Origin: Turnera subulata
Taxonomy: Eukaryota > Streptophyta > Magnoliopsida > Malpighiales > Passifloraceae
Length of the DNA stretch: 64,000 bases
NCBI GenBank assembly: GCA_028386065.3
Contig: JAKUCV010003048.1
Location: 232,423-296,422 of the forward strand
Direction of reading: 5' to 3'
Positions 1-64,000 of this stretch are shown here, one piece after another (positions within the stretch are counted from its first letter, which is position 1; every line of letters begins with the position of its first letter). The translations under genes and the position numbers were made by a program. The notes beneath the pieces were generated by a model. That model was not told the origin of the DNA, did no database searches, and saw only the letters and a program-made list of their open reading frames with translations.

Positions 1-560
1 CATGTTAGTACTGATTGTTGTATGTTGCATGCATGTCTTGTTACTCTGCTTTCCCTTCGGACCTGATCTGCACACTCTCATAATTAGATATATATTGCTC
101 ACTGAGTAGGCGACTCACATAATCGCCAACGTTGTTTTTCAGACTTTAGATAGCGTGCAGTCACACTCTTCTTTTCCCGGAGTACGGACGTGGACATCCC
201 AGCAGGTAGCCGTGCTTGTTCTCCCGGTTGGATCCGTAGTGTCGGCATGCATACTGTCTTCTCATATTTTATTCCATTTATTTCTTCCGCTGCATTGGAT
301 TTATATTGAGATGTCACTTTTGATTTTGGATTGTTTTATCGGCGGATTGCCGGGATTTACTATTGATGTTATTCGGCAGGATGCCGGGTTTGATTTGAGG
401 CTTGCTAAGCCGGTTGACTATGTTGTTATGACATCTCTTTTTATTGAGGATTTTGGATAATGTTTTTGATATTGATTTTCGTGTCCCGGGTTTCAAGGGC
501 ATTTTGGTAATTTCCTTAAGTTTTGATATTTTATTGTTAAATTGGGACACGGGTGTTTCA
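1..560 (+). mobile_element. Right end of an LTR inserted in the 5' LTR of the next element
   Basis: The segment ends with a 'gtgtcccggg...gggacacggg...gtttca' block that closely parallels the ends of the LTRs at 34639-37727 and 39183-42281. It also carries their 'ggatccgtag' and 'cttccgctgcat' blocks. At 561 the sequence switches abruptly into the middle of the chromovirus LTR; the sister LTR reads continuously through this point near 20085. The simplest reading is an LTR element inserted into that LTR, with its left part lying outside the window. The target duplication cannot be checked here. Short ORFs in this stretch look incidental. Confidence 0.7.
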
Positions 561-3012
561 TGCAGCATAGTAACTGCATAATTGAAGCTCAATTATTCAG
601 CCGCCTGTTCCTGTTATGTCTGTGATTAACCAGTATTTCGATGCCTATTTAACCTCACCTCCTCTGCATGCCTTCGCACCATCATCACCAGCTTCACCCT
701 GCAAACAAAGCAACCCATTATTCACCTTCTGCTACAAACATAAACACAACCCAGTAGAAAAACTAGAACCAGAAGAAAAAAAATAAAAAAAAAAAACAAT
801 AAATACACAACCGTAACCGACACTGCCACGTCATCATCTCTTTCCCCTCCTCTTTCTTTTTTTTCCTCCACCGTGACCAACCCCCCACCGTGAGCCACCT
901 CCACGCCGGCCGAGCCCCACCAACACCTCACGCACCCATCAACCACCTCTCTTCTCCTCCTCCTCGCTTTCGTCACCGTCGAGGCAAGCCACTGCCCTGC
1001 TGCACCGCCTCACTGCTCGGACGAAGCCGACCCGACGACGCGACGACTCGAGCTCCACCCTTCTCACGTCGCACCGCCGTCGCCCTCGTCTCCTTCCCTC
1101 CGTCACCTCGCCTTGTCAGCTGCTGCGTTGCGCCACCTCGCCTCTCCTTCTCTCCTCGCCGCTGCGCGCTCGCCGCCTCTCCTCGCCGCTGCGCGCTCGC
1201 CGGAAGCCACTACAACCCAAGGTGAGCACGGGTTGGTGACGACCCGAACTCATGACGGGCTGACCCGTTCTCTTTGGATTCGGGCGAGTTGGGTGGGCTG
1301 AAGCTAACGGGCTGGGGCTTGAGGCCTTAGGCTGCTGGTCTGGGCCTAACACGCCTGGGCTGGCTGCCTTGCTGGTCTGCTCCTGCGCCTGGGCTTTAGC
1401 TTGGGCCTTGGGCTGGGCTTGGACTTGGCCCAGTCCAGAAATAAAAAAAAAAGAAAATAAAATCTGGAATAACTTGGAAATAAAAATAATTGGTAGAAAA
1501 TATATTTTTGGGAAAAGTATATTATATAGTAAATAATAATTATTTTGGAGGAAAATAAATATGGAAAGGGTATTATCAAGGTAATAAAATACCGGAATAA
1601 TATTCGGGTATGAGTAAATATGGTATTATTTTGACACATGGATAATAAATGGCGAATGGTGATGATAATGGAAAAATCAACCCGGGGGAGTAACCGAGAC
1701 GGGTCAGTATTTATTTTTCCGGTACACAGTACTAGCATGGCATTTGCATATCACCTTATGTGTGCATATTATTTGATTGATATAGGAGTTGATAACGAGC
1801 AGTTGCTTGGGGAACCGGACTTGGAATCTAACGGACAGTTTCATAATTGAGTAATCGGCTAAGGTGAGGTTGGATAACCTTTGTTATGTTGCCTGTAATA
1901 CTTTGTGTGCTTTGTCTGATTGAACTGCTGAGATATTCTCTGTTGATTATCGATTGCTGTGATTATTGCTGTTGTGGTTATTGGACTGTGATATTAATTC
2001 TGTGGATATTATGCTAAGATTGATGCTGAACTATTGACTGTGGATAATTGAGAAATGGAAATTGGAAATTGGGAATTGGGATTGATTTGTGATGATGATA
2101 TAATTGTCACGTGAAAAGTAGTAGTACGACCCGATGGTTTGAAAATTAATTTTGGGATGCTATGGTCGGTTACCTGGTTTGGTTACTTGGTTCGGTTGGC
2201 ATGTCGATGCCTGAGGTTGGGGTATACCGAATACCCAATGGTTCGGATATACCGAATATCCGGTTGGCATGTCGATGCCTGAGGTTGGGGTATACCGAAT
2301 ACCCGGTGGTTTGGATAAACCGAATATTCGGTTTTGGGATGTGGGTCCCGGTATGGTAAGATTTGGTATGGTTCTTTGACTTGGCATCCGGAATTAATTG
2401 ATAACCTGGTACGACCCTAGCTTGTCCAGTGACGGGGGCCAAAAAGATAAAATTGGAATAATAATAAACATTCTTTTGGTCTTGGCTCAGTCTTACTAGA
2501 GTTGTGCTGTTGGTTTGCTTGTGTTTACTTTACTGTATTACGGTTGCCTGCATATCATTGTTTATCCTTCGTCGGTGAGCACTTCGGACTCACCCCTCGC
2601 CTGCGGGGTTTCACCCTGTAGGTTAAGTTGTTTCGTAGTTCAGGTACGATGTTCGATGGCTGCTGCTTTCTTCTCCACCTGACTCCGGATCCATACCTCC
2701 CCTGCATGTGCATAAAGTCTTCCGCTACTGTTCTGTTGCATATGATGCTGTATTATAATTCCGCTCCTGTGTTTGCTTGTTCATATGACTTTGGGGCTGT
2801 TTGTCTTTCTGCCTCTGTTGCTTGCTCTTTTCTCTGCTGCTGTTATATATTATGAGCTGTGAGCTGCTGAATAATGGTCCCCGTGTTGGGTGATGGTTGT
2901 TGTATTTGTTTTCCAGTTGTACATACGGGTTGTTGTAGTGTATTCCCTATCAATAAGAATAGTTTCGGCACGTGTTTACTGTGTTACGATAAATTCGGGT
3001 CGGGGCGCTTCA
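561..3012 (+). mobile_element. 5' LTR (right part) of a Tekay/Del-type Ty3-gypsy element
   Basis: The sequence is collinear with 20086-22486 with few differences and ends at the same '...gcttca' boundary, followed at once by a primer binding site. It lacks the first ~295 bp present in the 3' LTR because of the insertion ending at 560. A TATA-like 'ctattta' lies at 645-651. A GC-rich pyrimidine leader follows, then a strong splice-donor-like AAG|GTGAGC at 1219-1227 and an AT-rich stretch. The proline/arginine-rich ORFs in the leader are not credible genes. Confidence 0.88.
2198..2333. repeat. 68-bp tandem duplication inside the LTR
   Basis: Two adjacent copies begin 'ggcatgtcgatgcctgaggt' at 2198 and 2266. 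Each contains the alternating motif 'ataccgaata'. The same duplication is in the sister LTR at 21671 and 21739, so it predates insertion. Confidence 0.85.
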
Positions 3013-3032
3013 GTTTGGTAGCGGAGCAGGTA
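3013..3032 (+). promoter_or_regulatory. Primer binding site
   Basis: The sequence TTTGGTAGCGGAGC directly follows the LTR end. It resembles the common plant initiator-Met tRNA primer site TGGTATCAGAGC. Its position between the LTR and gag supports the role. Confidence 0.7.
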
Positions 3033-3138
3033 GTAGGTCACTAGGGACATAACTGTGATTGCATGATTGTTTGTTTGTGCATAAGATTTTTCACTCATGA
3101 TATGATATGCATACATATACATTCTCATATAGGTACGA

Positions 3139-4218
3139 ATGGATCCGGTTGGAGGGAATCAGCATGCTGGAGTTCATCTAGATGACGATCAGGTATCGGT
3201 AGATCAACCGCAGCAAGTTGCGGGAGGTCCGAAACACCCTGCGAATGTTCCTTTGGGAGACCCTACGCAGATGTTAAGCGTGGTAACTCAGATTCTGCAA
3301 AGGCAAGATGCCAGAGATGCCCGTATCGATGCTATGGAAGCTCGGGAACAGGAAAACCAGGGACCAGTTGAGGATCCAGTGTATATGAAGCTGGAGAAGC
3401 TTGGGGCAGAGATTTTTACTGGTGTCACTACACCACAGGATGTAGATCGGTGCCTCAGACAGATGAACAGGGTTATGCTGAGGCTGACATGCAGGAATGA
3501 CAGGTGGGCCAGATACGCCGCTGCCATGTTCCGAGGAGATGCCGTTGATTGGTGGGAGTCTACCACCAGGGACATTCCGACACCTATCACTATGCCGTGG
3601 AACCAGTTTATGGAGATATTCCGAAGGAAGTTTGTTTCTGAGGCATACCAGGATCAGCTGAGACGAGAGCTTTTGGGACTGCAACAAGGACCAGATCAGA
3701 CGGTCAATGATTATGAGATCAAGTTCAACCGCTTGTCCATCTATGCCAGTGAGTTTGTAGCTACTCCGGAGGCCAGATGTAAACATTTCTGGGATGGTCT
3801 TCGATCTGGCATCCAGACAGTCATGGGGTGCAAGGTCTATGAGACTTACCAGAACATGCTGACAGATGCCCTGAGAGCTGAGATTATTTGGCTGGGTAAT
3901 GAGAGGGAGCAACAGGAGATCCGTAAGAGGCAAGCTGCACAGAGTTCTGGGGGACAGAACAAGAGGTTCCAGACACCTACTAACCGATCAGGGTATGGAC
4001 AGAGCCGCTCTATGCCAGTGAGTCAGGGACGTGGATGGAACAACAATACCTACAACCGAGGTAGTTGTTGGACTCAGTCTGGAGGGACTTCATCGGGGGA
4101 TACTCGCCCGAGACTTCCTCTGTCTCAGGTGAGGTGCTATGAGTGTAACGAAGTTGGGCACTACCGATATGCTTGTCCCGAGTTGGGAAGATCTGGGGTA
4201 CAACACCTGCTCAGATAG
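3139..4218 (+). CDS. gag: Gypsy Gag polyprotein (frame-shifted at its C-terminus)
   Basis: This 359-residue product is the capsid/nucleocapsid protein of the chromovirus, which packages element RNA in cytoplasmic particles. Residues ~85-255 form the retrotransposon Gag core, including the [17 protein letters not shown] and [18 protein letters not shown] stretches. A CCHC zinc knuckle ([14 protein letters not shown]) lies near residues 332-345. The ATG sits 127 bp after the LTR in a good context. The frame closes at 4216 soon after the knuckle. The protease frame runs over 4173-4218 one frame away, so a single-base indel near 4190 probably disconnected Gag from Pol. Confidence 0.9.
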
Positions 4219-5219
4219 TGCAAGCTTCAGTTGCCAGTGTTCCTAGTGGTTCTGGAGTTGGCCGAGGCCGAGGACGTGGAGCTGTTCCTGTTAGGACCCA
4301 GTCAGCCATGAAGCAGAGTACAGCAATGCCGAGAGAATTTGTTATCACCAGTGATGAGGATCGAGAGAATGTCGATGTCATAGCAGGTACTTTTACAGTC
4401 TTTGGTAGTACTGCATATACTTTGATTGATCCTGGTGCTACGCATTCTTTTGTCGTGCAAAGTTTTGCAACACAACATAACTGTACGGAAGAAAATTTAA
4501 CTTGTCCGATGAGGGTCAGGTTACCTGCGGGTATAGTGGTCAGATTAACCCGTGTGTGCAGAGCCGTTTCTCTTTTGTATGACAATGAGGTTTTTCTTAC
4601 ATGGTTGGTTGTGATGAACATGGGAGGTTTCGATATCATTCTGGGGATGGACTGGTTGTCGAGGTACAGTGCTTTGGTAAACTATCGAACCAAAGAAGTG
4701 CTGTTGACTTCCGATGGTGGACGACAGGTTTTGTTGACAGGTATTGGAAGAGTTGCTACTACTTGTAGTATCTCTGCTAACCAGGATGTCAGAATTAAGC
4801 CGCATGGTCCAGCTGCCTTGTTGACTCATGTCAAGGGTGAAGACGTTCAGACTCCGATTTTGGGAGACATCATAGTTGTCAGAGAGTTTTCAGATGTGTT
4901 TCCAAAGGATTTACCAGGGTTGCCACCTGACAAAGAAGTTGAGTACATCATCGACTTGATGCCGGGAGTGACACTTATATCGATGGCACCGTACTGGATG
5001 GCACCAACAGAGCTTCAGGAATTGAAGAAACAGTTAGATGAGCTGTTAGAGAAAGGTTTCATCAGACTTAGTACATCACCTTGGGGATCACCAGTTCTGT
5101 TTGTGAAGAAGAAAGATGGTAGTTTGCGGATGTGTGTGGACTACAGACAGTTGAACAAAGTGACGGTGAAGAACAAGTATCCGCTTCCCAAGATTAATGA
5201 TCTTTTCGATCAGTTATAG
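4173..5219 (+). pseudogene. pol: Gypsy Pol, first segment: protease and N-terminal reverse transcriptase
   Basis: The aspartic protease active site is present as [12 protein letters not shown] about 90 residues in; chromoviruses usually have D-[ST]-G-A, so DPGA is a degenerate form. The RT palm start follows: an [13 protein letters not shown] linker, [20 protein letters not shown] and [17 protein letters not shown]. The frame stops with TAG at 5217-5219, where the family has Gln (CAG to TAG), in the middle of RT. The apparent start at 4173 is not a true start, because the segment is a continuation of Gag after a frameshift. It cannot make a complete polymerase. Confidence 0.9.
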
Positions 5220-5552
5220 GGAGCTACCATGTTTTCCAAGATTGATCTTTGGTCTGGATATCATCAAGTCAAGATTGCAGAGAAGGACATACCGAAAACA
5301 ACCTTCCGCACTCGGTATGGTCACTTTGAGTTCACAGTGGTTCCTTTTGGCTCGACCAAAGCTCCTGTAGTTTTCATGTGCTTGATGCACTTGGTCTTGA
5401 ACGAGTTCTTGGATAAGCTCGTGGTAGTCTTCATCGACGATATTCTGATATACTCCAAGAACAGGGAAGAACATGAAGAGCACCTGAGGGTAGTACTGCA
5501 GAGGTTGCGAGAGAAAGAGTTGTATGCCAATTTCAGCAAATGCGAGTTCTAG
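5220..5552 (+). pseudogene. pol: Gypsy Pol, second segment: RT palm with catalytic FIDD
   Basis: This continues the RT in the same frame after the TAG at 5217. It shows [13 protein letters not shown], then [18 protein letters not shown], then the catalytic FIDDILIYS motif (the Ty3-gypsy form of the YXDD box), then NFSKCEF. It ends with a second nonsense codon, TAG at 5550-5552, where the family has Trp (TGG to TAG). The catalytic aspartates are intact, so decay is by isolated nonsense changes and not by loss of motifs. Confidence 0.92.
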
Positions 5553-6671
5553 CTTGAAGAAGTTGCATTCCTTGGACATGTTGTATCCGAGGATGGGATT
5601 AAGGTTGACCCTGCCAAAGTAAAAGCTGTTCTAGAGTGGGAGCCGCCCAAGACGGTACCAGAAATCAGAAGTTTTCTTGGTCTTGCAGGATATTACCGGA
5701 GATTCATCGAGGGTTTTTCTTTGATAGCTAGTCCTATGACCAAACTGTTGAAGAAAGATCAAGCATTTGTTTGGAGTGAATCCTGCCAGAAGAGTTTTGA
5801 CGAACTGAAGAAGAAGTTGACATCAGCGTCAGTTTTGACAGTACCTAAGCCAGGAGTGGAGTACGTGCTGTTTTGCGATGCTTCAGGTCTTGGTTTGGGA
5901 GCAGTTTTGATGCAAGAAGGCCGAGTGATTGCCGATACTTCGAGACAGTTGAGACCGCATGAGAAGAATTATCCGACACATGATTTAGAGATGGCCGTAG
6001 TGACCCTTTCTTTGAAGATTTGGCGACATTACCTGTTTGGAGAGAGATGCCGGATCTTCACAGATCATAAGAGTCTCAAGTACATCATGACTCAGAAGGA
6101 GCTTAACCTACGACAGAGACGTTGGGTTGAGTTGCTGAATGATTATGATTGTACTATTGAGTATCACCCTGGAAAAGCTAATGTTGTAGCTGATGCTCTG
6201 AGCCGGAGACAACCAGAAGATGCTTCCACGACCTACTCGATATCCTTCCTTTTCGAGTTAAGGGAAATGGGAGTTGATTTGTCAGTTGATGAGACAGGAG
6301 CTTTGTTGACATATATTGAAGTCAAGTCTAACTTGAGGGGCTGGATTGTGGAACTACAAGATGGAGATCCCGACCTGATCAAGCTGAAGGAAGCAGCCCG
6401 CAGTGGAAAGGAAGATAAGTTTCACATAGCCAAGGATAGTGCACTGCTGCTGGGAAAACGTCTATGTGTACCCAGTGTTGGTGACCTGTGCAGTCAGATT
6501 CTAGAAGAAGGACATATGACGCCGTATGCTATGCATCCCGGGAGCACCAAGATGTATCAGAATTTGAGGAGTCAATATTGGTGGCCACGCATGAAGAAGG
6601 ATGTAGCAGAATATATTGCTAAGTGTATCACCTGTCAGCAAGTGAAAGTTGAGCATCAGGCTCCAGCGGGA
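5553..6671 (+). pseudogene. pol: Gypsy Pol, third segment: RT thumb, RNase H and integrase zinc domain
   Basis: The order is RT thumb ([35 protein letters not shown]), RNase H ([33 protein letters not shown]) and the start of integrase with its HHCC zinc-binding fold ([13 protein letters not shown]...CITCQQVKV). The reading continues to APAG at 6671, where the SIRE-type copia element begins. The same integrase resumes after 18652 in the same orientation. The CGGGA at 6667-6671 is the left copy of the target duplication. Confidence 0.93.
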
Positions 6672-7215
6672 TGTTAGAACAATAGCCCTACGCTAGAGGG
6701 GGAGGGGGGTGAATAGCGTTTATCGGATTAAAAAGAAATAAGCAGGAAATAAATGGGGAGTTTAAAAATTGAAGGACACAAACAATTTATCCTGGTTCAC
6801 ACACACACTACTTGTGTGGCTAATCCAGTCCTTCAAGAGACTCTCTTGAAGATTCCACTATCTATGTTAAGCTTACGGGTGCTTAACAAACCGTTTACAA
6901 CCTAGAGTTCTAGTCACAAGAAACTCTAATCTCCTGCTTGAAGATACCTCACTTCAAGACTTCTCACACAAGAAGATATTCCCTCTTCCTATGAATCTCA
7001 ACAAGGGAATTAACCTCCCTTAGAGTGTATAACAACACAATCACTCAAACAAAGGCTCTCACAAGAGTAGATATGAGTTACAGAATTTAAGCTCAAAAAG
7101 GCAACTCTCAATCCTCAAAGCATATTGGCTCAATTAGGATTTGTAATGTATCAATGAATGGATAGCATGAATGTAGAGAGCTGATTAGTTACTTAATCAG
7201 AGCTGAAAATGCTCA

Positions 7216-7223
7216 ATTTATAG
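7216..7223 (-). promoter_or_regulatory. Putative TATA box of the SIRE LTR
   Basis: On the - strand the sequence reads gaGCTATAAATtg. It lies about 95 bp downstream, in element sense, of the last palindrome pair. The same box is at 17639-17646 in the other LTR. It would place the U3/R border near 7190. Confidence 0.55.
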
Positions 7224-7318
7224 CTCTGAAAAGTTATGGAGCCGTTTGAAATGCACTCAAAAAAACAGCTTTAATCAAAACATAGTGGGTGCTAAAAAGT
7301 TGTCAGAAATAACGGCTC

Positions 7319-7931
7319 AACATCGATGTTTAAAAGTACAACATCGATGTTTTGTCCAGTAATTTGAATTATTGGACTAGCGGTAACTAAAACATCGATG
7401 TTCTCCAACCCAATATCGATGTTATTTTGATTCTGTGAAAAATCCTTTAAAGCATCATGTGAAGAACATCGATGTTTTATAAACCAACATCGATGTTATT
7501 TTGCTTCTGTGAAAATGAGATTAAAACTGATCATTGAAGAACATCGATGTTTAGTTTTACAACATCGATGTTATTTTGCTTCTGTGAACAAGAGTTAAAG
7601 ATCTAATTTGAAGAACATCGATGTTCTAAATCCAACATCGATGTTATTTTGCTTCTGTGAAAAACGATTAAAACTGACCATTATAGAACATCGATGTTGA
7701 CACAAAGAACATCGATGTTGTGATTGTTTTCAAATGCAACGGTCTTTAGAACATCGATGTTATGGATTCTAACATCGATGTTGTTTGCCTACTGCCAGTT
7801 TTTGAAAAAATGGTTGAAGCCAAGAACATCGATGTTTGGGATTCCAACATCGATGTTCTGAGCCTACTGCTTGTTTTGAAGACTTTTTCAAAGGCAGGAA
7901 CATCGATGTGTAAATCCACAACATCGATGTT
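7319..7931. repeat. Array of nine paired 12-bp palindromes AACATCGATGTT in U3
   Basis: Eighteen sites start at 7319/7340, 7391/7412, 7465/7486, 7540/7561, 7614/7634, 7687/7708, 7750/7771, 7825/7846 and 7899/7920. Two are one-base variants (7412, 7899). Start-to-start spacing within a pair is 21 bp in eight pairs and 20 bp in one. Pair-to-pair spacing is 72-75 bp except once (63). The DNA between pairs is partly repeated ('ttttgcttctgtgaa'). The array is duplicated in the other LTR from 17742. Confidence 0.97.
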
Positions 7932-8229
7932 CATGGCTGGAAAATCATTTTTATGCTTGGAAATATGTTATGTGATGGATGAGCAAAATTCATCTTATTT
8001 TGAGCCAATGTCCTAGAAGAGTTGAGTGTTATACCTTGTACAATTTATGAATCTAACTCTTCTTGCTTGGCTCTTCAATCTTGTGCTCATTCACTTTGAT
8101 CCTTTGCTCTTGAATGGTTTCTTTGACTTGAGGATTGATTTGCCTTCATTTCAATTCATTTCTTTTTGCTTCCTGAATAGTTTGTCAATATCAAAACCTA
8201 TAAGAAGCAAGGAGACATTAGTTCCAACA

Positions 8230-8245
8230 ATTTCCCCCTTTTTGA
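8230..8245 (-). other. Polypurine tract of the SIRE element
   Basis: On the - strand this reads AAAAAGGGGGAAAT and directly abuts the 3' LTR. It is the expected plus-strand primer for reverse transcription. Confidence 0.85.
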
Positions 8246-8534
8246 TAATGACAAACAATTTGAAAGTATATGCTAAGGAGTTAGTATATGCCAAGTTTTT
8301 TAAAAAATTGTCAAAGTGAGGTTTAATTCCTCCTAACTTCAATTCCCCCTAACTTGATGCATATACTTATTCTTTTAACCTATGATTCCCCCTTTAATGC
8401 ATATACTATATACTTTCTGTGATTTTTCTCCCTTTTGTCATTAGCAAAAAGAAATGGCGAAGGCAAAGCATTTAATTAAATTGAAAAACAACACATAAAA
8501 CATAAACATAAGTTAATAATTAAGAACAATGGTC

Positions 8535-9740
8535 CTAGTTCCCATCATCGTCCTCATCCTCATCATCGGCAGCCTCTTCCTCATCATCTTCCTCCTCTAC
8601 TTCCATTGGGTCAAAATCTTCATCATCATCATCACCTTCAAAGTTGAAACCTTGAAAGGTTGTGTGATATGGTGGCGGAACATAGTTGACATGAGCAAAA
8701 TAGGCACGCAGGTCATGTCCTTGCCTTTGTACCTCCAAGTCGATTCTGTCAATGGACCCTCCCAAGCTACAGAGAGTGGCGGCAATCGAGTCAAGTGTAG
8801 CGGCAGGAGCTTGAGGAGCGGGAGCTGGAAGAGCAAGTAGTTGAGGAACTGCTTCTTGTGCAGGCCTCGGGACTTCCTCAGATGGGCTCTTGTGAAAAGT
8901 GGCATCGTTAATTGCCCAAAGTTTGGAGTGAGGAGTTTGAGATCCTTCAAAGGGAGTCAGTCCTGCACTCAAACAAATATACACAACCAAAAAAGCATAG
9001 GGAAGGGGATGGTCGTTGGAAGTGTGCTCGGCCATGTGCATGAGCACAAATCGTGCCCAATTGATCGGAGCTCCATGAATAATGGCGTGCAGGACTTTTT
9101 CCTCCTCAATTGTGAAGTTGGTGTGATTACTGGCCCGAGGTTTGATCACCCGAGTAAGCAAATAGAAAAGCACTCTGTACTCCAGGTTGATTGAGTGAAT
9201 GGTTGGCCGATTGGAACGATTACGGCGCACTTCAGTGAAACCAAGATCAGACAGCAGCTGGGTTTCATGGAGAGTGAGGAAATGATCGCCGCCATATGTC
9301 ACGATGTCATGGCCTTGATCAGGTAGGCCTTCAATCTGTCCGAACTGCTTCAGTGTCACCTGAAAACGTCTCCCATTAACACTGGCAGAGAGGACATCAC
9401 CATCACGGTGAAGGATAGTGTAGAAAGTGCGGATGTAGTCCGGATTGAAGTGGTAGTGCTTCCGGGTCACAAAATCCCAGAGACGGGATTCCCGTAAGTG
9501 GCGTTCAAGGTTGGCAAATTGCTTCCTCTGTGGGTAATCTTCTGGAAGAAACCGAGGAGAAGCGATGGCTCGGTTTGTGTAGAAGGATTTGTAGTGTGTG
9601 AGCTCATCTTTGGAACTAAACCAAATTTCTGAATTTGGCACAGAGAATTTGGAAGTAGCACTTGCAGACCCACCCTTTTTCTTGGATTGATGTTCATGGG
9701 CAACTTGCTTGCCTTTGAAACTACGTTTGTCACCAGCCAT
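8535..9740 (-). CDS. Extra ORF in the envelope position: putative plant transposon protein domain with acidic tail
   Basis: This is an uninterrupted 401-residue ORF between pol and the 3' LTR. Residues 1-30 are basic (KRSFKGKQ, QSKKKGG). Residues ~45-260 resemble the putative plant transposon protein domain (Transposase_32 type as I recall it), with FYTILHRDGD, VNGRRFQVTLKQFG, EGLPDQG, a VLHAIIHGAPINWARFVL segment and PLPYAFLVVYICLSAGLTPF. A proline/alanine-rich linker follows, then a very acidic C-terminus of Asp/Glu runs over the last ~45 residues. I see no signal peptide and no convincing transmembrane anchor, so it is not a classical envelope. SIRE-type elements commonly carry an ORF here; its function is unknown. 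The ATG at 9740 is the first in frame. Confidence 0.85.
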   Translation of the reverse strand: MAGDKRSFKGKQVAHEHQSKKKGGSASATSKFSVPNSEIWFSSKDELTHYKSFYTNRAIASPRFLPEDYPQRKQFANLERHLRESRLWDFVTRKHYHFNPDYIRTFYTILHRDGDVLSASVNGRRFQVTLKQFGQIEGLPDQGHDIVTYGGDHFLTLHETQLLSDLGFTEVRRNRSNRPTIHSINLEYRVLFYLLTRVIKPRASNHTNFTIEEEKVLHAIIHGAPINWARFVLMHMAEHTSNDHPLPYAFLVVYICLSAGLTPFEGSQTPHSKLWAINDATFHKSPSEEVPRPAQEAVPQLLALPAPAPQAPAATLDSIAATLCSLGGSIDRIDLEVQRQGHDLRAYFAHVNYVPPPYHTTFQGFNFEGDDDDEDFDPMEVEEEDDEEEAADDEDEDDDGN

Positions 9741-9958
9741 TGTGGGAGGAAGAAATTAAGGGAGATTTGTTGTTTGAGTGTATAAAAAAGAAGCAAAAAA
9801 ATAAAAAAGATTTGCAGGAATTGAGAAAGATGGATGTGAATACAGAAATGGTGAGAGAAGTGGTAGTGAGGAGAAAAGGACCACGGCTGTATAGTAAGGC
9901 TCAGAAAAGTAGCCGTTGCAACGTCCCAACGGCTATTTTTTTTGAAAAATATCCATTA

Positions 9959-10339
9959 AACATCGATGTTGGCTTATAAAACATCGATGTTTGATGATGC
10001 TCAGTCAGCTAAACATCGATTTTCAGAACATAACATCGATGTTTTCAACGGTTGGCCGATAAACCCGAATAGCGCAACGGCTATATTTTTGAAACTGCAA
10101 CGGTTCAAACATCGATGTTGGTCCTCAATACATCGATGTTTTGGACCTTCGGAAATTTAGACAAATTAAATGAAATGGTGCAAACATCGATGTTGGATGA
10201 CTAAACATCGATGTTTCAGCGAAAGTTTTGAAGACTTACCTGAACATCGATGTTGTGATACGCAACATCGATGTTTTGAGCATTCGGCCAGTCGCGAATT
10301 CCATCCAACATCGATGTTGGTAAGGACAACATCGATGTT
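9959..10339. repeat. Second cluster of paired AACATCGATGTT palindromes
   Basis: Six pairs start at 9959/9980, 10012/10032, 10108/10129, 10183/10204, 10243/10264 and 10307/10328. Two single sites are variants (10012, 10129). Spacing inside pairs is again 21 bp, once 20. The cluster lies in the non-coding gap between the extra ORF and pol, upstream of the antisense gene. A further pair is at 11931/11951. Confidence 0.95.
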
Positions 10340-10884
10340 TCTCAGTGTGCGCAGTAGAGTCCTTTTTGTTCAACCTTGTTTGTGATCCGAAATGAGGTGT
10401 ATCTGCAAGACAGAGTTAGTAAAGCCTCGGGTGCTCGAGTTAGTAACAAAAAGATACAAGCTTTATTAGATAGAAACATATGCAACAAATTTAAGACGTA
10501 GTAAGGAAGCCTCTCTGCCACCAAGAAACATTTTCTCCTTGTCGTAAATGCATCGGGCTCGAGAAAATGTCTTGTCAGTTGGACTTTGGTTGCCTCTGAT
10601 GCCCAACTAATCAGACAGTAAATCCCCGTGATGAATCAATAATGCATTTCTGGCCTGGATTTTCAACAAAGCAGATGCTTGATTATCTGTAAAAGTGGAT
10701 GTTAGTAATAAATGAATTGGCAAGTGTCTCAAAAAGAAGATTCTTGAAAAGCGGAGCAGTTTGGAGGGGCCTTCGTCTGAAGATTTTTCAAAGATGGGTA
10801 GGGGTCACCTCCGAAACAAGCTCGGGACATTCCAGAATTCGGTAGGGGTCACCTTCTGAGAGAAGAAGCAATATAGTTGTGTTT

Positions 10885-10893
10885 CTATAAATA
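10885..10893 (+). promoter_or_regulatory. TATA box of antisense gene copy 1
   Basis: The sequence ttCTATAAATAggca lies 96 bp before the ATG at 10981. Equivalent boxes precede copies 2 and 3, with 'CTATAAAa.GGca' shared with copy 2. An A-rich leader follows. Confidence 0.6.
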
Positions 10894-10980
10894 GGCATAC
10901 GATATAGCTCATTATACACAGAAAATTATAAGCCAATTTCTGAAAAACAGTTAAAAAAAATCAAAAGCAAAAAAAAAAAA

Positions 10981-11664
10981 ATGCCTACCCCTTCCACTGT
11001 ATTTTTTGTTGAGGGTGCAGCTGTAGGTAGGAGAAACCGATTAGCCTATAGTATTGTAAGTGAGCCGCCTGAGGAGCTGCCTATTGAACTAGGTAGAATG
11101 TCTCGCTTAGTATTTGTTGATGAGCTCTACTCCTCTAGATTTTTTGTTACACCCATGGAAGAGACTGTTTTTCTTGAGAGTCAAAGCCCACTTAGAACAT
11201 CCTTCTATGGTACCGTCAATGCCACCATGTTCTTCATATCTAAAAGGCTTGAAAGTTTTCAACTGGAGTCTACTCTTCAAACCTTAGAACAAGGAAGTTA
11301 TTACCGTCTATCAATGACTGCTCAGAGTGCTGCACAGGCCCCTGGCTTACCACCGACGTGGCCAAAGGTTCGCCTGCTAGTGTGGAATTGCAGAGGAATC
11401 ACGAGGCGCTCTGAAGACTTTGCAAGAATGTTGAGAGACCTGAAGAACCAGTACAAACCGAACATGGTTCTGCTCACCGAGACATTATGGCAACCTGGCG
11501 AAAACCACGGGGTCATCCCTCTCCGTTTTCTATCAGTGATCCGGTTTGAAATCCCTAGCCAGAATAACTCGGGTGGAATATGGTTTGCATGGAATGATAG
11601 AATTAGGGTTAACATAGTTAATACCCCTACTAGCATTTCTGTCACAGCTGTTCCAAATCGTTAG
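10981..11664 (+). CDS. Chimeric antisense ORF, copy 1: unknown N-terminal domain plus half an EEP (LINE-type endonuclease) domain
   Basis: This is an intact 227-residue ORF on the strand opposite to its host copia element. Residues 1-115 (VFFVEGA, RRNRLAY, VFVDELYSSRFFVT, MFFIS) match no family I recognise. After the linker PGLPPTWPKVR, residues ~137-227 resemble the N-terminal half of an endonuclease/exonuclease/phosphatase domain as in plant LINEs: LLVWNCRGI (metal-binding Asn), NMVLLTETLW (metal-binding Glu), GGIWFAWND. It ends before the catalytic His/Asp motifs, so nuclease activity is unlikely. Copies 2 and 3 stop at about the same place. A TATA box lies upstream and the 3' flank is shared with copy 2. 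Function unknown. Confidence 0.8.
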   Translation: MPTPSTVFFVEGAAVGRRNRLAYSIVSEPPEELPIELGRMSRLVFVDELYSSRFFVTPMEETVFLESQSPLRTSFYGTVNATMFFISKRLESFQLESTLQTLEQGSYYRLSMTAQSAAQAPGLPPTWPKVRLLVWNCRGITRRSEDFARMLRDLKNQYKPNMVLLTETLWQPGENHGVIPLRFLSVIRFEIPSQNNSGGIWFAWNDRIRVNIVNTPTSISVTAVPNR

Positions 11665-11930
11665 GAGCACATTGTAATAAGTCTGTTTACTTTTCAGCAT
11701 TTGTACTCAATTTTCATAATCAATAAAAGTGTTTATGTTTTCAGCATGTGTATGATATAAAATTCTTCCATGTGAATGTTCATCAAACAAGCTAGTGTTT
11801 CAATTTGATCAATTGTGCACTAACTACATGCTTAACATAAATTGAAAGAAATCTGAATATTCTTCCTGAAATATTTAGTCAGGAGCATGCAAGGTTGAGT
11901 GATAAGTGCAAAACCGGACCAGAAGATGAC

Positions 11931-11962
11931 AATATCGATGTTTAATAAGCAACATCGATGTT
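11931..11962. repeat. Isolated AACATCGATGTT pair downstream of the antisense gene
   Basis: The sites AATATCGATGTT (11931) and AACATCGATGTT (11951) are 20 bp apart. With the cluster at 9959-10339 they bracket antisense gene copy 1. Confidence 0.9.
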
Positions 11963-12095
11963 CCATATTTTTCAAATTATGATTCCCGCTATCTTGTTGC
12001 TTTTAGTAAGGGGAGTACCTACAAACCAAAATTAGGGGAGCCTCCGACGCTCAAGTCAGTAATGGTCAAAAAGAGATATGTGAGGAATGCATAGA

Positions 12096-13586
12096 TTACA
12101 TTAAAGTAGAGTCAAGTATGCCAAGTTCAGTTCGAATTCGAAAGTATGACTCTTTGTCTAAGGGTTTTGTAAAGATGTCAGCTAGTTGAGATTTTGTTTC
12201 AATCAATTCAATAGCTACATCTCCCTTGAGAACATGATCCCTAATGAAGTGATGCCTAATATCTATATGTTTTGTTCTAAAATAAAGAACCGGGTTCTTC
12301 GTCAAGCTTATGGCACTTGTGTTATCACATTTAAGAGGCACATGACTAAGGCTTAGACCATAATCTTTTAGTTGTTGTTTCATCCAAAAAATTTGTGCAC
12401 AACAACTTCCAGCGGCAATGTATTCCGCTTCGGTGGTAGACAATGCAACACTAGCTTGTTTCTTGCTAAACCAAGAGACTAATGAGCTACCTAGCTGCAA
12501 ATGGCATGTTCCACTGGTGCTTTTTCGATCTAATTTGCAGCCTGCAAAATCAGAGTCGGAATAGCCTACGAGATGACGTGTAGTGCCTTTTGGATACCAT
12601 AAGCCAACATTTATTGTGCCTACAAGGTATTTCATTATTCGTTTTATAGCCTTAAGATGAGACTCTTTAGGACAAGATTGAAACCGTGCACATAAACAGA
12701 CACTAAATATGATATCCGGCCTACTTGCCGTAAGGTAAAGAAGTGATCCAATCATACCTCGATATTTCTTAATGTCAACTTCAATACCTTTCTCATCTTT
12801 GTCTAAATGTATGGAAGTGCTCATTGGTGTGGCCATTTGCTTGGAGTTGTCCATTTCAAAGCGCTTGAGCAGCTCTTTGCAATACTTGGATTGGGAGATG
12901 AATGTTCCTTCCTTCATTTGTTTGACTTGTAAACCGAGGAAGAATGTCAACTCACCCATCATGGACATCTCAAACTCACTGGTCATCATGTTAGAGAATT
13001 CCTTGCACAAAGACTCATTAGTGGCACCAAAAATAATATCATCTACATAAATTTGAACCAAAAGAATGTTATGATGTTTGTTCTTAATGAATAAGGTGGT
13101 GTCAACCTTCCCTCTAGTGAATCCATTATCCAAAAGAAATTTACTCAAACGTTCATACCAAGCTCTTGGAGCTTGTTTGAGACCGTAGAGTGCTTTCTTG
13201 AGTTTAAAAACATGATCGGGAAAGGTATGATCTTCAAAGCCAGGAGGTTGAGCAACATATACTTCCTCTTGGATGAAGCCATTTAGAAATGCACTTTTGA
13301 CATCCATTTGATAAAGTTTGAAATTCATAGATGATGCAAATGCAAGCAAAAGACGAATGGCTTCTAGACGTGCAACAGGTGCATATGTTTCTTCAAAATC
13401 AATTCCTTGTTCTTGATTGTATCCTTTTGCTACCAACCTAGCTTTGTTTCTAGTTATTATGCCATTTTCATCTAGTTTGTTTCTAAACACCCATTTCGTG
13501 CCAATTATTGTATGATCAATGGGCCTTGGAACCAATTCCCAAACATCATTACTTTTGAATAGATTTAGCTCTTCTTGCATAGCCAA
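12096..13586 (-). CDS. pol: SIRE copia reverse transcriptase and RNase H
   Basis: The ORF is 496 residues. RT motifs in order are [69 protein letters not shown] and the catalytic YVDDIIFGA near residue 180, followed by [16 protein letters not shown]. RNase H shows [41 protein letters not shown] and RHHFIRDHV, and the ORF ends normally after DIFTKPLD. It is the C-terminal part of Pol. It is separated from integrase by a single in-frame TAA near 13635, and the apparent Met is internal. All catalytic residues are present. Confidence 0.95.
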
Positions 13587-13634
13587 GGTCCAATGTTCAT
13601 CATTAATTGCTTCAGAAATGGTTGTAGGCTCAAT

Positions 13635-14591
13635 TTATGAAACAAATGCAATGTGTCCTATGTTATCTCTAAGAGAATTTCGAGTACTTACCCCGCGGTT
13701 GATATCACCTATTACCGTGTCAAGGGGATGATCTTTGGACTCTCGCCATGCTCTAGGTAACTCTTGGTTGATATCAACCATTGTTTCTTGCATATCTTCC
13801 ACTGGGCTTGGTTCTTCTTGTTGAGGTACAACCTCCATTTCTTGTTGAGGTGTAGGTTCGGTTGAAGTGCCTCCTTTCTTCCAAACGTTGTCTTGCATAT
13901 CTTCTTCTTCCTTATCATCCAATGACATCTTCTCAAGTGTACCTACAAGATCATCACAGAAATCCTTTCTTGTCGAGCGAGTATTATTCTCTGCAAATAC
14001 AACATGAGGAGACTCCTCAACACTTAAGGTTCGTTTGTTAAAAACTCTATACGCTTTGCTGCGCAATGAATAGCCTAGAAAGATGCCTTCATCAGATTTT
14101 GCATCAAATTTTCCCAAATTGTCTTTTCCATTATTATGCACAAAACATTTGCAGCCAAAGACTCTAAGATGGGAAATATTTAGCTTTTTTCCCTTGTATA
14201 ATTCATAGGGTGTTTTCATGAGTAATGGCCTAATGATTGCTCGGTTTAACACGTAGCAAGCCGTACTTACTGCATCAGCCCAGAAATACTTAGGAATATT
14301 AGCCTCATTGAGCATAGTTCTTGCCATTTCCTCAAGACACCGATTTTTGTGTTCAACAACGCCATTTTGTTGTGGTGTCCGAGGGGCTGAGAAATTGTGC
14401 TCAATGCCATATTTAACACAAAAAGCTGAAAAATGATTGTTTTCAAATTCTCCTCCATGATCACTTCTAATGCAAGCAATTAAACAACCTTTTTCATTTT
14501 GAACTTTCTTAAGAAAGCTCTTAAATGTATCAAATGCTTCACTTTTATGAGTAAGGAATAAAGTCCAAGTGAATCTAGTATAATCATCCAC
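13635..14591 (-). pseudogene. pol: SIRE copia integrase core and C-terminal linker
   Basis: The catalytic core shows DDYTRFTWTLF, RSDHGGEFENNHF (second Asp) and NFSAPRTPQQNGVVEHKNR (catalytic Glu), giving the D,D-35-E pattern. The segment continues through AYRVFNKRTLSVEESPHVVF, the copia integrase C-terminus, and a Gln/Glu-rich linker before RT. It is bounded by in-frame TAA codons at both ends (near 14625 and 13635). Only these two changes interrupt an otherwise continuous PR-IN-RT-RH reading frame. Confidence 0.93.
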
Positions 14592-14624
14592 AATAACAAA
14601 TGCATAATAGTTCCCTCGAAAACT

Positions 14625-15263
14625 TTAAATTTGTGAGGGACCAAAGAGATCCATGTGCAAAAGTTGAAGTGGTCTAGATGTTGAGACAACGTTTTTAGAA
14701 TGAAACGAAGCTCGCACTTGCTTCCCCTTTTGACATGCATCACATATGGAATCCTTCTCAAATTTAATTTTTGGAATGCCAACTACTAAGTCTTGATTAA
14801 CTAGTTTGTTTAGCATTTTCATATTAACATGACCTACTCTACGATGCCATAACCATATATCATCTTCTTTGCTCATTAGACATTTTGAAAACTTTGATGA
14901 AGACTCTTCTAAGTTAACCATATAAATATTGTCAATTCTATCACCATGTAGAATGATCTTATTATCACTAAGACGTTCTACGGTGCATGACTTGGAATCA
15001 AAGATTACACGATTTCCCTTATCACATAATTGACTTATGCTTAAGAGATTGTGTTTAAGACCCTTAACAAGCAAAACATTATCAATGGAAGAAGACTCAT
15101 CTTTGCCAACCGAGCCAATGCCGATGATCTTTCCTTTGTTGTTGTCTCCAAAGACAATGTTTCCTCCATTTGATGGCTTTATTTGCAAAAATTTGGATGC
15201 TTCTCCGGTCATGTGCTTGGAGCATCCGCTATCAAGGTACCAAAGTACACTTGATGCCTTCAA
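14625..15263 (-). pseudogene. pol: SIRE copia protease and GAG-pre-integrase domain
   Basis: The protease active site is YLDSGCSKHMTG at the start. GAG-pre-integrase follows: DDIWLWHRRVGHVNMKMLNKL. The integrase zinc end and first catalytic Asp region follow with ICDACQKGKQ and LLHMDLFGPSQI. It ends at a TAA where family members have a sense codon. The first residues overlap the Gag terminus in another frame, so expression needs recoding or a lesion has occurred at the gag/pol border. Confidence 0.9.
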
Positions 15264-15282
15264 TCATACCTACAACATCAAA

Positions 15283-17042
15283 TCATTGAGATTTAGGTAC
15301 CCAAATCTTCTTGGGTCCTTGAGTGTTAGGAGCATAGTGGTTATGAGCTTCTTCTTGAGCCCAATGCCTATGCCTAGTGAAACAAACAAGAGCAATGTGT
15401 CCTATTCTATTGCAATAATGACAAATGACATTTGGGTTATGCATTCTTCTAGGTTGATAGTAGTTACTATGTTTCCTATACTTATGCACATTACTCACTT
15501 TGTTTACCATAAGTTGTACCTTAGGTTTCTTTGATTCAACTTTATGTCTTTTAGGTTCATTTCTAAAACCTATTCCATGCCTAGTAGATTGCAAATTACC
15601 TAGCATAGAATTCAGATTTTTATGAGGAGTATTAAACTTTTTCAAGGTTGTTTCAAGTTGTTCAGCTTGTTTCCTTAAAGGTATACATGATGAACATTCC
15701 TCTATACTTTTCTTTTCTAGCATCTTATTTTTATCCTTCAGCTTCCTATTTTCACATGCTAATTTTTCATTTTGTTCTTTTAAAGAGCCACATGATACAC
15801 ATTTCTTGGGTGTGTCTAGAGTCGTATTTTCTTCTTTAAGATTCTTATTCTCTTTAGACACATTTTCCATATCATTTTCCAAAGCTATAACTTGTTTCTT
15901 TAAGCACTTATTAACTTTAGAAATAGAAATGAATTCACCATAAAGCTCATCAAATGCATTTTGTAACTCTTCATATGAGACATTTTCATTTGGAGTGGTA
16001 CTTACCTCTTCCGGTTCTTCCCTTGCCATGAGACATAGGTTAGCCGTTTCTTCTTCATCGCTATCGGATGATTCATCACCGGAATCGCCTCCCCATGAGA
16101 TGTATGCCCTTTGCTTCTTGTAGGACTTCTTCTCCTTTCCCTCCTTCGCTTTGGGGCACTTGGGCTTGATGTTCCCACTCTCTCCACACCTATAGCATTT
16201 GGGTGGTCCGGACATCTTTCTCCCTTTCTTTACAAATTCCTTCTTCATGAATTTGTGGAATTTGCGGATGACGAGTCCGAGTTCCTGATCGTCATCGCTA
16301 GAGTCCGATTCAGTGAGCTCTTGTGTCTTGGAGGTGGAAGCCTTGAGAGCTATGTTCTTCTTCTTTGGTTCCTGCAAAGAGGGTTTAAGAATAGTAGTTT
16401 CAAAGGTTAGAAGATTACCTCTAAGACTGTCAATGGTTGTGTTCGATGTCCTGATGTTTTCAAAGATTGCGTCGGCTTTGGAGCGCCATTCGGGAGTGAG
16501 GCATCTAAGGACTTTTCTGACCAAGTCCTTGTCGGAGTAGACCTTCTTGAGAGCATGAAGGTTATTTACGATTTTAGAAAACCGTTCAAACATCTCCTCA
16601 ATTCCTTCGTTCTCCTTCATTCGAAAGAGTTCGTAATCTGCAGTGAGGGAGTCGATTTTGGCCTCTCGAACTTGATCGGTTCCTTCATAGGTGACCTCCA
16701 GCTTATCCCACTTTTTTTTTGCGGTTGTGCAGTAAGAGATTTCCGGTAATCATCGGGGTTGACTGCACAGTAGAGCATGTTGATTGATTTGGCATTGTTT
16801 TCAACCAACGTAATGTCTGCAGCGTTGTACTCCTCCTCCGTCTTTGGCACTTGGATTTCACCAACTTTCTTCGTCGAAATTTGCTCTCCAATCTTCATGA
16901 TTCGCCAAAGAGCATAGTTGTTGGATTGGAGGAAAATTCTCATCCTCTCCTTCCAGTAGCTATAATTAGTGCCATCAAAGAACGGTGGACGAGTGGTTGA
17001 TTGTCCTTCGAAGAGTCCTGCATGATTACTTGAAGAAGCCAT
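15283..17042 (-). pseudogene. gag: SIRE copia Gag, split by one frameshift
   Basis: The N-terminal piece (17042-16617) carries the diagnostic RPPFFDGTNYSYWKERMRIF segment. The downstream piece (to 15283) has MKENEGIEEMFERF, LRCLTPEWRSKADAI, a CCHC knuckle CYRCGESGNIKPKC, a long Lys/Glu coiled-coil-like region (ENDMENVSKENKNLKEEN), and a second knuckle CHYCNRIGHIALVC near the C-terminus. The two pieces join across a T homopolymer at 16711-16719, where a one-base slip explains the shift. Two knuckles separated by a coiled coil fit the unusually large SIRE Gag. The ATG lies ~56 bp after the 5' LTR. Confidence 0.92.
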
Positions 17043-17084
17043 AGAAAATTTTCTCTCAAACGGTTAAGTCTTTCAGAGAGTTAG

Positions 17085-17098
17085 GCTGCGCTACCAAT
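17085..17098 (-). promoter_or_regulatory. Primer binding site of the SIRE element
   Basis: On the - strand, TTGGTAGCGCAGCC directly follows the 5' LTR end. It is similar to the plant initiator-Met primer site. Confidence 0.7.
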
Positions 17099-18652
17099 TG
17101 TTAGAACAATAGCCCTACGCTAGAGGGGGGGTGAATAGCGTTTAACGGATTAAAAAAAAAATAAGCAGGAAATAAATGCGGAATTAAAAAATTGAAGGAC
17201 ACAAACAATTTATCCTGGTTCACACACACACTACTTGTGTGGCTAATCTAGTCCTTCAAGAGACTCTCTTGAAGATTCCACTATCTATGTTAAGCTTACG
17301 GGTGCTTAACAAACTGTTTACAACCTAGAGTTCTAGTCAGAAGAAACTCTAATCTCCTGCTTGAAGATACCTCGCTTCAAGACTTCTCACATAAGAAGAT
17401 ATTCCCTCTTCCTATGAATCTCAACAAGGGAACTAACCTCCCTTAGAGTGTATAACAACACAATCACTCAAACAAAGGCTCTCACAAGAGTAGATATGAG
17501 TTACAGAATTTAAGCTCAAAAAGGCAACTCTCAATCCTCAAAGGATATTGGCTCAATTAGGATTTGTAATGTATGAATGAATGGATAGTATGAATGTAGA
17601 GAGTTGATTAGTTACTTAATCAGAGCTGAAAATGCTCAATTTATAGCTCTGAAAAGTTATGGAGCCATTTGAAATGCACTCAAGAAAACAGCTTTAATAA
17701 AAACTTAGTGGGTGCTAAAAAGTTGTCAGAAATAACGGCTCAACATCGATGTTTAAAAGTACAACATCGATGTTTTGTCCAGCAATTTGAATTATTGGAC
17801 TAGCGGTAACTAAAACATCGATGTTCTCCAACCCAATATCGATGTTATTTTGATTCTGTGAAAAATCCTTTAAAGCATCATGTGAAGAACATCGATGTTT
17901 TATAAACCAACATCGATGTTATTTTGTTTCTGTGAAAATGAGATGAAAATTGATCATTGAAGAACATCGATGTTTAGTTTTACAACATCGATGTTATTTT
18001 GCTTCTGTGAACAAGAGTTAAAGATCCAATTTGAAGAACATCGATGTTCAAAATCCAACATCGATGTTATTTTGCTTCTGTGAAAAACGATTAAAACTGA
18101 CCATTATAGAACATCGATGTTGACACAAAGAACATCGATGTTGTGATTGTTTTCAAATGCAACGGTCTTTAGAACATCGATGTTATGGATTCTAACATCG
18201 ATGTTATTTGCCTACTGCCAGTTTTTGAAAAAATGGTTGAAGCCAAGAACATCGATGTTTGGGATTCCAACATCGATGTTCTGAGCCTACTGCTTGTTTT
18301 GAAGACTTGTTCAAAGGCAGGAACATCGATGTGTAAATCCACAACATCGATGTTCATGGCTGGAAAATCATTTTTATGCTTGGAAATATGTTATGTGATG
18401 GATGAGCAAAATTCATCTTATTTTGAGCCAATGTCCTAGAAGAGTTGAGTGTTATACCTTGTACAATTTTTGAATCTAACTCTTCTTGCTTGGCTCTTCA
18501 ATCTTGTGCTCATTCACTTTGATCCTTTGCTCTTGAATGGTTTCTTTGACTTGAGGATTGATTTGCCTTCATTTCAATTCATTTCTTTTTGCTTCCTGAA
18601 TAGTTTGTCAATATCAAAACCTATAAGAAGCAAGGAGACACTAGTTCCAACA
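17099..18652 (-). mobile_element. 5' LTR of the SIRE-type copia element
   Basis: It is 1,554 bp and collinear with 6672-8229. It contains the same nine palindrome pairs (first pair at 17742/17763) and the TATA box at 17639-17646. Its outer end TTCCAACA is followed by target duplication CGGGA. Confidence 0.95.
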
Positions 18653-18657
18653 CGGGA

Positions 18658-19314
18658 AAGATGAGATCGTTGACAGTACCAAAATGAAAATGGGAGATGA
18701 TCACTATGGATTTTATGGTCGGATTATCGTTGACTCGGAGACAACATGATGCTTTCTGGGTTATCGTTGACCGACTTACAAAGTCAGCTCATTTTCTTCC
18801 CATTCGACAGATAGACACCTTGGATAAGTTGGCAAAGCAGTATGTTGCAGAGATTGTGAGGCTACATGGAATTCCTAAGTCCATAGTCTCAGACAGAGAT
18901 CCGAGGTTCACATCACGGTTCTGGAAGAGTCTGCAAACAGCTTTGGGTACGAAATTGAGTTTCAGTACCGCGTTTCATCCTCAGACGGACGGACAGTTAG
19001 AAAGGACTATTCAGACACTGGAAGATATGCTAAGGGCTTGTGCTCTTAACTTCAATGGGAGTTGGGATCAGTATTTGCCTTTAGTGGAGTTTGCCTACAA
19101 CAATAGTTTTCATTCCAGTATTAGCATGTCACCATTTGAAGCTCTCTACGGAAGGAAGTGCCGAAGTCCAGTTTGCTGGGATGAAGAAGGTCTTCGTTTG
19201 ATCGTTGGTCCATGCTTGGTTAAGCAGACAGTTGATAAGATCAAGATAGTTAAGCAGAGTATGAGAGCAGCACAAGACCGACAGAAGAGTTATGCCGATA
19301 AGCATCGACGTTAG
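18658..19314 (+). pseudogene. pol: Gypsy integrase core (resumes after the copia insertion)
   Basis: The core shows TMDFMVGL, DAFWVIVDRLTKSAHFLPI (first Asp), SIVSDRDPRFTSRFW (second Asp) and FHPQTDGQLERTIQTLED (catalytic Glu), then AYNNSFHSSISMSPFEALYGRKCRSP. The catalytic triad is intact. Nonsense codons are at 18685-18687 (TGA where Trp is expected, before MITMDF) and at 19312-19314. The domain is contiguous with 5553-6671 once the copia element and one CGGGA are set aside. Confidence 0.93.
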
Positions 19315-19779
19315 ATGGAGTACCAGGTGGGAGAAAGAGTTTTCCTCCGAGTTGCACTTTGGAAGGGTGTTATCAGATTCGGGAAAAGAGGGAAGCTGAG
19401 TCCTAGGTACATCGGGCCGTATGAGATCGTGGAAAGGGTTGGACCCTTGGCGTACAGATTGTCTCTACCAGAGGAGTTGTCACGGATTCACGACGTGTTT
19501 CATGTCTCCATGCTGAGAAGATACAGATCAGATCCGAGCCATGTGATTACTATAGCAGATGTTGAGGTCGCAGAGGATCTTACGTATACAGAGTTGCCAG
19601 AGCAGATTCTTGCCCGAAAGGTCAGACAGTTGAGGAACCGAGTTATTCCGATGGTAAAGGTTAAGTGGAGCAAGCACTCTGCGAACGAGTCTACGTGGGA
19701 AGTCGAGGAGCATATGCGTTCTCAGTTCCGCACTTGTTCACAGCTTCGGAGTGAATTTCGGGGACGAAATTCTTTTTAA
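19315..19779 (+). CDS. pol: Gypsy integrase C-terminus with chromodomain
   Basis: The integrase C-terminal module shows LSPRYIGPYEIVERVGPLAYRL and HDVFHVSMLRRY (GPY/F type). A chromodomain-like end covers residues ~90-140 (TELPEQILARKVRQLRN, VKVKWSKHSANESTWEVEE). Chromodomains at this position define chromoviruses and direct integration to heterochromatin. With LTRs of 2.7 kb or more and this sequence type I place it in the Tekay/Del lineage. The ORF ends in the FRGRNSF tail that overlaps the polypurine tract. Confidence 0.92.
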   Translation: MEYQVGERVFLRVALWKGVIRFGKRGKLSPRYIGPYEIVERVGPLAYRLSLPEELSRIHDVFHVSMLRRYRSDPSHVITIADVEVAEDLTYTELPEQILARKVRQLRNRVIPMVKVKWSKHSANESTWEVEEHMRSQFRTCSQLRSEFRGRNSF

Positions 19780-19790
19780 GGTGGGTAGGC
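19752..19790 (+). other. Polypurine tract of the chromovirus
   Basis: 'aatttcggggacgaaatt' followed by 'aaggtgggtag' abuts the 3' LTR. The same signature, reversed, stands at 30735-30770 in the level 2 element. Confidence 0.75.
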
Positions 19791-22486
19791 TGTAACAGCC
19801 CAGGTAAAAATTTTATTATTACCGGGACTGTTTAAGTAATTTTACAGTAATTTACCATTTAAAATTAATCTTGGGTAATTAATTAGTGGTAAATCGAGCA
19901 TTGGATTCCAAAACCGAGCCTTGTCCCACGTTTGAGATTTTTCTGCGGATTTTACGGACCAAAGTTGGAATTTTTCGGGTCCAGGAATCTTCAGAAAAGC
20001 CGGGTTTATCCTCGAGTTAACGGACCAGAAATAAAGATAAGTGGGTATTTTGGATACTTTTTGGTCCAGGCGGGTCACACTTCACATACAGCATAGTAAC
20101 TGTATAATTAAAGCTCAATTATTCAGCCGCCTCTTCCTGTTATGTTTGTGATTAACCAGTATTTTGCTGCCTATTTAACCTCACCTCCTCTGCATGCCTT
20201 CGCACCATCATCACCAGCTTCACCCTGCAAACAAAGCAACCCATTATTCACCTTCTGCTACAAACATAAACACAACCCAGTAGAAAAACTAGAACCAGAA
20301 GAAAAAAAATAAAAAAAAATAAATACACAACCGCAACCGACACTGCCATGTCATCATCTCTTTCCCCTCCTCTTTTTTTTTTTCGTCCACCGTGACCAAC
20401 CCCCCACCGTGAGCCACCTCCACGCTGGCCGAGCCCCACCAACACCTCACGCACCCATCAACCACCTCTCTTCTCCTCCTCCTCGCTTTCGTCACCGTCG
20501 AGGCAAGCCACCACCTCGCTGCTCGGACGAAGCCGACCCGACGACGCGACGACTCGAGCTCCACCCTTCTCACGTCCCGCCGCCGTCGCCCTCGTCTCCT
20601 TCCCTTCGTCGCCTCGCCTTGTCATCCGCTGCGTTGCGCCACCTTACCGCCTCTCCTCGCCGCTGCGCGCTCGCCGAAAGCCACTACAACCCAAGGTGAG
20701 CACGGGTTGGTGACGACCCGAACTCATGACGGGCTGACCTGTTCTCTTTGGATCCGGGCGAGTTGGGTGGGCTGAAGCTAACGGGCTGGGGCTTGAGGCC
20801 TTGGGCTGCTGGTCTGGGCCTAACATGCCTAGGCTGGCTGCCTTGCTGGTCTGCTCCTGCGCCTGGGCTTTAGCTTGGGCCTTGGGCTAGGCTTGGACTT
20901 GGCCCAGTCCAGAAATAAAAAAAAAGAAAATAAAATTTGGAATAACTTGGAAACAAAAATAATTGGTAGAAAATATATTTTTGGGAAAAGTATATTATAT
21001 AGTAAATAATAATTATTTTGGAGGAAAATGAATATGGAAAGGGTATTATCAAGGTAATAAAATACCGGAATAATATCCGGGTATGAGTAAATATGGTATT
21101 ATTTTGACACATGGATAATAAATGGTGAATGATGATGATAATGGAAAAATCAACCCGGGGGAGTAACCGAGACGGGTCAGTATTTATTTTTCCGGTACAC
21201 AGTATTAGCATGGTATTTGCATATCACCTTATGTGTGCATATTATTTGATTGATATATGAGTTGATAACGAGTAGTTGCTTGGGGAACCGGACTTGGAAT
21301 CTGTCGGACAGTTTCATAATTGAGTAATCGGCTAAGGTGAGGATGGATAACCTTTGTTATATTGCCTGTAATACTTTGTGTGCTTTGTCTGATTGAACTG
21401 CTGAGATATTCTCTGTTGGTTATCGATTGCTGTGATTATTGCTGTTGTGGTTATTGGACTGTGATATTGATTCTGTGGATATTATGTTGAGATTGATGCT
21501 GAACTATTGACTGTGGATAATTGAGAATTGGAAATTGGAAATTGGGAATTGGGATTGATTTAAGATGATGATATAATTGTCACGTGGAAAGTAGTGGTAC
21601 GACCCGATGGTTTGAAAATTAATTTTGGGATGCTATGGTTGGTTACCTGGTTTGGTTACTTGGTTCGGTTGGCATGTCGATGCCTGAGGTTGGGGTATAT
21701 CGAATACCCAGTGGTTTGGATATACCGAATATCCGGTTGGCATGTCGTTGCCTGAGGTTGGGATATACCGAATACCCAGTGGTTCGGATATACCGAATAT
21801 CCGATTTTATGATGTGGGTCCCGGTATGGTAAGATTTGCTATGGTTCTTTGACTTGGCATCCGGAATTAATTGATAACCTGGTGCGACCCTAGCTTGTCC
21901 AGTGACGGGGGCCCGGAAGATAAAATTGGAATAATAATAAATATTCTTTTGGTCTTGGCTCAGTCTTACTAGAGTTGTGCTGTTGGTTTGCTTGTGTTTA
22001 CTTTATTGTATTACGGTTGCCTGCATATCACTGTTTATCCTTCGTCGGTGAGCACTTCGGACTCACCCTCTCGCCTGCGGGGTTTCATCCCGTAGGTTAA
22101 GTTGTTTCGTAGTTCAGGTACGATGTTCGATGGCCGCTGCTTTCTTCTCCACCTGACTCCGGATCCATACCTCCGCTGCATGTGCATAAAGTCTTCTGCT
22201 GCTATTCTGTTGCATATGATGCTGTATTATAATTCCGCTGCTATGTTTGCTTGTTCATATGACTTTGGGGCTGTTTGTCACTTTGCCTCTGTTGCTTGCT
22301 CTTTTCTCTGCTGCTGTTATATATTGTGAGCTGCGAGCTGCTGAATAATGGCCCCCGTGTTGGGTGACGGTTGTTGTATTTGTTTTCCAGTTGTACATAT
22401 GGGTTGTTGTAGTGTATTGCCTATCAATAAGAATAGTTTCGGCACGTGTTTACTGTGTTACGGTAAATACGGGTCGGGGCGCTTCA
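19791..22486 (+). mobile_element. 3' LTR of the Tekay/Del-type element
   Basis: The LTR is 2,696 bp, TGTAACAGCC to GCTTCA, and complete. It shows what the interrupted 5' LTR looked like. The leader donor AAGGTGAGC is at 20693-20701 and the 68-bp duplication at 21671-21806. The 3' flank starts 'aatta'; the left duplication is outside the window. Confidence 0.93.
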
Positions 22487-22889
22487 AATTAAGGAAGATT
22501 TTTTTTTTTGGAAAAGTAAGCAAAGAAGAACTTGATGGTATGCATGCAGACACAATAGAAATAATAAGTGTATGTATTATTTTAGAATTAAGTTCCCCGA
22601 TATGAATAGGATTATAGCTACTAAGAATTAAAAAAATTGAATTTTAGTTGGCTAAGTTGTCATCGACCGAGTTGGAAGAAAATAACTAATATCTATATTT
22701 ATTAATCAGTATGGAGAATTATGTCAAAATTAATGTATGGTGATTTAATTAATCAAGGATATTTTAGTATTCGCTGTTTTGGTGTTTTTATGTCTTCATG
22801 CTTTTATAAATAGTATAGATAAAGTTGCATTGATTAGTATTAAAAAAAAACATGTTACACCAAAGAGGGAAATATCTACTTTGAAGATT

Positions 22890-22890
22890 G

Positions 22891-22938
<48 letters not shown>

Positions 22939-22950
22939 GTAATAATAATA
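22890..22950. repeat. (TAA)n microsatellite
   Basis: About 20 units of a trinucleotide repeat, with a single AGT interruption near the end. Confidence 0.95.
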
Positions 22951-23182
22951 AAAGTATTAATGAATTATTTTTATTATTGTCCAAAATGATTATTATGTAT
23001 TAAATGAAACTATATATTTTTTTAATCTGCCAGACAAGCACATATAACACTATAGCATAAAGAAAACACATACATATCACTAAAATTTAATGAATAATAA
23101 TAAAATACATGGACTCTTACGTACAAGTTTTAAAACCCATATGAAAAGTTTTTTTTGTTTTTTGATTTCAAACGGATACTTT

Positions 23183-23560
23183 CTATTCAAGAAAGAGTAG
23201 CATACAACTCATGATTGAGGGCACACCACAACTGTGACGGTGGCTCCTTGCCAAAGTATGAGCAGCATTATTAGCCTCACGTTTAACAAAAGCCAAGGAG
23301 AGTACGAGTCCAGAGGACAAGATAGATTTAATATCATCTAAAAGCATTCCCATGGTAGTGGAAGGAGTATCAGAGGTCATAATTAAGTAATTTAACAAGG
23401 ACCTGGCAATCAGACTCAACATAAAGCCTTGAAAAACCTGCATCCCATGCAAAGAGAAGAGCATCCTTAAGAGCAACAGCTTCAGCAACCAAAGGGGAAA
23501 AGCTTTTAAAGTATGAGGGATGGCGTTCTCAAAAAAAAAAAAAGTATGAGGGATGGCCAT
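23183..23560 (-). pseudogene. RNase H-like (RVT_3) fragment
   Basis: The - strand translation contains DDIKSILSSGLVLSLAFVKREANNAAHTLAR. This matches the C-terminal helix and FV.R.AN..AH.LA signature of plant RNase H-like domains found in LINE derivatives and host genes. An upstream part encoding 'VESDCQ'-like residues is present in another frame, so there is at least one frameshift. It also carries a 16-nt poly(A)-tailed insertion at 23525-23540. This is a decayed fragment, not a gene. Confidence 0.65.
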
Positions 23561-24521
23561 GACGCTCCTCCGCCATTGCTCGTAAATGTCAGATACCAAA
23601 ATAGACAAAAGCTTTAAAAGAAATATGAGACTATGCGAATCCTGAAGAAAACATAGAAACTGATTGTAACTTTTCAAGGATTAGAGATAAGAATTTATAT
23701 ATTCATCAAAAGCGAAAAACATTTAAGCTGTTCTTAGAAAATATCTTGGACAGGCAGAATTTACAGGAATGATATTTGTAAGCTAACTAAATAATAAAAT
23801 TGACGGAAATACTAGTCTAAGGAGCTCTAACTTAATACTGGTATCATTTTTCAAGGCTGAAGGTCTCGTCCTAATAGTAATCTACAGAACTAAAAAAAGA
23901 TACAAAAATTCTATTTTCTTAATTAAAAAAAAATCCCAATATCAAAGAGATTACCATTCTTGATAATAAGTACAAGATTTTTTTTGATGCTAAATAATAA
24001 GTACAAGATTCTTGTGGTGCTTATAAGTTGTAATCTTTTGCACCCGCTAATAATGTTTCTTAATAACAGGGAGCAAGCATAGATGACATGGAAAGTGGAA
24101 GTTTGGTTTGGTAGATATATTTGGTAATTTCACCAGATTGGCAAAAAAATGATGTTTGAGATATTCATATTATGGTCATTCTATGGTGCTCCTTGAGTAT
24201 GGTACTCACCATAATTATTTTTTATTAATTAAATTTTATGTAATATTAATTTGAAGAATTCAAAGAATAATAAATACTTTCGTTATTTAAGAATATTTTT
24301 ATTTCCATTTCAATTGGAAATTTAAATTTATAACTTATTAAGAGTTGGGGTAGATCTATTCATTTTAGGAGGTCGACCTAATAGTTATTAATGGGTCAAC
24401 CCATTAAAATCACAGGTCGACCTATCAACTAAATAATTATTAATAGGTCAATACGTTTAAATTAACAGGTGAACCTATTAGTTAGTAAATATAATTTTTT
24501 TTATTGCGTAGAGGTAGACCT

Positions 24522-25998
24522 TGTAACAGCCTAGGTAAAATTTGGATTTTTACCGTGACTGTAAAAGTCGTTATACAGTGATTTACCTTTGAATTTAATC
24601 TTGGGTAATTAATTCAAAGTAAATCGGGCATCGTTTTTCGAAACCGAGGGTTTTTCCGCGCTCGTGATTTTTCCGTGGATTTTTCGGACCAAAGTTGGTA
24701 TTTTTCGGATCTCGGAATCCTCAGAAAAATCACACCAGAAGTATAACTAAGGAGGTATATCAGTTATTTTCTAGTTCGGACGGTACACGACTTACCTGCA
24801 TAATTGAGGGCTGCGCCGCCTTGCTCCTGTGTCGCCCGTGCCTTGCTTTTCCTGTGTAACCAGTATCACCATGCACCACCTATAACCTTGTGTTTTTCCT
24901 ACTTCCAGTACACCACCATCATCACCTTCATCTTCACTGCCCAGCTCCTCTGCCCGTCCTTACCCTGCAAAAACCAGTAACCATCTACCACAACCAGTAA
25001 AGGAAACCAAAACCGAGAAAAAGAAAAGAAAAGAAAAAGAAAGAAAACAAAGACAATACACAAACACCCACACGTCACCGCTTCACCATCCTTCCCTCTC
25101 CTTTTCATTTTTCTTCTTTCTTCCTTGCCGTGACCAACCTCCACCACACACCACCAGCCGACACCCTCACCACCAAACGCCGCCACACCTGCACCTCTCT
25201 TCCTTCCTCTTACAGTGAACCGCCATCGAGAACCACCACTGCCACACCGCCACCACCGAGCCATCGCCACCATCTCCCTCTCTCTTCCTACTCTCTCGCT
25301 CGCCCCACCGCCGCGCAGTGGAGACGAGACCAAAGCGCGCCGCCCGAGCCTCCGTCGCCTTCCCCTTCCCGTGTCGTCTCTCTCGCCTCGCCTTTCATGC
25401 GTCGCTGCCGCCGTCGCTCGCCTCATCACGCGCTGCCGACAGGCTCACCAAGGTGAGCAGATCCACAGGGTTAATGGTGACCCGTTTGTGGCGGGTCGAC
25501 CCGGTCGTTATGGTTTTGACCCGGGTTTTGTGGTTTGGGTCGCGCCTGTGGACTGGATATGCTTGGGCTTGGGTGCAGCTGGGCCAGCTGCATGGGCCTG
25601 TACCTAGGGTCCTGGTTGGGACTGGGTTGAGGTCTATGTAGTGGGTTGGGCTGTACTGTTGGCCCAGTCTGATTTTTTTTTTTTAAAAAAGAAAAGATAT
25701 TCTGGAAAATAAAAATAAATATAATTCTGGGAATAATATGGAAAAAGATAATAATTTATATTACGGAAAAATAAATGGTATATTCTGGAAAATATGTGCC
25801 TATATTACATAATTATATAATTACTTTGACATACTATTATTTTGGAAAATCAAGGTAGTTATAATATGAGTAGTATTCTAGAAAAAGATATGTACATTAT
25901 GGAGATATTTTCAAATATATAGATATGTTATTATTTTTTGGGAAAAATTATTATATGGTTAATACCTTTGATATATGTTATGATAATTACTTTTGGGA

Positions 25999-26046
<48 letters not shown>

Positions 26047-27986
26047 GTACGTTAGCATTTGTTCAGAGGAATTATTTTATGGTAAGTATACTTTTGAAAA
26101 AAAATGGTATATTTCTGGAAAAGTGTATATATAGTATATAATTATATTTGTGAAGATAAATCAAATAAGTACTTTGACATAATATTATTTTTGGGAATCA
26201 ACGTAATTATAATAAGATTTATATCCTTTGAAAAATGCTATATGGTAAAATACTTTTTAGAAAAGGATATGTATGCTACGAAAATATTTTGGAAAATATA
26301 TGTTTATGGTAATTATATAAACTCATGGAAAATATCTTGGATAGGGTATTACAAAGTAAAATACCGGAATAATAATCGGATACAAATACGATATATTATT
26401 TTTGGAAATGGATTAATATTGGTAAATGATAATATTCTTATCATAACCGAAGAAGCACCGGGGTAAATGGGAATATTACATTTTGTCATTCGCATACCGA
26501 CTTTGGAACCTTTTGAGGATTTTCAAACCTGATAATCGGCTAAGGTGAGGATAAGTAATTATTAATATACTGCCCGTAATATCAAGTTGTTGATTGTTCA
26601 CTGTGTGTGTTATTTGCTGGTATGTATTACTTTTGTGGCTGTGAATGGTTTGTTGTGAGAATTAAGTTGATTGTTGTTGTCATTGATGTTGTTGGAACTA
26701 TTGCTTCTGTTGAGTTTGTTATGGTTGTTGTTGGGCTGTTAGCAGAGGTTTGGTTTGTTAGCTGTGGTCTAGGTTTGATATCTTGGGAAGGTATTCTAGA
26801 ATGATGATATTCTGAACTGTTAGGTTTCTCGAGGCTTATGATCATTATTGTGATTTGTTGTTGGGCTGTTGATAGAGGATCAGTCTGTTTATTGAGATAT
26901 AGGTTGAGTGAATTGAGTTGTGGAACAATTGGAATTTTGTTAGAATGTTGATGACTGTATTGCAACGTGGTGAGTTGAGGTACGACCAGACGGTTAGAGA
27001 CGGTTAAGGATGTTGATGCTTGGGACGTTGATCCCGGTTTGATATTTGGGATGTTGATCCCAATTTGATATTGTTGGGATGTTGATCCCTGGTTCTGCTT
27101 GATCTGGCACCAGAAACAAGTTGATAACCTGGTACGACCCTAACTTATCACGCGACAGGTCTAGTGATCTGTGAGGATTTGATTTCGGTACGGCCAGAGG
27201 CGGTAGTTTGGGTCCGTAACGACCCTGTGATTATGGTTTGGCCCGTAACGGCCTGTGATTTGATTTGGACCCGTAACGGTCCTGTGTTGTTCTTTTTACC
27301 GCGGCACGACCAACCCTTGTTTCGTGATATGGGGTTCTTTTGGAGGATTAGTTGTTAACTTGGAAGTTTAGTGGTATGACCCGGTCGGGTGTGGAGATGT
27401 GAAGTCTCGTCGTTGTTGTCATGTTATTCGTGATGTTATGCGTTTGAGCATTGTTGTTCCTGTTTGGGTGGTATTATATTTTGTTATGATTGTGATTGCT
27501 CTTTTGACTCTGTGGTATGATATCCTCATACGTGAATTTGAGTTTGGTGTTCAATTATGACTTGGTTATTATTGGCTGCTTGTATATGTATTTTTGCTTA
27601 TGGATTTTACCCGGTGAGCACTTAGGACTCACCCCTCGCCTGCGTGACTCGGTCACGTAGTTTAATTTGTGCTGAGTATAGGAACATACATGGGAAGCTG
27701 TAGTGTACCCTCGGACAGGACTCGGATCCATTAGTTTGCATCGGATTTTGCATATATTGATATTGAGATTAAAATTGCTTCCGCTGTGCTATTGTTGATG
27801 TCCCCGAGGTCGGGCGACGTGTTTTGATGCTGGGCCGAAAGGACAGATTTCTGATGTTTATGATGTGACATTGGGCCGTTGGGCCGGTTTCTTTGATATA
27901 TTCATTGATATTATCTTTGGGCCGTTGGGCCGTGTATCGTGTTGTATTCACTGTTGTACAGTTCCGACACATGTTTACTGAGACTG
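24522..27986 (+). mobile_element. Solo LTR of a Tekay-related element, left part (level 1)
   Basis: It starts TGTAACAGCC and is related to the other long LTRs here. It is preceded by GACCT (24517-24521), and the same GACCT follows '...ggggcgtttca' at 43764-43768. The LTR is therefore complete at both ends and has no internal domain: a solo LTR of about 3.49 kb, cut at 27986 by the level 2 element. Internal features are a splice-donor-like AAGGTGAGC (25450-25458), an AT dinucleotide run (26002-26046), and minisatellites of 'gatgttgatccc' (27015-27090) and 'cccgtaacg' (27210-27285). The large basic/proline-rich ORFs in its leader are not credible genes. Confidence 0.85.
26002..26046. repeat. 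(AT)n microsatellite
   Basis: A nearly pure AT run inside the solo LTR. Confidence 0.95.
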
Positions 27987-30734
27987 TGTAACGCCCCGAC
28001 CAACAATTACCCAACAAATAGCAATTATTGAATAACAGTGCCGACACGAGGCATAAACAATGTAAATAACGATATACCGGCCCAACGGCCCAATAACAAA
28101 TACGTCACCCGAACCCGGGGACCCAAAATATAGCACAACGGAAGCATTTTAATCTCATAAGCAACATATGCAAAACCCCAAATGCAATCTAATGGATCCA
28201 AGTCCTGCCCGAGGGTACACTGCAGCTTGCCTCACACGTTCCTGTACTCAACACAAACAAACTACTTGACCGAGTCACGCAGGCGAGGGGTGAGTCCGAA
28301 GTGCTCCCCGGGTAAAATCCATAAGCAAATATACATATACAAGCAACCGATAATAACCAAGTCATAACAAACAGCGATTATCCAAAGTTTTCCCAAAACT
28401 TAGATAGCACTCTTGGTGATCCTAGACACACCATTCCAATTTTATTATCAGGGCCCCTATCACTAGTTAAGTGGTGGCAGTTGCCAGGTAGTCAAGCTAG
28501 CTAGGCCGTGGATCCCGCCCTGGTACCTCCACGTAATAACTGGCACAGACAGAGAGCAGACCCCAAGCACACTCTCCCCCAACGCCTAAAATAAAAATTT
28601 GTACAGACAGGGAGCAGACCCCAAGCACACTCTCCCCTAGCACCATAAATATAAAGACTACCATCAGGCTGTTCCAACATTTAACCGTGACTTTACTAGA
28701 TGTCTAAGTGTTTTCATTTCATTATCTTATTTTCCCTCGACTTGTTATCACATTACTATTAACCGACCATTATACATTATCCCGAGCAGGCTCACAGCCC
28801 CTTCGCTCATCTAGATAATACAAACTTATTCCAAACGGTCATCCCATACTAGTACCCCCGGTACTCAACTCACACTATTCTCACAGTCAACAACAACAAC
28901 AATAAACTTACTTTTACTAAGAATTCCAACATCATCAATATCATCAACAACTAATCACAGTCACAAAAGTAGTGTCATACCAGCAAATATCACACATAGT
29001 AAACAAACAACAACTTGATATCACGGGCAGTATATAAATATTTACTTATCCTCACCTTAGCCGATTATCAGGTTTAGAAATCCTCAAAAGGGTTCCAAAG
29101 TCGGTTCCTCGTTCAACTGCTCAGTAACAACTCCTATATAACAAATAATATGCACACAGAAGATGCACAGCAAATAATATGCAAATGACAAAATGTAATG
29201 TTCCCATTTACCCCAGTGCTTCTTTGGTTATGATAAGAACATTATCATTTACCATTATTAATCCATTTCTAAAAATAATATATCATATTTATATCCGGAT
29301 ATTATTTTCGGTATTATACTTAGATAATACCCTTTTCAATTTTTTTTTTATATTTATTTATCTCAACTTATATTTTTCCATAAGGTATTTACCATCATAT
29401 AATTTTTTTTCGAAGATAATCATATATATATTTATATATATTTTCTAGAAATATATTCCCATATACAGTTATCATTATTATATATATTTTCTTTTTGAAA
29501 GTATCCATAGTATATATCTTTTTCTATAAAACAATTACCAGATGAAACATTTCAAATAATATTTTCAGAAAATAACTGTATGTCTTACCATTTTTATTTT
29601 TATTTTTATTTTTTTAAATCGGGCTGGGCCAAATCTCACAGCCCACAGCCCAACCCAACATCTCCAACCCATACACACTAATGTCCAGGTCACAGGTCCA
29701 AGACACCAGGCCCAAGACCAGGCCCGATTCTTGAACCCAACAGCCATGACCCATGCCAGACCCGTTTGAAAATCGGGGTCAGCTCACCTACAACCCGGAA
29801 CCTCACGGGTTGAACGGCAAGCGAGGCGGGCACGAGCAGCAATGGCGACTGCAGGTGAAGGTGGCACCAGCAGCGGTGGCGACTGTAGGCGAAGGTGGCG
29901 CGACGCGAGGAAGAGGCGACGTGAACGGCTGCAGGGGACGGCGAGGTGGAGATGAAGGTAACGGATCGTGGGCGGCGTCGATCTGTAGCAAAGGAGGAAG
30001 GCGACGACGCGGCGGCTGACGAGCTCCTGCTTCGTCGGCGGCGCGATGGGGAGGAGAAGGAAGAAGGAGGAGGTGGCGCGTTGGTGATGGTGGCGGCGAG
30101 GTGCTCTCTGGTGGTGGTGGATCGGTTTGTTGTTATCTTTTTTTTTCTTTTTTTCTTTCTTTTCTCTCTTTATTTTTCTGGTTTCTCTTCTCTCTTTTTT
30201 TTTCTTTTCTTTTCTTCTTTTCTTTTTTTTTTCCTTCTTTGGTTTTGCAGGTGATGGGAACGTAATTGAAGAGCAGGTATGGTGTTTCTGAAGAAAAAAA
30301 AAAGTGATACAGGGTTTGTAAGATGAAGATGAAGAAGATGGTGTATGAGAAGGCAGAGTGAAAACGGTATATAGGCTATGCAAGGGTGGGTGGCACAGGA
30401 AGCAGGCGGCGCAGACATGCATAATTAAGCCGCCTCTCAATTATGCAGGTCTGTCTGCAACGTAGGCGTGTACTGTTCGGACCAGAAAATAACTGATATA
30501 CCTCCTTAGTTATATTTCTGGTGTGATTTTCTGATGATTTTGGGACCCGAAAAATACCAACTTTGGTCCGGAAAAATCCACAGAAAAATCCCGAGCGCGG
30601 GAAAAACCTCGGTTTTGAAAAGCAACGCTCGATTTACCTTGAATTAATTACCCAAAATTAAATTCAAAGGTAAATCACTGTATAACGATTTTTATAGTCC
30701 GGTAAAAATCCAAATTTTTACCCGGGCTGTTACA
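27987..30734 (-). mobile_element. 3' LTR of the level 2 element
   Basis: It is 2,748 bp. In element sense it begins TGTAACAGCCC at 30734 and ends GGGGCGTTACA at 27987. A TATA (reverse of 30366-30374) is followed by a pyrimidine-rich leader and the donor-like GTAG|GTGAGC (29782-29791, reversed). A 58-bp tandem pair 'gagcagaccccaagcac' lies at 28550-28650. ORFs of low complexity here are not genes. Confidence 0.9.
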
Positions 30735-30772
30735 GTTTACCCACCTTAAAAAGAATTTCGTCCCCGAAATTC
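30735..30772 (-). other. Polypurine tract of the level 2 element
   Basis: On the - strand it reads 'aatttcggggacgaaatt' then 'aaggtgggtaaac' against the LTR. It is nearly identical to the tract at 19752-19790, which links this element to the Tekay lineage. Confidence 0.75.
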
Positions 30773-30875
30773 CGTCTTATCCGTGGGTCCTACCTCGATA
30801 AGCTTCTGGTATACTCCACCAGCTGTCCGAACTCAACACGATATCTCGCTTATACCCTTACGCGTCTCTGGCTCC

Positions 30876-30885
30876 CTTATAAAAA
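30876..30885 (+). promoter_or_regulatory. TATA box before the 107-residue antisense ORF
   Basis: The sequence ccCTTATAAAAAcc lies 44 bp before the ATG at 30920. The ATG context is ctgccATGGa. Confidence 0.45.
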
Positions 30886-30919
30886 CCAAACCTCAACCCT
30901 GGCAAACTCATTCTCTGCC

Positions 30920-31243
30920 ATGGACTCACCAATAAGAACTCAAACTACCTTTGACTCAGAGGAGTTAAGTTATATTGGTGGTGCTAATCCCTTCATGACA
31001 GATTCCGATGAAGAACCTCCGAAGAAACGCTTCAAGACGAACATCATCGGTCTCAAGGAACATATGGTGGTCTCCAGGAGACGGCGAAAGAAACCTGTCG
31101 GCAAGGAGGAGCCTTCCAGTAGCAAGGATGCTGATGATAGGAAGGGCAAAGCAACTGCTCCCAGCGATAAATCACAGCAGACCCTGAAGCTTTTGACCGC
31201 TTCACTGAAGAAGATCAACACGGCGGTGATGCAGATCGAATAG
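30920..31243 (+). CDS. Antisense ORF of unknown function with nuclear-localisation-like motifs
   Basis: This 107-residue ORF lies in the internal region of the level 2 element, opposite to its sense. I recognise no family. An acidic patch (DSDEEPP) is followed by two basic clusters, PPKKRFK and SRRRRKKPVGK, that look like nuclear localisation signals. A Ser/Lys/Asp-rich stretch and an amphipathic TLKLLTASLKKINTAV end follow. A TATA box and a good ATG context precede it. It is too short and unique here to call firmly as a gene. Confidence 0.4.
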   Translation: MDSPIRTQTTFDSEELSYIGGANPFMTDSDEEPPKKRFKTNIIGLKEHMVVSRRRRKKPVGKEEPSSSKDADDRKGKATAPSDKSQQTLKLLTASLKKINTAVMQIE

Positions 31244-32017
31244 GCGTGTATGGGACTCCCTCTCAGGTCGAGAACATACAAAAACTTGTAAAAGATGTAG
31301 AGAAGCAAGTAACTCCATAGAGTACTCCTTCTCTATTGTAAAACGTTATGATAAATAAAACAAGCTATTCTTTCCAAAACAGAACTCTTTTTAAAGATAT
31401 GAAAACTCATCTTAAGCAGAAAAGCAAGCATTTTAAGGCAAACAAAAACCAAGCATAAAGAAGTAAAAACAAAACATGTTTCCATGTCCATCGCTCTAGA
31501 TCGGTCATATAGGTCCTCGAGCCAGAGAAACACAACTCCCATAACTGACGGAGAAGTCGGTTCTCCTCGTGAAAAAGACATCCGTTAACTCACAAGGTGA
31601 TGATCAAGAGCACGTCCTGTGTCCCTCGAAAGAAATGATATCCACCTGTCCACAAGCCAAAAACTTCTTCCAGGTATCGTATCCCTCCATGATGTCCAAA
31701 AAGATGCAACCTGTCACACATACACTCTACCTGAGGTATGGTCCAATCAATCTAGCCACAACGGTCACGGATGCATGTGATAAAAGATGCAGGAAAAAGC
31801 CATAAAAAGGAAAAAGCAAGGTAGCCAAACGTGAAAGAAAATGTAAGATGTAAACGAGCTGAAAAATACTCGTGTATGTAGCCTAAAAAACATATAAAGT
31901 GACAAAGCAAAATTTCAAACCAGTGGCAAAATTTTCAAAAAGCAAAATCTTGAAGATCGCAAACGGTTTGGAGTTTTGTGAAAAGAATCTACTTTTCCTA
32001 TCCCCGAAAAATATTTT
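31244..32017. other. Internal non-coding stretch of the level 2 element
   Basis: No supported gene. It is of mixed composition, with short ORFs on both strands that have no recognisable domain. Confidence 0.5.
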
Positions 32018-32238
32018 GAATTTTTTTTCTTTCTTTCTTTCTTTTTCTTTTTCTTTTTCTTCTCTTTTTTTTCTTTTTCTTCTTCTTTTTTTTCTTAACT
32101 TTTTTTTTCTTCTCTTTTTTTTCTTCTTTGTTTACTGTTTCTCTTTTTTTATATTTCTTCTCTTTTTTTTTTCTTTACCCTTTTTCTTCTTCTTTTTTTC
32201 CTTTCCTTTCCTTTTCTTTTCTATTTCTTTTTTTTTCG
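32018..32238. repeat. ~220-bp polypyrimidine (T/C) tract
   Basis: This is almost pure T and C on the + strand (runs of ttct and tttc), ending ~45 bp before the TATA box of antisense gene copy 2. ORFs rich in Phe/Ser across it are artefacts of composition. Confidence 0.9.
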
Positions 32239-32281
32239 GGAACAGGTGGGGTCTATACTTTGAAAAAAGGTAATCATATGT

Positions 32282-32290
32282 CTATAAAAG
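32282..32290 (+). promoter_or_regulatory. TATA box of antisense gene copy 2
   Basis: The sequence gtCTATAAAAGgca lies 87 bp before the ATG at 32369. It is homologous in position and sequence to the box at 10885-10893. Confidence 0.6.
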
Positions 32291-32368
32291 GCAAGCGCTG
32301 GAAAGCAAATAACCCAAAAAGCATCTGAAAACGTTCAGAAAAAGTAAAACACAACGCGTCGAGACAGC

Positions 32369-33052
32369 ATGCCTGCTCCATCATCTGTCTTCTTCGTCGA
32401 GGGTGCCTCCCTCAGAAGAAGAAACCGGTTGGCCTACAGCCTGATCAACGAACGTCCAGAGGAACTACCAAATGAGCTCGGCAGGATGCCTCGTCAGGTC
32501 TTCGTCGACGAACTCTACTCCTCCAGGTTCTTTGTCACTGCTATGGAAGAGACGTCCTTCCTGGAGGATCAAAGCACCCTAAGAAGCTCCTACTATGGCT
32601 CGGCCAATTCCGTCATGTTTTTCATTTCTGAAAGACTTCAGGAATTCAACCTAGAGCCTACTTGCCGATTCCTGGACCAAGGTACCTACTACAAGCTTTC
32701 GATGACTGCCCAGAGCATGCCCTGAGTAACTCGGTTACCACCAACTTGGCCAAAGGCCCGTCTACTGGTGTGGAACTGCAGAGGAATCGCTAGGCGTTTC
32801 CAGGAGTTTTTGCGTACCTTGAGAGATCTGAAGAACCAGTACAAGCCCAACATGGTACTGTTAACGGAGACCCAATGGCAGCCTGAAGACAGTCACGGTG
32901 TCATTTTACTTCGGTTCCCTCCTGCAAACCGGTTCGAGCTTCCTGGCCAGAACAACACGGGCGGTATGTAGTTTTCGTGGAATGATAGCATTAGGGTCAA
33001 CATTACCAATGATCCTAATAGCTTCAGGGTCAACGTTGTACCAAGAAGATAA
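32369..33052 (+). pseudogene. Chimeric antisense ORF, copy 2 (two nonsense codons)
   Basis: It is collinear with copy 1 over its whole length, starting MPAPSSVFFVEGA and ending within the same PRR/PNR tail. The N-terminal domain (to residue ~115) is open. A TGA near 32723 falls in the linker where copy 3 has Arg. A TAG near 32969 replaces Trp in GGMWFSWND. The EEP-like part retains WNCRGIARR and NMVLLTETQW. Compared with copy 1 most differences are at third codon positions. The ~140 bp after the stop are also homologous to copy 1 (shared 'caagctag' and 'actaacta'). Confidence 0.8.
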
Positions 33053-33283
33053 ATAATTTTAATAATAATAATAATGTAATAATAGTATCAGTAATATTAA
33101 TAATATTTATATTTCTGCATGTTTATGGCATCAATTACCTCTTATATGAATATTCTGTGGCAAGCTAGCGTCCCTCGACTGGATCCATCATGTACTAACT
33201 AAATGACATAAATGCAAAATGATAAACATATGGAGCGAGCTATGCACAGCAAATAAGCAAAACAATCACCCAAGGACCTACCG

Positions 33284-33301
33284 CCTGCTCCGCTACCAAA
33301 A
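33284..33301 (-). promoter_or_regulatory. Primer binding site of the level 2 element
   Basis: On the - strand, TTTTGGTAGCGGAGCAGG directly follows the 5' LTR. It is essentially the site at 3013 of the Tekay element. Confidence 0.75.
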
Positions 33302-34638
33302 TGTAACGCCCCGACCAACAATTACTCGACAAATAGCAATTATTGAATAACAGTGCCGACACGTGGCACAAACAATGTAGATAACAATAAGCCAGCCCAA
33401 CGACCCAATAACAAACACGTCACCCGAACCCAGGGACCCAAAATACAGCACAGCGGAAGCATTTTAATCTCATAAGCAACATATGCAAAACCCCAAATGC
33501 AATTTAATGGATCCGAGTCCTGCCCGAGGGTACACTCCAGCTTGCCTCGTACGTTCCTGTACTCAACACAAACAAACTACGTGACCGAGTCACGCAGGCA
33601 AGGGGTGAGTCCGAAGTGCTCACCGGGTAAAATCCATAAGCAAATATACATATACAAGCAACCGATAATAACCAAGTCACAACAAACAGCGATTATCCAA
33701 AGTTTTCCCAAAACTTAGATAGCACACTTTGTGATCCTAGACACAGTATTCCAATTTTATTATCAGGGCCCCTATCACTAGTTAAATGGTGGCCGTCGCC
33801 AGGTAGTCAAGCTAGCTAGCCCGTGGACCCTGTCCTGGTACCTCTACGTAATAACTGGCACAGACAGGGAGCAGACCCCAAGCACACTCTCCCCCAGTGC
33901 CTAAAATAAAAATTGGTACAGACAGGGAGCAGACCCCAGGCACACTCTCCCCCAGCACCATAAATATAAAGACTACCATCAGGCTGTTCCAACATTTAAC
34001 CGTGACTTTGCTAGATATCTAAGTGTTTTCATTTTATTATCTTCTTTTTCCTCGACTTGTTATCACATTACTATTAACCAAACATTATACATTATCCCGA
34101 GCAGGCTCACAGCCTCTCCGCTCGTCTAGATAATACAAACTTATTCCAAACGGTCATCCAATACTTGTACCCCCGATACTCAACTCACACTATTCTCACA
34201 GTCAACAACAACAACAATAAACTTACTTTTACCAACAATTCCAACATCATCAATATCATCAACAACCAATCACAGTCACAAAAGTAGTGTCATACCAGCA
34301 AATATCACACATAGTAAACAAACAGCAACTTGATATCACGAGCAGTATATAAATATTTACTTATCCTCACCTTAGCCGATTATCAGGTTTAGAAATCCTC
34401 AAAAGGGTTCCAAAGTCGGTTCCTCGTTGAACTGCTCAGTAACAACTCCTATATAACAAATAATATACACACATAAGATGCACAACAAATAATATGCAAA
34501 TGACAAAATGTAATGTTCCCATTTACCCCAGTGCTTCTTTGGTTATGATAAGAACATTATCATTTACCATTATTAACCCATTTCTAAAAATAATATATCG
34601 TATTTATATCCGGATATTATTCCGTCATTATACTTAGT

Positions 34639-34744
34639 GTAACGGCCCGAATTTTCGATATTTAATTTCTATGGAATTTTCGGAATTTTTGAAATTTTAT
34701 TTCCAATTTTACCATTGCAAAATTTTTGGGTATTTATTTCCTTG

Positions 34745-34792
<48 letters not shown>

Positions 34793-37727
34793 GTAGTAGT
34801 ATTATTATTATATTATTATTTTTATCTTTTGTGTGGGAATTAATCTTTATTCAGGATTAATTTGGGAAAGCTTCAATGCTATTTGTACCTGTGTTTAAAG
34901 CACAAGGCTTGGAGAAGTATTAATCAAAACTACGTCATTTAGGGGAGGTTATAACATAAAACACATATAAGTTTGCGTTTTGACTAGAGGAGTATAGCGT
35001 GTTGACCTGGGGAGTTAAAAAGTCGAAACGACGCCGTTTTGTTAACCAAAACGACGCCGTTTTGGATGCAAGCTGAATCCTATGGTTAGCCTATGTATAA
35101 AAAAACTTTTTTTTCTCTCCCTCTTTATGTTTTTTTTCTTCTCCTTCTTTCTCCCCGACCGGCTACCACTTCCTCTCCTTTCTTTTCCTTTTTTTTTTTC
35201 TTTTCTCTCTTTTCTTTTCTCTTCCAACCTGTCTTCCTCTTGGAACCGGCACACCGTCGTACCGCCACAGCTTGTTCGTGAACGCCACTGTGCTAGTAAG
35301 TCCCTGTGCAAAGCTGCCCTTCCAATTATCTTGTTTCCTTTCTCTTGCAATTGCCCATCTCTTCTTTTGATCATGATTTCAATTGGCTTTCTACTATTCA
35401 TGTGGGTTGATGGAACTGTGATGGTGGGTTTGCACTGTGGGGTGTTGCTCATGTCGGTTTGAATGAAGATTGGCGTGTGCTTGGCCACTGGTGGTTAGGG
35501 CCTAGTGTTTGGTGTTAAGGTTTTGATGCTTATGATTATCGTTGCAGTACTCGGTAAGCCAACTAGTTTACAATATCGAATTTGGTCGGGTGTCAGTAAA
35601 CTAAGAAACAATGATAAAAATAATAGTTCGGCTTTTATCAATGAATCTTGATATAAATGGTAAAGCCAAAAACTAATCTTTTGGGCTGGTTGGACGATTT
35701 CATTTTGATTTTGGGGCTGGCACATGTTCTTTTGATTTTTGGGTCTTGGATTGCCGTCATGTGGTTTTGAGTCCAAGTGTAGTGTTGTGCATTTCACGTG
35801 GGTTCCTAATGGGCAATTGATTTCATTAAGTTTTTATTTAACCTTTCCCAATTATTAAGTCTTTATTTAACTTTTCTCAATTATTAAGTCTTTATTTAAC
35901 TTTTCTCAATTACGATTTGATACGTGTAGGCACATGCTTATGAACCTTATACCATTAAACCCCATTTAAAGTTCTTTTTTTTAACTGGTTGTGGTTCATG
36001 GCTATTGAACCGATAGCTTCACTCTTTTCAAATGGGTTACGGTGGATTATTTTCTCACCATGAGACTTGATTTCTATGAAGTGGAATTTCATTGTTAGAA
36101 CCGAATGATGTTTTTGGACTTTTCCTGAGTAATACGAGTTTTCAAAATGGGTCACAAGATATTTCCACGAACCCAATCCATGTTGGTTTTGGAATTTGGC
36201 TTTACGCTCTCACTGAAGCTAAATAATTAAGCCTACGAATTTTATAATACCTTTCTAATTCTCAATTATTACTTTAATTACAATTAGTTATTTGGGTTGG
36301 ATCCTAATCCTTCTATATACCCTCATGAGGTTAAAGATTGTTAACAGTGAACTAAGCTAGCTAGTCAGTATGCGTGCATCTCACGGTCTCACGGGTTTGT
36401 ATTTGTGATTGTGTTTGGGTTATACTTATAGGAACCCGGTAATGTCAAGGTTGGAGATGGCTTTATCTTCCAAAAAATTTTAATGATCCAGGTGAGGACT
36501 TATAAACCTTTGTATGCTTTACTGCCTACAATGCTCGGTTAATTGTCTTGGTATATAAGTGGTATTATTCGTTTGGTCTTGAATGTTGTATGCCTGTTTG
36601 CCTGTTTTGTGGATGTTCTTGCTTACACCTTGTATCTTATTGATGATACCTCTGATGCAGCGTGCATGACTATATGAATTGTGTACCAGTGTGGTATAAT
36701 ATGCCTATCAAGTATGACTTGTTTTGTGTGTTAAATAACGTGAGATATGGTTTTGTGGTTCGTGTGGTGGACTATGGGCTGGAGGCCCGGATTTGAGAAT
36801 AAGATGTTAAATCCACACAAACCTGGACAATCATATGTAATGGTACACGAAACTCTATAAGCATAATTGAGAATAAAAATACTACAATAATTCTACTGTG
36901 GGGCTGTTGACCGGTTGGTTCGAGCGGGAAGTGATACCCCTCGGGATTTCATGCGGTTTAGCATGGTATATGCGGTTTAGCATATGGGTCTGTTATGACC
37001 GGTTCTACCTCCCTGCTTCTACCTCCCCCTTTCTATCTCCCTCTTTCTCTCTATCTCTCTCTCTCTATGGATATGTTTGGGCTTCGTGCCTGGTTTATTT
37101 GGGCTTATTCCTGGTTGTCTCATGAGACGGGACCGAGCTTGATGCACACAGTAGAGGGCCCTAATAAAATATTTAAACCTAATAACAAAGATAATAAGAA
37201 AAGTAATGATAAGTGATGATTGAAGTCTGGTGTTGACTGGTGTTGTGTGCTGTGAATTGTTTGTGCTCTGTGTTTGCTATTACCTGATGCCGGTGTACTT
37301 GTAGTTGATTTGTAATTGTATATTATTGGTTTATTTGTTTGTGGTGAGACAGTGGTTGGTCTCACCCCCTCACAGTCTTGTCACAGGTTAACTGTTCTTT
37401 GAGTAGTGGTGCATATCAGCAGGTGGCGGTGCTTTCCTCCTCGGGGTCGGATCCATAGGGTGCACTGCATTCATATTTGATTATGTATTTGTCTTCCGCT
37501 GCATACTCTATTTGATATACTGTATTGTCTTTATATTGCATAATTAATGATTTTTCTTGATTTTATTGTATCCCGGGGGAGAAGGGCATTTTAGCCACTT
37601 CACATGATATAATTAATCTAATGAATAATTTGGGATACGATGTTTCAGTTGATTATATTTTCGTGTCCCGGGAATGATAAGGGAAATTTGGTCATTTTAT
37701 ACTAATAAATTGGGACACAGGCGTTTC
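34639..37727 (+). mobile_element. 5' LTR of the LARD-like element
   Basis: The LTR runs TGTAACGGCCC to GGCGTTTCA. It contains an ATT microsatellite (34747-34820), a doublet of the palindrome AACGACGCCGTT (35029-35060), a donor-like GTAAGT (35296-35301), three ~30-bp tandem units 'attaagtctttattta' (35825-35912) and a CT run (37035-37066). Short ORFs here are copied in the other LTR and have no recognisable domain. Confidence 0.93.
35026..35064. promoter_or_regulatory. Doublet of the palindromic motif AAACGACGCCGTTTT
   Basis: The cores ACGACGCCGT start at 35029 and 35051, 22 bp apart, shortly upstream of the pyrimidine-rich leader. The same doublet is in the other LTR near 39575-39615. Single related sites occur at 55298 and 55913 (with CGTCG core). 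It is a candidate promoter element. Confidence 0.5.
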
Positions 37728-39182
37728 AGTTGGTGGCGGAGCCAGGTTGTAGATCCTTGGGGATGTTCCGATATGTTTTGTGATCTTCTGTGCATAAGTC
37801 TGCTCCTTTTTGAGTCGGTTGTTGCATTTGTCATATTCATTCATATAGTGAGTCGTACTATGAATCCGGTGGAGGACACACACCTGCTGAGGGTCGGAGT
37901 GACCCGGTATTATTGTTGAATGACATGTTTATCCTTACAGCTTTGGCTGTAGCAAAGTTAATTTTGTGGAATATCCACTGTTTTGTCAGAGTCGGTGTAG
38001 ACTCTTGACTCGTTGCTTGTGCCGTTTGTCTGTGTGGAACTGGCCAATACAAGTAAGAACCATCAATTTGTTTTTGGATGTTATATCTGTCAAGAGATGA
38101 TCTGATATGATTCTTGTGATTTTGTTGATCTTGGTGATCATGTTATGTGTGGTCTGATTATATAAATTTGAGGATTTGACGTTACTTGTGAAATTATCTT
38201 ATGGATTAAATCTTGTTGCGGTTCGAGATGATAATCTCTTGAATTAATCTAAGGATGATTTAATGGTGTATTTGGGAAAATATCTTCTAAAGATACTTGA
38301 GGCAATTCATTTGGTGAGTTTAGGGATATTAATGGTGATTGTGATAAGAAGGTTTTGATCATGAATGATGGATGAAGTTATAGTTCATGCGTTAGATGAG
38401 GATGCTAGGAGTATGTTTACATTGAGGTTTGATTTTGAGGTGATCTTGGGTATCGTGATTCAATTGCTAAGTTATTAATTATGTGATGAGAGATACAATG
38501 ATGTAGTAAGTTCCTTATCAAAGAAACTTGGGTGTTCGTGCTAGGAATGACTTGGGTGATGGACTTATAAGTATGAGTTATGCAATGATGTTTGAGTCTG
38601 GAGGAATCTACGGTATAGAATTTTAATTGTGATATTTCGGCAGTGATCGAATTCTAGTTCTTAAGGTATGTTCCGGAAATTATTTTTTATTGGCATTATT
38701 GGTGTATGGTAAAGGAAATACTTTGAGGTTCGGAACATTAAGTAGATTATGGATTTTTGGTTGGAGGTTTCCACAATGGGAATGATGATCTTGTTACTTA
38801 GGTAACAACTTGGGGTTCTGTGTTAGAGGAAATGCGTAACGGATTAAAGGATTGGATATATTTTGTTGATTGAAGATAAATGAAATTGCTTATGGATTTT
38901 GATATTAATAAGGTTGATGATGATTGGATAAGACTCTTGGGTTAGTGCTTTGATCTTATACTATTTTGATCATGTTGGCTAAAGTCGATGATGGACTTGG
39001 TATATCGGAGTTCTTGCTTGGAAAAGATAAACTTATGTGATTGATGGTCATGATGGTTCTACTTGGTAGTTTGGCCAATGGTATTTTGATACCGGGTGAC
39101 ACCTGATGGTGTCCAAACAGTACAAGTTTGCTTGACTTGTATGCAAATTTCGAGGATGAAATTTTATTAAGTGGGGTAGAAC
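37728..39182 (+). other. Non-coding interior of the LARD-like element
   Basis: It starts with the primer site TTGGTGGCGGAGCC (37729-37742) and ends with a polypurine-like 'gaggatgaaatttta...gtggggtagaac' (39150-39182). There is no recognisable gag or pol. The sequence is GT-rich with many stops in all frames. Confidence 0.8.
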
Positions 39183-39289
39183 TGTAACGCCCCGAATTTT
39201 CGATATTTAATTTCTATGGAATTTTCGAAATTTTTAAAATTTTATTTCCAATTTTACCCTTGCGAATTTTTTGGGTATTTATTTCCTTG

Positions 39290-39339
<50 letters not shown>

Positions 39340-42281
39340 ATTATTAGTATTATTATTATTATTGTTATTATTTTTATCTTTTGTGTGGGAATTAATCTTT
39401 ATTCAGGATTAATTTGGGAAAGCTTCAATGCTATTTGTACTTGTGTTTAAAGCACAAGGCTTGGAGAAGTATTAATCAAAACTACGTCATTTAGGGGAGG
39501 TTATAACATAAAACACATATAAGTTTGCGTTTTGACTAGAGGAGTATAGCGTGTTGACCTGGGGAGTTAAAAAGTCGAAACGACGCCGTTTTGTTAACCA
39601 AAACGACGCCGTTTTGGATGCAAGCTGAATCCTAGGGTTACCCTATGTATAAAAAAAACTTCTTTTTCTCTCTCTCTTTATGTTTTTTTTCTTCTCCTTC
39701 TTTCTCCCCGACCGGCTACCACTTCCTCTCCTTTTTTTCCTTTTCTTTTTCTTTTCTCTCTTTTCTTTTCTCTTCCAACCTGTCTTCCTCTTGGAACCGG
39801 CACATCGTCGCACCGCCACAGCTTGTTCGTGAACGCCACTGTGCTAGTAAGTCCCTGTGCAAAGCTGCCCTTCCATTTATCCTGTTTCCTTTCTCTTGCA
39901 ATTGCCCATCTCTTCTTTTGATCATGATTTCAATTGGCTTTCTACTATTCATGTGGGTTGATGGACCTGTGATGGTGGGTTTGCACTGTGGGGTGTTGCT
40001 CATGTCGGTTTGAATGAAGATTGGCGTGTGCTTGGCCACTGGTGGTTAGGGCCTAGTGTTTGGTGTTAAGGTTTTGATGCTTATGATTATCGTTGCAGTA
40101 CTCGGTAAGCCAACTAGTTTACAATATCGAATTTGGTCGGTTGTCAGTAAACTAAGAAACAATGATAAAAATAATAGTTCGGCTTTTATCAGTGAATCTT
40201 GATATAAATGGTAAAGCCAAAAACTAATCTTTTGGGCTGGTTGGACGATTTCATTTTGATTTTGGGGTTGGCACATGTTCTTTTGATTTTTGAGTCTTGG
40301 ATTGCCGTCATGTGATTTTGAGTCCAAGTGTAGTGTTGTGCATTACACGTGGGTTCCTAATGGGCAATTGATTTCATTAAGTTTTTATTTAACATTTCTC
40401 AATTATTAAGTCTTTATTTAACTTTTCTTAATTATTAAGTCTTTATTTATCTTTTCTCAATTACGATTTGATACGTGTAGGCACATGCTTATGAACCTTA
40501 TACCATTAAACCCCATTTAAAGTTCTTTTTTTTAACTGGTTGTAGTTCATGGCTATTGAACCGATAACTTCACTCTTTTCAAATGGGTTACGGTGGATTA
40601 TTTTCTCACCATGAGACTTGATTTCTATGAAGTGGAATTTCATTGTTAGAACCGAATGATGTTTTTGGACTTTTCCTGAGTAATACGAGTTTTCAAAAAG
40701 GGTCACAAGATATTTCCACGAACCCAATCCATGTTGATTTTTGAATTAGGCGTTACGCTCTCATTGAAGCTAAATAATTAAGCCTACGAATTTTATAATA
40801 CCTTTCTAATTCTCAATTATTACTTTAATTACAATTAGTTATTTAGGTTGGATCCTAATCCTTCTATATACCCACATGAGGTTAAAGATTGTTAACAGTG
40901 AACTAAGCTAGCTAGTCAGTATGCGTGCATCTCACGGTCTCACGGGTTTGTATTTGTGATTGTGTTTGGGTTATACTTATAGGAACCCGGTAATGTCAAG
41001 GCTGGAGATGGCTTTATCTTCCAAAAAATTTTAATGATCCAGGTGAGGACTTATAAACCTTTGTATGCATTACTGCCTACAATGCTCGGTTAATTGTCTT
41101 GGTATATAAGTGGTATTATTCGTTTGGTCTTGAATGCTGTATGCCTGTTTGCCTGTTTTGTGGATGTTCTTGCTTACACCTTGTATCTTATTGATGATAC
41201 CTCTGATGCAGTATGCATGACTATATTAACTGTGTACCAGTGTGGTATAATATGCCTGTCAAGTATGACTTGTTTTGTGTGTTAAATAACGTGAGATATG
41301 GTTTTGTCGTTCGTGTGGTGGACTATGGGCTGGAGGCCCGGATTTGAGAATAAGATGTTAAATCCACACAAACCTGGACAATCATATGTAATGGTACACG
41401 AAACTCTTTAAGCATAATTAAGAATAAAAATACTATAATAATTCTACTGTGGGGTTGTTGACCGGTTGGTTCGAGCGGGAAGTGATACCCCTCGGGATTT
41501 CATGCGGTTTAGCATGGTATATGCGGTTTAGCATATGGGTCTGTTATGACCGGTTCTACCTCCCTCCTTCTACCTCCCCCTTTCTATCTCCCTCTTTCTC
41601 TCTGTCTCTCTCTCTCTCTATGGATATGTTTGGGCTTCGTGCCTGGTTTATTTGGGCTTATTCCTGGTTGTCTCATGAGACGGGACCGAGCTCGACGCAC
41701 ACAGTAGAGGGCCCTAATAAAATATTTAAACCTAATAACAAAGATAATAAGATAAGTAATGATAAGTGATGGTTGAAGTCTGGTGATGACTGGTGTTGTG
41801 TGCTGTGAATTGTTTGTGCTCTGTGTTTGCTATTGCCTGATGCCGGTGTACTTGTAGTTGATTTGTAATTGTATATTATTGGTTTATTTATTTGTGGTGA
41901 GACAGTGGTTGGTCTCACCCCCTCACAGTCTTGTCACAGGTTAACTGTTCTTTGAGCAGTGGTGCATATCAGCAGGTGGCGGTGCTTTCCTCCTCGGGGT
42001 CGGATCCATAGGGTGCACTGCTTTCATATTTGATTATGTATTTGTCTTCTGCTGCATACTCTATTTGATATACTGTATTGTCTTTATATTGCATAATTAA
42101 TGATTTTTCTTGATTTTATTGTATCCCGAGGGAGAAGGGCATTTTGGCCACTTCACATGATGTAATTAATCTAATGGATAATTTGGGATACGGTGTTTCA
42201 GTTGATTATATTTTCGTGTCCCGGGAATGATAAGGGCAATTTGGTCATTTTATACTAATAAATAGGGACACGGGCGTTTCA
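39183..42281 (+). mobile_element. 3' LTR of the LARD-like element
   Basis: It is a sister to 34639-37727 with the same internal landmarks (ATT run at 39294-39370, CT run at 41600-41620). It ends GGGCGTTTCA before CTTAG. Confidence 0.93.
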
Positions 42282-43739
42282 CTTAGATCCTTTTCAAAAA
42301 TATTTTTATATTTATTTATCTCAACTTATATTTTTCCATAAGGTATTTACCATCATATAATTTTTTTCTCGAAAATAATCATATATATATTTATATATAT
42401 TTTCCAGAAATATATTCCCATATACAATTTTCATTATTATATATATTTTCTTTTTGAAGGTATCCATAGTATATATCTTTTTCTATAAAACAATTACCAT
42501 CATATATTTTTTTTCCAAAAGCTTTTAGTATGTATATCTTAGTAAAATATATTTTTCCAGATGAAACATTTCAAAAAATATTTTCAGAAAATAACTGTAT
42601 GTCTTACCATTTTTATTTTTATTTTTTTTAAATCGGGCTGGGCCAAATCTCACAGCCCACAACCCAACCCAACATGTCCAACCCATACCCACTAATGTCT
42701 AGGTCACAGGTCCAAGACACCAGGCCCAAGACCAGGCTCAATTCTTGAACCCAACAACCATGACCCATGGCCAGACCCGTTTGAAGGTCGGGTCAGCTCA
42801 CGTACAAGCCGGAACCTCACGGTTCAACGGCAAGCGAGGCGGGCACGAGCAGCGACGGCGACTGCAGGCGAAGGCGGCACGAGCAGCGGCAGTGACTGCA
42901 GGCGAAGGTGGCGCGACGCGAACGGCTGTAGGGGACGGCGAGGTGGAGACAACGGTAGCGGATCGTGGGCGGCGTCGATCTGTAGCAGAGGAGGAAAGCG
43001 ACGACGCGGCAGCTGACGAGCTCCTGCTTCGTCGGCGGCGCGATAGGGAGGAGAAGGAAGAAGGAGGAGGTGGCGCGGTGGTGATGGTGGCGGCGAGGTG
43101 CTCTCCGGTGGTGGTGGATCGGTTTGTTGTTAACTTTTTTTTTTCTTTCTTTCTCTCTTTATTTTTCTGGTTTCTCTTCTCTTTTTTTTTTCGTTTATTT
43201 TTCTTTTGTTTTCTTCTTTTCTCTTTTTTTTTTCCTTCTTTGGTTTTGCAGGTGATGGGAACGTAAGGGAAGAGCAGGTATGGTGTTTCTGAAGAAAAGA
43301 AAAGTGATACTGGGTCTGTAAGATGAAGATGAAGAAGATGGTGTATGAGAAGGCAGAGTGAAAACGGTATATAGGCTATGCAAGGGTGGGTGGCACAGGA
43401 AGCAAGCGGCGCAGACATGCATAATTGAGCCGCCTCTCAATTATGCAGGTCTGTCTGCAACGTAGGCGTGTACTGTCTGGACCAGAAAATAACTGATATA
43501 CCTCCTTAGTAATATTTTTGGTGTGATTTTCTAATGATTCTGGGACCCGAAAAATACCAACTTTGGTCCGTAAAAATCCACAGAAAAATCCCGAGCACGG
43601 GAAAAACCTCGGTTTCGAAAAGCGACGCTCGATTTACCTTGAATTAATTACCCAAAATTAAATTCAAAGGTAAATCACTGTATAATGACTTTTACAGTCC
43701 GGTAAAAATCCAAATTTTTACCTGGGCTGTTACAGACTG

Positions 43740-43763
43740 GTAAATACGAGTCGGGGCGTTTCA
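43740..43763 (+). mobile_element. Right tip of the level 1 solo LTR
   Basis: The 24 bp after the second GACTG continue the LTR of 24522-27986 ('gtaaatacgagtcggggcg', ending tttca), followed by GACCT. The 'gtcggggcg.ttca' ending matches the Tekay LTR end at 22474-22486. Confidence 0.85.
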
Positions 43764-44165
43764 GACCTGCCAAATTCACAGGTCGACCTACCAATAGTTG
43801 AATGATTATTAGTAGATAGACCTGTTAAATTTAAGTACCTATTAGCTAGCAAGCACAATCTTTTAAAACAATTTTTTAGAGGACAACCTAGAATTGTCGA
43901 ACTATTAGCTAGCAAACATACTTTTTGGGAGGAGGACATGAGGTCTTGTATTTACAGAGACTTTGCCTATTAACAGGTTAACCTATCATCATTCATATAA
44001 TAATATTTTATACTACGGATCGACCAGCTAAATTAGGCATAAGAAAATACATCAGCATATATCACGTGGAATGGTACTTTATAGGTACTTAATATTTATT
44101 TTTCAAATGGATACCTAATTGTAATGAAAATGCTATGCTTTCTTCTTCAAAATATAGTGAATAAC

Positions 44166-44480
44166 ATAATTTTAAAATATAGATGATTCATTTTAACATT
44201 AATAAAAAGACAAAAGGGACTCATACTCAGTTTTATTGGGAAGTTATCAAGAACTTATAGTTGCAATTAATGAGCCTTTTTTTAAAAAAAAATCCTCTGA
44301 AAACATATAACACTTTATATGAGTCATAATTTTAAAATGTAGATGATTCATTTTAACGTTAAGAAAAAGACAAAAGGGGCTCACATTCAATTTTATTCGG
44401 AAGTCATCACGAACTTATAGTTGTAATATGAGTCTTAAAAAAAACATTCTTCTGAAAACATAGAACACTTTATATGACAC
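44166..44480. repeat. 160-bp tandem duplication
   Basis: Copies start at 44166 and 44326 with 'ataattttaaaat'. They share 'gatgattcattttaac', 'aagacaaaaggg' and 'cgaacttatagttg'-like blocks with moderate divergence. Confidence 0.85.
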
Positions 44481-44667
44481 TAAAGAAAAAAAAATTACAA
44501 TTTCAAAAATTTCGTAATATACCTTATCTTTGTTAGTAAGTTATCTCATTAGTTTTAAAATTTTTAATTTTAATAATTTTTATTAAATAACAAAATTTCT
44601 ATATTTATAAAATAATTTATTTTATTTTTTTAAATAAGAATATTCATTAAAAATATTTATACAAAAA

Positions 44668-44760
44668 AACTACGTTGGGAGACTCACCTACCACACCTAG
44701 GTGCAAGACTCAGGTTCAATCCGGATTAGTTGGGACAAAGCTCCAGCAAAAAAAAAAAAG
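44668..44760 (+). mobile_element. SINE-like fragment with box B and poly(A)
   Basis: The pol III box B-like 'GGTTCAATCC' is followed ~40 bp later by 'gctccagc' and a 12-nt A run. Box A is not convincing, so this is probably a 5'-truncated or decayed SINE. Confidence 0.35.
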
Positions 44761-46145
44761 TTGTTCCATTAGATGTATATCAAGTTTAGAATATTTAACA
44801 CATCCTAGCAATTTCAGAAATATTAATTAAATAATTTCAAAAATTTCGTAACATATCTTATATTATGCTAGAAAATTATTTCACTAATATTGAATAATTA
44901 TTTTAATTTCATTAAGTTTTATCTTTTTTAAAAAAAATATGTAAGTCTAGAAAATATTTTAATTTAAATTAATTTTTTTCAAATAAAAAACAAGTACATT
45001 TATTTCAATTAAATTATTAAAATATAAGTATATTTATGTTGATTATATGCATATAAGGCTTAGAATATTTGACATAAAATAGCAATTTAATAAAGATTAG
45101 CGATTTAATTTCAAAATTTTCATAACATACCTTAAATTATGTTAGAAAATTATTCTACAAATATTGAATAGTTATTTTAATTTTAATAAATTTAATTTAA
45201 TTTTAAAATCACTACATTTTGAAAATATTTTAATTTAAGTTTTGAAAATTTTTGAATAAAAAGCAAGCACAATTGTTAAAAATAAGTTATTAAAATCGAT
45301 TATAATTTTTATATCAATTGTATGAGTATGTACTTTAGAATATTTGGCCCCCTCTAAAAATTCTATCTAGCTTCGCCACTAATTACAATGAGTCGATCTT
45401 CAATTAATCAGGTCGAACCCTTCAGTTAATTAGGTCGACCTTTCACAATTAAACAAGTCTACCTTATAATAATCCCATCGATAATATTATATATACAGAT
45501 CCCTACAAAGGTGACCATAAAAAAATAATATAATAGGTCAACCCCTTAGATTAACAGGTCAACCTTAACATAAATATTGATAGGTTAACCTATAAGTTAA
45601 TGGGTAGACCTCTTATTAAATCTTCAAAATAAAGCATATACTTATAAAATTATTAGGCCGACCTATAAGAGTTACTAGGTCGACCTCTTATTAAGAAGGG
45701 TAATGACTCCTAATATAACAACTATCATAATATAAGGGATCTTACCATCTTGAATGGGTTCCTACCTAAAATACTTTTTAGTATAAATAAGAAGAAAAAT
45801 AAAAATATAACATATTATAAAATTACCATATCTAACGGTTATCATTTAATCATTCATATCCAATGGGCATAATTACATGAGTACCATACTCATGGTATTA
45901 AAAATCCTTCATATTATATTATGTTAGGCTGTACTGTAGGGAGCACCACATTACTTGGCAAGTATAAACGTCACCTTCACATGTTGGTTGTTCATAAAAG
46001 TGAATTCGTGCATTCGCGTAATTAACTCCTCCACGACAAGACTGAGCGATAAGGTTAGAATTAGAAGAACCCACCACCACGACTGGAATCTTGATCGCGT
46101 CAAATATCCGCGTCACTCCCTATCCCTCCTCTTATTCTTCTTCTT

Positions 46146-46325
46146 TATTATAAATACACATGTGAATGTCATGTTAGCTACCTAACACCTTTATAAAATG
46201 CAAGTGATGTACTGAGATTTTGCCAGTGAAATATACAGACGATCTCTTCCTCCTCCTTCTCCATTTCCTGCTCATCTCCTTCTCCTTTTCAATTCCTTTC
46301 ATTTCTAACACGTTATTAGCACGAC
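46146..46325 (+). mobile_element. 5' LTR and primer site of the decayed copia element
   Basis: The LTR runs to ~46310 ('atttctaaca'), followed by CGTTATTAGCACGAC. That is a recurrent copia primer site sequence (usually CGTTATCAGCACGAC) and a different primer class from the other elements here. Confidence 0.65.
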
Positions 46326-47340
46326 TCTACCCAGAATTGAGCAAAAAATACACGCAAGAAAGAAAAAAAAACTGAATGAAAAGAGAAGGGAGTGTCGTCA
46401 CCTTGTTTGCACCTCGAGTTACTGTTCATGGCGAACGGATCCGTGCCGTTTCTCGAGTCACCACCACCACCACGGCCCTCCTCTCGCCGTCGCCGACTGA
46501 ACGGTGTCTTCCCCGTCCTCTTCTGCCACCGGACGCGCCGCCAGGATGAGGAAACCCGACGGCCACGCCCGACGACTTGACAAGACCCGTAGGGTCTGCT
46601 CCCCTTTTCGCCGCCTCGCTATACGCCTCTGTTGCGCGCCGGCCACCGCCCTTCCAACGCGATGCCCGCCGCCGCAAGCAGCGCCACCGCGCCGTGGAGA
46701 CAAGACCAGAAGCAACCGTCCCGCTGCTGCCACACCGCCACCGATAGCCCGATCCCTCCTATGCCCATGATGACCACTGCCCAGCCGCCACGACGCCCGT
46801 GCCGCCTCATCACCGTCTCCCGCGTCGCCTGTCGCACCTCGTGCCGCCTCCCTCGCCTCGACGTCGCCGCTGCAGGTGAACCACCTGCAACTTAAAGACA
46901 ACCCGTGTGACACGGATGCGTGCTCGACCCGCTTCACACTGCCGGGTCATGGCACTGGGTTGGGTTTGGCCCAGATGCCTGCCTGGGCCGTGATGTTGAT
47001 GGGTTTGGGTTAGCGGGCCTGGGTCTTTGTATTGTTGCATCTGATTTAACATGGTTTAAGCACTGGGCTGGGCTTGTCCTTTTGGCCCAGTTCGAAAATT
47101 AGAAAATAAAGGAAAAGAAAAAAAACAGTGAATATATATCCTGAAAAAAAAAGGAAAAAGAGAAAGAAAAGAAAAAAAGGGGAGAGAATTTATATTGCTG
47201 AAAGATTTATCGAGTAGGCATATACTATATACTATCTATTATTATGCCTTTATTTAATTTATATTTTATTTTACACATGGGCTATGGAAAGGCCCATTAT
47301 ATTTATTTTCTCTTGCTGAAAGATTTATCGAGTAAGGATA
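46326..47340 (+). other. GC-rich leader-like stretch
   Basis: High-GC, proline/arginine-coding composition up to a donor-like CAGGTGAACC (46873-46882), then 'gggttgggtttggcccag' blocks and A-rich sequence. The order (GC leader, donor, 'ggcccag', AT-rich) mirrors the chromovirus LTRs. It may be an inserted LTR piece or the long leader of this copia element. Overlapping ORFs on both strands show no domain. Confidence 0.45.
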
Positions 47341-47397
47341 TTTTATGTTTTTTTTAATTACAATTGGGCTATCAAAAGGCCCATTATATTTAATTTA

Positions 47398-47560
47398 TCG
47401 CTTTAATTTACGTTTTGATTGGGATCGTACAAGGCCCACTGCATTTATTCTCTTTAATTTATGTTTTGATTGGGCTCGTACAAGGCCCATTGCATTTATT
47501 TTCTTTAATTTACGTTTTGATTGGGCTCGTACAAGGCCCACTGCATTTATTTTTCAGTCA
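47398..47560. repeat. 51-bp tandem repeat, three clear units
   Basis: Units begin 'tttaatttacgttttgattg' and contain 'acaaggcccactgcattta'. Two degenerate units precede (from ~47255). Because 51 is a multiple of 3, a 79-residue ORF spans the array with a 17-residue repeat; this may be coincidental. Confidence 0.9.
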
Positions 47561-48439
47561 TTTAATTTTAGTTGTGCTAATTAATAAAAAGTCCATATTT
47601 ATTTATTTTTGATTAAGTCTTTTATTTATTTAATTTTGGGATTATATTACAAAAATTGGAGGCCCTTAAAATTTCCTGAAGAAATTTGTCATGGGCATTG
47701 AATGCATTTAAATACAAATAGTCAGGCAGACGCAATAAAAGCGAGATGTCTTACTGTTAAAAGATCCAGCAGATCTTTGAGGAAAATTTCAAAAAAATAA
47801 TGACCACCAGAAGATGGATAATATACGACCACCAGAAGATGGATATAGTTCTTGCTTACCCTGAAGGCGCAAGTCATTTTATATGGAATGTTTTTATTTT
47901 ATGCTCAGTTTAATTATTATGTGTTATATTTTATTTTACTTTATTATGTTTACTTTACAGTATTTTATAATTGTTTCTAGAATAATGACTCAGGCGTTAG
48001 TCTTGAAGACATTGCAAATTGACATCCAAGGGGGAGAGTTATATGTGTGGATGTCAACTATTTCACATAACATGTGATAGTACAATCTCGAAATGAGAAA
48101 AAGAATAATACGCTCCAGAAGAGCATAAGTTTGAATATGTTCCTGAAGAACGGATGCTTTACTATGATCTAGAAGATCATATATTTACGCTCTGGAAAAG
48201 CAAATACTCTTGAAGAGTACAGAAACTTCCACTTACAGTAATAAAAAAAATTATTATGAATCCCGTCGAATTGACTCTGATCTATTCCCTGAAGCGAATA
48301 AGACAGTATAATTATTTGTGCCTGTGGCCGTGAATGAGATAATAATGGCAAAGCTAAGGGCAAACATGCATATTATTATTGCATAATGGATCCATAACTG
48401 GAGAACATTCACAAAGAGGAATCGTTCTCATACATAAGT

Positions 48440-49138
48440 TTAAGCAGTTATTTGTCTGTTGGGTACAACATTGACACTAAAACTTTGAGCCTCACTATTG
48501 ATGTTGACCCTAACACTCTCGTTCTAAGAGAACCACATACCACCCATATTGTTTTCTCCAGGTAGCTCAAGCCGATTTGTTGGAGGAAAACGGAGTAGTA
48601 TTACTCTATGATTCTCTGCAGGTTGCCACAGGGTTTCAGTAATCAATACCTTGTTGGACTTGTACTGATTCTTCAAATCCCCTAAGGTACGCACGAAATC
48701 TTGAGATCTCCTGGCTATACCCCTACAATTCCATAGTAACAGTCGTACCTTAGGCCAGGTAGGTGGTAACCCAGACACCCTTGGGACACTCCGAGCCATC
48801 ATGGAAATTTGATAATAACTGCTTTGATTTAATATTTGACATGAAGGCTCTAGCTGAAATTCTTACAGCCTATCAGATATGAAAAACATTATAGAATTAG
48901 TTGAACCATAAAAACTAGTCCTGAGGTTACCTTGGTCCTCTAGGAAGAAAGTTTCTTCCATAGGAGTTACAAAGAACCTAGATGAGTAAAGCTCATCAAC
49001 AAAAACTAAACGAGGAATTCTTGCGAGTGCACTCGGTACTTCCTCCTGTTGCTTGTTCACCATGCTATATGCTAACCTATTCCTTCTTCCTGATGAGGCA
49101 CCCTCAACAAAAAAAAAAACAGTAGTCGGGGAAGGCAT
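48440..49138 (-). pseudogene. Chimeric antisense ORF, copy 3 (two nonsense codons)
   Basis: It lies on the - strand inside a + strand copia element. It starts MPSPTTVFFFVEGAS and keeps RRNRLAYS, VFVDELYSSRFFVT, TSFYGS and IMFFISDRL. A TAA near 48861 precedes EFQLEPS. The second half resumes with MMARSVP, LPPTWPKVR, LLLWNCRGIARR, LITETLWQP and GGMWFS. A second stop follows where the family has Trp. It ends at almost the same place as copies 1 and 2. A TATA box (reverse of 49194-49203) precedes the ATG by ~56 bp. The 3' flank keeps 'ggatccat.atg' in common with copy 2. Confidence 0.75.
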
Positions 49139-49193
49139 GTTTTATCTTATTGATGATTTTCTGTTTGTTTCCACCACATATCTACCGCTCCCT

Positions 49194-49203
49194 TTTTATA
49201 GCC
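49194..49203 (-). promoter_or_regulatory. TATA box of antisense gene copy 3
   Basis: On the - strand, ggCTATAAAAAGgg, in the position equivalent to the boxes of copies 1 and 2. Confidence 0.5.
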
Positions 49204-49634
49204 TGAGCTTAGAGAAGCAAGGTGTCAGTTTTTCCAAACGTGGACCCTTTTTTCTGTATCCGAAAAGATCCAGAAGATTTTTCGGTAATTAAAACTTTGC
49301 ATTATTTGTTAGTAAACTCCAAAGCTTTTCAATCTTCGAGTTTTTTTTTTGGAAAATTTTGCCACTACTTTAATTATTGTCCAATAATTCTGATCTTTTC
49401 GACATGAGTGGCAGAAATAAGCCTAAAATTGACACATGTATAGCAGCCTGAAGCTGGCACATATATAGCAGCCAGAAGCTAGCAATTTTAAGTTAGTAAA
49501 CACACAATATTCGAGTAATTGAAACTTTCCATATCCAGCCAGAAGCTGGAATGCACTAGCCTGAAGCTAGCAATTTTAAGTGTTTAAATACACAGTTTGT
49601 ACAGCCCGAAGCTGAGATCAACTAGAAGTTGATT

Positions 49635-50100
49635 ATTGGATATCTTGTTTGGCATGACCGGTAGGGCCATCCCGGATAAATAATGTTGCACGAAATTTAT
49701 TTGGTTATTCATTGAAAAACCGGAAGTTTTTACAATCAATGAATTTCCATGTGTTAGTTTGTTGCGAAAATTAATTGTTCGGCCTTCCTAAGATGAGGTT
49801 GGCCTAGAATCACCAGTAAGTTTGGGAATAATACTGGGACATGTACGCGGACAAATAAATCCGCTGTGTTGACCATCTAGGTAATTTTTATGATGCATCG
49901 ACTAGATGGTCTATTATGTGCTTATTGGACGCAAGTTGACATTTGCGCGCCTATTTTAATGATTAAGCCACTTGCGGGTACACATCCCTAATTATGTTAT
50001 AAGACTATATATATAGATAATACTGGTATATTTCTTCAATGGATAATGTATATCATTGGAAATAAACTCAAACCGATCTGGGTGAATATTTCCAATTGAT
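49635..50100 (+). pseudogene. Relic of copia GAG-pre-integrase and integrase
   Basis: 'ttggcatgaccggtagggcc' translates to the W-H-D-R-x-G-H-P-G pre-integrase motif with one stop. Downstream, residues like GICGPI and a LDNAGEF-type region can be followed with many stops and shifts. Confidence 0.6.
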
Positions 50101-50549
50101 TGCAAGACCATTGTTAATGAAATATTACTGTTTGAGAAAATGATAATTTACATGCAGCAGCACTTGTATGCATCAAGCCAACAAGTTATCATAAGATCTC
50201 CCCATTTATTGGTTCATGGTCACAAACCCATCTTTGGACCGTTTACTGTATAGTATATGTATATAATGCTCCACCACAGCATAGTAAAATTGGTCTTTAA
50301 AAAAGACTGGGAATATATGTTGTGTATGTTGGGTATGTTGGTTATTAATTAAATGAAAGTGTTTACCCAACATAAGGGGGATGAAATAAGCAACTGGATC
50401 AAGATAGATCAAGATATTATTGAAATGCATTATCAATGTATGATTGTTGATCCTCAAACAAATTAGTGTGAACCTGAAGTTCAAAAGATGATTCATTTGT
50501 AGGAAAATTGATATGCAATTGCCAGACACATAAAGTGACCAAAACTTAT

Positions 50550-51900
50550 ATACCAGCTGCAAATGCTCCTGTTCAAATTAATGTTCCAGAAGAACAAGTA
50601 TAATATGCAAATGAATCTAAAGTGCGCTAGAAGCGCAGAATATACTCGGTTCCAAAAAGGAAAAAAAATTCTCGATAGAGAAAAAAGGAGCAAAGAGAAA
50701 AGATGACCCCAGTAAGAAAATAAAGCCTCCAGTAGAGGTTGATATTAAAAGTCATGAAGCAGAGGAAAATCCTCCAGGAGAGATTTCTGACACAATTGAT
50801 AAGGTTCCAGAAGAAACACATGAAAATGACGAGATCTCGATTAATTATTCAGTGTCAAAAATAAGATGGAACCGACGTGAAATAACCGTCGACCGAATAT
50901 TTATTTTTATATAGCGCTAAATATTATGAAAGAAAATGAGGATCATGAACCTACATCCATTGATGAATGTAGGCGCAGAATTATTGGCCAAAATAGAGAG
51001 ATATAATTAAGGCTGTGTTAGACTTGCTTGTGAAACGAGAAATTTTTCAGACCTGTAGTCCGTACAACAATGGTATAAAACCGGTCAATTATAAATGGGT
51101 GTTTGTGCGAAAAAAGGGGAAAGCACGGCTTATCGCACAAAATACGATTTGTAGCACAAGGTTCTACCCAAAAATGACCTGGTATTAATTGTGAGGAGAT
51201 ATACTCTCCTATGGTGGATGCAGTTATTTTTGATAAGTCTGGCATTATATGAAAGAATTAGTAATGCATCTAATGGATGTAATTACAGCCTATTTTTAAG
51301 GATCCATAAGTCATGACATATGCATGAGAATCCCTGAACGATTCAAGTTGTTTGAAGCAAGTAATTCTCGGGATTATACAAAATTAAGCTAAATTAATTT
51401 TTTACATGTTTTAAACCAATTTGAGTATGCATAGTATAAAGTACATACATGAATCTATTTTTGCTCATGTTGATAATTCATATCTACATGTGTTTTTGTG
51501 ATTTAAATATTATTGGAACTCCTGAAGAAGCTTCCAAATGTCGTCCTATGTTTCAAGAAAGAATTTGAGATGAAAAATCTCATCAAAGAATTAGATTGGT
51601 CCTGGAGTACCTTGTCAAAGTGCAACTTATATTGCTAGTAACATGAAGCCTGAAGCTTTTGACTTGAGCCTATTGGCAAGATATACCTTTGCTCTTATCT
51701 TCGGGATATAACAGATGTGGTATTATGTTAACCCTGTAAACCTGAAGAAAATATAGTTGGTCTTTGCAGGTGCAGGTCATTTATTTGATCAACATAAAGC
51801 ATATGCTATAACTTTACACATATAGCTGCTATATCATTGCAACCACAAATAGCAAGATGGAAAGGATGGTATTCCAACAGCGAATTATCGCCTAATTGAA
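50550..51900 (+). pseudogene. Relic of copia integrase-RT linker, RT and RNase H
   Basis: Recognisable pieces in order are ANAPVQINVPEEQ (linker), a basic KRR..KRKK tract, NEDHEPTSIDECR, PVVRT, a YKWVFVRKRG-like piece, EEIYSPMVDAV, MDVITAYF and IPERFK. Further on come an RNase H-like GHLFDQHKA and, just before the polypurine tract, an 'agggggagtag' end. Nearly every segment is broken by stops or frameshifts. Confidence 0.7.
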
Positions 51901-52264
51901 GGACTGATATGTCAAAATCGGACAAGCCATATGTCACCAAATGTCACTAAAAGTTGACAAGGATGATTGGCATGTATTAAGGGAGGCCAAAATGAGGGGG
52001 AGTAGAATACGCACTGCACTCTTTTTTTCTTTACCAAGTTTTTATCCCACAGAGTTTTTTCTTGGTAAGGTTTTTAATGAGGCAGTTCTCCCTAAGCGAA
52101 TTCTACCCAATATACAATAACATTTAATGGGGAGTGTTATAAATACACACATGTGAATGTCATGTTAGCTACCTAATACCTCTATAAAACGCAAGTGATG
52201 TACTGAGATTTTGCCAGTGAAATATACAGTCGATCTCTTCCTCCTCCTTCTCAGTGAAAGATCG

Positions 52265-52362
52265 ATGCTTTATTAAATCAACTTAGGTTCAAATTAAAAG
52301 ATTACAAAACCAGATGCTTTATTAAATCAACTTAGGTTCAAATTAAAAGGTTACTAAACCAT
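52265..52362. repeat. 49-bp tandem duplication
   Basis: Two copies start 'gatgctttattaaatcaact'. They lie directly after the truncated copia LTR. Confidence 0.9.
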
Positions 52363-52429
52363 CGGCACACTGATTAGCTTCTCTCAAGGGATGGTGTACC
52401 TAAGTACGCCAATTATGTTGAAGAAATTG

Positions 52430-52572
52430 CTAATTTACTAACCTAATTTCTCCTAATTTCTTGGGAGGGCAAAATATATACATTATGTGGGCCAAAATGG
52501 GTGGGATAAGAATCAAACCCACGTTAGCATGCCTATTCTCAACCACAGTAACCACTGAACCAAAGCTATTTT
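52430..52572 (-). mobile_element. tRNA-derived SINE-like fragment
   Basis: On the - strand a box A-like TGGTTCAGTGGTTACTG (from 52562) is followed after ~35 bp by a box B-like GTGGGTTTGATTCTTA (to 52506). The spacing suits an internal pol III promoter. The tail to the left is not clearly bounded. Confidence 0.5.
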
Positions 52573-52639
52573 TTGGCAAATTTTATTACCATATATGTTT
52601 ATGAACGAATCTTAAGGGGGGCATGGCCCCTACTTGCTC

Positions 52640-52775
52640 TCCCTGGATCCGCCCCTGGTATTGGCCGTCCGTGTTTAGCCTGCATAGTAATAGAGCCAAG
52701 AACCAAAAGAATCGCCTTCGAATCAACTTCAACCACAGCATTCCTGAATCCCATGTCCCGTACATATTTTAGTCC
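52640..52775 (-). pseudogene. RNase H-like (RVT_3) fragment
   Basis: The - strand translation gives KYVRDMGFRNAVVEVDSKAI, typical of the central 'GF..V.VE.DS..' strand and helix of RVT_3 domains. Only ~40 residues remain. This is a second, independent RNase H fragment after the one at 23183-23560. Confidence 0.6.
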
Positions 52776-53059
52776 CACTAGAACTCATGTTTATTGTGAT
52801 TGAAAAATCTATTGAATGTGTGCCGATAGCTGGGAATATAGGGACAACCCGGAAAAGGGAGACTGGAGCGTGCAAGCTCAGGTTTTCCGTCAACAGCCTT
52901 TTTGTTTCATGCCTTGGAAGTCAGATAGGTTTACTATATATGAGTGTGGTTGCTATCGCACTTTTGGGGTTGTTTTTCAAATATAATTTCACAGTTATGG
53001 CTGCAATTTTAGGGTATGAGGTTGGCAGGAGTGGGGTTTGAATTGAGTTACTGCATAGA

Positions 53060-55618
53060 ACTAATTCAAAGCTTAGGGCCCTTTACTGTGTGCTTCGAGC
53101 TCGGTCCCGTCTCTTGAGACAACCAGGGCATAAGCCCAAAACGAGATAAAAAATGGTCCACAGCCCAGGGTGTATCCAACCCTTCCCGAAAGGCTGTCGC
53201 TAACCCATATGCTAACTACATATTCCATATCATCCTACATGTGATCCCGAGGGGTAAACTTCCCACTCACATGTACCGGTCAACCGACCCACAGTACGTT
53301 ATTCTCAATTGCTCTTATCGAGTTATGTGTGCCATACATTATGATTGTCTAGGGTTGTGTGGATTTAACATTTTATATTCAAATCTGGGCCTCTAGCCCA
53401 CAAATCATCATACGAACCTCAAAACCATAAATTATGTTATTTAGCATAACAAACAAAACATGTTCAACTGGCATATCATATCTCACCGGCACACAATTCA
53501 CATAATGAGGCATACCACATCAAAGGCTTCTTCATTAAGACACAAAGTGCAACCAAGATCATCAGCACAATAGGCATACAAGCATACAACATTCAATGTT
53601 AAACAAGAATTTCAACTTCATATCATATTTATCAATCGAGTTTTGTAGGCAGTAATGCATACAAGGGTTTATATGTCCTCACTTGGGCCATATCAACTGT
53701 CTCGAAACTCGAAGCCTCGTTCCGCCTCAACAAGCCTATATTATATCAAAGGAAAAGCGACCACATATAAGGTACACAACAACAATTATGAATCTACTCT
53801 AACTCGTACTTATATTGATTTATCATCTTGAGTCCTCAAGTCCTTATTAGGCCTAAAGCCCATATCAGAAACAATTATCAGGTTTAATTATCCACTGGGC
53901 CTAAAGCCCATCTTAAATTAATTATTATTTCATGGGCCAAAAGCCTGTTCCATATCCATGATTCATACAGAGTTATTCGGCTTGGCCCGGCCCATCATGA
54001 AAATCATATCACTTAGTAAACCCAGCCCAGCCTTTCCGGCGCTACGATTCCATCTGCGTCAGTGCAATTCTTGCCACACGTCTCTCAACGTGTCACACTC
54101 AGTTTCCACCGAGTCTCTTTTAAAAGCAATAATACATATGCCCGACAAGCATTACTATGTACAAAATATAACCGAGACTAAAATCGGGAAATACCGTGTT
54201 TAGACGAAGAAGAAATCTGTCTCGTCGGAGCTGCGCCCGAGCCTCGCCGGAAAGATTCCTAGCTCGCCGGATTTCGGTCAGCCTCACCGGAATTTCACCA
54301 AAGTCCAAAAACGAACTACAACAGTATTGCCACCAACCAAACAATACTCGATTCAACAACACCAAACCAAGAAACACCATCAGAAACAAATTCCAGAAGA
54401 ATTAAAGGATGATAATTTACCGGGATTGAACCCGAACACCTATGAAGAACCCGTCTATGCAGCTTGCCCAAGCCTCAGATGAACACTTCTAGAAACCCGT
54501 ACTCTCGACCAACAACACAGTCGCGTCCGAGCATCCAAATCAGCCAGACCAATCCACTACCGGACGTAGTCCAACAATTGAGAATCACAACCACCATCAG
54601 CAACCCTGACACCATCCTACAATCCTCAAAACCATCCCTCGGCATCCCAACCACCGCGACCAGACCCAGGCCCAAAACAACACACCCCGATTAATAAATC
54701 AGCCCCAAAAACAAAAAAGAAAGAAAGAAGGAATAGGGGAAATGAAGGGAGAGATCGTCGGGGACTTACTGAGCAACGACGAAGGGCGACGATGGCACCT
54801 ACGTTGACTTCACGCCTGATTCAACCTGCACAAGGCCCAATAGGCCTCATCAGGATCTGCACCACACCTCGGCGACACGGGCGGCGACCATGGCGACTTC
54901 TCGTCGCAACCCAGAGAGCCCCGAGCTTCCTCCTGAAACTGGGTAGCAGCGGCGGTGTAAAAGAAGTAGAAAAGCAATCGGGGCAGCTGCCAAGTCTGCT
55001 CTAGAGAGAGAAGAAGGATGGCGAAACTGTGGAGAAAAATGAGGGAAAAAGAAAAAGAGCGTGCAGGGAAGAAAAGAAAAGCAAAAGGGAAAATAGTTTT
55101 GGAGATAACCGTCACGATTTGGGGATATAGTTTCGAAAGGAAAATCGTGGGAGAGAGAAGGAAGAAAACTCGGGCGGCGGGAGGAAAAAGAGAAGAAAAG
55201 AATGAAGAGAAGAAAACTCGGGCGGCGGGAGGAAAAAGAGAAGAAAAGAATAAAGAGAAGAGAAAGAGGGAATGGTTAGGGTTGGCCGATCTTGACCCAA
55301 AACGACGCCGTTTTGGTCTAAGGCGCGATCAACTCTCCCCTGGTCAACGGTCTGATAGGATTTAGATTTTGTTATTATTATTTTTTTCCTTTTCTTTTTC
55401 CTTAACCCAAAATTACCATAAGCTCCACATTCTACATCGATTCACGTTGAGCACGAAAAAGGGACAACACCAACTTAAAGATATAATGTTTCCAAGGAAA
55501 AGTAAATTAATTTCCTTGCCAAAAATCTGAAAATTCCCTAAGGGTAAAAGTGGAAATAAAATTTCAAAAATTCCGAATGTTACATAGAAATTAATAACCG
55601 AAAATCCGGGGCGTTACA
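53060..55618 (-). mobile_element. Truncated LTR related to the LARD-like family
   Basis: In element sense it starts TGTAACGCCCCGGATTTTCGG at 55618 and shares with 34639-37727 the AAACGACGCCGTTTT motif, a CAGTAAGTCCC donor-like site (54764-54773, reversed) and the 'gagacgggaccgagct' block. It ends near 53060 without the last ~500 bp. A 48-bp tandem pair 'gaagaaaactcgggcggcgg' is at 55161-55256. The basic ORFs over the purine-rich part are artefacts. Confidence 0.75.
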
Positions 55619-56130
55619 ATATTAGTTTTCATCGGTTCACAGTCTCTTTTTTCTTTTCCTTTGTGGATTTTTAGATTTTAGTTTACCTCACATATTTCCT
55701 AACCTCCGACCTAAGAAGGAAAGGTTATTATTGCATAACCAGGGAGTGAAGCTTATTATTTATGATTAAGAAATTATATATGTTTTTAAAAAATTTAAAT
55801 CGGTTGGGGTGGTTTTTTGGGTTGGGTTTTGGGTCGGTTGGGTGACGAACCCGGGTTGATAGCATGGGGGACCATATATACACATGGCTCTGACGTGTCC
55901 ACCCATGCCTCTAAAACGACGTCGTTTTGGAGCACCTTTCAGACTTCAAATTCAGGCAGCCCTCCACGTTAGCAAGTACCTGACCCGGGGGATCACGTTT
56001 GGCCTGCCCATACAAAGTTGGGGTACATGCCCGGCCAAAAAAAAGTCGGGGTATAAAATTGGCCAAATCGCTAAACATGGGGGCCCATAAAACCCAAAAA
56101 CCCATATAAGTACGTATGTGGCCGAGGTTT
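55619..56130. other. Spacer without a gene
   Basis: Mixed sequence with a palindromic AAAACGACGTCGTTTTGG at 55913-55930 and 'ggttgggt' repeats at 55800-55860. No supported ORF. Confidence 0.5.
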
Positions 56131-56164
56131 TCTTTCATCCGAAACAAACAATTGTAAAGAGATA

Positions 56165-56440
56165 GAGGTGTGGCATCTACACAATCCAGATTTGGGCTTC
56201 TCGACATCATAGCCTACCTTGGAAGCGAAATATTTAAAGCAAAATATATTTAGCTGGAATGGCATTTTTTTCTGGGGGAGGATAGTGTTCAAAGGGATAT
56301 TGTAGCATACAATCCTTTTGAGCCAAAGAGATGCCATATTATTAAAACCCCTAGAGATCCACAAGGAAGCTATCTGTTAAATGGTTTTTTTGAGAGTGCA
56401 ACGGGTCTTTCCAGTTGCTGCAATCTATGGCCATATTGGG
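56165..56440 (+). pseudogene. F-box-associated-domain-like fragment
   Basis: A + strand reading gives DSVQRDIVAYNPFEPKRCHI followed by IKTPRDPQGSYLL and SATGLSS. It resembles the 'IVAYDPF..ERC' to 'G.SQG.L' segment of plant F-box-associated domains. There are stops upstream and no F-box. Confidence is limited because the match rests on a short stretch. Confidence 0.4.
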
Positions 56441-56715
56441 GATGGCCTTGGATTTTTAAACATATAATTTGACTAAAAACTATTTCAGGAAAATTTGGTC
56501 AAACTCAAACTCAAACATAGCCTTCAATTACAATAATAAGTGAGTATAGATTGATTCTTATAAAAAAAAACTTAATATAGATTAGCAAATCTATTCTGGG
56601 TTTTTTCTGTAGTTGTTTTCCAAGAAAGTATTCTATATAATTTTTTTTGTGTCAAAACCTACAAAACTTATTGCCAATGTCTTATATACAATATCCAAAT
56701 GCCAATAGTCATAGC

Positions 56716-57312
56716 TAGGGCTTCAAATGAGCAGAGCAGTTCGTGAACGGCTCGAGGCTCAACTCGATAACAACTCGTTCGAGCCTAGCTCGTTAAGGAA
56801 ACAAGCCGAACCTGAGCTTGCCTATAAAAAGCTCGAAACTAAATGAGTCGAGCCCGAGCTTGCTGAAACTCTACTCGTCAGCTCATGAACTTAGCTCATT
56901 TAAGTTCTCGTTTAAAGTCTCATGAGCTCAACTCGTTTAGGTTCATTAACTAGCTTGTGAGAGATTCATGAGTTATTTCCATCATCTTTAAAAAAATATT
57001 TCTATCATTATTTTATTAACAAAATACTTATAATTTTATATGATATAGTAGTTAATATGATTGATTGCTTAAATTATTAGTCAAAAAATATATTTTTTTA
57101 CCAGCTTGACTTGTAATTGTTGGCTCGTTTATAGTTCAATAAGGCTTACTAAATGAGCCGAGTTTGAGCCTACCAAAATCTTAACGAGCTAAACTTGAGC
57201 TTAATAAATAGACTCGAAACAAACACGAGCCGAGCTTGAACTTGATTAAATTTTCACGAGCGGAGCTTGAGTTGTCAAAAGCTCGACTCGGCTCGGCTCA
57301 TTTGCAACCCTA
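56716..57312. mobile_element. hAT-like non-autonomous element (MITE)
   Basis: The terminal inverted repeats are TAGGGCTTCAAATGAGC and, reversed, TAGGGTTGCAAATGAGC. The flanking 8-mers GTCATAGC and GTCAATGG are a plausible decayed 8-bp duplication. The interior is rich in 'gagctcg' and 'gctcgactcggctcgg' motifs and is non-coding. The 597-bp size and TAGGG termini fit hAT relatives. Confidence 0.65.
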
Positions 57313-57994
57313 GTCAATGGTAATTTTAATGATTTATTTTTAAAATTTTGTCACCCTTCCCTCCACCAATTGAAGTGGGGAATGGAGGGTAAAAAAATTA
57401 TTCTTCTCTTCTAGTAAAAATTCATTCCAATTAAGGTTAAATTACAATTCACATCCTTTCCTATCTTTTCCCCATCTATCTAAACATAGAAATTAACCAC
57501 TTTTTTCTTGCTTCTAAAATAGTTAGCTAGTCTTTAGCGGGTCAATAATATGTTTTGTTTTTGTTTCTAATCTTTCGTCCATTATAGGAACTCATTTCCT
57601 TTGTAAAAAAAAAAATTATTTTCATTTTTCTTTTTAACAATTGTGTTTGAATTGAACTGTTAGCGTTGGACTTACTGTTCAACCTCCATTATATCTCTTT
57701 ACCTTTGTTGTTGACAGCCGAATCCAATAAAACCATACAGTGCCTAAAAATGAGGACGACAAAGGAAAATTTTCAAGCTAAACACGCCACACAAAGAAGA
57801 TTTTACACTACAATATTGTTTTTACCACAATAACAGAAACGTGCTTCCTTTTGCAACCAATGGGTTTTTAGTACAGTTGGTATCCGAACTTGGCACATTG
57901 CACTTTGAGTCAATGGTGTATCCAAAATTTTTCCTGAGTCATGGTATTAATACATCATTCAGACAAAAAAAAGCAAAATAATAATAATAATAAC
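57313..57994. other. AT-rich spacer
   Basis: I see no gene or defined element here. It ends in a (TAA)n tract that forms the left target site of the Mutator-like element. Confidence 0.5.
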
Positions 57995-59907
57995 GGTAAA
58001 AAAGTTTTTCTTGTCCCTTCACTTTTTTGTTTTCGCATTTGTTGTGCCTCTTCCTTTTTTTTCACTCTTAATGTCCCTCAACTCTTGAATTACCGGGCCA
58101 CCTTTTCTTTTTGACCCCCAGCAGCCGGTTGGGAGCTGTGGCGCTGACACGTGTCTGTGGGGCCCACTTCAGCTGATTTATTTTTCTTTTTTCTCTTTCT
58201 TTCCTATTTTCTAGGTTTTATTATATTAGTTTTTATAATAAATAGAAGAGAAAAAAAGAATTTAAAAAATATAAATATATTATGCATTCTATCCTAAAAA
58301 AACAAAATAACTTGAATTGCATTCTATCCTAAATACATAATTTTTTAATTATTGTGATTGTTTATAGAACATATACCTTTCGTTCTTTTCTTCTTTTTTT
58401 TTTATAAGAAATGGGATAATTAAATATAAGAAATGGGATAATTAAATATATACCTCCTGATGAAATTGTTTACCTCCTAAATACATAATTTTTCATTCTT
58501 TTCTTCTTGGTCAATTATAATTAAAAATACCTTGCATCAGTCATGGATCCCTAAACAACGATGGTTAATCAAAACTGAAGAACATTGTGATTATCCTAAA
58601 TACATAATTTTTTAATTATTGTGATTGTTTACAGAAGAAAAAAAACATCACTCCCTCCCTGCCCGTCCTCCTCCTCCACTGCCGCCTCCTCCTCCGCTGC
58701 CGCCTCATGCTCTGCCGGTCCTCCTTTTTTTTTTATTTGTCCTCCTCTGCCGGTCCTCCTCCTCCGCTGCCGCCTCCTTCTCCTCCCTCTGCCGCTTCGT
58801 CTTCTCCGGCGTTAAGCCCTTCCAGGCCCTCGGCCACCGCCACCCATCCCGAGCCAACCTGCATCGCCTCATCTCACTCGCCAGCAACCCCGGCCTCACA
58901 CCACCAGAAACCCGACCACCGCACACACGTACCTTCCGTCCACCATCGTCCAACCTGCAACCTAACACATGACCCCAACGCCGCGTCAAACAACAAGACA
59001 TAGTCGCCATCATATCAACACATCCAAACCCGATTAGACACAGAACCAAGCTAATCGAAAAGAGAAAGAGAACAGGGAAGAAAGGAGGCGGCGACGCATC
59101 TCTTACCGGGCGACGACGGCGCGGACTCGCCTCGGCTTCTCCGCCTCTCTGCTCGATTCGCCACCTGACGCAGAGAGGAGTGGACGACGGTAAGAGGAAG
59201 ATGAACGGCAGCAGCGGCTCTCGAGCCCCCCATCATTAATCAAGGAGCTATTAAGAGCAATTGAGAAAATAGAAGAGGAACGAAGAAGAAAAAAAAGGTG
59301 AAGAAGAAGACCAGTGAGTAGAGAACGGTGAAGAAGAAGAGAGAAAAAAAGGAGGGCGACTCGCTGCTCACCTCGGCTCGGCGTTGTTGTCGGGTGGAGG
59401 GGCACGACGGAGAGAGAGTAGAGGAGAAGGGGCTGCTGACGGCGGCGCGACCGCGTGCATAAGAGAAGGAGGCGATGGTGGTGCTGCGCGCGGTGGTGGC
59501 GGTCGGCAGTTGAGACGGCAGTGGAGGAGTGAAGGGGAAGAAGAGAAGATGGGGATGTGTGATGTCGTTTTGGGGTGAAGAGGGGTTGTTTAATTTCTTA
59601 AATAACAAAAGAAAAAGAGTAGGAAAAAAGGTAAAGAAATATTGTATTAAAATGTTAGTTAAAAAAGGAAAGAAAATAAAAAGAGAAAGAGAAAAGAGAA
59701 AGAAAAAAGAAGGGAAGAGAAAAAAATAAAATAATAAGTATAAAGTGGGGCCCACCTTACACATCAGCAACTACCGGCTGTAGTAAGTCAAAAGGACATG
59801 GTGGCCCGGTAAAACGAGACTTGAGGGACATGAAGAGTGAAAAAAAAAGAAGAGGGACAACAAATGCGAAAACAAAAAAGTGAAGGGACAAGAAAAATTT
59901 TTTTACC
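57995..59907. mobile_element. Non-autonomous Mutator-like element with long inverted ends and GC-rich interior
   Basis: The ends GGTAAAAAAGTTTTTC and its reverse extend into inverted repeats of ~150 bp (57995-58170 and 59745-59907, sharing 'cttgtcccttcacttttttg' and 'accgggccacc'). Both ends are flanked by TAATAATAAC, a perfect 10-bp duplication of the size expected for Mutator. Caution: it lies in a TAA repeat. There is no transposase. Segments at 58640-58980 and 59080-59560 have coding-like GC content that contrasts sharply with the AT-rich surroundings, as in Pack-MULEs that have captured gene pieces. I cannot identify the source gene. Confidence 0.75.
58329..58636. repeat. Direct repeat inside the Mutator-like element
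   Basis: 'atcctaaatacataattttt' plus ~24 more bases occurs at 58329 and 58594. Two 'gaaatgggataattaaatat' units at ~58409-58450 lie between. Confidence 0.8.
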
Positions 59908-59948
59908 TAATAATAACCCACCGATACTACGACAGCAACCACCACCTC

Positions 59949-59949
<1 letters not shown>

Positions 59950-59996
<47 letters not shown>
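59950..59996. repeat. 47-nt poly(C) run
   Basis: Forty-seven consecutive C residues followed by 'tccctcccc'. Its length may be an assembly or consensus artefact. Proline-rich ORFs across it are spurious. Confidence 0.9.
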
Positions 59997-59999
<3 letters not shown>

Positions 60000-61138
60000 C
60001 TCCCCACGCTCTACACACAAACTATCCAAAACCCACATCTAATCCATCTCTTCCAATTACAATCTCCATTGTCGCATCTTCCCACCACCACACTTGGGCA
60101 AACCTTACAAATTGACATCCTCTTTCGTTTGAAATTAAATCCTGATTGATTAGTGTTCGTGAACTGGAGAAAGGTTGCGGTGCGTGGTGCTGCAGATGCG
60201 ATACCGTGTTGCTGGATTGACCCTTGGATTGCAGGCGCCTGGACTTTGGCCTTCTGCTCGTGGCTGCCTATGGAGGGGTTGCGTATGGAGGGATTTACCG
60301 GACGACATTAACCAGTTTCACCAAACTTAGAGGATAGGAATTGCTAAAAAAATTTTTAAGGGACAATATTAAACAAAACCTCAAAGTTGGGGGCATAAAA
60401 TATTTTTGAATCGTTATCTTTCCTCAAAATAATTTTTAAATTTAATTTCTTGAAAATATTTTTAAAAATAAAAAAAGAAAAATAATTCCAAACACATCCC
60501 ATAACGCAAAAAAGAAGGAAAAAAAGTTTTTTGAATAATGTGATAATGTGTAATATCACATTATTTTTGTTTACCAAAAAAAAAATATCACATAATTTTT
60601 TTTATTTCATAAACCAATCGGGCCACACGTTTTAATGGGGATATGAAGATAGGTGAGAGATTGGAAAACAAATGTTGGACTCTCAATTTTATTTGGTAAA
60701 CAAAAATTTTAATTTAAGGTTTACAATTGGGATTTTAGGTGGATGTTTCTTCGGTTGAACCTCTTAAACCGGGCGGGCACTAGGAAATGAGTGGGACCCA
60801 TGTCTGCCACATGGACATGAAACGATGTCGTATTATGAGCGACGAGAATTTTGGACAGCTTCTACGTCAACATATACCATGCCCGTGGCACATGACTGAT
60901 CTGCCCAACGAAAGTCTGGGTAAATAAATGACTCAAAAAAAAAGTTCTGAGTACACTATTGAAACAAAGTGTAAAATTCACGTACCAATTGTATCAAAAA
61001 CCCTGCAACCAATCAAACATAGGAACAATCCGATCATCTAACAAGCATCATCTGATTTGTATTCAATTAGGCACAAACATCCACATATTAACCAGAGTGA
61101 CATTCAGGGACACAGTTAATTTCCCTCATATACTAAAA
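59997..61138. other. Spacer without a gene
   Basis: No supported gene. A perfect 11-bp-arm hairpin AATAATGTGAT...ATCACATTATT is near 60532-60565. Confidence 0.5.
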
Positions 61139-61149
61139 CTTCAAAGAAA

Positions 61150-61738
61150 TGTTTCCCAATATTCTTCACCAATGCATTCTCTTGCCTTTGTGTTGTCAAG
61201 CAGCACTAAGCTCTCCACAAAGGGGAAAAGACCAACGTCATGGTACCCTGCAGCTTCTACTATTGTGGGATCCTCCAACTTGCCACCACTATTTGGATTG
61301 ACAAAAACTAGCTAGTCCCATGGAGTCCAAGAACAATAGCAATTTATCATTGCTACTAAATCTTAGTGCCTTACTTATCCTAAGCCCTTTGTCGTCAATA
61401 CTCAACTTCATCCATGAATCCACCACACTATATTCTTTCAACACCCACCTGAATAATTGGAAATTGATATGTAGCAAGATTACCACACACCATATTCGAT
61501 GAATCTTTATAGGTTGATATAGAGATGCAGTCGTGGTACTTGTGGCGGTATTGATCGACCCTCGCTAGACAATCCGGCAACATGATTTCACCAAAAGCCT
61601 CGTCCCTTATATCATATGACACAATCACACTATCACTACACGACCCTACTTGGGTGGCAGTAGAATGCAGAACCCCTCCAACACAAACTGCAGCTCTAAA
61701 GACTCTCTTCTTATATGGAAATATTGGTGCATTGGCTG
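61150..61738 (-). pseudogene. Decayed F-box protein gene (F-box-associated region)
   Basis: The - strand reads VCVGGVLHSTATQ and IVSYDIRDEAFGEIMLPDCL. A later segment gives WVLKEYSVVDSWMKLSIDDK, then KALRFSSNDKLLLF. After a one-base shift near 61310 comes VNPNSGGKLEDPTIVEAAGY and a C-terminal FVESLVLLD. This is the order of the F-box-associated interaction domain, which binds substrates of SCF ubiquitin ligases. Frameshifts separate the pieces. The 5' part, including any F-box, is removed by the copia insertion beginning at 61739. Confidence 0.7.
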
Positions 61739-61953
61739 TGTTAGCAGACGATAATCCTAATCCTAAGTAATAGGCTTATCATAATCTTGTTTCTATTCTT
61801 ATCGTTTACAACTCCCTTTTTACTAGAGTTCTTGTATGACTGTAACACTAACCTACTTGTATCACTTATATCAGTATATAATACCATGGCTGGGTACGTG
61901 ATTTGTGTGCCAGTATTCTGCACATAACAAGTCTATTAGGTTAGGTTTCTATA
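61739..61953 (+). mobile_element. 5' LTR of the last copia element
   Basis: Short LTR with TG start and a probable decayed CA end (TA) directly before the primer site at ~61954-61966. The right LTR is outside the window, so the right limit is inferred from the primer site. Confidence 0.6.
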
Positions 61954-62032
61954 TGGTAGCGGAGCCTTCTGCTTAATCGCTTACCCAAACAAATTTCTTC
62001 TCTTTCCCTCTTGCTCTCCCTATTGTTTTTCG

Positions 62033-62924
62033 ATGGCACAAGATCCTCCTCCCTCTAGTTCTGTTAATTCTGGGACAGGGAACAACAACAATAACCCTCC
62101 TATTGGTGATGTTGCTGCAACGCCCACCATTGTTGTGCAACCCCTCACAAACTCTCATCAATCTGTCTCGATACAGTTATCCCATCATAACTATGTGTTT
62201 TGGAGGGCTCAGATGGAGCCCTATCTTGCTGGTCAAGGAGTGCTTGGGTATGTTATGGGGGCTTTTCTTTGCCCTGCTCCTACTCGCCTTGATGCTACCG
62301 GTGCTCCTCAACCAAATTCGGATTATGCACGCTGGATCCAACAGGATCAAGCAATTCTGAGCTCAATTAACTCATCCCTTGCTGTTGAAGTTTTTCCAAC
62401 GGTGGTCAGCAAACACGTCCAAAGAGGCGTGGGATGCGCTGAAAGCCTCTCTTGCATCTTCCAATCAGGCACATCGAATGGCCATACACTCTGCATTGCA
62501 GCAGTTTTCTCAACTCCCTGATGAACCTGTTATGCAGTATCTCAATAGGGCCAAACGCCTGTCAGATGAACTTGTTGCCAGTAGGCAAGCAATGACTCCA
62601 ACAGATTTTCAGATAAGTTTAATCTGTGGTCTTCAACCTGAATTAAAAACTTTTTCCACCACTGTCACTGCTCGCCCCGAGCCTCTTTCTTTTGCTGAAT
62701 TGCAGGGAGCTTTAATGAGTTTTGAGTTTCTTCATAATGATCCTCTCAAATCTCTTGCTTTGGAACCTGTCACCATGTCGGACAAGCATAAAGAATCCCC
62801 TGCTGCCTCTCCCTCGGCTCATGTGGTTCAAAAAACAGTCCTTTCCTCCTGCTCAGCGTGGTGGCCATGGTCGTCGTGGTGGGGGAGGACGCGGAGGCCG
62901 AGGGTCCTATCCTCAGTTTTATGA
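62033..62924 (+). pseudogene. gag: Copia Gag (one frameshift)
   Basis: An N-terminal Asn/Pro-rich leader is followed by SIQLSHHNYVFWRAQMEPYL, the typical copia Gag start. A shift near 62380-62420 moves to the frame with KEAWDALKASLASSNQAHRM, LPDEPVMQYLNRAKRLSDEL and SLICGLQPELKTF. A Gly/Arg-rich segment (RGGHGRRGGGGRGG, in another frame) and a zinc knuckle CQICNKWGHIAPNC (62965-63006) follow. The capsid protein is otherwise of ordinary size. Confidence 0.85.
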
Positions 62925-63036
62925 CAATCGTGCGCCTCGCTCTTAGGAATCAAATAGACCCTGATGTCAGATTTGCAACAAATGGGGTCATATTGCACCA
63001 AATTGCTATCAGCGAAATTCCTCTCCAACTATCAAT

Positions 63037-63764
63037 ATGGTCTCCCAATCCTATTCTCCTTATTCTCTAGAGCAATGGTTCCATGATACAGGAGCCAGTC
63101 ATCATGTGACTCCGGATCAGCATCATCTCCAACAATACACTGAATATCCTGGTCATGACCTGGTTCAGGTTGGTAATGGTCAGGAACTGTCCATTACGGG
63201 AGTAGGTATTTCTTCTTTTCAAACCCCACTCGTCCTTTACATGTTAATAACATTCTTCATGTCCCAACTATCACCAAATCCTTACTCTCTGTGCAACAAT
63301 TTGCCAAAGATAATGATGTGTTTTTTGAGTTTCACCCTGATTTATTTTTCGTAAAGGACCGAGTCAGCAGGCAAACTCTCCTTACCGGCCGGAGTAGCAA
63401 TGGTCTTTACACCTTCAACCCCAAACCCGACAATGGTGGAAAATAGGTGCATTCAGTAACTCGGGTTGAAGAGACTATTTGGCATCAGCGGCTTAGACAC
63501 CCGCATCCCCAACTACAGCAACAGATTTTCTCTCTTTTTCGTCTTCTAGTTTGCAAACCTTCTGTTTTTAATTCTAGTGTTGATTGTCCTTTTGGCAAGC
63601 TTGCTCGTAGTCATTTACCTCTATCTACTAGTCGTTCTACCAAACCTTTGGAATTGATTTTTACGGATGTTTGGGGACCATCCCTGTATTCTAGTATTAA
63701 TGGTTCACGTTTTTATGTTATATTTTGGATTATAGCCTTTTTTCATCCTTGTGTTAGACCATAA
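63037..63764 (+). pseudogene. pol: Copia protease, GAG-pre-integrase and start of integrase
   Basis: The protease active site is WFHDTGASHHVTPD, with VQVGNGQELSITGVG after it. After a frameshift near 63225 the reading continues with LLSVQQFAKDNDVFFEFHPD. A stop in 'NGGK*' precedes IWHQRLRHPHPQL (pre-integrase) and LELIFTDVWGPS (integrase). The integrase is cut near 63733 by the foldback MITE before its second catalytic Asp. Confidence 0.82.
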
Positions 63765-63980
63765 AGTTGAAAGTCATCCTTGTATTGGTTTTGGTCTATT
63801 TTCATTCCTCTGTCCATGGGTTTTGGCTTGTTTTTATCCCTCTAAATAGGCCAAAAAGTCAAACACAAGAATGAAAATAAGACAAAATTCACAAATAGAG
63901 GGATGAAAACAAGCCAAAATCTAATAGAGGGATGACTTCCAACTTTGAGGTCTAATACAAGGATGAAAAAACACTTTATT
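63733..63980. mobile_element. Foldback MITE inserted in copia integrase
   Basis: The two halves are imperfect reverse complements over ~120 bp each: the left end 'tttttcatccttgtgttaga' pairs with the right end '...aatacaaggatgaaaaaa'. 'tgttatattttggat.at' occurs on both sides (63716-63733 and 63982-64000), a near-perfect repeat of ~18 bp that marks the interrupted integrase codons. There is no coding capacity. Confidence 0.7.
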
Positions 63981-64000
63981 CTGTTATATTTTTGGATGAT

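Follow-up and report, generated by a model that had tools for sequence, protein, structure and literature searches.

An antisense accessory gene with a truncated EEP-like domain in copia and gypsy LTR retrotransposons of Turnera subulata

Introduction

Some plant LTR retrotransposons carry, besides gag and pol, an additional open reading frame in antisense orientation (aORF). Such genes have been reviewed for Grande, RIRE2, Retand and PvRetro13 (PMC7264820), and Retand has been surveyed separately (PMC11963269). The aORF-3R genes of these gypsy elements (Grande gene23, RIRE2, Retand TRP28, PvRetro13) lie antisense in the element interior, between pol and the 3' LTR, and are conserved across copies; Grande gene23 is reported to have its own promoter (PMC7264820, PMC11963269). 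The gene presented below has no TRP28 match in Pfam. In the literature consulted here, antisense ORFs of plant LTR elements have so far been described for gypsy lineages, and we found neither an antisense gene in SIRE nor one common to copia and gypsy elements in the titles and abstract openings of the open-licence literature searched. A broad survey takes extra ORFs into account from 250 codons upwards and, for SIRE, reports forward ones (PMC6317226); the gene presented below, with 227 codons, falls under the cut-off of that main survey.

Two further systems offer partial parallels. In bdelloid rotifers, the ORF3 genes represent one accessory ORF of enzymatic origin present in unrelated retroelements, as is the case here, but they are of DEDDy and GDSL types and belong to animal elements, whereas the present gene is EEP-like, antisense, and carried by plant copia and gypsy elements (PMC5408684). 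VANC, a family-specific anti-silencing protein encoded by VANDAL transposons whose targets are often tandem repeats (PMC5735166), provides an analogy only: it belongs to a DNA transposon and not to LTR retrotransposons, and any function for the aORF drawn from it would be by analogy.

Here we describe an antisense gene of Turnera subulata that resembles aORF-3R in its antisense position in the element interior and its conservation across copies. Unlike aORF-3R, it occurs in both copia and gypsy hosts, has a recognisable half of an EEP domain, and is the main or only intact ORF of non-autonomous families, in one of which it does not lie between pol and the 3' LTR. This host range and pattern of retention are unusual for an antisense aORF.

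Results

The stretch of DNA analysed, hereafter the window, comprises 64,000 nucleotides of contig JAKUCV010003048.1 and contains three copies of the gene, sharing start, frame, end and upstream region over 227 codons. Copy A (10981-11664, plus strand) is open and encodes 227 aa, of which residues ~130-222 represent the first part of an EEP domain. Copy B (32369-33052, plus strand) is interrupted by two in-frame stops, a TGA at codon 119 and a TAG at codon 201. Copy C (48440-49138, minus strand) likewise has two (TAA and TAG) and has lost the usual stop, its reading frame extending four codons further. We could not find a fourth copy within the 64 kb. The three copies are 68-71% identical in DNA, and the proteins of B and C are respectively 69% and 67% identical to that of A, with a sole indel in the 227-codon alignment, one in-frame codon in C. 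The five alternative frames contain 8-24 stops, which rules out a spurious ORF.

The host of A is a SIRE-type copia element of ~12 kb on the minus strand (6672-18652), with LTRs at 6672-8229 and 17099-18652 (97.8% identical), a CGGGA target site duplication (TSD), gag-pol running from 17042 to 12096, and an env-like ORF (8535-9740, minus strand) matching PF20167 (Transposase_32). Copy A lies between the end of pol (12096) and the env-like ORF (9740-8535), which is followed by three AGGGGGAA polypurine tract (PPT) octamers. Multiple PPT octamers near the 3' LTR mark Sireviruses, and the A-ending variant present here is given for ToRTL1 and Tnd-1 (PMC2829016). The whole element is nested in the integrase region of a plus-strand chromodomain gypsy element (559-22486), whose left LTR seems to be interrupted by a further element at the edge of the window.

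The host of B, which we call X, is a non-autonomous chromovirus-type gypsy element (27987-43735) with TSD GACTG, a PPT at the left end of its interior and a PBS at the right end, which places it on the minus strand. Its LTRs are ~2.75 kb long, the left one at 27987-30735 and the right one split into 33302-34637 and 42281-43735 by a nested element (34638-42284) having 3.1-kb LTRs (97% alike), an interior of 1.45 kb and a likely TSD CTTAG. X has no pol, hence no gypsy pol with chromodomain of its own, and the chromovirus-type label is drawn solely from its LTR edge (83% over 248 bp against the outer chromodomain element), PBS and PPT. The host of C is a decayed copia-like element (46148-52252) bounded by 116-bp direct repeats (46148-46261 and 52137-52252), and a purine tract before the right repeat assigns it to the plus strand. 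Elsewhere, the window contains an RVT_3 (RNase H-like) fragment, possibly from a LINE (23183-23677, minus strand), and a copia-type gag fragment (PF14244, below cut-off) with weak similarity to the SIRE protease region (62033-63971, plus strand).

The initial annotation had claimed three copies with the same start and end, each antisense to its host, in a SIRE, a non-autonomous gypsy and a decayed copia element, with homology from the TATA box region to beyond the stop. The window coordinates and host strand assignments bear this out, and the alignment of the flanks carries the homology further, to a distal upstream block. The three host types also stand, with the addition that the C family has the gene on the 5' side of a reverse transcriptase (RT) remnant and not between pol and the 3' LTR.

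The upstream control region of A (10715-10980, plus strand) comprises this conserved distal block, a GTAGGG-type block and a TATAAA at -95, and its 3' region (11665-11830, plus strand), partly conserved in B, has an AATAAA ~61 nt after codon 227. In B, the upstream region (31877-32368, plus strand) is split by a ~200-bp pyrimidine tract (32026-32236) between the distal block and the gene, and TATAAA is at -86. In 29 of the 30 genomic copies examined, a TATAAA precedes the ATG by 62-126 nt, the exception being locus L021. AATAAA or AATAAT occurs within 200 nt after codon 227 in all 30, although this is weak evidence in such A+T-rich DNA. The upstream blocks are common to different clades.

We searched the source plant's own genome (518.7 Mb, 7125 contigs) with each copy. 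For A, the best 150 of 8115 candidates were scored and all matched, at 82-95% identity apart from A itself, plus a group of 26 at 73-76%; counted by eye, as was the size of that group, 102 of these 150 listed matches have no internal stop and 48 do. The best 150 of 8042 candidates scored for B include 149 others at 86-92%, with 69 of the 150 listed free of stops and 81 interrupted (by eye), and the best 150 of 7589 scored for C include 149 others at 85-89%. The candidate totals are unscored, overlap between queries and are not copy numbers. Judging from the identity ranges among the matches listed, each window copy represents a large family of its own.

Loci for inspection were picked by similarity and not at random: L001-L008 are the best eight of query A (L001 is the window's copy A), 20 of the 26 listed at 73-76% make up L009-L028, L029-L036 are the best eight of query C (L029 being copy C), and L037-L044 were picked by hand. 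The sequence used for L001-L008 and L029-L036 covers ~1.5 kb on each side only. The frameshifted L012 and L027 were excluded from codon counts and tree, and L031, which is the same place as L038, from the dN/dS of the C family. Alignment without frameshift was possible for 28 of 30 copies; of these, MPxP is the start in 23, VPNR the end in 26, and codon 227 is immediately followed by a stop in 24.

In 26 of the 28 loci L001-L028, SIRE gag, protease-region or RT sequence lies 3' of the gene (positions +846 to +1403 relative to its ATG), always antisense, while L014 and L023 gave no SIRE host match. The X family (L040-L042) and the C family (L037, L038) are antisense too, so that the relation to gag-pol seen in aORF-3R genes holds in all three settings. 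Random orientation and ragged ends, which would have spoken against a gene unit, were not observed at the loci inspected. The dispersed antisense unit proposed by the initial annotation is supported, and can be extended to an accessory module of SIRE that is also present in pol-less SIRE, gypsy and copia-like families.

Among these 28 loci, the nearest host sequence is RT in seven and, in 19, the start of the protease region adjoining gag, which means that pol is missing there. Env-like sequence up to 2.3 kb upstream of the gene is antisense in 12 and was not found in 16. In seven loci (L010, L011, L017, L018, L019, L021 and L028), SIRE-type LTRs, incomplete in L017 and L019, flank gag and the antisense gene, and we could not recognise any pol or env between these LTRs. 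Because pol-less loci fall into two clades of the tree (L004 and L006-L008 versus L010 and others), pol was probably lost from the SIRE lineage at least twice. Copy A and its relatives are therefore found both in SIRE elements that retain pol, where the gene lies between pol and the 3' LTR like aORF-3R, and in pol-deleted derivatives that retain gag. One of the two loci with no host match, L023 (G000:C2104:71600-81500), has the unit outside any recognised SIRE host, its distal block being a tandem array of ~138-bp units.

The gene is not universal in SIRE. A search with SIRE RT, for which the best 86 of 14055 candidates were scored (87 rows representing 86 distinct copies), returned at least nine listed copies, the window's own included, that adjoin a listed aORF in antisense with coordinates 438-465 apart, and two more with a listed aORF at 2.2 and 4.4 kb; this adjacency was counted by eye between the RT matches listed and the query-A matches listed, and nine is a lower bound. 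Moreover, searches at E up to 1 detected no aORF in L043 and L044, two relatives at 98% in RT; env was likewise not found there, and the linker passes almost directly from the pol terminus into the PPT region and LTR. SIRE evidently copies itself without the aORF, and the existence of such close relatives makes the gene optional: it is an accessory module and not a standard SIRE component. Presence in most copies of its family would be expected of an aORF-3R gene; here, the figure for SIRE is at least nine of the 86 close RT copies listed, and the samples of the X and C families are biased.

In X, the interior contains a segment derived from the SIRE linker (30833-33074, plus strand). Three blocks of it, spanning 1.5 kb before the ATG to 0.7 kb past it, are colinear with the linker of pol-less SIRE derivatives. 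L040, L041 and L042, three of the 149 B-like matches listed, have the X interior in common from the left to the right LTR edge; in each, the gene occupies the corresponding antisense position and its ORF is open. A non-autonomous gypsy-type element has taken up a SIRE segment together with the gene and multiplied. We could not find gag in the X interior by tblastn with the window's gag proteins, nor in the C-family loci.

C-like copies have flanks in common. In C itself, the homology with SIRE covers roughly the transcription unit and no more. L038 has 360-bp LTRs (97.2% identical) and, judging by the sides on which its PPT- and PBS-like sequences lie, gene and element run in opposite directions; the gene is the only internal ORF of at least 150 codons. 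In L037, the region upstream of the gene contains a weak antisense match to RT (E 3e-4), which puts the gene between the 5' LTR and the RT remnant. From this remnant and from copia-like motifs, we take the family to be copia; nine fragments of the C element gave no match in Pfam. This is a non-autonomous family in which the gene is the sole long intact ORF seen.

The protein is under purifying selection, both between and within families. Between A, B and C, pS is 0.77-0.82, with silent sites near saturation, and pN 0.15-0.19, and 129-131 of 205-224 differences fall at third positions. Mean dN/dS between clades is 0.06-0.18 where computable, pairs with C being saturated. Within clades it is 0.29 (A-like), 0.31 (pol-less) and 0.71 (L009, L014, L016, L020, L024), higher values being expected if dead copies are included. 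In the C family (ten copies, 45 pairs), median dN/dS is 0.08, with pS 0.38 and pN 0.042, and the alignable flanks differ by 0.15; seven of the ten copies have no internal stop, two of these seven being without ATG. Between L009 and A, local identity is 76% for the aORF, 64-74% for RT, 54% for the protease region, 49% for INT, 43% for env and 27-34% for gag.

Concerning the protein, the N-terminal 120 residues have no match in Pfam, NCBIfam or PDB sequences; this agrees with the initial annotation, which knew no family for that part, and it is not an annotated part of a LINE in the two domain databases. The C-terminal part, previously recognised as the first half of an EEP endonuclease, is confirmed as such by weak in-register matches in Pfam and NCBIfam and by profile-profile comparison. 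Four of six members match the Pfam EEP profile, all below the curated cut-off (E-values of 0.1 for A, 0.014 for B, none for C and 5.4e-4 for the relative P0004, the best being 2.3e-4); four of five queries give weak in-register NCBIfam matches; and the profile-profile probability is 97.9%, as computed against five EEP proteins returned by our own profile search. As in plant LINE-type EEP (PF03372), the WNCRG and TET motifs are present and the register is kept over the first 92 profile positions. However, unlike in LINEs, the protein stops before the second half, has a new N-terminal half and no RT. The second half of EEP domains carries further catalytic motifs; here the Pfam match ends at position 88-92 of 225, so this half is missing and no complete EEP with both catalytic halves is present. 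Asn136 is kept in 28 of 28 copies and Glu167 in 27 of 28. The computed pI is 9.45.

A protein search with P0001 alone gave no match at E 1, and alignment-based searches recovered three distant relatives, 36-40% identical: P0004 and P0007, from short ENA contigs, have the layout of the aORF and end at the same point, and P0008 has the N-terminal part in common and diverges thereafter. The common end point of the former two indicates that the truncation is old, in line with the earlier suggestion that it is ancestral. In the tree, the three relatives form their own clade, and the copies outside SIRE (B, C and L023) join the pol-less SIRE clade (support 94/92). Among PDB sequences there is no match for P0001 or A1 and two weak ones for A2 (E 0.72 and 0.91), neither an EEP enzyme; structure models (pLDDT 30 and 48) have no fold match at E < 0.01 and lend no support to fold claims. 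In a search for viral relatives, 61 stretches in viral contigs fit a pattern and none was a relative.

The SIRE element also contains arrays of the palindrome ACATCGATGT, spaced ~21 and ~53 bp, with 17 occurrences in each LTR (6672-8229 and 17099-18652) and 11 in the spacer between env-like ORF and aORF (9961-10330). One more CATCGATG lies at 11953, and all 46 CATCGATG sites of the window are within the SIRE element. We found no ACATCGATGT in gag-pol, nor in the 52 kb outside the SIRE element, X and C included, and this absence from X and C rejects a palindromic cis motif common to all hosts. The palindrome could be a candidate target of an element-encoded factor.

Discussion

We are highly confident of the anatomy of the aORF and of the selection acting on it. 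What these represent is a more tentative matter. The reading we put first, at somewhat less than an even chance, is that of a modular antisense accessory gene of plant LTR elements, swapped between copia and gypsy and probably coding for a nucleic-acid-binding regulator. Sequence comparison points to exchange of the aORF between copia and gypsy elements; expression and mechanism are inferred. The gene would be transcribed from its own predicted promoter, independently of the LTR, to give a ~26-kDa protein with a pI of 9.5. The C-terminal half, an incomplete and probably non-cleaving EEP domain, would bind nucleic acid, and the N-terminal half may give specificity for a partner or target. Because each family keeps its own diverged version, the protein may be a nuclear regulator serving the family that encodes it, for instance by countering silencing or controlling copying or import. 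The transcription unit as a whole would pass between elements via template switching or recombination. Such a regulatory mechanism is tentative, and it deserves clearly less assurance than the anatomy and selection.

A bolder version, which we consider doubtful, would make the freely swapped antisense unit a family-specific counter-silencing or regulatory gene, one that crosses the copia/gypsy divide, is dispensable to autonomous elements and sustains non-autonomous families with hardly any other gene, each family having its own version and targets. In SIRE, the targets would perhaps be the ACATCGATGT palindrome arrays of LTR and linker.

Alternatively, the protein may be unconnected with regulation or silencing and serve replication directly, helping element RNA or cDNA through packaging, reverse transcription or nuclear import, and non-autonomous families would keep the gene since its action favours the element that encodes it. 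The retention of gag together with the gene in pol-less SIRE derivatives fits such a role, as does the conservation of the aORF at the level of RT between L009 and A. However, close autonomous SIRE elements manage without the gene, and the X interior and C-family loci keep it where tblastn finds no gag. We regard this explanation as rather unlikely.

Origins outside the LTR elements are far less probable. Repeated capture of a host gene family by different elements might account for L023, where the unit has no recognised SIRE host and the same 10 kb contain an apparently leucine-rich-repeat-like ORF. But the tree places B, C and L023 alongside the pol-less SIRE clade, the SIRE linker present in X extends far past the gene, and no non-mobile copy was seen in the inspected loci (a small part of the matches listed), so that we give capture little credence. 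It is just as improbable that an independent mobile element, for example a truncated LINE, was inserted into LTR elements several times, despite the resemblance of the EEP half to plant non-LTR elements and the limitation of homology to about the unit in C and L023: the truncation is at the 3' side, whereas LINEs are usually 5'-truncated, SIRE loci with and without pol have the gene in identical position and orientation, the part shared by X goes beyond the unit, and no target duplication or tail stands out around the unit in the alignments. Finally, regulation by antisense transcription, in which the RNA and not the protein matters, agrees with the antisense position and conserved upstream region and has been proposed for other aORFs (PMC7264820), but is disfavoured by the codon constraint (third-position bias, pN far below pS, a single in-frame indel) and appears the least probable of all.

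Returning to the modular accessory gene, its persistence intact in families that have lost other genes suggests a helper gene that jumping genes hand on among themselves. An antisense gene common to copia and gypsy elements, with a half-nuclease domain, and maintained by selection as the sole long intact ORF seen in entire non-autonomous families, makes both the function of antisense accessory genes and the maintenance of non-autonomous retrotransposons testable.
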